Assembly: GCF_025847205.1 (NCBI RefSeq)
Contig: NZ_JAOYTH010000024.1
Span: 1 to 36,569 of the forward strand
Direction: 5' to 3'
DNA length: 36,569 bases
Origin: Pararhizobium sp. YC-54
Lineage (GTDB): Bacteria; Pseudomonadota; Alphaproteobacteria; Rhizobiales; Rhizobiaceae
Shown: piece after piece, positions 1 through 36,569 of the stretch
How positions within the stretch are numbered: position 1 is the stretch's first letter
Layout: each line of letters opens with the position of its first letter
Position numbers and translations under genes: made by a program
Notes under the pieces: model-generated
Told to the model about the DNA's origin: nothing
Seen by the model: the letters and a program-made list of their open reading frames with translations, nothing else
Database searches by the model: none

Positions 1-2
1 TC

Positions 3-98
3 AAACAATGGCGTCGCATCGCAACTCGCTACGACAAGCTCGCCCAAAACTTCCTTGGCTTCATCAAGCTCGCAAGCATCATGCTTTGGATCAAATGA
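3..98 (+). mobile_element. IS5-type transposase, C-terminal end (partial)
   Basis: The frame starting at base 3 is open from the window edge to TGA at 96-98 and reads KQWRRIATRYDKLAQNFLGF, then FIKLASIMLWIK. The W-R-R-I-A-T-R-Y-D-K-L-A-x-N-F-L signature is the usual C-terminus of IS5-family (IS427-like) DDE transposases. The rest of the gene lies before the window. The element's right end must fall between about 99 and 122, because kinase coding sequence begins straight after; a plausible junction is the TA dinucleotide near 118-122, but the other end is not visible. The transposase and the following kinase fragment are in the same frame, separated only by this stop. The family call is sure; the exact group is not. 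Confidence 0.8.
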
Positions 99-125
99 TT
101 AATTCGTCACTACAGCCTAATATCT

Positions 126-1376
126 ATGCCGAACGACCCGCAGAAAACCGGCCTGTTCTCCATCGCAAGCGCCATTGCCAGACAACGGCAGGGCGAGGTG
201 CGAACATATCTCAACGACGCATATCGAGGCAGGTATCTTCTGGGCAAACGGGCGACGATGGACAGTCCGGGTCTGGCAATCATTGTCCAGATCGACCCCG
301 CCTTGCTGATCGAGGGCGAAGAGCTGCCTGCCTGGGCACATGTGCGCCTCAGCCTTGACGGCGACACCGTGCTGGATCATCAGGCGACGGGTAGCGGCGC
401 GGCCGGCAGTATCTTGACCCAGCCCTATTTCAGCAAGATCGTCGACAGCCAGAGCCAGCCCTTCATGGTGGATGTAACCCGCCGGCTATCCGTTGCAGAC
501 ATCGTGAACCGCCCCTGGATCGGCGGCTTTGCGCTTGCCTCATTGCTGGTGCTGCTTTTGCTGTTGTTCACCCGGCAACTGAAGGCCAATGCCCGCAAAC
601 TGCAGCAAGACGCCCGTGAGGCGGAACGGCGGGCGCATCTGCAGGAACATGAAACAAGGCTTGCCCACGCTTTGCGGGTCAACGCGCTGGGCGAGCTGGC
701 GTCGGGAATTGCCCATGAGTTGACGCAGCCGCTGACAGCGCTTCTCAGCCAAAGCCAGGCTGCCCTGCGTCTCGTCTCCACTGATAGCCCCGATCCTGCC
801 TTGCTCCCCAAGGCGCTCAGCGCCAATGTGCGCGAAGCCAAGCGCGCCGGCGCAATGCTCAAGCGGATGCGCGACTACATCAGCAAGCGCGAGCAGAAAC
901 CGGTTCTTGCCGATCTCAACCAGATCGTTGCCGACATTGCCGAGCTTGTGCGGGCCGATCTTGAAAAGCGGCAGATCGGCCTCGTTCTCGACCTCGCCAC
1001 GCCGTCCCCGCAGGCAATCGTCGATCCCATCGAAATGGAGCAGGTGCTGCACAATCTCATCCGCAATGCCGCCGACGCGTTGCAAGAGGCGGATACGGCT
1101 GACAGAAGCATCCGTATCGAAACTGTCATGCCGGAGAGCGGTGCGATCGTTCGGGTCACCGATACCGGTCCCGGCATCGGCGCAGAGGCGTTGCCGCGTC
1201 TTTTCGAACCGTTCTTCACGACGAAAATCGATGGCATGGGGCTTGGTCTTGCCCTGTGCGCCTCCTTGGTTGAGCGCATCGGCGGGCATATCGATGTCCG
1301 CAACCACCCAACAGGTGGCGCCACCTTCACCATTGCGCTGCCGCCTGTCGAACAACACCTGAAAGCGGCGCAATGA
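126..1376 (+). pseudogene. sensor histidine kinase, 5'-truncated by IS insertion
   Basis: The 416-residue remnant holds the C-terminal part of an extracytoplasmic sensor region (about 1-128), one membrane helix (131-149), a short linker helix, a HisKA domain with the phospho-acceptor in GIAHELTQPL (His197) and a HATPase_c domain (N box near 310-317, G1 DTGPGIG near 346-352, G2 GMGLGLAL near 370-377). A family member of this type should have an N-terminal helix before the periplasmic domain; here that side is replaced by a transposase end at base 98. The ATG at 126 has no clear ribosome site. The catalytic half is undamaged, so an internal start could still give a kinase with one membrane helix, but normal sensing is probably lost. 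The stop overlaps the next gene (ATGA at 1373-1376), so the two form one transcription unit. It is called a pseudogene from context; an intact but short gene is the alternative. Confidence 0.65.
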
Positions 1377-1978
1377 AGCAGTTTCAGATCTACCTGATCG
1401 ACGACGACGAACCCGTCCGCGAGGCGATAAAACTGCTTCTGCAAACCTACGGCATGACGGTCGAGACATTCGGCGATCCGGCGACGTTCCTTGCGCATGT
1501 CGATCCGAAACGCCCCGGCTGCATCCTGGCCGACCTGCGCATGCCGCTGATCAGCGGTCTGCAAATGCACGAGCGGTTGCTCGAACGCGGCATCGGCTGG
1601 CCGACCATCATGATAACCGGCCATGGCGACGTGAATGCCTGCCGCCGCGCCTTCAAGGCAGGCATCCTCGACTTTCTGACCAAACCGATCGACGAACAGG
1701 TTCTGCTGGACGCCATTCATTCCGCGTTCCAAACGCTGGAGCGCGTTTTGGAAAAAGTGGAAACGATGGAACTGCTGCGCAGCCTGACGGAGCGCGAGCG
1801 GGAGGTGCTGGATATGGTCTGCCGCGGCTGGGCCACCAAGGAAATCGCCGTTGCGCTCAACGTCTCGGCGCGGACCATCGACGCGCACCGGGCCAATATC
1901 GCCGACAAGCTGGGCACCAGTTCCGTCGCCGACTTCGTGCAGCTGACGTCGGCAGGCGCGGAATTTCCCCGTAGGTAG
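1373..1978 (+). CDS. FixJ/NarL-type response regulator
   Basis: A 201-residue two-domain regulator. The receiver domain (1-120) has the acidic pocket DDDE (10-13), phospho-acceptor Asp54 in ILADLRMP, Thr82 in ITGHGD and Lys104 in LTKPID, so all residues needed for phosphotransfer are present. The output is a LuxR-type helix-turn-helix (about 138-195) with the LTEREREVL start and the VSARTIDAHRANIADKLG recognition helix. It overlaps the kinase gene by 4 bases and should be its partner. The next gene encodes a secreted HbpS/GlcG-type protein, a likely target or accessory sensor. With the kinase truncated, this regulator may now lack its normal input. Its target cannot be read from the protein. 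Confidence 0.9.
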   Translation: MKQFQIYLIDDDEPVREAIKLLLQTYGMTVETFGDPATFLAHVDPKRPGCILADLRMPLISGLQMHERLLERGIGWPTIMITGHGDVNACRRAFKAGILDFLTKPIDEQVLLDAIHSAFQTLERVLEKVETMELLRSLTEREREVLDMVCRGWATKEIAVALNVSARTIDAHRANIADKLGTSSVADFVQLTSAGAEFPRR

Positions 1979-1987
1979 GAATACCTA
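1972..1987. promoter_or_regulatory. inverted repeat TAGGTA-4-TACCTA, candidate operator
   Basis: Six-base perfect arms (1972-1977 and 1982-1987) separated by four bases lie across the stop codon of the response regulator, about 110 bases before the secreted HbpS-like gene. The position suits a binding site for an activator of that gene, and the LuxR-type regulator encoded just upstream is the obvious candidate. No direct evidence of binding exists; the arms are short. Confidence 0.3.
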
Positions 1988-2095
1988 GACGGGTCGGTCC
2001 CGTTGCGGATTCGGGATCGGCGTTTGCACAGCTATCCCTATCGCCAGAAAGCAAGGCGCTTTCACGCATCGCGTTCACGATAGGAGACAGATGAG

Positions 2096-2581
2096 ATGAA
2101 CCGTATACTGATTGCCGGCACGATTGCACTTGCCCTGACGTCCGCAGCCTCTGCCGAGGTTCTCAAGGAAAACAACATGCCGCTGAACATCGCGGTCGAA
2201 CTGGCACAGGGCGCCGTGTCTGCCTGCGCAGCTGACGGTTACAACGTATCGGCAGCCGTCGTCGACAGGGCAGGTGTGGTTCGCGCCCTGCTGCGCGCCG
2301 ACAATGCCGGCCCGCATACGGTCAGTGCCGCCAGCCAGAAGGCCTTTACGTCCGCGTCGGCCCGCACTCCGACCAGCGTCATGGTCGAGAACATCCAGAA
2401 GAACCAGGGCGCCGCACAGCTGGTCGCCATCGAAGGCTTCCTCGTTCTTGCCGGCGGCGTTCCGGTCAAGATCGGCAAAGAGACCATCGGCGCTATCGGC
2501 GTCGGCGGCGCACCGGGCGGACAGCTCGATGAGGCATGCGCCAACGCAGCCATTGCCAAAGTGAAGGACCAACTCAAGTAA
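2096..2581 (+). CDS. secreted GlcG/HbpS-family (DUF336) protein
   Basis: 161 residues. Residues 1-20 form a signal peptide (hydrophobic ILIAGTIALALTSAASA, cleavage likely after ASA), so the protein is exported to the periplasm. The rest is one GlcG/HbpS domain: NIAVELAQGAVSACAADGY, VSAAVVDRAGVVRALLRADNA, the SQKAFTSASAR stretch, and the glycine-rich IGAIGVGGAPGGQLDEACA end. Members bind haem or small molecules; in Streptomyces, HbpS modulates the SenS kinase of the SenS/SenR pair. Here a kinase and response regulator sit directly upstream, the same association. The start is supported by GGAGACAG ahead of the ATG. Function as a redox or haem accessory sensor is inferred from that parallel; a ligand-scavenging role is equally possible. 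Confidence 0.85.
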   Translation: MNRILIAGTIALALTSAASAEVLKENNMPLNIAVELAQGAVSACAADGYNVSAAVVDRAGVVRALLRADNAGPHTVSAASQKAFTSASARTPTSVMVENIQKNQGAAQLVAIEGFLVLAGGVPVKIGKETIGAIGVGGAPGGQLDEACANAAIAKVKDQLK

Positions 2582-2604
2582 GACCCTGTGTCTTCTTGAG
2601 GAAA

Positions 2605-2634
2605 AACTCCCCGCGACCTCCGTCGCGGGGAGTT
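2605..2634. terminator. bidirectional intrinsic terminator
   Basis: A perfect 13-base-pair stem (AACTCCCCGCGAC at 2605-2617 and its complement at 2622-2634) closes a CTCC loop 24 bases after the stop of the HbpS-like gene. On the minus strand the stem is followed by a run of T, so it can also end transcripts coming from pcaR. It lies between two convergent genes, the expected place for a shared terminator. Confidence 0.8.
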
Positions 2635-2833
2635 CGACGGCTTATTGCCGAAAACGGGCAGAGTACGATTCCTTCCTTCCACGTGACGTGGATAAAATAA
2701 AACACCAATTCGCGTAAATCGCCCTTCCTGTCCTTCAGCGGTTGAGTTCGCCGTTGCCTCTATAGGCGGCGGCGAGTTTGCCATGTTTAGATCAGGCGGG
2801 AGAGACGCCGACGGCGAAGCCGGCCAGTATGGC

Positions 2834-3589
2834 TTAACGCAAAACCAGCCGCAGCGCCTTCCGCGTGTCTTTCAGCAAAGGCAGGTAGCGCGCCGCCATC
2901 TCGGCGGCGGGCACATGGGCGGCAGGAGCGCCGATGTTGATGGCGGCAACGACGCGGCCGCGGTCATTTTCAACCGGGACCGCAATGGAGCAGAGGCCGA
3001 GCTCCAGCTCCTGATCGATAACGGCATATCCCTGGTCACGCACGCGGCGGAGTTCCTCCATCAACGCGTTCGGGTCGGTCTTCGTCAGCGGCGTATTGGC
3101 CTTGAGCTCGGAGCGATCCAGAATGCTGCGTGCCTCGGCCTCCGGCAAGGCGGCCAGCAGAACCCGGCCCATCGAGGCGCAATAGGCCGGCAGGCGCGAG
3201 CCGGGCGAGAGATTGATCGACATCACGCGCTTTTGCGAGGCGCGGGCGATGTAGACCACCTCTGTCCCATCCAGAACCGAAGCCGACGCGCTTTGCCCCG
3301 CCTTTTCCGAGAGCTGGTCGAGATAGGGCTGGATCATCAGCGGCAACGGTGTCGCCGACAGATAGGCATGGCCGAGCCGCAGCACCTTCGGCGTCAGTGT
3401 GAAGAACTTGCCGTCATAATCGGCATAACCGAGATCGGCGAGCGTCAGCAGGCAGCGCCTGACCGTCGCGCGGTCGAGCTCCGTCAGTTTCGCCGCCTCG
3501 GCAATAGTGAGCTTTGGCCGCGTTTCGCCAAAAGCTTCAATGACTTTCAGGCCGCGCGCAAAGCCGCTGACAAAATCCGATTCCCGCAT
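2834..3589 (-). CDS. pcaR: IclR-family regulator of the pca genes (PcaR type)
   Basis: With the start at 3589 the protein has 251 residues. An IclR winged helix-turn-helix (about 5-65, with LTIAEAAKLTELDRATVRRCLLTL) is followed by the effector-binding domain (about 75-250), including the ASVLDGTEVVYIAR, RLPAYCASMGRVLLA and LGLCSIAVPV segments typical of PcaR/PcaU/PobR proteins. Longer starts at 3616 and 3652 lack a ribosome site and the latter lies in the operator; ATG 3589 has GGGGA about ten bases upstream. The gene faces pcaIJF across an intergenic region with an IclR-type box. PcaR proteins respond to beta-ketoadipate or protocatechuate and usually activate pca genes; which effector applies here is not visible. 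Confidence 0.88.
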   Translation of the reverse strand: MRESDFVSGFARGLKVIEAFGETRPKLTIAEAAKLTELDRATVRRCLLTLADLGYADYDGKFFTLTPKVLRLGHAYLSATPLPLMIQPYLDQLSEKAGQSASASVLDGTEVVYIARASQKRVMSINLSPGSRLPAYCASMGRVLLAALPEAEARSILDRSELKANTPLTKTDPNALMEELRRVRDQGYAVIDQELELGLCSIAVPVENDRGRVVAAINIGAPAAHVPAAEMAARYLPLLKDTRKALRLVLR

Positions 3590-3619
3590 GATTCCAATCC
3601 CCACATTCGACTCCATTAT

Positions 3620-3652
3620 GTGCGTTATACGAACAAATATCAAATAACGCAC
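3620..3652. promoter_or_regulatory. PcaR-type operator between pcaR and pcaI
   Basis: On the minus strand bases 3634-3620 read GTTCGTATAACGCAC, which closely matches the GTTCGATAATCGCAC box known for PcaU/PcaR-type IclR proteins. In addition GTGCGTTAT (3620-3628) is repeated in inverted orientation as ATAACGCAC (3644-3652), a perfect 9-base match with a 15-base gap. The site is 31 bases upstream of the pcaR start and about 80 bases upstream of the pcaI start, so one bound regulator could control both directions. Confidence 0.7.
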
Positions 3653-3729
3653 GAATTATTTGACGGCGCGCGGATTTGCGCGCTTATTTGCGCCGATCAA
3701 ACGTCGAAACAGATCAGGAGGAGAATGCC

Positions 3730-4578
3730 TTGGCGCGATTGACTTCGCTGGCGGAAGCCATTTCCGAAAACGTGAATGACGGCGATACCGTTGCCATGGA
3801 GGGGTTCACCCACCTGATCCCCTATGCCGCCGGCCACGAAGTGATCCGGCAGGGCAAGAAGGATCTGTTTCTCATCCGCATGACGCCGGATATCCTCTAT
3901 GACCAGCTGATCGGCGCGGGTGCTGCGCGCGGCATGAAATTCTCCTGGGGCGGCAATCCGGGCGTCGGCTCGCTGCACCGCTTCCGCGATGCCGTCGAAA
4001 ACCAGTGGCCGCGGCCGCTGGAGATCGAGGAACATTCGCACGCCGCCATGGCCAATGCCTATGAGGCAGGTGCTGCAAACCTGCCGTTTGCCATGCTGCG
4101 CGGCTATATCGGCGCCGATCTCACCAAGGTGAACCCGAATATCAGGCAGGTCACGTGCCCCTTCACCGGCGAAGTGCTGGCGGCTGTGCCCGCCATCCGC
4201 CCGGACGTGACGATCATTCATGCGCTCAGAGCCGACCGGAAGGGCAATGTGCTCATCGAAGGCATTCTCGGCGTGCAGAAGGAAGCAGTGCTCGGGGCCA
4301 GGCGCTCGATCGTCACGGTCGAGGAAATCGTCGACGAGCTCAACCCGCCGTCGCCGAACTCCGTGGTCCTGCCCTCATGGGCGGTGACGGCGGTCGTCGA
4401 GGTGCCCGGCGGCGCCTTCCCGTCCTATGCGCAAGGCTACTATCCGCGTTCCAACGCCTTCTACATCGCCTGGGACGAGATCGCCCGCGACCGCGATACG
4501 TTCAAGGCCTGGATCGAGGAGAACATCATGAAGGCCGGGCCGGAAGATTTTGCCAGGCATGCGAAGAAGGCTGCGTGA
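3730..4578 (+). CDS. pcaI: 3-oxoadipate CoA-transferase subunit A
   Basis: 282 residues. It is the alpha subunit of the enzyme that moves CoA from succinyl-CoA to beta-ketoadipate, the next-to-last step of the pathway. The N-terminal NDGDTVAMEGFTHLIPYAAGHE and the FSWGGNPGVGSLHRFRDA segments are typical of the class I CoA-transferase alpha chain. The open frame goes further upstream, but the family N-terminus (MARLTSLAEA) begins at TTG 3730, which has AGGAGG at 3716-3721 about eight bases before it; the TTG start is therefore preferred. pcaJ follows after 10 bases. Expression is likely controlled by PcaR bound in the shared upstream region. Confidence 0.92.
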   Translation: MARLTSLAEAISENVNDGDTVAMEGFTHLIPYAAGHEVIRQGKKDLFLIRMTPDILYDQLIGAGAARGMKFSWGGNPGVGSLHRFRDAVENQWPRPLEIEEHSHAAMANAYEAGAANLPFAMLRGYIGADLTKVNPNIRQVTCPFTGEVLAAVPAIRPDVTIIHALRADRKGNVLIEGILGVQKEAVLGARRSIVTVEEIVDELNPPSPNSVVLPSWAVTAVVEVPGGAFPSYAQGYYPRSNAFYIAWDEIARDRDTFKAWIEENIMKAGPEDFARHAKKAA

Positions 4579-4588
4579 GGAGAGAACG

Positions 4589-5371
4589 ATGAGCGATTTC
4601 ACCCCCACCGAAATGATGACCATTGCCGCTTCCCGCGCGCTTACCAATGACGATGTCTGCTTCGTCGGCATCGGCGCGCCGTCGGCTGCCTGCAACGTCG
4701 CCCGGCTTACCCATGCGCCGGATATCACCCTGATCTACGAAAGCGGCACGGTCGGCACCAGGCCGGATGTGCTGCCGCTGTCGATCGGCGACGGCGAGCT
4801 GTGCGACACCGCTCTGTTCACCGTCTCGGTACCCGAAATGTTCCGCTACTGGCTGCAGGGCGGCCGCATCACCACCGGCTTCCTCGGTGGCGCCCAGATC
4901 GACCGGTTCGCCAACCTCAACACCACCGTGGTCGGTCCTTATGAGCACCCGAAAGTTCGCCTGCCCGGCGGCGGCGGCGCACCGGAGATCGCCAGCAATT
5001 GCGGCCAGATCTTCATCACCATGGCGCTGTCCAAGCGCGGCTTCGTCGACAAGCTCAACTTCATCACCTCGATGGGGCATGGCGAAGGCGGCAACCACCG
5101 CGAACGTCTGGGCATGAAGACCAGGGGCCCGACCCGCGTCATCACCGACCTGTGCATTCTTGAACCGGATCCCATCACCAAGGAACTGACCGTCGTCTCC
5201 ATCCATCAAGGCGTGACCCGCGAGCAGATCGTCGAGAATTGCGGCTGGCCGATCAAGTTTGCGCAAACGGTGATCGGCACACCGGTTCCGACCGACACCG
5301 AGCTTCACACCCTGCGCGACATCAATGCGCGCACCAAGAAAGCCCACCAGGGCAACAAGGAAGCAGCATAA
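4589..5371 (+). CDS. pcaJ: 3-oxoadipate CoA-transferase subunit B
   Basis: 260 residues, the beta subunit that carries the active-site glutamate. Residues 47-56 read TLIYESGTVG, with Glu51 at the place of the catalytic Glu of class I CoA-transferases; the LPGGGGAPEIASN glycine loop and the FVDKLNFITSMGHGEGG segment are also typical. The frame is open further upstream, but ATG 4589 has GAGGAGAG just before it and gives the family N-terminus. The stop TAA overlaps the pcaF start by one base (TAATG), so translation of the two is probably coupled. Confidence 0.93.
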   Translation: MSDFTPTEMMTIAASRALTNDDVCFVGIGAPSAACNVARLTHAPDITLIYESGTVGTRPDVLPLSIGDGELCDTALFTVSVPEMFRYWLQGGRITTGFLGGAQIDRFANLNTTVVGPYEHPKVRLPGGGGAPEIASNCGQIFITMALSKRGFVDKLNFITSMGHGEGGNHRERLGMKTRGPTRVITDLCILEPDPITKELTVVSIHQGVTREQIVENCGWPIKFAQTVIGTPVPTDTELHTLRDINARTKKAHQGNKEAA

Positions 5372-6579
5372 TGACCGAGGCCTATATCTGCGACTATATC
5401 CGCACGCCGATCGGCCGTTTCGGCGGCGCGCTGTCCTCCGTCCGCGCCGATGATCTCGGGGCCATCCCGCTCAAGGCGCTGATGCAGCGTAACGCCGGCG
5501 TCGATTGGCAGGCGGTCGATGACGTCATTTTCGGCTGTGCCAACCAGGCGGGCGAGGATAATCGCAACGTCGCGCGCATGTCGCTCCTGCTCGCGGGCCT
5601 GCCATTGGAAGTTTCCGGCACGACGATCAACCGGCTCTGCGGCTCCGGTATGGATGCCGTCATTACGGCCGCCCGCGCCATTCGCGCCGGTGAGGCAGAG
5701 CTGATGATTGCCGGTGGCGTCGAAAGCATGTCGCGCGCGCCGTTCGTCATGCCGAAAGCCGAAAGTGCCTTTTCCCGTGCCGCTGAAATCCACGATACGA
5801 CGATCGGCTGGCGCTTCATCAATCCGCTGATGAAAAAGCAGTATGGCGTCGATTCCATGCCGGAAACCGGCGAGAACGTCGCCGAAGACTACAAGGTCAG
5901 CCGCCAGGATCAGGATGCCTTTGCGGTCCGCTCGCAGAACAAGGCCGCCGCCGCCCAGGAAAACGGACGGTTGGGCCAGGAAATCACGTCCGTGACCATC
6001 CCGCAGCGCAAGGGCGATCCGGTCGTCGTCGGTCGGGATGAACATCCGCGCGCAACGACGATCGAGACGCTCGCCAAGCTTGGCACGCCGTTCAGGAAGG
6101 AAGGCGGCACCGTCACCGCGGGCAATGCCTCCGGCGTCAATGACGGCGCCGCGGCCCTGATCATTGCCTCCGAAGCTGCCGTGAAGAAACACGGCGGCCT
6201 GACACCGATTGCGCGCATCATGGGCGGCGCTGCCGCCGGCGTGCCGCCCCGCATCATGGGCATCGGCCCTGTGCCCGCTTCGCAAAAGCTGATGGCACGT
6301 CTTGGCATGACACAGGACCAGTTCGACGTGGTCGAGCTCAACGAAGCCTTTGCAAGCCAGGGCCTTGCCGTCCTCCGTCAACTCGGCATTGCCGACGACG
6401 ATCCGCGTGTCAACCGCAACGGCGGTGCCATCGCGCTCGGCCACCCGCTCGGCATGTCCGGCGCCCGCATTACCGGCACGGCGGCACTCGAACTCAAGCT
6501 GACCGGCGGCCGCTATTCGCTATCGACCATGTGCATCGGCGTCGGGCAAGGCATCGCGATCGCGCTGGAACGCGCATGA
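5371..6579 (+). CDS. pcaF: 3-oxoadipyl-CoA thiolase
   Basis: 402 residues, the usual length of a thiolase. It splits beta-ketoadipyl-CoA into succinyl-CoA and acetyl-CoA, the final step of the pathway. The acylated Cys90 lies in NRLCGSGMDAV, His358 in GGAIALGHPLGMSGAR and the second catalytic Cys388 in TMCIGVGQG. The N-terminal ICDYIRTPIGRFGGALSSVR is characteristic of PcaF/PaaJ thiolases. The start at 5371 overlaps the pcaJ stop. Presence with pcaIJ and next to pobA makes PcaF more likely than a fatty-acid thiolase. Confidence 0.93.
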   Translation: MTEAYICDYIRTPIGRFGGALSSVRADDLGAIPLKALMQRNAGVDWQAVDDVIFGCANQAGEDNRNVARMSLLLAGLPLEVSGTTINRLCGSGMDAVITAARAIRAGEAELMIAGGVESMSRAPFVMPKAESAFSRAAEIHDTTIGWRFINPLMKKQYGVDSMPETGENVAEDYKVSRQDQDAFAVRSQNKAAAAQENGRLGQEITSVTIPQRKGDPVVVGRDEHPRATTIETLAKLGTPFRKEGGTVTAGNASGVNDGAAALIIASEAAVKKHGGLTPIARIMGGAAAGVPPRIMGIGPVPASQKLMARLGMTQDQFDVVELNEAFASQGLAVLRQLGIADDDPRVNRNGGAIALGHPLGMSGARITGTAALELKLTGGRYSLSTMCIGVGQGIAIALERA

Positions 6580-6586
6580 AGGGCAC

Positions 6587-6614
6587 ACCGGCGGCAGGAG
6601 AGCCTGCCGCTGGT
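6587..6614 (+). terminator. stem-loop after pcaF
   Basis: GCGGCAGG (6591-6598) and CCTGCCGC (6603-6610) form a perfect stem around an AGAG loop; the next four pairs outward also match with one G-U, giving a 12-pair stem. It begins 8 bases after the pcaF stop. There is no T run on the plus strand, so it may act as a weak terminator or as a 3'-end protector. Confidence 0.6.
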
Positions 6615-6702
6615 ATGCATCGCAAAAGCGCAGTTAAGCAGCCATCCCTCGCGGGTTCAGCGACGATTTCATGATCGACGGGCGCGATTAACCGCTCACC
6701 CC

Positions 6703-7968
<1,266 letters not shown>

Positions 7969-7990
7969 TCAGGATATTTGCGGGACAACG

Positions 7991-8872
7991 ATGCGCACCA
8001 TCCCCACCTATGACTTATATGGCGAAAAGACCGGCGATTCTGCCGGATTCTGGTTGCATTGCGAAACGATCCCGTCGCGCAGCAGCCTGCATCACTGGGA
8101 GATCGGCCTGCATCGCCACAAACAGTTCTTTCAGATCCTGTACATCGAGGCCGGATCAGGCGATGCGGTCTTTGGCGACGCTGTGCATGCGATTGCCGCG
8201 CCCGCGGTCATCACCGTGCCGCCCCTTTCCCGTCACGGTTTCCGGTTTTCGAAGGATATCGATGGTTTTGTCTTCACCGTGCTGACGTCGCACCTGAAAA
8301 CCCTGCCGGCCGATCACAGCCGGTTTGGCGCGTGGCTCGGCGTCCCGCGCCTGACGGCGCTGCTGCCGGAGCATGCCGACAGCCGCTACATCGCCGATAC
8401 GCTGCATCGCCTTGCCGCAGAAGCAGCTGCCCGGCGAACGGGGCCAGCGGACCTTTGCGAGGCGTACCTGACATCCGCACTCCGGCTGACAGCACGTGTA
8501 TCCGCCGCAGGGCAGGGTGACGAAGACGGAGAAGCGACGGAAAACCAGCGGCGGTTGAACAGGCTGAGCGGACTGATCCACCAGCATTTCCGCTCCCACA
8601 AGCCGGCGTCATTCTATGCGCATGCACTTAATGTTTCCCCGACGCATCTCAACCGCATCGTCAAGCAGCTCACCGGCGCCAGCACCCAGGCGCTGATCAA
8701 TGGCAAGCTGATCGACGAAGCGCAGCGCGAACTGCTTTTCACGCAAGTTCCGGTGCAGGAAATCGGCTTTAGGCTCGGCTTTTCCGATCCCGCCTATTTC
8801 TCCCGCTTCTTCCTGACACGGACAGGTCTGTCACCCCGGCAATGGCGGCGGGCGCAGGGGCGGGAAGGCTGA
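7991..8872 (+). CDS. pobR: AraC-family regulator of pobA (PobR type)
   Basis: 293 residues from ATG 7991. The N-terminal part (about 1-170) is a cupin-like ligand domain with IGLHRHKQFFQILYIEAGSGDAVF, and the C-terminal part (about 190-290) has two AraC helix-turn-helices (FYAHALNVSPTHLNRIVKQ and VQEIGFRLGFSDPAYFSRFF). It is divergent from pobA with a 115-base gap, the arrangement known from Agrobacterium and Pseudomonas, where this AraC-type PobR activates pobA with 4-hydroxybenzoate. A start at 7931 is open but the protein similarity begins at MRTIPTYDLYG; no strong ribosome site is visible at either start. Confidence 0.85.
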   Translation: MRTIPTYDLYGEKTGDSAGFWLHCETIPSRSSLHHWEIGLHRHKQFFQILYIEAGSGDAVFGDAVHAIAAPAVITVPPLSRHGFRFSKDIDGFVFTVLTSHLKTLPADHSRFGAWLGVPRLTALLPEHADSRYIADTLHRLAAEAAARRTGPADLCEAYLTSALRLTARVSAAGQGDEDGEATENQRRLNRLSGLIHQHFRSHKPASFYAHALNVSPTHLNRIVKQLTGASTQALINGKLIDEAQRELLFTQVPVQEIGFRLGFSDPAYFSRFFLTRTGLSPRQWRRAQGREG

Positions 8873-9080
8873 CCTTGCCATTTTCGCGCGCTTGCTATTC
8901 TTGGATTACTTGCCGGTCTTTGCCTGCCGGACCTCGGAAATGAAGCGCCCAGCCTAGCGGATGGACGCAATCGACGCCGAGACGCATGGACTGCCGGGAA
9001 TTTGCCGGGTAGGAATCTGAACGACAGGCACGCAGCATGGCTTCCGCCTGACATTGCAGCAGATTTTTTTCGGAGACCCC

Positions 9081-10157
9081 ATGAGCAAGGCCTTATCGAC
9101 GCTTCAGACCGTGAGCACTCCAGCCGTTTTGATCGATCTCGACATCGCGCGGCGCAATATCCACCGTTTCCAGGCCTATGCCGACGCGCACGGATTGAAG
9201 GTTCGCCCGCATATCAAGACGCACAAGCTGCCGGCGGTGGCCGAGATGCAGCTAAGGGCAGGGGCCGTTGGTGTCACCTGCCAGAAAGTGTCCGAAGCCG
9301 AGGCCATGATTGCCGGCAGCCCTGAAATCCGGGACGTTCTCATCACCTACAATATTCTCGGCGCCGAGAAGCTCGATCATCTGGCTGCTCTTGCCCGAAA
9401 GGTGACGCTGAGTGTCGTCGCCGACAATGAAACCGTCATCGACGGCCTCTCGGGCGCCTTCGCCTTGGAGCCGGCACCGCTGCGGGTGCTGGTGGAATGC
9501 AACACAGGGGCTGACCGCTGCGGCGTGCCGACCCCGCAAGCCGCCGCCGAACTCGCGCAACGGGTCGCCAAGGCGCCCGGTCTCGTCTTCGGCGGCCTGA
9601 TGACCTATCCACCGGCGAACGGCGCGGCCGCCGTCGAATCCTTCATGACCCGCGCCAAGGCGTTCATCGAAGCAGCCGGCATCAAGGTTCCGGTGATCAC
9701 GTCAGGCGGCACGCCGTCGATGATGGAGGCGGCCAAGGCACCGGTCACCACCGAATACCGGCCGGGAACCTATGTCTATAACGACCGCTCGCTGGTTTCG
9801 CGTGGCGCCTGCACATGGGACGACTGTGCGCTTACCGTGCTTGCCACCGTCGTTTCAGTCCCCGCTGCCAATCGCGCCATCATCGACGCAGGCTCAAAGG
9901 CGCTGACCTCCGACCTGCTCGGTCTGACGGGTTACGGCCATGTGCTCGGCCGCAACGACATTACCATCGACCAGCTCTCGGAAGAACATGGCCGCCTCGT
10001 CAGCGAAGGCCCGATCGATCTGAAGGTCGGTGACAGGCTGCGCATCGTGCCCAATCACGCCTGCGTCGTCACCAACCTGGTCGATGCGGTGAACATCATC
10101 GAGCAAGGCGAGATTTCAGCCGTCTGGCCGGTTGTTGCGCGCGGCAGGATCGTCTGA
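9081..10157 (+). CDS. PLP enzyme of the D-threonine aldolase / D-serine dehydratase family
   Basis: 358 residues with an alanine-racemase-like barrel (about 10-240) and a C-terminal beta domain. The PLP-binding lysine is in VRPHIKTHKLP (Lys46), and the ITSGGTPSM loop would hold the phosphate. His326 and Cys328 in PNHACVV form the metal site (H-x-C) seen in zinc-dependent D-serine dehydratases of this family. Family members cleave D-threonine or 3-hydroxy-D-amino acids, or dehydrate D-serine; the substrate is not decided by sequence. ATG 9081 is used because the family N-terminus (STPAVLIDLDIARRN) follows it and GGAGACCCC precedes it. The gene stands alone, convergent with sitD. Confidence 0.85.
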   Translation: MSKALSTLQTVSTPAVLIDLDIARRNIHRFQAYADAHGLKVRPHIKTHKLPAVAEMQLRAGAVGVTCQKVSEAEAMIAGSPEIRDVLITYNILGAEKLDHLAALARKVTLSVVADNETVIDGLSGAFALEPAPLRVLVECNTGADRCGVPTPQAAAELAQRVAKAPGLVFGGLMTYPPANGAAAVESFMTRAKAFIEAAGIKVPVITSGGTPSMMEAAKAPVTTEYRPGTYVYNDRSLVSRGACTWDDCALTVLATVVSVPAANRAIIDAGSKALTSDLLGLTGYGHVLGRNDITIDQLSEEHGRLVSEGPIDLKVGDRLRIVPNHACVVTNLVDAVNIIEQGEISAVWPVVARGRIV

Positions 10158-10205
10158 CGTCGATCGTCGTGCAGATCAAGCGACAGTCGCATGGGAACGT
10201 CGAGA

Positions 10206-11057
10206 TCACTCGATGATCGTCCGCCGCGCCTCAATGCGAGCGGCTCTCCATGACGACCAAGCGAAGGCAACGATGAACATCGCGGTCATCAGAAGCACGA
10301 TGGTCGGCGCCGGTGCGCTGTCGATAAAGAACGAGAGGTAGACGCCGGAAAACGATGCCACGGTCGCGACCAGCACAGCGACAACGAGCATCGTTCCCAT
10401 CGTGCGGGTCATCAGGAAGGCAATGGCTCCGGGGGCGATCAGCATGGCAATGGCGAGGATCAGCCCGACTGCCTTCAGTGCTCCGACGATCGTCAGCGAC
10501 AGAAGGGCGAGCAGCCCATAGTGCAGCCAGTTGACGCGCAGACCGACCGCTTTTGCCTGCGCGGGATCGAAGGCGTGCAACAGGAAATCCCGCCATTTGA
10601 CCGCAAGGATACCGGCCGTCACCAGCGCAATCAGGCCGGTTTCGAGGATATCGGGCCAGCCGATGCCGAGCATGTCGCCAAAGAGGATATGGTCGAGATG
10701 CACATCGCTCTGGATCTTGGTGTAGAGTACCAGACCAAAGCCGAACATGCCGGAAAAGACCACGCCCATCACCGTATCCTGCTTGATGCGGCTGTTTTCC
10801 TTGAGATAACCCGTCAGAAGTGCGCAGGACATGCCGGCGGCAAAGGCGCCGACTGCAAATGGCAGGCCGACGATGTAGGAGATCACGACGCCTGGAAAAA
10901 CCGCGTGCGAAATGGCGTCGCCCATCAGCGACCAGCCTTTCAGCACGAGAAAGCAGGAGAGCATCGCGGTCGGGATCGCCACCAGCACCGAGATCAGCAG
11001 CGCGTTGCGCATGAACGCGAATTCGAAGACGGCCGTGAGTGTGTCGAGCGAAATCAT
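10206..11057 (-). CDS. sitD: manganese/iron ABC transporter permease SitD
   Basis: 283 residues, very hydrophobic, with about eight membrane helices of the ABC-3 (metal) permease family. The LVLKGWSLMGDAISHAVFPGVVISYI segment near 40-65 and LKAVGLILAIAMLIAPGAIAFL near 205-225 are typical. ATG 11057 overlaps the sitC stop by four bases (ATGA). It would pair with SitC to form the membrane channel. The last gene of the sitABCD operon, it converges with the PLP-enzyme gene with about 50 bases between them. Confidence 0.9.
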   Translation of the reverse strand: MISLDTLTAVFEFAFMRNALLISVLVAIPTAMLSCFLVLKGWSLMGDAISHAVFPGVVISYIVGLPFAVGAFAAGMSCALLTGYLKENSRIKQDTVMGVVFSGMFGFGLVLYTKIQSDVHLDHILFGDMLGIGWPDILETGLIALVTAGILAVKWRDFLLHAFDPAQAKAVGLRVNWLHYGLLALLSLTIVGALKAVGLILAIAMLIAPGAIAFLMTRTMGTMLVVAVLVATVASFSGVYLSFFIDSAPAPTIVLLMTAMFIVAFAWSSWRAARIEARRTIIE

Positions 11058-11914
11058 CGGCCCACCTCCAGCGCTTCGGCACTGCGCCTGCGGGCCGCAA
11101 GCAGCCCGTGCTTCGGGGCAAAGACAAAGGCCAGGAGAAAGATCAGCGTCTGCAGCACGATGATAATGCCGCCGGTGGCGCCGTCGAGGAAATAGCTGAA
11201 ATAGGCGCCAAACAAGCTCGTCAGCGAACCGATCGCCACGCTGATCAGGATCAGCCGGGGAAAGCGGTCGGTGATGAGATAGGCTGTCGCGCCGGGCGTC
11301 ACCACCATGGCGATGACGAGAAAGGCGCCGACTGTCTGGAGTGCCGCGACCGTGCACGCGGACAACAGGGTAAAGAACAGCACCTTCAGAAATGTCGTGC
11401 GGATACCGATCGAACGCGCGTGGTTCTCGTCGAAGAAGGTGACCATCAGGTCCTTCCATTTGACTGTCAGGATGACCAGCGAGATCACGCCGATGAGGGC
11501 AAGCTGCAGGGTGTCGGCCGGTGTGATGGCGAGAATGTTGCCGAGCACGATCGTCTGGATATTCACCGAGGTCGGCGACAGCGACACCATGAACAGGCCA
11601 AGACCGAAGAAGGAGGTGAAGATCAGCCCGATGATGGTGTCTTCCTTCAGCCGGGTGCGCTGGTTCAGGAACAGCATCGCGCCGGCCGCAAGTCCGCCGG
11701 AGAAGAAGGCGCCGAGCGAGAAGGGCAGGCCGAGCATATAGGCGCCGGCCACGCCGGGGACGATTGCGTGCGAGAGCGCGTCGCCGATCAGGGACCAGCC
11801 TTTCAACATGAGGTAGGACGAGAGGAAGGCGCAGACGGCGCCAACCAGCGCACTCACCCACATGGCGTTCAGCATATAGTTATAGGTAAACGGCTCCGTC
11901 AGCGTGGCGATCAT
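11054..11914 (-). CDS. sitC: manganese/iron ABC transporter permease SitC
   Basis: 286 residues, second permease of the ABC-3 family, similar in layout to Sit[32 protein letters not shown] near 33-63 and [22 protein letters not shown] near 205-226, with seven to eight membrane helices. It overlaps sitB by four bases upstream and sitD by four bases downstream, so the four proteins are probably translated as a coupled unit. Two different permeases forming a heterodimer is the normal arrangement in SitABCD/YfeABCD systems. Confidence 0.9.
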
Positions 11915-12846
11915 TGGCCGTTCGCCTCCGGATCGGTCTCGGGCTTGGCCGGTTGCGAGACCATCTGGCCGCTCGCGCCGTACATGACCAGCGGCCGCTC
12001 GTCATCGGTGATGACAGACACCTGCCGCGGATCGGCATCGTCATGCAGGCTGTCGCCCCCAAGCACGAAGTGGCGCAGCACGCCGCCGAAGGCGAGCTCG
12101 AGGTTTTCCCGGGTAAAGGTGGTTTCGGTCGGGCCATAGGCAAGCACGGTGTTTTTCAAGAGAACCGTGCGATCGCAGAATTCCGGCACGCTACCGAGAT
12201 TGTGGGTGGAGACCAGCATGACCCGGCCCTCGTCGCGCAAGCCCATCAGCAGGCGAATGATCGCGTCCTCGGTCTTGACGTCAACGCCGGTGAAGGGTTC
12301 GTCGAGCAGGATCACCCGTCCATCCTGCGCCAGCGCGCGTGCCAGGAAGACGCGCTTCTTCTGCCCGCCAGACAATTCGCCGATCTGACGCTTGCGGAAG
12401 TCGCTCATGCCGACGCGGGCAAGGGCCGCTTCGACCGCGACATGATCTGCCTTCTTGGCGATGCGCAGCATGTTCATGTGGCCATAGCGGCCCATCATCA
12501 CCACGTCTTCGACAAGGACCGGGAAATTCCAGTCGACTTCCTCCGCCTGCGGCACATAGGCGACGAGGTTCTTCTTCAGCGCGTCCGGCACCGAAAGCCC
12601 AAGCACCGAGATGTCGCCGCGGGCCAGCCGGGCAAAGCCCATGATCGCCTTGAACAGGGTCGACTTGCCGCTGCCGTTGACGCCGACCAGCGCGGTGATG
12701 GTGCCGGTCGGGATTTCGAAGGAGGCGTCAAGCAATGCGCGATGGCCGTTGCGGTACGTCACGGTTGCACCGGAGACGCGAATGCCGCTGCCCGGCTGCC
12801 CCGTTGCCGGTCCTTGGTCTGGCCGGGCTTTGACCTGAAGGTTCAT
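11911..12846 (-). CDS. sitB: manganese/iron ABC transporter ATP-binding protein SitB
   Basis: 311 residues. Walker A GVNGSGKS at 55-62, Q-loop VPQAEEVDW near 98-106, signature LSGGQ at 158-162, Walker [13 protein letters not shown] at 178-189 and the switch histidine in [12 protein letters not shown]. The [13 protein letters not shown] stretch is typical of metal-transport ATPases (SitB/MntB/ZnuC class). It sits on the inner membrane face and drives SitCD. Four-base overlaps join it to sitA and sitC. Confidence 0.92.
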
Positions 12847-13748
12847 TGCGAAAGGCCTTTGGCGATGGTTTCGGACGTGACGCGCAGGAGGTCGATATAG
12901 GTCGGAACCGGACCGTCCGCCTCGCTCAAGGAATCAACATAAAGCACACCGCCGTATTTCGCGCCTGTTTCGCGCGCCACCTGCTGTGCCGGGTCGGGGG
13001 AAATCGTGCTTTCGGAGAAGACGACCGGGATGTTGTTGGCGCGAACGGCGTCGATCACCTTGCGGACCTGCTGCGGTGTGCCCTGCTGGTCGGCGTTGAT
13101 CGGCCAGAGATAGAGCTCTTTCAAGCCGAAGTCACGGGTCAGGTAGCTGAAGGCGCCTTCGCTCGAAACCAGCCAGCGCTTGTTCTCGGGGATCTTGGCT
13201 ATTTCTGCACGGATCGGATCAATCGTCGCCTCGATCCTCTTCTTGTAGGCCTCTGCGTTGGCCTTGTAGGTCTCGGCATTGGCCGGATCATATTTGACGA
13301 AAGCATCGCGGATATTGTCGACATAGATCAGCGCAGCCGAAGGTGACATCCAGGCATGCGGGTTCGGCTTGCCTGTGTAGGGGCCTTCGGCGATGCCCAT
13401 CGGCTCGACACCCTCGGACACGAAGACGCCTGGGACATCGTCGAAATTCTGGAAAAACTTTTCAAACCAGAGTTCGAGATTGAGCCCGTTCCACAGGATC
13501 AGCTTGGCGTCATGCGCCTTCAGGATGTCGCGCGGGGTCGGCTGGTAGTTGTGGATCTCGGCGCCGGGCTTGGTGATCGATTCGACCGTTGCGGCGTCAC
13601 CGGCAACATTCCTGGCCATGTCGGCGATCACGGTAAAAGTGGTAACGGCCTTGAATTTCTCCTGGGCCAAGGCGGCTCCCGGAGCGAGCGCCAAGGCTGC
13701 CAGTGCTGTTGCTGCGGCCAGGATCACGCGTCTCGTCTGATCGATCAT
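12843..13748 (-). CDS. sitA: periplasmic manganese/iron-binding protein SitA
   Basis: 301 residues with a signal peptide (1-28, ending AALA). The cluster A-I binding protein ligands are all present: His66 in EIHNYQPTP, His131 in NPHAWMSP, Glu197 in SSEGAFSYL and Asp272 in LYVDSLS, the H-H-E-D set of manganese/iron sites. [14 protein letters not shown] is typical of SitA/YfeA rather than ZnuA, and there is no His-rich loop, which argues against zinc. The ribosome site GGGAG precedes the ATG. It is first in sitABCD and is divergent from the Mur-like regulator. Confidence 0.93.
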
Positions 13749-13775
13749 TCCGTACTCCCTTGATTGTCGTTGACA

Positions 13776-13804
13776 GAACTAGGTGAATGATCTGCACAAG
13801 TCAA
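13776..13804 (-). promoter_or_regulatory. candidate sitABCD promoter
   Basis: On the minus strand, TTGACT (13804-13799) and TAGTTC (13781-13776) are spaced by 17 bases and lie 28 bases upstream of the sitA start. The -35 hexamer is good, the -10 weak. The -35 touches the Mur-box-like palindrome, so a regulator bound there would block polymerase. Confidence 0.45.
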
Positions 13805-13825
13805 TGCAAATGAGAAGCATTCGCA
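13805..13825. promoter_or_regulatory. Mur-responsive-type palindrome (MRS) upstream of sitA
   Basis: The 21-base site reads TGCAAAT, seven bases, then ATTCGCA; the two arms are complementary at 6 of 7 positions. This TGCAAAT-n7-ATTYGCA form resembles the manganese-responsive sequences bound by rhizobial Mur at sit promoters. It lies in the 120-base region between sitA and the divergent Fur-family gene and could serve both. Confidence 0.65.
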
Positions 13826-13868
13826 ACTAGCTATTTTCAAACCTGCCGCGCTTGGCTAGTGTGCAGCC

Positions 13869-14297
13869 ATGAAACAGAACAAGAATCGCGTTGCGGAATT
13901 GGAGGGCGTCCTGAGGGACGGCGGTGTACGCGTGACGCGCCAGCGTGCGGCAATCCTGAAGATTCTCGCCATTGCCGAAGACCACCCGGATGCAAGCGAA
14001 TTGCATCGCCGGGCCAAGGAAATCGACGCTACAGTCTCACTTTCGACTGTCTACAGAACGCTCTCGGCGCTGGAGCAGCAGGGCGTCGTGCATCGCCATG
14101 CCTTTGAAAGCGCCACGGCGCGATTTGAAACCGCAGATGCCCCGCACCACGATCATCTGATAGATATCGACACCGGCGCGGTCATCGAGTTCCGCTCTGA
14201 CAGGATTGAGCAACTGCAAGCCGAGATCGCTGCAGAACTCGGCTACGACCTCGTCCGCCACCGGTTGGAGCTCTACTGCCGTAAACGCAAGACTTGA
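13869..14297 (+). CDS. mur: Fur-family regulator, Mur-like (manganese)
   Basis: 142 residues. Winged helix about 1-85 (VRVTRQRAAILKIL, then VSLSTVYRTLSALEQQGVV) and dimerization domain with the HHDH metal motif (PHHDHLIDIDTGAVIEFRS). The structural CxxC zinc motifs are absent, as in rhizobial Mur. The gene is divergent from sitABCD with a palindrome of MRS type between them, so it probably represses sit when manganese is plentiful. No strong ribosome site is visible ahead of ATG 13869. An iron- or zinc-responsive Fur paralogue is the alternative; the neighbourhood favours manganese. Confidence 0.8.
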   Translation: MKQNKNRVAELEGVLRDGGVRVTRQRAAILKILAIAEDHPDASELHRRAKEIDATVSLSTVYRTLSALEQQGVVHRHAFESATARFETADAPHHDHLIDIDTGAVIEFRSDRIEQLQAEIAAELGYDLVRHRLELYCRKRKT

Positions 14298-14874
14298 CGG
14301 GCATCAGTCCGGGCGTAAGAAAACCTCCAAGGCGAAGCCATTGTAAACATTGGCAAGTCGCACTTGGAAATAGAATGTACCGGTCTCGGCTTCTCACCCG
14401 CTTGCGACAACTTTGCTGAAAGTGATCAAAATCCGATCGGGCCAATCCAGTGTCCCGGGAGAGGGGTCCTCGTCCGCAAGCCACGTGTCGCGCGGTACAT
14501 CTTGGGCGAGCATTGCCTTCAGCGTCTTCGCCGCCATGAGGACAGGTTCCGAAGGTGCCTTTGTCACGACCATGGCGACGCGGCTTCCGGCTGGAACACG
14601 CAGCGGCCCGTTCGGCCTTGCGGCGCGAGAGAACACCACCACAAAATAGGCCGGCAAAAAGTGTCACCCAAGCATGCACAATGGTGACGATGACACTACC
14701 AAAAACACTATCATGATGGCGCGGCTCCAGCCACCAAGCCCAGAAATAAGCCAGGGGCCTAGACACCCGGCCCGAAAAAATATTCCGCCCGGTGGCATCC
14801 GCTAAGTGCGGGAACGAGAAGTGGTTTGCCCGTTTGGTCGGGGTCGCCTGTCCCGTCGACGGCGCAAAGATGGG
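14298..14874. other. 577-base region with no firm gene
   Basis: Between the Mur-like gene and galE no ORF can be assigned with confidence. A minus-strand frame of 87 residues (14394-14657) is described separately. GTGTCA at 14661-14666 is matched in inverted form by TGACAC at 14691-14696, but this has no evident partner. No RNA gene was recognised. Confidence 0.5.
14394..14657 (-). CDS. small hypothetical protein
   Basis: 87 residues from a TTG start; an in-frame TGA nine bases before the start bars a longer form. The sequence has a balanced make-up (alternating hydrophobic stretches such as SRVAMVVTKAPSEPVLMAAKTL and a tail TLDWPDRILITFSKV) and looks more like a soluble folded protein than a random shadow frame. 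No family was recognised and the ribosome site is poor, so it may be a non-gene or a gene remnant. Confidence 0.3.
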   Translation of the reverse strand: MPAYFVVVFSRAARPNGPLRVPAGSRVAMVVTKAPSEPVLMAAKTLKAMLAQDVPRDTWLADEDPSPGTLDWPDRILITFSKVVASG

Positions 14875-15861
14875 TCACGACCGCACCTCCAGGCCGAAGA
14901 ATGGCGCAGCAGTCCGCACGATGGTTGCGAGGTCGGAATATTCGGGCAGAAACCCGAGCACCTGGTGGGCGAGGCTGGCGTCCGCATACAGAGCCGGCGG
15001 ATCACCTTTTCGGCGGTGGCCGATAGCGATCGGGACATCTTGTCCGGTAACCTGATTGATCGTTCTGAGGACTTCCCTGATGGAAGACCCGCGCCCGCTG
15101 CCCAAATTAAGGGCCACGTTCTCGCCGCCCTTGTCGATATGCCTATATGCCAGCACGTGGGCACGCGCGAGGTCGGTCACGTGAACATAGTCGCGTATGC
15201 AGGTTCCATCGGCCGTTTGGTAGTCATCGCCGAATATCTTCAAGCGAGAATTCCTGCCTGCCGCGGCCAGCAAAGCCCGCGGAATCAAATGGGTTTCCGG
15301 ATCGTGCCATTCGCCGAGGTCACCATCGGGATCGGCGCCGCAGGCGTTGAAGTAGCGAAGCGCCACGTACCGCAGACCGAAAGCGGCGGCGTAGTCAGCG
15401 AGCATGTGCTCGGCGATCAGTTTTGTCCAACCGTAAGGATTGATCGGGACCTGTGGCGTCGCCTCGCTGACGGGCAGCGTCGCCGGGACGCCGTAGGTTG
15501 CGCAGCTGGATGAAAGGATGATCTTGTCGAGCCCCGCCTGCCGGCAGGCGTCGAGAAGCGATTGTGTCCCGCAGACATTGTTGCGGTAATATTTTGCAGG
15601 GTCGGTCACGGATTCGTCGACATAGGCTGAAGCGGCGAAATGGATGACGGCGACCGGTTTGTACTGTTCGATGATCTCGATCAGGTGGGGTGTGTCGAGG
15701 ATATCTCCTCGAATGAACGGTCCCCAACGTACGGATGAAAGATTTCCGGTCGTCAGGTTGTCATAGACAACCGGTTCGATTCCTTCCAAACGCAGCTGCT
15801 TTGCAGTGTGGCTGCCGATATAGCCGGCACCACCGGTGACGAGAAGACGCGGCGTAACCAT
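14875..15861 (-). CDS. galE: UDP-glucose 4-epimerase
   Basis: 328 residues, extended short-chain dehydrogenase fold. It interconverts UDP-glucose and UDP-galactose for surface polysaccharide. The NAD motif GGAGYIGSH is at 10-18, the SSSCATYG motif at 117-124, and the catalytic pair is Tyr143-Lys147 in NPYGWTK; RYFNACGAD and GTCIRDYVHVTDLA are typical of GalE/ExoB. The start codon shares a base with the stop of the upstream gene (TAATG), so they form one operon. Rhizobia often call this gene exoB, but no exo glycosyltransferase genes are visible here. Confidence 0.88.
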   Translation of the reverse strand: MVTPRLLVTGGAGYIGSHTAKQLRLEGIEPVVYDNLTTGNLSSVRWGPFIRGDILDTPHLIEIIEQYKPVAVIHFAASAYVDESVTDPAKYYRNNVCGTQSLLDACRQAGLDKIILSSSCATYGVPATLPVSEATPQVPINPYGWTKLIAEHMLADYAAAFGLRYVALRYFNACGADPDGDLGEWHDPETHLIPRALLAAAGRNSRLKIFGDDYQTADGTCIRDYVHVTDLARAHVLAYRHIDKGGENVALNLGSGRGSSIREVLRTINQVTGQDVPIAIGHRRKGDPPALYADASLAHQVLGFLPEYSDLATIVRTAAPFFGLEVRS

Positions 15862-16922
15862 TATACAACCTCCGTCAGTGTCTGGTCCGCCCCTGCAAGA
15901 AGACCGTCGAAATAGCGGATCGTTCGCGCAAGGCCGGCCGATAAATTGACCTTCGGGCGCCAGTCGAGTTCCCGCATGGCGAGCGAAATGTCCGGGCGAG
16001 GCTGGCGCGGGTGATTGATGGGTAATGGACGATGGATGATCTTCGACCGCGAGCCGGTGAGTTGAACCACCTGCTCGGCCAGCTCATCGATCGTGAATTC
16101 TTCGGGATTGCCGAGATTGAACGGGCCGGTCATGGACGGCGAGGAGGCCATCACACGAACGAAACCATCGATCAGATCGTCGATGAAACAAAACGAACGC
16201 GTCCGCGAGCCGTTGCCGTATATCGTGATGTTTTCGCCCTTCAATGCCTGGACGATGAAGTTCGATATGATCCGGCCATCGTCTACGCGCATGCGAGGGC
16301 CGTATGTATTGAAAATGCGAATGATCTTGATCCCGACCTGGGTCTTGCGGAAGTCAAAGAACATTGCTTCCGCGCAGCGCTTGCCTCTGTCATAGGAATG
16401 CGTGCCAAACGGATTGACGTTGCCCCAGTAGCTCTCTGCCTGAGGCTGGACATTCGGTTCACGCGGGGCTTCCGGCGTGGACGCCTGGAAGATACGTGCA
16501 CGACGGCGCGCGGCCAACTCCAGTAGATTGAGCGAGCCGATCACACAGGTTTTTGTCGTATGAATCGGATCAGCCTGATAGTGCGGCGAAGCCGAATAGG
16601 CGAGGTTGTAGATTTCGTCGACGTCGAGGTCGATCGGCTCGGCAATATCGCCGGCAATGACACTGAACGCATTAGAGCGTTTCAAGTGCTCGATATTACG
16701 CCGCAGCCCGGTCGAGAAATTGTCGATACAAATGACCTGGTGCCCCGCACCAAGAAGCCGCTCGCAGAGATGCGATCCGAGAAAGCCTGCGCCGCCGGCG
16801 ACAAGAATTCGTTTCCGATCTTCTTGCCGCCGGTGCGCATTCTGTTCACTCCGGATTTCCCCTGATGAATGGTTGTCGCCAGTATTACGCAAAAAATTCA
16901 CGACTACCTCCATCAATACCAT
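15861..16922 (-). CDS. NAD-dependent epimerase, UDP-glucuronate decarboxylase-like
   Basis: 353 residues. GGAGFLGSH (43-51) binds NAD; the catalytic set of the UXS family is kept as Thr149 and Glu151 (in ASTPEAPREP) with Tyr177-Lys181 (in YDRGK), and HPQ/YWGNVNPFG context, IRIFNTYGPRMRVDDGRIISNFI and the GNGSRTRSFCFIDDLI region agree with the family, which makes UDP-xylose from UDP-glucuronate. The normally strict STSEVYGDP block is STPEAPREP here, a marked departure. A GTG at 16901 with GGAGG five bases before it is a good alternative start that removes seven residues. The gene precedes galE in an operon. Confidence 0.78.
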   Translation of the reverse strand: MVLMEVVVNFLRNTGDNHSSGEIRSEQNAHRRQEDRKRILVAGGAGFLGSHLCERLLGAGHQVICIDNFSTGLRRNIEHLKRSNAFSVIAGDIAEPIDLDVDEIYNLAYSASPHYQADPIHTTKTCVIGSLNLLELAARRRARIFQASTPEAPREPNVQPQAESYWGNVNPFGTHSYDRGKRCAEAMFFDFRKTQVGIKIIRIFNTYGPRMRVDDGRIISNFIVQALKGENITIYGNGSRTRSFCFIDDLIDGFVRVMASSPSMTGPFNLGNPEEFTIDELAEQVVQLTGSRSKIIHRPLPINHPRQPRPDISLAMRELDWRPKVNLSAGLARTIRYFDGLLAGADQTLTEVV

Positions 16923-17255
16923 AGAGTGAACCTGCCCTTCCCCCCAAAAGGCAGCGATGAATAGGTCATTGAAAAAGAAATACGTTCAAAGTCTTTTCAA
17001 GTATTCTGTATATTCTTCTGCATTAACCGCGCTTTACTTAATACAAGCATCAGTTGCCAATGTCGTTATCCTCGCATCCTGATATCTATCGTCCCGTGCA
17101 TTTCTACTCCAAATGGGGTACAACTAGGCGCTGAAAGGGTAGGGCGGGCCTTCGGTCCGTAAAGTGAGTTGCGCTGGGCGGGGTGGGTGCCGCACCAGAA
17201 CAACGGATCGCCGGCAATGGATCCTGGCTTGGGCGATCATGGGCTGGAGGATTGT
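16923..17255. other. AT-richer intergenic region
   Basis: 333 bases between two divergent genes. No ORF was supported. The first 130 bases are more AT-rich than the rest of the window and probably hold the promoter of the epimerase operon on the minus strand and that of the AraC gene on the plus strand, but no clear -35/-10 pair stands out. The AraC ORF is open from 17169; that part is treated as leader. Confidence 0.5.
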
Positions 17256-18413
17256 ATGAGCGATGGTTCAACCGAGTCCGAACCAGAAGACCACCTGGCT
17301 GACGTGCCCGCGAAGCAGTCGCACCCGGAGCGTCGCCGTTGGCCACGTCAATCCGATGCGCAGGTAGCATCCCGTTCGGAAGCTCCGCCCGCACTGACGC
17401 CTCTGCGTTTTTCGACACGCGAGTTGGCACCAGCGGAACAGTTCCAGGCATGGCGGGCACATATGGCTCCACTGGTTGAGGTCGCGTTGCCGGACAACAA
17501 GTCTCCGGATGACGGCTTCCTGGCGGACCAGACGGCATGGCACCTGGGCAATCTGCTTATTGTTCAACAGAAAACGCCGGCTCACAGCTACGCACGCTCG
17601 CGCGCAATGTTGCGTTTGAGCCCGATCGATCATTGGTATGTGGAACTGCTCCGCGGTGGGCGAGCCTGGACGGAAGTTGATCGCCGGGTTGCTGAAAGCG
17701 GGCCGGACAAGTTCACTTTCAGATCGCTGGGCTATCCCTATCGCGGGCGAACAACGGAATCGGACGCTGTCCTTCTTTTCATGCCGTACAATCTGCTGGC
17801 TGAAAACGCAGGCATTCTGGAGGCGGCCAACAATTCGACACTCTCAGGCAATCTGGCCAAATTGTTGGCCAACTATGTCCATGGTGTCGAACAGAGCTTG
17901 GACAATCTCAAAGCTGAAGAATTGCCAAGGCTCGTGCACACGATACGCGATATTGTCGTTGCATGCGTTTCATCGTCGGTGCCGCCGACGACAGCGACGC
18001 TACCGAATATGAGCATGATGGAGCGGGCACATCGATATATTCATAGCAACCTCAATTCGGATGATCTCACTCCCGACACCATATGCCGCGCGCTTGGTAT
18101 CTCGCGCACCCGCCTCTACCAGCTGTTTGGCGCGAGTGGCGGTGTTCTCAACTACATTCGGAAACGGCGGCTTCTGGCGGCTTACGCTGACCTCAGCGAC
18201 CCTACGAACAATCGGCCGATATCGGAAATAGCGGAAGCCGCAGGCTTCGATCTAGCCGCCAACTTCACTCGGGCGTTTGGGCACGAATTCGGTTTCAGTC
18301 CCCGTGAAATCCGGAAGGCAGCTGCCGCAGAGTATCCTGTCTCGCCGGTGGCTCTTCCCGAGCGACGTCGTGGGGGAACATTCGGCGATTGGCTCAACAC
18401 GCTTGGAAATTGA
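17256..18413 (+). CDS. AraC-family transcriptional regulator
   Basis: 385 residues. The first 60 are polar and probably disordered; about 65-245 form an AraC_binding_2-like domain (FSTRELAPAEQFQAWRAHMAP), and 270-370 hold an AraC DNA-binding domain with DDLTPDTICRALGISRTRLYQLFG and RPISEIAEAAGFDLAANFTRAF. GGAGG at 17246-17250 precedes ATG 17256; the frame is open to 17169 but without a ribosome site. The neighbours (epimerase operon on one side, partner-switching operon convergent on the other) do not show its target. Confidence 0.8.
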   Translation: MSDGSTESEPEDHLADVPAKQSHPERRRWPRQSDAQVASRSEAPPALTPLRFSTRELAPAEQFQAWRAHMAPLVEVALPDNKSPDDGFLADQTAWHLGNLLIVQQKTPAHSYARSRAMLRLSPIDHWYVELLRGGRAWTEVDRRVAESGPDKFTFRSLGYPYRGRTTESDAVLLFMPYNLLAENAGILEAANNSTLSGNLAKLLANYVHGVEQSLDNLKAEELPRLVHTIRDIVVACVSSSVPPTTATLPNMSMMERAHRYIHSNLNSDDLTPDTICRALGISRTRLYQLFGASGGVLNYIRKRRLLAAYADLSDPTNNRPISEIAEAAGFDLAANFTRAFGHEFGFSPREIRKAAAAEYPVSPVALPERRRGGTFGDWLNTLGN

Positions 18414-18574
18414 TGCGGAACTACGCGCAAGATCGGCGACGCTGTTGAGAAATAGGGCGGGGGAGTGGTTGGGGTCAGCGGCCCAACATTGAGCGTGACG
18501 CCGCATAGGCAAAAGACGTGCCTGTTGAACAGGAAAAGCTGTCGTCTATCGACCGCATACCCTCGGTAGTTTCG

Positions 18575-18928
18575 TTAATTGAGCCTGAGCTCAACGCCCG
18601 GGTGCAGCTTCTTCAGATTTGGAAGTGACTTCGATTGCCATGGAAACTCCGACGTTCCGCGTACTGTCAGATGGACGTTCGGCCTGTTGCGCGCTTCGAT
18701 GGTGAGCTTGGCAAGCAGATTGATCCCGGAAGAATTGAGAAACTGCAATCCCGTCAAGTCTACGGTAACACGATCAGGCTCGGCCTCAAGAACGCTCATG
18801 ACAAGTACGAAAATCGGGGCGTAGGCCTCGGCATTCGGCAGGCGCATGGTCCCTTCGAAGTAGATTACTTTTTCTTCCGACCAGACGCGATATTCTTCTT
18901 CCTTGATTTCCATATTCTGTCTGCCCAT
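18575..18928 (-). CDS. STAS-domain protein, slr1659 type (anti-anti-sigma-like)
   Basis: 117 residues, one STAS domain. The [24 protein letters not shown]-terminus, [20 protein letters not shown] and the tail [20 protein letters not shown] match the slr1659-type regulators of cyanobacteria and others. Ser67 in NSSG is the position phosphorylated in SpoIIAA-like proteins. The start overlaps the stop of the kinase-like gene by one base (TAATG); the upstream extension of the frame is inside that gene and is not used. In the expected cycle the DUF6272 protein phosphorylates it and the PP2C protein two genes upstream dephosphorylates it. It is the last gene of the operon. Confidence 0.85.
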
Positions 18929-19488
18929 TAATTCGAGAAGTCGGGGACCGCCATAGACGCATAGGTTTCCAGCGGGATTTTGTTGCCCTGTTCCCTGGAA
19001 CCAAAAACCCATGCAAAGTGAACACCATAATCGCTCATTAGCGTCAGAAGTCCAAGCCCTGAGCTGCTCATGCTTGCTTGCGTCGCATTCGCTTCGATCC
19101 GCTCTATGAGGCTCTCGCCGGGATCGCCGGTTGTGATTTCTGAAAGCAGGTGCTGGAACCGCTGGGCTGTTGCCTTATCGATGAAATTGGAAACCTTCGC
19201 GCGAAAGGTGTTGGCCTCCATGGAGGCTTCCACGAGAACTTCACCGCCTTCGCGGAATTTTACGGCATTTTCTATCAGCTCATTGATCAGGTAGCCAACA
19301 TTGCACCGCACCTCTCTATAGAGGCTGCGGGATGTGCGGTAGCGCAATGCGACGAACTCGGCAACAAAATCGGAAGTGATCGCGCAGTGCTTAAAGCTGA
19401 GATCCAGCGGTCCGTCGAACAGGTGAAGCCGGGTGACGTTCTCGCCTGTACCGATCGTCAGATCTGCCAGCCCATACAAGGTGGTCAT
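18928..19488 (-). CDS. DUF6272/slr1658-type ATPase-like regulator (SiaB-like kinase)
   Basis: 186 residues. It has a GHKL-like fold with an N box [12 protein letters not shown] at 67-78 and a GLGLL motif at 144-148 ([15 protein letters not shown]), as in slr1658-type proteins. In the SiaABCD system SiaB of this family phosphorylates the STAS-like SiaC. The active-site Asn and Glu of the N box are intact. The gene starts 4 bases after the PP2C gene and overlaps the STAS gene by one, so the three are probably co-translated. Kinase activity is inferred from the family. Confidence 0.8.
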
Positions 19489-19492
19489 CAGT

Positions 19493-21853
19493 TCACCTGT
19501 GTCTCATGACAACGACTGTTATATCGTCGTGGATCTTCTGCGTGCCGATATGCGCCATTAGGTCTTCGATGATCCCGAGTTTGACGTCTTCAGCGCTTTG
19601 TCCATATCGCTGCCGCGCGCTCTCGCAAAGCCTCTCTATGCCAAAAAGCTCCCCGTCCCGGTTCTCTGCTTCCGTGACGCCGTCCGTGTGGAGAATGACC
19701 ATATCGCCATGGCCGAACGCAATTTCCCGCGTCGCCACGAACTGCGAAATATCCGGCTCCAAGCCAATCGGCAAACCGAGGTCAAGAGTGTCGATCCGCT
19801 CTACCACGCCTAAATTGCGAACCACGATCAACTCCTCATGCTGGCCGGAAAGCGTCAGGCGGCCTCCCTCGTAGTCTAGGAAAGCGAGGGAAAGATGCTT
19901 GTTGGTGCTGGTTCTGAGGAGATTCTTGTAGATGGCGCGGTTGACGCGATTGAGGAACTGCACCGGGTCTGTGTCGCCCGTTTCCTGCAGAGCCCGCGCA
20001 ACCGACTGGACCATCAACATCAACACGCCGCTCTCGAGGCCATGCCCCGTGACATCGCCGATACCGATTTTCAGCCGCCCGCCATCGCTTAGAACATCAT
20101 AGTAGTCGCCACCGACTTCGTCGGCGGGCCGCATGTAGGCCGCTATCTCCATTTCCGTGATTTCTTCAAGTTCGCCGACCTTGGGCAGAACCATCATCTG
20201 GATCCGCTTGGCGACGGCCAGTTCAGCGCCGAGACGTAAATTCTCGCCCCGCAGCTGCGTGTTCAAAGCCGAGATTTGCAGGTTCGCCTCTTCGATCTCC
20301 TTTGTGCGATCCTCCACCAGTTGCTCAAGATTCTCGGTATGAAAACTGATCTGCTCGGCCATGCGATTGAATGCGGCGCCGGCTTCGCCGACCTCGTCGC
20401 GGGTCGGAATATCGACCCTAACGGAATAGTCCTGGGCCTGGATGCGCTTGGCCGCACCGGCAAGCGCACTGATGCCACTGGTTATGCGCTTGGATATCGC
20501 GAATACAGCCGCAATGACGAAAAGCAGCGATACGAGGAGCGCCAGGATCTGATAGATTACGATCCTGTTCGTGGCCTGGGAAATTTTTGCCTGCGCAGCA
20601 AACAAAGACGCATAAATCTCCCGCTCTGGCACGACGATGCCAAGCGACATGGTTTCGCGCCGAACAGGGCCGGATAACCACAGGTTCGTCGGCTGCAGAT
20701 GCTTCACGATGACCAGATAAGGGACCTTCTCACCGTTTTCGTCGAGCATGATATGCTGAAGCAACCCATCCTGATCCAGTGGTAACTGCGCGATCTGCGG
20801 CTGCACGCTCCGGCGCAAGGAGCGGTCGAGACCTGTCACCCCTTCACTGTTGCCGGCGCTCGCTGTCTGAAGGCCGATCACCTTCTCCCCCACCGGGTTG
20901 ATGGCGACGACATTGCCGTCCGACATCGTCAGGAAACCAAATCCGTGGTCGGCAACCTTGACGTTCTCCACGATCTCCGCCAGCTGGTCGAGGGTAATAT
21001 CCGCTCCCGCAGCACCGGCCACGCTCTTGCCATCGGATGACAGGAGCGGCTGGAAGAAACTGACGATGAGTTTGCCGGTGATTGCGTCTGTATACGGTGC
21101 AGTTTGCGTGATGTTACTGCTTACCGGGCGCGATCCAGGGGTTTGTACCCATTGCTGCCACGACTCATAAAGACCCGGGAAGAAGAAGGTCCAGAACTCA
21201 GCCTCGTTGTGACCCGGGTAAAGCTTGTCGAAAGTCTGAGCTTGATTTGTATAGGGCGCCGTCCGGAAGATTGGCCGCTCCCTCGAGCCGATATAGTACA
21301 TCTGAAGCTTCGACTGGCCGTTCGCCAGCAGGCTCGGCGCAATGAGGTCCAGGACGGCGCTGTTTTCGATTTCCCGCTGGGCTTCAGGAAGCGGCACGTG
21401 ATTTGAATCCAGAAGATATCCCCAGACGCTGACGACGGACTGAGACCCAGGTCGATTCTGAGCCCATCCCCCCTTCGCATCGTAGGTGACGGTCACCGCT
21501 TCGGGGGCGCCACGCGCCAGTGCTTCCCCGATCTGGGTCTTTCTCGCGGGGTGGTCGATTTGCGCTTGCAGGACGCCGGCCAAGGTGCCGACGTCGGAAT
21601 GAACCTGATCCAGGAGCAGATTGACACGGGCGGCTGTCCCTTCCGCGTAGGAGCGGATGTAGTCCTGGTTGGCCCGTTCCAGACCCTGCCCAACTTCCGC
21701 CGTGGCATCGCGGGAAAGCCTCTGCACATTCCACAGCGCGAGACCGCCGCTGACGAGCAGATCGAACAAAACGGCGCCCCCTACGACAAGGACGAACTTG
21801 GCGCGAAATGAGCGCAGACCGAGACGGAAGGGGTGTTGCTGAGGCGCGTTCAT
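19493..21853 (-). CDS. membrane Cache-HAMP-PP2C (SpoIIE) phosphatase, SiaA-like
   Basis: 786 residues. Membrane helix 20-42, extracytoplasmic Cache-like sensor about 43-430, second helix 431-453, HAMP about 453-505 (KRITSGISALAGAAKRIQAQ and the DEVGEAGAAFNRMA end), coiled coil 505-545 and a SpoIIE-type PP2C domain 549-786. Metal ligands are visible in VGGDYYD (583-589) and GDVTGHG (599-605), with further Asp in FGHGDMVILHTDGVTEA. The layout equals SiaA of Pseudomonas, which dephosphorylates the STAS-like SiaC in response to an external signal. ATGA at 21850-21853 overlaps the fusion gene. It would set the balance against the DUF6272 kinases. Confidence 0.9.
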   Translation of the reverse strand: MNAPQQHPFRLGLRSFRAKFVLVVGGAVLFDLLVSGGLALWNVQRLSRDATAEVGQGLERANQDYIRSYAEGTAARVNLLLDQVHSDVGTLAGVLQAQIDHPARKTQIGEALARGAPEAVTVTYDAKGGWAQNRPGSQSVVSVWGYLLDSNHVPLPEAQREIENSAVLDLIAPSLLANGQSKLQMYYIGSRERPIFRTAPYTNQAQTFDKLYPGHNEAEFWTFFFPGLYESWQQWVQTPGSRPVSSNITQTAPYTDAITGKLIVSFFQPLLSSDGKSVAGAAGADITLDQLAEIVENVKVADHGFGFLTMSDGNVVAINPVGEKVIGLQTASAGNSEGVTGLDRSLRRSVQPQIAQLPLDQDGLLQHIMLDENGEKVPYLVIVKHLQPTNLWLSGPVRRETMSLGIVVPEREIYASLFAAQAKISQATNRIVIYQILALLVSLLFVIAAVFAISKRITSGISALAGAAKRIQAQDYSVRVDIPTRDEVGEAGAAFNRMAEQISFHTENLEQLVEDRTKEIEEANLQISALNTQLRGENLRLGAELAVAKRIQMMVLPKVGELEEITEMEIAAYMRPADEVGGDYYDVLSDGGRLKIGIGDVTGHGLESGVLMLMVQSVARALQETGDTDPVQFLNRVNRAIYKNLLRTSTNKHLSLAFLDYEGGRLTLSGQHEELIVVRNLGVVERIDTLDLGLPIGLEPDISQFVATREIAFGHGDMVILHTDGVTEAENRDGELFGIERLCESARQRYGQSAEDVKLGIIEDLMAHIGTQKIHDDITVVVMRHR

Positions 21854-23028
21854 CGAGGTTTGCGTCCAGATGCCACCCAGATCGGCCAGCCGGCATAACC
21901 TTTGGGATGGAGGGCAGCGAGGATATGGTCTTGGAAACCTTGACGGAAGCGTTGGATGAATTCAGAAGAATCGCCACGCTTCACGGACATTTCACCGGCA
22001 TAGACATTTTCCCAGGCAGCAATTACGTCGGCGAAGTCCTGCGCATCCCCATCCAGGTTGGTGACCATGAATGACTCGACGACGATGTCTTCGAAGCCGG
22101 CATCGGCGAGATACCGCCGGCTTTTGGGTCCAAGTTCTACGTCCATCTCGAAATGGCTGAACAGCTTCGCGACTTCGTTATACGTCCATTGAATGCTCTG
22201 TGATCGAGGTTCGCCGAGACAATGCGAATTTTTCTCGTTGGTTATGTATACCCGTCCTCCAGGCTTGCAGATTCGGTAAAGCTCCGCCAGAAGCGCGTCC
22301 GGCCGGTTGAATATCTGCAGCGAATGGCGGCAACTCACGAAGTCGAACTGATTGTCCTCAAGCAACATCTCGGACGCGTCGCCATAGGTATATTCGATAT
22401 CGGTGATGCCGAAACCGGCTGCCACGTCGCGCGCATACGCAAGACTTGCCTTCGAATGGTCAAGCGCGACAATTCGCGCTGGCTGGAACTCTTTTTGGAC
22501 AAGCACGACGAAATCACCGATGCCGCAGCAGATATCCGCCATCGTGATTCCGGAGCGCATTCCGTGGCGAGGAAGGATTGTGCGCTCATGGCGCCAAGTC
22601 ATCTTCGTTTGCGTCCGCAGTATCGAAATAAAACTCGTGTTCTCCACGAAACTCTGGCCAGGGTAAAATTTCGAGTCGTAAACCTCGATCGTTATCTGCG
22701 GTTCGATCTTGTTCAGATGCCCGAACATGCGAGTGGTCCAGCCGACGACACTTGAGGTGACGATCACGAAGCGAATATCCGGCTTCGCCTGACATGCGTC
22801 GAGAACCACTCGCGCAAAGGCATGAAAAGCTGTGTTGTTCATCTGAACGAGGCGCTTCACATTTATGTAGAGAACACCGCGCACCTGATCGATCGCCTCC
22901 TTTAGCATCGATATGTTCACTGCGATCTCATCGATCGAACGCGGGCGAACCACGCCGGAAAGAGAAAACTCTTGGCTGTTGACGTCAAACTCTGCCTTGA
23001 AGGGTATGGAAAGGCCTGCCGTGCTCAA
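21850..23028 (-). CDS. STAS-like domain fused to SAM-dependent methyltransferase
   Basis: 392 residues. Residues 1-135 resemble a STAS/SiaC domain: FKAEFDVNSQEFSLSGVVRP, GVLYINVKRLVQMNNTAFHAF and DIRFVIVTSSVVGWTTRMF; Thr66 in MNNTAF lines up with the phosphorylated Thr/Ser of SiaC and SpoIIAA. Residues 160-275 are a class I methyltransferase: motif I DICCGIGDF (165-173), acidic Asp190 in VALDHSKAS, YGDASEM, FDFVSCRHSLQIF and CKPGGRVYI; the remainder (about 275-392) would be a cap or target-binding part. Start TTG 23028 overlaps the previous stop (TTGA), with GGGAG nine bases before. No domain pair of this kind is known to me. The substrate is unknown; methylation of a protein or small molecule switched by phosphorylation is the inference. 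Confidence 0.82.
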   Translation of the reverse strand: MSTAGLSIPFKAEFDVNSQEFSLSGVVRPRSIDEIAVNISMLKEAIDQVRGVLYINVKRLVQMNNTAFHAFARVVLDACQAKPDIRFVIVTSSVVGWTTRMFGHLNKIEPQITIEVYDSKFYPGQSFVENTSFISILRTQTKMTWRHERTILPRHGMRSGITMADICCGIGDFVVLVQKEFQPARIVALDHSKASLAYARDVAAGFGITDIEYTYGDASEMLLEDNQFDFVSCRHSLQIFNRPDALLAELYRICKPGGRVYITNEKNSHCLGEPRSQSIQWTYNEVAKLFSHFEMDVELGPKSRRYLADAGFEDIVVESFMVTNLDGDAQDFADVIAAWENVYAGEMSVKRGDSSEFIQRFRQGFQDHILAALHPKGYAGWPIWVASGRKPR

Positions 23029-23543
23029 CTCACAACTCCCTCAAGAGGCAAATCCACAACGAGCGTTATCGATGGGGGAGCACTATTTTCCAAGCGGATC
23101 TGAGCATCGAAGTTGATCGCGAGATCCAGAAAAACGACATCCCGACTTGGCGTCAGGCCGGTTGAAATGGAATCGAGATAGTGGGTCAGCGCGTCTTCCC
23201 GTCGTGTATTCGACACTGCTTCGCTAAAGAATTGTCTCTGGCGAGAAAGGCACGGGAAAGTGAGTTTCACCCGCTCCGTTCGACCATGCCGATAGACCGC
23301 ACAGCCGATCTGCCCGTCGGGAGAGCCGCCGCGAAACGAGACCTCCAATAGCTCATTGAGGGCTGATGAGAAGAAGTTCGCGTGTCGAACGGGATCTGTG
23401 CGGTTGTGACTAATTATTCGGGCTATGAAGGTCGACAACTGATCGCAATGGTGCCAATTCGAAAGAAAGGTTTCCATCTCCATCTCAATCTGAACCAAGG
23501 GCTCGAAGGTTGCTTCCACGGGCGCTTTTTCCGCTACATCCAT
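23025..23543 (-). CDS. degenerate DUF6272/GHKL-like protein
   Basis: 172 residues from ATG 23543, chosen for GGAGAAGGAGAC just upstream (the ATG at 23597 is also open). The N-box-like SSALNELLEVSF near 78-89 and the order of predicted elements run parallel to the intact kinase-like protein at 18928-19488 (N-box, FxxxVSN/LTFPC strand, SRQRQFFSEAVS helix, C-terminal helix and strand), but the Asn of the N box (E-N) is replaced and the GLGLL motif is not kept (reads VVFLDLAI). It is therefore probably a pseudo-kinase or a binding partner of the neighbouring STAS-like fusion, whose gene it overlaps by four bases. Family membership is inferred from alignment by eye. Confidence 0.6.
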   Translation of the reverse strand: MDVAEKAPVEATFEPLVQIEMEMETFLSNWHHCDQLSTFIARIISHNRTDPVRHANFFSSALNELLEVSFRGGSPDGQIGCAVYRHGRTERVKLTFPCLSRQRQFFSEAVSNTRREDALTHYLDSISTGLTPSRDVVFLDLAINFDAQIRLENSAPPSITLVVDLPLEGVVS

Positions 23544-23701
23544 GCCGTCTCCTTCTCCTCCAGCAGAACTCTGCCACGGCGTCTTAAAACTCTCCACACC
23601 GATTTATAGCCCGCTTGAACTTACGGGCAGTATTTGAACGGCGCGCCGGTCCTCGGTTTGAGTCTCGAACCTGAGGCTTACGACAGATGCGAGAAGCCCT
23701 G

Positions 23702-25378
23702 CTACAACATTACCAACGAAGACTGATGAAGGAACTCGTCGATTGCCTCCGCTGGCATCGGAACGCCCAGGAAATATCCCTGCAACTGGTCGCACCCGTA
23801 CTTCTGGAGCCACGTTACCTGACCTCGCGTCTCCACCCCCTCGGCGGTGACACGCATTCCCAAGCCATGAGCGAGAGCGATTATGAATCGGACGATCGTC
23901 TGGCTCTTCTCGTCGCTCTCGAGATCCTTGATGAAATATTTGTCGATCTTGATCGTATCGAACGGGAAGTTCTTGAGATAGCTCAGAGAGGAATAATAGG
24001 TTCCAAAATCATCGAGCGAGATCTGAACGCCGAGTACATTTAAGGTATTGAGCGTATCCAGATTATTTATCGTTCGCTCCAACAACACGGATTCGGTGAT
24101 TTCCAGCTCGAGGCGATCAGCACGCAAACCGACCGCATCGAGTGTCTGGGCTACCCGATCCGTCAAGCCTTCACGCAAAAATTCCGCTGGGGAAAGATTG
24201 ACGGCTACCCTGAACTGGGCGGGCCAAGTCCCCGCTGCTCGGCAGGCCTGCTCCAATACCCATTGCCCAATTTCGCTCATAAGGCCGTCAGATTCGGCCA
24301 TAGGAATGAAGACACTCGATGGGATCAGACCTACGAGAGGATGACGCCATCGCAAAAGCGCTTCAAAGCCTACAATCGAAAAGGGCGGTTTCACGAGAGG
24401 CTGATACTCAATAAAAAATTGACCCTCTTGAAGGGCGACCCGCAAGCTGCGGCGCAACATCTCGCGCTGCTCCAGGACGATGAGCATGGAGCGGCTGAAC
24501 GTCCTTGCGCGACCGCGGCCATCTTTCTTTGCCGCGTAGAGCGCAATATCGGCAGTCTTCATCAACTGCTCGATCTCGTTTCCATCCCCAGGAGCTACGG
24601 CAACCCCCACGCTGGCTCCTACAAAAACATTGATGCCCTCTACCGTGAACGGCTCCTTGAAGGCGTTGACGAGCGCGTCTGCCAAGCGCTCGGCCTCGCG
24701 AGGCTGGTCGACTTTCCACTGGATGACCGCAAATTCGTCACCCGCCAGTCGGTAAGCACGCTCCCGTTCCCCGAGCACGCCCTCTATTCGTTCCGCCGCC
24801 ATTTTGAGAACGGCATCACCAGCGCCGTGGCCCAACGTGTCATTGATCGGCTTGAAATCATCAAGATCTATTTGCATGACGGCCAGCTTCGCCCCGGCTG
24901 GCACCGGTAGGGTACCCCGCAACTCATCGCTGAATTGGCGCCGGTTTGGTAATCCCGTCAGAACATCATGGGTCGCCTGGTGAAGAAGAAGCGCGCGGTC
25001 GCTATCGCTTTGACTGGAGGTATCACGACTGATCGAGTTTCTTTCCGTTTCAACAACCCCGATGCCGCGAGCGGTGCGAAAGACGAGCAGGGTGCGACGC
25101 TCACCCGTTGTTGCCTCTGCAATTTCGACGCTTCGCGGCACACCGCTCGCAAGTACGGATTCTACGGCGGATTTTGGGTTAGGAGCCAGTAGCTCAGGGT
25201 AGACGCGCCACAAGGTTGCGTTGACCAGGGAGTCAACAACGTATGTTTCGCTGTGTCTTGGCGAGCAGTCGATGAGGTCAAAGCTCTCGTCATAGAGCGA
25301 GATAAGCTCGTCTGTTTGTGTGAAGAAGTAGCGTTCGATTGAAGATGAAGCAGACAACGTCGTATCAGCGTCCCGCAT
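23702..25378 (-). CDS. GGDEF-EAL protein with PAS-like N-terminus
   Basis: 558 residues from ATG 25378 (GGGAGAGG upstream). Residues about 15-110 resemble a PAS domain. GGDEF domain about 130-300: metal and substrate residues in DVLTGLPNRR and IDLDDFKPINDTLGH are present, and the signature is RLAGDEF (212-216). No RxxD inhibitory site lies before it. EAL domain about 315-555 with FEALLRW (338-344), NLSP, EITES, LDDFGTYYSSL (Gly to Tyr next to the usual TG), IKIDKYFI, AEGVET and QGYFLG, so metal ligands look intact. It may both make and break c-di-GMP. The gene is the first of the operon and would be its output, as SiaD (GGDEF) is in SiaABCD. Confidence 0.88.
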   Translation of the reverse strand: MRDADTTLSASSSIERYFFTQTDELISLYDESFDLIDCSPRHSETYVVDSLVNATLWRVYPELLAPNPKSAVESVLASGVPRSVEIAEATTGERRTLLVFRTARGIGVVETERNSISRDTSSQSDSDRALLLHQATHDVLTGLPNRRQFSDELRGTLPVPAGAKLAVMQIDLDDFKPINDTLGHGAGDAVLKMAAERIEGVLGERERAYRLAGDEFAVIQWKVDQPREAERLADALVNAFKEPFTVEGINVFVGASVGVAVAPGDGNEIEQLMKTADIALYAAKKDGRGRARTFSRSMLIVLEQREMLRRSLRVALQEGQFFIEYQPLVKPPFSIVGFEALLRWRHPLVGLIPSSVFIPMAESDGLMSEIGQWVLEQACRAAGTWPAQFRVAVNLSPAEFLREGLTDRVAQTLDAVGLRADRLELEITESVLLERTINNLDTLNTLNVLGVQISLDDFGTYYSSLSYLKNFPFDTIKIDKYFIKDLESDEKSQTIVRFIIALAHGLGMRVTAEGVETRGQVTWLQKYGCDQLQGYFLGVPMPAEAIDEFLHQSSLVML

Positions 25379-25750
25379 CCTTGCCTCTCCCTTCCGTTGC
25401 GTACCGCCCATGTAGTGCAAGCACTAGTCCATCTGCGAAGTCGATGTTATTCCAATCCTTCCATTTCATTAGAACTATCGCGGAATGTGTGATGGTCAAT
25501 ACCGCTTGACTCCAGACGGTTCTCGCCGTCGCGCATTCCGCGTATTCTTTTAACATTCGCCACTACAACATGCAATTTTGACGATTGTTCAACGTAGGAT
25601 ACCGATGGATGCTGGAAGCCGATCTCAATGGCAACTTGTTGGGCGTCAATTGTTGGTCCCAGAGCAAAATGATCTGAACCCTTCAAACCGGATCGATTTT
25701 GGCTAGAGTTTTCCGGTGATTTTTCCTGGCTGGGAAAGGAACGGAAGACG
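25379..25750. other. intergenic region upstream of GGDEF-EAL gene and IS3 remnant
   Basis: 372 bases. No gene is supported. The part next to 25378 must hold the promoter of the signalling operon on the minus strand, but no clear hexamer pair was seen. From about 25669 the sequence TGATCTGAACCC looks like an insertion sequence end; the rest up to 25750 would be the leader of orfA. Confidence 0.45.
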
Positions 25751-25975
25751 ATGAAGGCATGGCAGTTTTCGGACGCTCAGAAGGCGTTCATTCTGAAGCA
25801 GGGTGATGAAGGGGTGACGGTCGCGGAGATCTGCCGGAAGGCGGGGATCAGTCAGGCGACCTACTTCAATTGGAAAAAGAAATATGCCGGTCTATTGCCG
25901 CCGGAGATGAAGGAGCTGAAGGAGCTCGAGGACGAGAATGCGCGATTGAAGAAGATCGTCGCCCGGATGCCTTGA
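25751..25975 (+). pseudogene. IS3-type orfA transposase, truncated
   Basis: 74 residues: KAWQFSDAQKAFILKQGDEG, then VTVAEICRKAGISQATYFNWKKKYAGL (a helix-turn-helix) and the ELEDENARLKKIV leucine-zipper start that precedes the OrfA end in IS3-family (IS407-like) elements. The family sequence would continue some 12 to 15 residues beyond LKKIVA; here it ends after RMP, and orfB is absent. So only the first part of the element remains, probably inserted or recombined between the two operons. The frame is intact up to the break. Confidence 0.85.
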
Positions 25976-26082
25976 GACATGGTTTGCCGGCTAAGGTCGC
26001 CGGCACAAGTGATGACGTTTTTGTAGCTGATGGTGGGCTGGTTCGATCGGACAGTCTGGCAATCTTTAACTTCAGACCTTTG

Positions 26083-27609
26083 TTATCGCCGCTTTAAACT
26101 TTTTTCGCCCATTGACGGGATGTAGCGGCTGAAGCCGATCTCTGCGGACGTCGCCCGGCGGTGGATTTCGGCCATCGTCGGTTCAAATATCGCGTTCGCG
26201 CGTTCCAGCTTCGCATGAGCAGCCTGATAGGCCGGCATTCGCTCACGAATTTCCGCAAGGATTTCCATCTCGTCGATCATCGTCATCCGATCATTCTCGA
26301 CGACGATTCGTCCGTCGACCATGACCAGCTCAATGGAGCGGCCGTTCTCGCTGTAGACCAGATGCTTGCCGATATCGTTCAGCGGCGTGAAACCGATGCC
26401 GTTGAGATCGAGCATCAGGAGGTCGGCCGCCTTGCCGGTTTCGAGCGAACCCGTGATCCCGTCGAGCATGGCGGTTCGTGCGCCGCCGATCGTTGCCATG
26501 GTGAGGACTTCGTCGGCTTTCAACCAATCGCCAAAATCAGGCCCCGATGCACTCTGCAACAAGGCGGCAACGCGCATCACGTCGAGGATGCGGGCGGTAT
26601 CATTAGAGGAAACGCCATCGGTGCCGAGGCCGAGATGCACCCCGGCATCGAGCAGGCGGCGGATGGGTGCGACACCTGCGCCGAGCTTGAGGTTGGAGAT
26701 CCCATTGTGGGCGACGGAACATCCCGCTTCGCCCATTAGGTCTATGTCCGCATCACTGACCCAGACGGAATGGGCGATCGTTGTGTTCGGTCCAAGGACG
26801 CCGAGATCGTGAAGGTGGGCGACGAGACTTTTTCCGTAAAATTCCGGACCGGTCACGGCCTGGGTCTTTGTCTCCAGCACATGGGTGTGCATTGGAATGC
26901 CGTGACGAACGGCAAGCGTATAGCAGGCCTGCAGCATCTCCGCGGTGCAGCGTTGCGGCGCGGAGGGCGCCACCATGAAACGAAGCCGGCCGTTGGCCCG
27001 CCCATGCAGGCTGGAAAGCACCGCGTCGCAATAGTCCATATAGGCATGGGCCGTCATCGGCGGTCCGAAATCGAGTTTTGCCTTCAGTGCTTCCGGCATG
27101 ATTTCACGCGCATAGGGCAGGGCGTCCAGCGTATGAATGTTCATCACGGCGCTGGAGATATTGGCGCGAATGCCAGCATCCTCATAAGCAGAAAAGGCGC
27201 AGGCGAGCCGTTCGATGTCGTGGCCGGGCGGGTCGAAGAAATCGTCGCAAAGCGTGGTGACGCCGCTTTTCAGCGATTCTATCGCCAGCAACACGCTCCG
27301 TAGATAGACGAGTCGCTTATCCACCTGTGGACCCATCAGGAGCGGATAGGCATACAGCAGCCATATTTCCAGCGGCATCCCTTCGTACCGGCCGCGCAAG
27401 AAGGTTTCGCTGGAATGCGTATGGGCGTTGACAAGGCCGGGCATTAGCAGTTTGTCGGTCGCATCGATTATCCGTGCGCCATCGGCCGTGAGGTTCGGGC
27501 CGATCGCGGCTATCCTGCCATTTGAAACCAGAAGATCTCCGGCAAAGACCGAACTTCCATGTGTCTTGTCCATCGCCAGAATGGTTGCGTTGCGAAACAG
27601 CGTTTTCAT
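26083..27609 (-). CDS. amidohydrolase (SsnA/TrzA-type nucleobase deaminase-like)
   Basis: 508 residues. A metal-dependent amidohydrolase with H-x-H (His63, His65 in NAHTHSSETFLRG), His241/His243 with Glu246 (MHTHVLETK), His280 (IAHSVWVSDAD) and Asp331 (GLGTDGVSSND), the mononuclear site of cytosine/guanine/S-adenosylhomocysteine deaminase-type enzymes (ATZ/TRZ group). The N-terminal beta sandwich (FRNATILAMDK) and the TIGGARTAMLDGITGSLETGKAADL end are standard. GGAGAACGCCC precedes the ATG. It lies 35 bases after the second permease gene and is the last gene of the operon, so it probably deaminates or opens the imported nucleobase-like compound. The substrate cannot be told. Confidence 0.85.
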   Translation of the reverse strand: MKTLFRNATILAMDKTHGSSVFAGDLLVSNGRIAAIGPNLTADGARIIDATDKLLMPGLVNAHTHSSETFLRGRYEGMPLEIWLLYAYPLLMGPQVDKRLVYLRSVLLAIESLKSGVTTLCDDFFDPPGHDIERLACAFSAYEDAGIRANISSAVMNIHTLDALPYAREIMPEALKAKLDFGPPMTAHAYMDYCDAVLSSLHGRANGRLRFMVAPSAPQRCTAEMLQACYTLAVRHGIPMHTHVLETKTQAVTGPEFYGKSLVAHLHDLGVLGPNTTIAHSVWVSDADIDLMGEAGCSVAHNGISNLKLGAGVAPIRRLLDAGVHLGLGTDGVSSNDTARILDVMRVAALLQSASGPDFGDWLKADEVLTMATIGGARTAMLDGITGSLETGKAADLLMLDLNGIGFTPLNDIGKHLVYSENGRSIELVMVDGRIVVENDRMTMIDEMEILAEIRERMPAYQAAHAKLERANAIFEPTMAEIHRRATSAEIGFSRYIPSMGEKSLKRR

Positions 27610-27644
27610 GGGCGTTCTCCGCTAAGGTTTTGGGACTCGCCCGT

Positions 27645-28532
27645 TCAGTTGTCCCGTAACTCGGTGATGCCGCCAGTTGTACCACCTCTGAGGCGGCTGC
27701 TCAGCCAGAGGCCGAAGACCGTCGCGAGATAGGGGAGCGCCTGAATGAGGTCATGTGGAACGCTATCACCGAACACGAGCTGCGCGCGGATGCCGATAGC
27801 GCTCAGTACGGAAAAGAACATCGCTGCCAGTGTGGCGCCTATTGGATGCGCAGCCCCGAAGATGACCGCGGCAAACGCCATGAAGCCACGCCCCGCCGTC
27901 ATGTTCTGTCCGAAGAATTGCAGGCTGCCCGCTGCCAGCTCTGCACCGCCCAAGGCCGCCAGAACGCCGCCGATCGAAAGAGCGACCAGGCGCATCATCG
28001 ATGGGTTGACGCCGACGCTACGGGCCGCGAACGGATGTTCGCCACAGGCCGACAGTTGCAGGCCGAAGCGTGTGCGGCACAGAAGAAACCACAGCGCGAA
28101 TACGACAACTGGCATCAGCACCACGAGGATCGAGAGAACACCATAGGCGCCAAAGGCAGGCCCGAGGCGAGGCAGGCCAAAAGGCGCGTTGACTGCGGAC
28201 TGGCTGCCGAAGAAAGATTGGATGGCAAGTGCCGTGCCGCCAAGCCCTAGGCCCGTCAACCCAAGTCCGGCGATGATCGAATTGGCTTTGAGCTTCTCGA
28301 CCACGAACCAGAGGAGGATTGAAGCCAGAACCGCAAAGAGCATGGCGATCAGCAGTGCAAGCGTGACCGAACCTGTGACGACGATGCCGAGGATCGTAGC
28401 GCAGGCGCCGATGATCATCAGCCCCTCGAGGCCGAGGTTCCAGATGCCCGCCCGCTGGGCGATGACACCTGCAAGGGTGACGTAGACGAGCGGCGTACCG
28501 GAGCGCAGGATGGCGATGATGATGTCGTTCAT
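27645..28532 (-). CDS. BMP-type ABC transporter permease (second)
   Basis: 295 residues with about eight membrane helices. It belongs to the branched-chain/ribose-type permease family of nucleoside-like transporters (YufQ/NupQ class); AGIWNLGLEGLMIIGACATI is the coupling-region hallmark, GLGLTGLGLGGTALAIQSFF is another family stretch. ATG 28532 overlaps the stop of the other permease by four bases. Pair of the permease encoded upstream. Confidence 0.87.
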   Translation of the reverse strand: MNDIIIAILRSGTPLVYVTLAGVIAQRAGIWNLGLEGLMIIGACATILGIVVTGSVTLALLIAMLFAVLASILLWFVVEKLKANSIIAGLGLTGLGLGGTALAIQSFFGSQSAVNAPFGLPRLGPAFGAYGVLSILVVLMPVVVFALWFLLCRTRFGLQLSACGEHPFAARSVGVNPSMMRLVALSIGGVLAALGGAELAAGSLQFFGQNMTAGRGFMAFAAVIFGAAHPIGATLAAMFFSVLSAIGIRAQLVFGDSVPHDLIQALPYLATVFGLWLSSRLRGGTTGGITELRDN

Positions 28533-29566
28533 GATGAACGTTCTCCGATGCGCAGGATCTTGTCGAGCAGTTTCGACCGGGCTGTAATGAAGAGCGCGAT
28601 AGCGGCGTTGATAACGTCGATCGCGGCCGACGGCAGCCCCGCCATGACCGGCAGGTAGAGCGCCGCTGAGGCGAGCCCGCCGAAGAACAGCGCCGTTATC
28701 GCCGTTCCCGCCACGGAGAAGTTGGCAACTAGAGCAATCAGGATCGCGGTGAACCCATGTGCCGGCAGGAAGCCGCTGGCGATGCGCCCGTTCGGTCCCA
28801 TGAGCTCGATCGTTCCGGCAAGACCCGCCAAAGCACCACTCAACAGAAAGCTGGTGATGCCGAGCTTCCAGAGAAGCGCGCCCTGCCAGCGCACCATCAC
28901 CGGGTTACGCCCTGCGAGACTTGCCAGCATCCCGAAGGTCGTGCGGTTGACGAGCAGCCACATGGCAAGCCCGACGGCCACGGAAATGGCGATGATCGTG
29001 ATTGAGAGGCCCGACGACGTCGAGATGCGATAGGCGGCCTCAAGCGGCCGGCTGGAGGCCTGTTGCCCGGAGCCCGATGGGTCCTTGAGCGGCCCGGAAG
29101 TGACATAGACCAGCAGCAGGCCGGCCATGAAATTCCCCATCAGCGTCGTGATGACCTCATCGGTTCCCGAGCGAATGCGAAGGTAGCCCGGCCAAAACGC
29201 CCACAGTGCCCCACCAGCCGCGCCAGCGAACATGCATGCCGGAATGACGACGAAAGCTGGAGCACCCGACAGCCATTCGGCAACGAACGCGGCGCAAATG
29301 GAGCCGACATAGAACTGGCCCTGCGCGCCGATGTTGAAGAACCCGGCGCGAAACGAAATACCGACCCCAACGGCGGTTATGAAGAGCGGCAGCGCCCATC
29401 GGAGGCTCTGTGCCAGAGCGCCGGGCCGCAGGAATGCGCCGTCCGCCACATTGGTCAGAACCATGGACGCGGAGTAACCGGCAATCTGAAAGACGGCGGC
29501 ACACAGGACCAAGGCCAAAACGACGAAGATCAGGCTGCGCAGAATAAAGGAAAGGCGCTCTATCAC
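28529..29566 (-). CDS. BMP-type ABC transporter permease (first)
   Basis: 345 residues, about ten membrane helices, YufP/NupP class: VGVGISFRAGFFNIGAQGQFYVGSICAAF is the coupling-region signature, and LRIRSGTDEVITTLMGNFMAGLLLVYVTSGPLKDPSG matches the family. The gene overlaps both neighbours by four bases (ATGA). It would form the channel with the following permease. Confidence 0.88.
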   Translation of the reverse strand: MIERLSFILRSLIFVVLALVLCAAVFQIAGYSASMVLTNVADGAFLRPGALAQSLRWALPLFITAVGVGISFRAGFFNIGAQGQFYVGSICAAFVAEWLSGAPAFVVIPACMFAGAAGGALWAFWPGYLRIRSGTDEVITTLMGNFMAGLLLVYVTSGPLKDPSGSGQQASSRPLEAAYRISTSSGLSITIIAISVAVGLAMWLLVNRTTFGMLASLAGRNPVMVRWQGALLWKLGITSFLLSGALAGLAGTIELMGPNGRIASGFLPAHGFTAILIALVANFSVAGTAITALFFGGLASAALYLPVMAGLPSAAIDVINAAIALFITARSKLLDKILRIGERSS

Positions 29567-31125
29567 CGGGAGACCCCCGTCATTGCGGCACCGACCGCAC
29601 CAATATCATAAGGAGCCGTAAATGTGCCGGCGACCCGGCCGGACAACATGACGACGAGGCGGTTGCAGATATCGAACAGCTCATCAAGATCGGACGAAAT
29701 CAGGATGATGCCGCAACCGCGATCGCGCGCCCGGCGCAGTGCATCCCAGACAAAGGCGGTGGCGCCGATATCGAGGCCGCGCGTGGGTTGCGCCGCGATG
29801 ATCAGCTTGGCATGCGGATCGATTTCGCGCGACAGAATGACCTTCTGCGCATTGCCGCCGGAAAGCGATCCGGCCTTCTGCCCGACATGGGCATAACGCA
29901 CGCTCCAGGCTTTCAAGGCAGTGTCGCATTCGCTGCGCAACTCGGCCGGATTGACCAGACGCAGAAGCGATTTTTCGAGAAGCGCGCGGGCGGTCCAGTT
30001 TTCCCACAGGCTGGAGGTGAGGCTAAGCCCTTCCGTATTGCGCTCGAAGGGAATGATGCGCAACCCCTTGATACGACGCTGAGCGAGGGACTGGGTGGTA
30101 ATGTCGTGCCCTGCCAGATGGACTTCGCCCCGGCTCGCCTTGGCGAAATCCGCGATGAGGCGGACGAGAGTGCGCTGGCCGTTGCCTTCGACGCCAGCAA
30201 CACCGACGATCTCGCCGGGGCGAACGTGAAAATCCACATCCTGCAGCGCCGGCCCTTCCTGATCGACAAATGTGGTGATGTTTGAAAGCTTGAGAACCGG
30301 TGCCGCCGTTGGCACCGCTGCGACAGTCGAAACATGTTCCACCGTTCCAGCGCCGGTCAGCGCCTGTGCATCGGCGGCTGCGAGCCCGCGGCTTGCTTCC
30401 CCGATGATGAGCCTGGATAGCCGCGCACCATCCACATCCGTCGTCATCAGCGGACCTTCGACAAGCCGCCCGGCGCGCAGCACCGTTACAGTGTCGGCGA
30501 TGGCGAGAACCTCGCGAATTTTATGAAGAATGAGAAGAACGGTCACGCCCTGCGCTTTCAGCCGGCGCACGCGCTCGAACAGTTTCTCGATGCCCGACGG
30601 CGACAACACTGCAGTCGGCTCGTCGAGGATGAGAACCTTGGCCTGCGTGACCAGCGCCCGGGCGATTTCGATCCCCTGCTGGCTTTCCACCGGCAGGTCG
30701 CGAATCCGTGCGCCGAGATCGACTGAGATGTCGAGGCTTTCCAGATGCGGACGCCAACGCTCGAACAGCCTCCTGCGGGTGAAGTACCGCCCGGTTCCCG
30801 TTGCACCGAACTCCATGGCCTCTGCCACGGTGAACGATGGCGGCAGCGCGAAGCTCTGGTGTACCAGTTCGACGCCGGCAGCGCGTGCTTCACCGACATT
30901 GCCACCGCGCATGACCCGGCCACCGATCGCCACATGACCGGCGGCCGGCCGCACGAGACCGGATGCAACACGGGCGAAGGTGGTTTTTCCAGCACCGTTC
31001 TGGCCGACCACGGCGTGAATAAGGCCGGTGCCGAATGCGGTGGACACTGCATCGAGAGCGGTGACCGGCCCATAGGTCACCGAGACGTTCTGGCACAAAA
31101 GCGCCGGGGCTTGAGGATCGGTCAT
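29563..31125 (-). CDS. BMP-type ABC transporter ATP-binding protein (two ATPase domains)
   Basis: 520 residues from ATG 31125; the open frame goes upstream to 31359 but only from the end of the binding-protein gene and is not used. The first domain has Walker A GQNGAGKTT at 41-49, signature LPVESQQGIEIARAL and VLILDEPTAVLSP; the second has a degenerate Walker A region GVEGNGQRTLVR, LSGGNAQKVILSREI and the QPTRGLDIGA Walker B. This tandem layout is that of RbsA/YufO-type transporters. No clear ribosome site lies before the chosen ATG. It energizes the two permeases. Confidence 0.88.
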   Translation of the reverse strand: MTDPQAPALLCQNVSVTYGPVTALDAVSTAFGTGLIHAVVGQNGAGKTTFARVASGLVRPAAGHVAIGGRVMRGGNVGEARAAGVELVHQSFALPPSFTVAEAMEFGATGTGRYFTRRRLFERWRPHLESLDISVDLGARIRDLPVESQQGIEIARALVTQAKVLILDEPTAVLSPSGIEKLFERVRRLKAQGVTVLLILHKIREVLAIADTVTVLRAGRLVEGPLMTTDVDGARLSRLIIGEASRGLAAADAQALTGAGTVEHVSTVAAVPTAAPVLKLSNITTFVDQEGPALQDVDFHVRPGEIVGVAGVEGNGQRTLVRLIADFAKASRGEVHLAGHDITTQSLAQRRIKGLRIIPFERNTEGLSLTSSLWENWTARALLEKSLLRLVNPAELRSECDTALKAWSVRYAHVGQKAGSLSGGNAQKVILSREIDPHAKLIIAAQPTRGLDIGATAFVWDALRRARDRGCGIILISSDLDELFDICNRLVVMLSGRVAGTFTAPYDIGAVGAAMTGVSR

Positions 31126-31151
31126 AGGAGGCCCATTCACGTGGCTGATAC

Positions 31152-31177
31152 GGCGGATGGCGTGAACGCCACCCGCC
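31152..31177 (-). repeat. stem-loop directly after the binding-protein gene
   Basis: GGCGGATGGCG (31152-31162) and CGCCACCCGCC (31167-31177) form an 11-pair stem with a four-base loop; one pair is G-U on the transcribed (minus) strand. It begins 7 bases after the stop of the binding-protein gene and lies before the ATPase gene. There is no T run. It is likely a transcript-stabilizing or partly terminating hairpin. Confidence 0.55.
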
Positions 31178-31183
31178 AGCTCA

Positions 31184-32239
31184 TCAGATGGTCGTATTGA
31201 AGGGAACAGTAATCGAGCCGTCGAGAATGCCCTTTTTGGCAGCTTCGATTTCCGGCATGATTTCCTTGATCTTGGCGACGACGTCCGCCGGACCCTGCTC
31301 CAGGAAGAGCGGCGATACAATGAAGTCGATAACGCCGGTGTCCAGTCCGGTCTTCTCATGCGTTCCGCCCTTCCAGTCAGGGCCGAGCGCCTTGGTCACT
31401 TCGTTGTAGAGAGAGATGCCGAAGTCAAGCTGAACGATGCTACTGATCGATTTCGGCCCCTGTGGGAACTGCGCCTTGTCGAGAACGCTGACGATGCGGC
31501 CTTCCTTCTCATTTGCCGCAGCGATGATGCCGGCGTCGGTCGCAGCTGAATCGGTCTGGATGAAGTCGATACCGTCATTGAACATCTGCGCGGCGATTTC
31601 CTGGCCCTTCGCCGGGTCCTGGAACGAGCCCGCAAAAGCCACGGTCACCGTTGCCTGCGGATTGACGGAGAGAGCGCCCGCCTTGACGGCGTTGAAATCC
31701 GCGTTGATCGGCGGAATGGAAATGCCGCCAATGAAACCGACCTTGCCGGACTTGCTCATCCGCCCGGCGAAAATGCCCGAGAGATAGCAGCCGAGATAAT
31801 AGTCGTAAGATACGGTAACGACATTAGGGATCGCTGGCTCCATCGGATCGCCAAAGAGCTGGATCCATTTGACTTCGGGATAGGACGGCGCCAGAGCCTT
31901 GAAGGGCTCGGCCACTTCATTGAAGGTTGAGACGATGACGGTGGCACCGGCATCGCAGAGCGTGCGGAAGATCGTCTCGTAGGTGGCTGGATCCTGCGCA
32001 TAGACGGCACGATACTCGAATCCCTTCTCTTCCGAGAGTTTCTTCAGATTGGCGATCATCGTATCGACGGGGCCGCTATCACCTGCCGATTGCGTGTGGA
32101 CGAGAGCGACCAGTCCGCCTTCGGCATGGGCGACCGCAGGCAGCAATCCGCCCGCCAGCGCCAGCACCGCTGTGCCGACGGAAATTTTCAGAAAGTCGCG
32201 CCGATCGAACGAGGTCTGGTTTAAAATATTGTCAGTCAT
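31184..32239 (-). CDS. BMP-family substrate-binding protein (PnrA-like)
   Basis: 351 residues. A twin-arginine signal (FDRRDFLKISVGTAVLALAGGLLPAVAHA) directs export in folded form. The mature part is a BMP/Med/PnrA-type binding domain (LVALVHTQSAGDSGPVDTMIANLKKL, SYDYYLGCYLSGIFAGRMSKSGKVGFIGGISIPPINADFNAVKAGALSVNP), whose characterised members bind nucleosides. AAGGGAACAG precedes the ATG. It sits between two hairpins and is followed by the ATPase and permease genes, the complete set of one transporter. The ligand is probably a nucleoside, nucleobase or related compound, by family and by the RutR-like regulator. Confidence 0.88.
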   Translation of the reverse strand: MTDNILNQTSFDRRDFLKISVGTAVLALAGGLLPAVAHAEGGLVALVHTQSAGDSGPVDTMIANLKKLSEEKGFEYRAVYAQDPATYETIFRTLCDAGATVIVSTFNEVAEPFKALAPSYPEVKWIQLFGDPMEPAIPNVVTVSYDYYLGCYLSGIFAGRMSKSGKVGFIGGISIPPINADFNAVKAGALSVNPQATVTVAFAGSFQDPAKGQEIAAQMFNDGIDFIQTDSAATDAGIIAAANEKEGRIVSVLDKAQFPQGPKSISSIVQLDFGISLYNEVTKALGPDWKGGTHEKTGLDTGVIDFIVSPLFLEQGPADVVAKIKEIMPEIEAAKKGILDGSITVPFNTTI

Positions 32240-32270
32240 CTTCTGTTCCCTTTTTTTGGTTGGTTGGTTG

Positions 32271-32295
32271 ACCGGGCAGCACCGCTGCCCGGTCT
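32271..32295 (-). repeat. stem-loop between NIPSNAP and binding-protein genes
   Basis: GACCGGGCAG (32271-32280) and CTGCCCGGTC (32286-32295) form a perfect 10-pair stem with a loop of five, which can close one pair more. It lies 4 bases after the NIPSNAP stop. On the transcribed strand it is followed by AACC repeats and a run of A, not T, so it should not terminate. It is adjacent to the start of the highly needed binding-protein gene, suggesting an mRNA processing or stability signal. Confidence 0.55.
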
Positions 32296-32298
32296 TCG

Positions 32299-32619
32299 TC
32301 AGACTTGCGGAGAGTAGGAAGCCGGGTTCATGATCATGACATCCTGGCGCTCAATGGCGTTTAGCGCCCAGATTTCGCCGATGAATTTCTGCCAGTCTGG
32401 GTCGGCATACATCGCCGCCCGCCGGGCCTCACGGTCCGCAAGGTTTTCATAGGCCCACATCAGCACGGTCGTGTGCAGGGTGCCGATCTCCGACACATAG
32501 AGGCCGACGAACCGGTTGAGATGCCGCTTCTGCACCGGCAGGCCTTCTGTCTGGTATTTTTTCATCCAGCCATCGACCGTGCCGGGGCGAAAAGTATAGG
32601 TGCGGTGTTCCAGGATCAT
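32299..32619 (-). CDS. NIPSNAP-family protein
   Basis: 106 residues, a single NIPSNAP domain (ferredoxin-like fold): [22 protein letters not shown] at the start and [30 protein letters not shown] in the middle are typical. Such small proteins occur in many catabolic operons and their function is mostly unknown; they may dimerize and bind small molecules. It lies 13 bases after the GMC oxidoreductase gene. Confidence 0.85.
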
Positions 32620-32632
32620 TGCCGGTCTCGCT

Positions 32633-34255
32633 TCAGCTGTTGAGAATGAAATCTGCGCAACGCTCGCCGATCATGATCGCCGGTGCGTTGGTGTTGCCGC
32701 TGGAAATGATCGGCATGATGGAGGCATCGGCGACCCGCAATCCTTCGACGCCGTGTACCTTCAGGCGCGCATCCACCACCGCCATCGGATCATTGCCCAT
32801 CTTGCAGGTTCCAACGGGGTGGAACGTCGTCATCGCGGTCGCCCGCAGCCATTTCGACAGATCAGCATCGTTAAGCGCTGCCGGTCCGGGCGCCAATTCC
32901 TTGCCACGATATCCGTCGAAAGCGGGTTGGCTGATGATGTCGCGGGTCAGCCTGATGCCGTCGATCATGGTGCGCATGTCGAAGTCGGTCTGCAGATAAT
33001 TGGCAAGGATCTTCGGGGCGGCCATCGGGTCGGGCGAGCGCAGAGTGATTTCGCCACGGCTTTCCGGATTGACCGGACCGACGCGCAGGGTGAAACCATG
33101 GTTGGCCTCGACCGTCTCGCGCTTGAAGGGGTTCGGAAAGTGCAGGTTGGCGGTCTTCTCCAAAGCCGGCATGAAATGAAGCTGGATATCCGGTGCGACA
33201 AGGTCCGGCCGCGAGCGAACGAAGGCGCCAGCCTCATAGGGAAAGGTCGTGGTGATGCCTTCGCCGAACAGCATGCCCTGGATGACCGACAGCGTCAGCT
33301 TGTCGGCACGCAGATCCGAATAGAGCGTCACCGGCTTGCGGCATTCCCAGGACATCACACAGTCGACGTGGTCCTGAAGGTTCTTGCCCACTCCGGGGAT
33401 GTCCTGCACAGTATCAATGCCATGCGTGCGCAGTTCGTCGGCGGGGCCGATGCCCGATAGCAGCAGGGTCTGCGGCGAATTGACGGTTCCAGCGGAAAGC
33501 ACCACCTCGCGCTCGGCATAGGCCTTCCGCGTCATGCCGCGATAAAGATATTCCACGCCGACGGCGCGGCCCTGCTCGACAATGACGCGGTGGGTGTGCG
33601 CCTGTGTCATCACTGTCAGGTTGGGACGCGACAGGGCAGGGCGCAGAAATGCAAAGGATGTCGACCAGCGCTTGCCCTTGCGGATCGTGAAATCATAGCG
33701 CCCGAAACCCTCCTGTTCGATGCCGTTGAAATCATCGTTGAGCGGATAGCCGGCCTCGCTGCCAGCTTCGTTGAAAACATCCAACAGGCTGTTCCAGCCG
33801 CGCGCGCGGCAGACGGTAAGCTCGCCATTCTTCTCGTGGAAGGCGTCGTCGCGCTCGATGTGCCCTTCGGAGCGGCGGAAGGCGGGCAGTACCTCATCAT
33901 AGGACCAGCCTGGAAGACCCATCTGCGACCAGCGATCATAATCGTGACGGTTGCCGCGCACGTAGATCATGCCGTTGATGGTTGAGGTTCCACCCAGCAC
34001 CTTGCCGCGGGGCCAATAGAGAGAGCGGCCGTTGAGATGGGGCTCGGGCTCGGTGCGGTAGTGCCAGTTGTAAATGCCGGAGTGAAAAAGCTTGCCCATC
34101 AGCATCGGCAGGCGGAACAGCGGATTGCGATCCTTGCCGCCTGCTTCCAGTAGCAGCACCCGGTTGGCCGGGTCGGCCGAAAGCCGGTTCGCCAGTACGC
34201 AACCTGCAGACCCCGCGCCAACAATGATGAAATCGAAATGGTCGCTTCGCGCCAT
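32633..34255 (-). CDS. GMC-family FAD-dependent oxidoreductase
   Basis: 540 residues. FAD motif [20 protein letters not shown] close to the N-terminus, the GMC signature [18 protein letters not shown], and the C-terminal catalytic region with HPVGTCKMG and [18 protein letters not shown]. Choline dehydrogenase, alcohol and sugar alcohol dehydrogenases belong here. The start ATG 34255 follows the UDG-like stop by two bases; a GTG at 34264 is open but overlaps that gene. It probably oxidizes an alcohol group on the operon's substrate; assignment as choline dehydrogenase is not supported by the neighbours. Confidence 0.88.
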
Positions 34256-34257
34256 GG

Positions 34258-35109
34258 TCACCACGCAATGGGATTGGATCCCATTTCCTCTAGAAAGTCG
34301 TTGCAGAGAATGAAGGGGTTGGGGCGCTCAAGCACCGCATCGGCGCGGGCTGGATGATCCCGCAGGATGGCGGCGATTCTGCCGTTGCACCCCTCGCGAA
34401 TACCGGCTGCCGCGAATGCTTCGGCGGCCACATCGCCAAAGGCGATGAAGACGATTGGTCTGCCACTGCCGGCCAGCATAGCCAGTGTCTTCTGAATGAG
34501 AGGACGCCAGAGGGGAACGTGGCCGCGGGACTGATGCGGATCTATGCCCACCTGAAAGCGCGTCAGCGTCAAGGAGGCATTCAACAGGAGCACGCCTTCG
34601 CGGACCCATCGGTCGGCGACCGCTGACGGTGCTTCCATTTCGACCGAACCCTGCTCGATATCGCGGAGCGTTCTTGGCCACTCGGAAAAGCCGCTGGCGT
34701 AGGAGGTGTCACCGGTGCGCGCCGCCACGATCAGTTGCGTGAAAGCACGGATGCTGCGCGAAAACATCTTGTCGAGTTCACGCCATTCGGCAACGTTGCC
34801 GGCCTCGAAGGCCCGGCCGGTGGCAAAGCCCGGCTCGGGGTAAGGGTCCTGGCCAAGAATGATGCAGGAGACTTGTTCCGGCGCGATGCCATCATAGGCG
34901 CGAAACAGATGCGCACCCTTGGGCATGCCAGGAAAATGGCGATTGCGGCGAACAGGAAAGATCGGCTCCCAGATCTCAAGGTCGAGGTCGTCGCCGATTG
35001 CTGAAAAGTCGGGCGCCGCACTTGCGCAGAGATCCCGCCAGGCTTGCGGCACGTCTGCCTGCCACCCATCCAGAAACTCCAGCATCGCCTTTTTCAGTGA
35101 CGAAGACAT
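34258..35109 (-). CDS. uracil-DNA glycosylase superfamily protein (family 1-like)
   Basis: 283 residues. The family 1 water-activating motif is seen as GQDPYPEPGFATGRAF (86-101, with Asp88 and Tyr90, but Pro91 where UNG has His), Asn177 in LLLNASLTLTRF matches the uracil-recognition Asn, and His252 in DHPARAD takes the place of the catalytic His in HPSP. So the catalytic residues are there, but the DNA-contacting HPSPLS loop is altered and the protein has extra N-terminal sequence. It is the first gene of the catabolic operon, directly before the GMC gene, unlike normal ung genes. It may be a repair enzyme carried in the operon, or a base-hydrolase with another substrate; this is not decided. 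Confidence 0.75.
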   Translation of the reverse strand: MSSSLKKAMLEFLDGWQADVPQAWRDLCASAAPDFSAIGDDLDLEIWEPIFPVRRNRHFPGMPKGAHLFRAYDGIAPEQVSCIILGQDPYPEPGFATGRAFEAGNVAEWRELDKMFSRSIRAFTQLIVAARTGDTSYASGFSEWPRTLRDIEQGSVEMEAPSAVADRWVREGVLLLNASLTLTRFQVGIDPHQSRGHVPLWRPLIQKTLAMLAGSGRPIVFIAFGDVAAEAFAAAGIREGCNGRIAAILRDHPARADAVLERPNPFILCNDFLEEMGSNPIAW

Positions 35110-35131
35110 TTCGACACTCCTCCTTTTTCAC

Positions 35132-35203
35132 TGACTGCGATGCTAGTCAAAACCTGACCAAAGTGTCAACTTATTAAACGAAAAAAACTGACCAGATCGT
35201 CAG
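35132..35203. promoter_or_regulatory. RutR-like operator cluster between operon and tetR gene
   Basis: Two 16-base sites, 35154-35169 (cTGACCA, two bases, gTGTCAa) and 35188-35203 (cTGACCA, two bases, TcGTCAg), each match 11 of the 14 defined positions of the RutR operator TTGACCA-n2-TGGTCAA by eye. Their centres are 34 bases apart. A third inverted pair, TGACT (35132-35136) and AGTCA (35145-35149), lies closer to the operon start. The whole lies within the 198-base intergenic region, 23 bases upstream of the operon's first gene and about 105 before the TetR gene. Confidence 0.6.
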
Positions 35204-35307
35204 ATTATATCGACGTGTGCAATGAAGTGTGAAATGGTATGGTTGCGCGGCCGGCCAATCACTGGCCGTCTTCACCGCAATAATCCCGAATAAACGAGCG
35301 ACGTGAG

Positions 35308-35970
35308 ATGCCAAAGCGGCCCGCTGCCAGAGCCCCGAAGAATGGGGGCGATACCGACGAAAAGATCCGTGCCCGCAACATCCGCGAGATCCTGAAAGCC
35401 GCAACGGAGATCTTTTCAAGAAAGGGCTTCGACGGCGCGCGCATCGCCGAGATTGCCGAGGCGTCTGGCCTTCCGAAGGCCAATGTCTACTACTATTTTT
35501 CCTCGAAGGAGGAGATCTACCGTGCCGTCATCGAACACCTGATCGAAGGCTGGGACGACGCATTCGCCCATATCTCAGTAGACCGTGAGCCGCAGGATGC
35601 CATCCGGTCTTATATCGCGGCCAAGCTCACCTACACCCGTCGTAATATCATCGAATCGCGCCTGTTTGCCAACGAGATCATTCGAGGCGCGCAATTCCTA
35701 TCGCGCAAGGATCGCCAGCATATGCGCACTGTCACCGATGAAAAGGTGAGGGTCATCGAGGATTGGATCGCTGCCGGAAAGCTCTTGCCCGTAGATCCAA
35801 GACACCTGTTCATCATGCTGTGGTCGGCAACTCAGTTTTACGCAGATTTTGAGCCGCTGGCTTGCGATGCTCTGCACACAAGTAAACTCAAGGGAATCGA
35901 CTATTCACATGCCGCCGAAACGATCAGCGAGACTGTGTTGCGTGGTCTTCTCCCCACTGGACGGACGTAA
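35308..35970 (+). CDS. TetR-family regulator, RutR-like
   Basis: 220 residues. TetR helix-turn-helix (about 22-72) ILKAATEIFSRKGFDGARIAEIAEASGLPKANVYYYFSSKEEIY, followed by a C-terminal ligand domain much like that of RutR, the pyrimidine-use regulator: DAIRSYIAAKLTYTRRNIIESRLFANEIIRGA and HLFIMLWSATQFYADFEPLA correspond to segments of RutR. It is divergent from the eight-gene operon and has RutR-like palindromes between. RutR responds to uracil and thymine; a pyrimidine or related ligand is therefore plausible here, by family and not by direct evidence. Confidence 0.85.
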   Translation: MPKRPAARAPKNGGDTDEKIRARNIREILKAATEIFSRKGFDGARIAEIAEASGLPKANVYYYFSSKEEIYRAVIEHLIEGWDDAFAHISVDREPQDAIRSYIAAKLTYTRRNIIESRLFANEIIRGAQFLSRKDRQHMRTVTDEKVRVIEDWIAAGKLLPVDPRHLFIMLWSATQFYADFEPLACDALHTSKLKGIDYSHAAETISETVLRGLLPTGRT

Positions 35971-36224
35971 AATTGGGGCCCCGGCTCATCAAGTGGAGGC
36001 GGCGTAGATTGACGATCCGGTTTGTTGCTCGCGCCTTCGATGTTGATGAAACAGCGGGGCTCTCTGCCGGGATCGCGATGGCTTTAAACACGATCGCGAC
36101 CTCCGTAGTCGTACCACTTCTTGTCAAGCCGATGTTGTGAACCAGTGTCGTGCCGGATATCGCAAGTTCGGCCAGCCGGGTCTCGGCTCCCGGCGTGCAC
36201 TCTTCAGTTCGCATTGACAGCCGA

Positions 36225-36569
36225 TCAGATTGCCATCTCCTGCCGTCTTTCGCCGCTCATGATGGCGAGATCGAGGACCTTTTGGAGATCAGCTGCATGA
36301 CGGAAACCGGGATCCCCGGAAATACCCGACATAACTGCATCCGCGAAGCGCTGGTAGTTGGTCGGCACCAACCCGGCATTGACATCTCTCCAGATGCCCT
36401 TCTCGACATCCTCGCCAACGCAGGCCCTGAGCGTCGAACCATCGGGCGTGTGGATCACCTCGATGGCACCCTTGTCGCCATGCATGCGCAGGCGCAGTTC
36501 GTTAAGATGTCCCGTTGCCCAGCGGCTGGCGTGAATGACGCCCATGGCGCCGTTGGCGAACTCCGCAGT
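36225..36569 (-). CDS. Gfo/Idh/MocA-family oxidoreductase, C-terminal part (partial)
   Basis: 115 residues read from the window edge without a stop; the N-terminal Rossmann domain lies outside. The visible part is the C-terminal domain (TAEFANGAMGVIHASRWATGH, MHGDKGAIEVIHTPDGSTLRA, and NYQRFADAVMSGISGDPGFRHAADLQKVLDLAIMSG), which matches inositol or glucose-fructose-type sugar dehydrogenases. Orientation is towards the TetR gene. The substrate cannot be told. Confidence 0.85.
   Translation of the reverse strand, partial: TAEFANGAMGVIHASRWATGHLNELRLRMHGDKGAIEVIHTPDGSTLRACVGEDVEKGIWRDVNAGLVPTNYQRFADAVMSGISGDPGFRHAADLQKVLDLAIMSGERRQEMAI

Follow-up and report, generated by a model that had tools for sequence, protein, structure and literature searches.

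A bgr-type partner-switching operon of Pararhizobium sp. YC-54 with a degenerate kinase-like protein and a STAS-methyltransferase fusion

Gene content and layout of the locus

The window, by which we mean the whole stretch of 36,569 nucleotides analysed from the soil bacterium Pararhizobium sp. YC-54 (NZ_JAOYTH010000024.1), contains six ORFs, R, S, T, U, W, and V, which are all encoded on the minus strand, intact, and free of internal stops:

R (BgrR-like), 23702..25378, minus strand: protein with Pfam GGDEF (3e-42) and EAL (6e-70) domains and an AGDEF site
S (BgrS-like), 23025..23543, minus strand: apparently degenerate slr1658-type kinase-like protein (NF047703, 26.7 bits)
T (BgrT-like), 21850..23028, minus strand: apparently degenerate slr1659-type STAS domain joined to a class I SAM methyltransferase, TTG start
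U (BgrU-like), 19493..21853, minus strand: membrane sensor with HAMP (4.6e-12) and SpoIIE/PP2C (1.4e-39) domains and a weak dCache match below the cut-off
W (BgrW-like), 18928..19488, minus strand: predicted slr1658-type serine kinase (NF047703, 165 bits)
V (BgrV-like), 18575..18913, minus strand: slr1659-type STAS protein with an LNSSG acceptor motif (NF047705, 134 bits)

S and T, and likewise T and U, overlap by 4 bases; U and W are separated by 4 bases and R and S by 158. The best start of S is the ATG at 23543, preceded by GGAGAAGGAGA. For V, the start at 18913, which leaves a gap of 14 bases to W, is the conserved one (ATG in 79/79 orthologues matched to residue 1, with W-V gaps of 8-25 bases); the alternative in-frame ATG at 18928 touches the W stop, and an ATG at this offset occurs in just five of the same 79 orthologues. 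The preliminary description had five of the six genes overlapping or lying within 5 bases of each other, which is correct if V starts at 18928 and incorrect with the conserved start. Neither an Rfam family (at the gathering threshold) nor a tRNA was detected in the window.

The c-di-GMP arm that had been proposed for this locus is present in R, which combines GGDEF and EAL domains; its AGDEF site and the main EAL catalytic residues are found in 82/82 aligned rows. The N-terminal region of R has no Pfam match. The PP2C motifs of U are conserved in 82 rows, W has an intact GLGL motif and possesses E70 and N74 in 102/102 distinct operons, and the acceptor residue S62 of V is found in all 102 as well. 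W and V both pass the curated 100-bit cut-off of the slr1658/slr1659 superfamily, and V has weak matches to Pfam STAS_2/STAS and to STAS proteins in PDB searches. The earlier assignment of W to DUF6272 was rejected, as Pfam gave no match to this family at E<=1; a distant relation is retained via the slr1658-type kinase of another locus (L178), which scores 28.2 bits against DUF6272 (cut-off 26.6).

Orthology to the bgr genes of Sinorhizobium meliloti and spread of the gene set

Judging from sequence, the operon is almost certainly the orthologue of bgrRSTUWV on pSymB of Sinorhizobium meliloti, the alfalfa symbiont. All six genes have the same order and strand in both, with identities of 81% (R), 74% (S), 86% (T), 85% (U), 74% (W), and 82% (V), and the order R S T U W V is annotated in locus L019. 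The S. meliloti operon, whose locus tags are presumably SMb20447-SMb20452 (a literature search on these gave no match), is reportedly the subject of a primary paper by Baena et al. 2019 and is said to encode a partner switch that regulates the diguanylate cyclase BgrR.

Only PMC8457831 and PMC7647112 were relevant among the matches listed in the literature on Bgr proteins. Their accessible portions present BgrU/BgrW as a phosphatase/kinase couple, BgrV as a STAS protein, and BgrR as a cyclase, and list BgrSTUWV together; we matched U, W, V, and R to genes by these papers and S and T by gene order. The accessible portions of PMC8546604 and PMC6628131 mention glucan work, with S and T absent from them, and those of PMC9495663 and a part of PMC13430161 contain none of the terms sought. 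In the literature accessible to such searches, no match combined partner switch, STAS, methyltransferase, SpoIIE, and c-di-GMP, and a related search led to another system only. The operon is not new, having already been described in S. meliloti; the seemingly disabled S/T pair and the operons lacking R (see below) go beyond the published account as given in those portions.

All six genes are found in 81/81 loci (the best 80 of 255 confirmed loci plus pSymB), and they are colinear in 80 of these 81, the exception being L041, in which R is on the opposite strand. The conservation of the six genes as a set is more than chance. The preliminary reading of a partner-switching operon whose genes stay together was thus upheld, with families assigned to its proteins, orthology to the bgr operon, and no scattered distribution among these loci. 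In S. meliloti 4H41 and in the window's genome, the sole SpoIIE phosphatase is the one in the operon (one match each at 1e-8).

Coexistence of the bgr operon with BgsA, the mixed-linkage glucan synthase that is the known target in S. meliloti, has been reported, although it is no sequence criterion of the operon. The window's genome, however, has no BgsA relative (0 matches at 1e-20), and the published glucan output therefore cannot apply as such in this strain. Among 101 relatives, a close BgsA (at least 79% identity) occurs in 6/10 operon-bearing genomes versus 0/91 others. Since the window's strain and others have retained the operon in the absence of BgsA, it should not be taken for a mere glucan regulator.

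In a set of 26 more distant loci, S-T-U-W-V are colinear throughout (26/26), R is present in 12, and R is absent in 14. R-bearing and R-less loci form one clean split on the (unrooted) T tree. A search for an R orthologue elsewhere in the 14 R-less genomes gave none at 1e-110; matches of 43% identity were found in G803 and G725. Ten of the 14 R-less loci encode a second SpoIIE protein, U2, near S; two (L160 and L163) encode a HATPase_c_2 kinase, and L163 also a canonical STAS protein. This distribution suggests that T and the seemingly disabled kinase-like S belong to the constant core of the operon, with the c-di-GMP enzyme missing in some lineages.

The kinase-like protein S and the fusion protein T

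S matches NF047703 (slr1658) at 26.7 bits (E 3e-6), below the curated cut-off of 100 bits, and the model matches S at E<=0.001 in 29/29 orthologues scanned. Profile comparison relates S to W (hhalign E 1.2e-6). The N-box Glu is kept in S in 102/102 distinct operons, residue 68 (the second N-box position, Asn in W) is Asn in 0/102, and the GLGL motif of W aligns to a non-glycine stretch of S. S has thus lost both the N-box Asn and the GLGL motif expected of an active GHKL serine kinase, and the sequence profiles uphold the extra degenerate kinase-like protein noted at the outset, as a distant slr1658-type protein. Given the retained N-box Glu, a residual nucleotide role for S is possible. S has no Pfam family at E<=1, and PDB sequence searches found no relative for S or W. 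A phage relation was rejected, with no PHROGs match for S and weak ones only for T.

The N-terminal part of T (residues 11-113, or about 10-113) resembles slr1659: NF047705 matches the isolated domain with an E of 1.8e-9 and a score of 37.9 bits, which is under the curated 100-bit cut-off, and it matches T at E<=0.001 in 19/19 orthologues scanned. Profile comparison with V (hhalign E 5.8e-8) agrees with this, as does BLAST, which matches the domain to the L178 slr1659-type protein at E 2e-6. STAS similarity had been predicted within residues 1-135, as an additional STAS-like domain joined to a methyltransferase, and sequence profiles showed both the domain and its fusion partner. Residues of about 159-392 form a class I methyltransferase (Pfam Methyltransf_25, 4e-18 over about 165-262), with the motif I glycines and acidic residues of class I SAM methyltransferases; the motif I residues A164, D165, C167, C168, G169, G171, D172, and F173 occur in 108/108 rows. 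PDB sequence searches with T returned methyltransferases, and the STAS part gave one chance-level match. Of the six proteins, T shows the highest conservation relative to the window (lowest 74%, median 79%, 81 loci). Mean column identity, taken for T, S, W, and V, is 0.81 for the T methyltransferase, 0.62 for the T STAS domain, 0.54 for S, 0.62 for W, and 0.68 for V. We rejected T as a housekeeping UbiE, as it carries the STAS-like fusion and adjoins S and U in 108/108 rows.

Thr66 of T aligns with Ser62 of V (hhalign). At this acceptor position, the 102 distinct operons have Thr in 63 and Val, Ala, Leu, or Met in 39; by lineage, the 88 R-bearing operons have Thr (63), Ala (23), or Leu/Met (2), and the 14 R-less ones have Val or Leu without exception. 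Because so many operons bear a residue other than Thr here, phosphorylation of both STAS domains, as the preliminary description had envisaged, is unlikely as a general rule; in the R-bearing operons with Thr, T may be phosphorylated. By their scores, S and the N-terminal domain of T are distant relatives only of the slr1658/slr1659 superfamily. Since residues are lost in S and at position 66 of T while W and V keep theirs, S and T very probably represent a duplicate of the kinase/STAS pair that has been disabled.

A proposed switch with a second effector, and its alternatives

In the mechanism that we propose, the membrane phosphatase U would dephosphorylate the STAS protein V, and the kinase W would phosphorylate it, at the LNSSG serine judging from the motif; the roles of U, W, and V are published for S. 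meliloti (accessible portions of PMC8457831 and PMC7647112). The phosphorylation state of V would decide its binding partner and in this way determine how active the cyclase R is. A second kinase-like/STAS-like pair, catalytically disabled, would be formed by S and T: S would probably bind the STAS domain of T as a holder or cap, with no transfer of phosphate, and the methyltransferase of T would act as a further effector that responds to partner binding (in competition with W and V) and not to phosphorylation of T itself. We consider this mechanism as a whole reasonably probable; for the methyltransferase as a switch-controlled effector, taken on its own, we lean slightly in favour. We infer the binding partners, the activity and substrate of the methyltransferase, and the signal, and a methylation output is plausible.

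The operon could instead have c-di-GMP, made through R, as its sole output, with S and T as accessory regulators of R or V (e.g., T methylating a switch protein) and with R lost from the R-less operons. The operon is present in all six close-BgsA genomes among the 101 relatives, as this account would have it, and the GGDEF protein beside the distant L178 kinase/STAS genes indicates that the cyclase partner may be old; yet 14/26 more distant loci have S-T-U-W-V without R, in genomes with no R orthologue at 1e-110, and no other protein of the operon is as well conserved as T, so that we regard a sole c-di-GMP output as possible but doubtful. T might also be switched classically: in lineages that have R, W would phosphorylate Thr66 and U would remove the phosphate. 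The alignment of Thr66 with Ser62 of V, its presence in 63/88 R-bearing distinct operons, and the phosphorylation of SiaC on Thr68 (accessible portion of PMC7647112) are consistent with this; Ala in 23/88 and Leu/Met in 2/88 of the R-bearing operons and Val/Leu in 14/14 of the R-less ones, with the other genes present, make it unlikely.

The preliminary description had filed the operon as SiaABCD-type. It shares the logic of PP2C phosphatase, kinase, STAS-fold protein, and diguanylate cyclase with SiaABCD of Pseudomonas aeruginosa, and the C-terminal part of U matches SiaA at 134 bits. However, the SiaA cut-off is 700, and R scores 95 against a SiaD cut-off of 290, with a SiaD model that covers only its GGDEF part, whereas R additionally carries EAL. 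V is of the slr1659 type and not DUF1987, the family of SiaC (accessible portion of PMC8457831), which Pfam does not list for V at E<=1; S and T have no counterpart among the four named Sia components. We rejected SiaABCD membership on these family scores and consider a true SiaABCD-type module very improbable. A module of the slr1658/slr1659 type (NF047703, NF047705), that of L178, comes with clustered kinase, STAS, and SpoIIE phosphatase genes and an adjoining GGDEF protein, which is 27% identical to R over the GGDEF part, but L178 has no match to S or to the T methyltransferase within the 13.5 kb read. The Rsb/SpoIIA partner switches have the kinase/STAS/PP2C logic in common with the operon, which differs in having no sigma factor among its six genes and enzyme effectors instead.

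A wider version of our proposed mechanism, which we put forward tentatively, takes S-T-U-W-V as the conserved unit. This would be a partner switch with protein or small-molecule methylation as its general output, the methyltransferase being steered through an inactive STAS domain and an inactive kinase. R would have joined this unit a single time, in the ancestor of the operon lineage that carries it, and elsewhere a further set of Rsb-type phosphatase, kinase, and STAS proteins would be coupled to the core instead. The GGDEF protein that adjoins the L178 module makes such a late arrival of R less likely.

Partner switches are known to act on sigma factors and, as found more recently, on cyclases. 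If our reading is true, a methyltransferase-centred switch run by an inactivated copy of the kinase and STAS proteins would represent a further output class, and a duplicated switch pair would be convertible into a binding-only relay.

The bgr operon in Pararhizobium sp. YC-54

Six intact ORFs run on the minus strand of the window from 25378 to 18575, and profile searches assign them as follows:

R, minus strand: GGDEF-EAL protein
S, minus strand, 172 residues: slr1658 regulator superfamily, a weak but reproducible match
T, minus strand: STAS-like domain fused to a class I methyltransferase
U, minus strand: HAMP/SpoIIE PP2C phosphatase, with a weak dCache match
W, minus strand: full slr1658-type kinase
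V, minus strand: full slr1659-type STAS protein

S and T, and likewise T and U, overlap by 4 bases, U and W are 4 bases apart, and 158 bases separate R from S; R may be transcribed from its own promoter or jointly with the other five genes. The tight packing reported in the preliminary description holds with its V start at ATG 18928, where W and V touch, but the conserved V start leaves a gap of 14 bases.

Using T as a tblastn query, we found 120 matching plasmid records from Sinorhizobium, Rhizobium, Ensifer, Aminobacter, and Phyllobacterium, among them S. meliloti 1021 pSymB. On the annotated ml59 version of pSymB, all six genes stand in identical order, and identities between the window and the 1021 replicon are 81% (R), 74% (S), 86% (T), 85% (U), 74% (W), and 82% (V). 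Two papers describe the S. meliloti Bgr partner switch, comprising a phosphatase/kinase couple (BgrU/BgrW), the STAS protein BgrV, and the cyclase BgrR, and name the set BgrSTUWV (PMC8457831; PMC7647112). The gene order R-S-T-U-W-V fits the published lettering, and a search for SpoIIE phosphatases at 1e-8 recovered U alone, both from S. meliloti 4H41 and from the window's genome. Baena et al. 2019 reportedly described a hexacistronic bgrRSTUWV operon in which BgrR is inhibited by unphosphorylated BgrV. The window operon is an orthologue of an already published operon, and the W-V-U phospho-switch acting on R is already known.

The ml59 pSymB record labels S (locus L019, 7486-8004) as UbiE, a ubiquinone biosynthesis methyltransferase, which profile scans do not support. 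Upstream of R in the window, positions 25670-25962 hold an IS3-family transposase gene fragment with 92% identity to copies on Neorhizobium galegae replicons. Judging from ten of the larger ORFs, the outer parts (1-15000 and 32000-36569) carry ordinary metabolic, transport, and regulatory genes, namely a histidine kinase, CoA transferase, thiolase, AraC regulator, ZnuA/ABC-3 metal transport, GMC oxidoreductase, and TetR regulator; one of the ten had no match.

Distribution of the operon and of its R-less core

Scanning genome contigs with a T alignment gave 255 confirmed stretches, the best 80 of which were analyzed together with pSymB, a sample biased towards near relatives. All six genes are present in 81/81 loci and colinear in 80, the exception (L041) having an inverted R gene. 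Of the six proteins, T is the most strongly conserved relative to the window (lowest identity 74%, median 79%), against lowest values of 44-62% and medians of 62-77% for the other five. The distribution is patchy: the 10 genomes with full-length T, out of 101 relatives (the window's own genome included), are also those with W, and 8 of the 10 belong to the 26 genomes of the window's genus. Across the phylum, 8/398 genomes had the slr1658 family at 1e-8, six of them from the window's own family. In genome G720, R has two close homologues (67% and 61%), just one of which belongs to the operon examined.

Searches with S returned 4 matches in 385 genomes of the class (own genome included) and 21 in 397 genomes of the order (own genome and G054 included). 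We compared 26 loci: the class set contributed 3, the order set 19, and the relatives G058, G054, G020, and G002 one each; the operon-bearing relatives G003, G004, G008, G017, and G021 lie outside this comparison. S-T-U-W-V is colinear in all 26, with R ahead of it in 12 and missing from 14. At 1e-110, no R orthologue was found elsewhere in the 14 R-less genomes, with just 43% identical matches in G803 and G725. A soluble SpoIIE phosphatase lies divergently 0.3 to 2.7 kb upstream of S in 10 of the R-less loci and was not found there in the other four (L156-L159); it adjoins a HATPase_c_2 kinase in L160 and L163 and a canonical STAS protein in L163.

A T tree was built from 52 sequences, out of 102 distinct ones, with 14 R-less and 38 R-bearing operons represented; a single branch (support 100/96) separates the two kinds, implying one change, whose direction, gain or loss of R, is indistinguishable under midpoint rooting. 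The R-less side spans four families (f1, f23, f41, f116), which weakly favors a gain. Against this counts a distant slr1658/slr1659 module (L178, genome G877) in which the kinase and STAS genes have a GGDEF gene as neighbor, its product sharing 27% identity with R across the GGDEF part; cyclases thus recur as partners in modules of this kind.

By eye, the region upstream of S in L156 and L158 holds genes for an ABC transporter and for a creatinase-like protein, and an ABC transporter whose ATPase is similar occurs near S in L122 and L123. SiaC-like and GGDEF genes lie together near a SpoIIE-like match in L179 (6289-7429; G1037), by eye a more Sia-like module.

S and T as a second, probably disabled kinase-like and STAS-like pair

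Profile alignment with hhalign relates S to W (E 1.2e-6) and T residues 1-121 to V (E 5.8e-8). In the SpoIIAB/SpoIIAA pair, the N-box Asn binds metal and the second Ser of SSG is the acceptor. Across 102 distinct operons (108 aligned rows minus 6 duplicates judged by T), W always keeps the N-box Glu and Asn, and V always keeps Ser62. S retains the Glu in 102/102, with the Asn replaced by Val, Thr, Ile, Leu, Met, or Ala in every case, and its stretch aligned to the GLGL of W lacks that motif. At the position of V Ser62, T has Thr (63), Ala (23), Val (13), Leu (2), or Met (1). Mean column identity is 0.81 for the T methyltransferase part versus 0.54-0.68 for S, W, V, and the T STAS part. This combination of pseudo-kinase, pseudo-acceptor, and conserved enzyme, with S and T occurring together in all 108 rows, fits a binding-only relay that would control the methyltransferase, a possible second output of the switch.

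BgsA and the c-di-GMP output

The glucan synthase BgsA is the published Bgr target. Residues R599, D602, and R605-T-G-D608, described in PMC5567048, served to identify S. meliloti BgsA on the ml59 pSymB. Close BgsA (at least 79% identity) occurs in 6/101 relatives, all operon-bearing, and four operon-bearing genomes, the window's own included, are without it. In a second search, covering 27 genomes, five have close BgsA (at least 78%), all R-bearing, and none of the 14 R-less genomes does, some having 34-40% relatives; because members of a single genus are not independent samples, these counts are descriptive. The window's genome gave no BgsA match at 1e-20, in an assembly that is 99.78% complete; its division into 54 contigs leaves a small chance of a gap. 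Both the AGDEF site and the main EAL residues are retained in 82/82 aligned R proteins. R in Pararhizobium sp. YC-54 would act on a c-di-GMP target other than BgsA.
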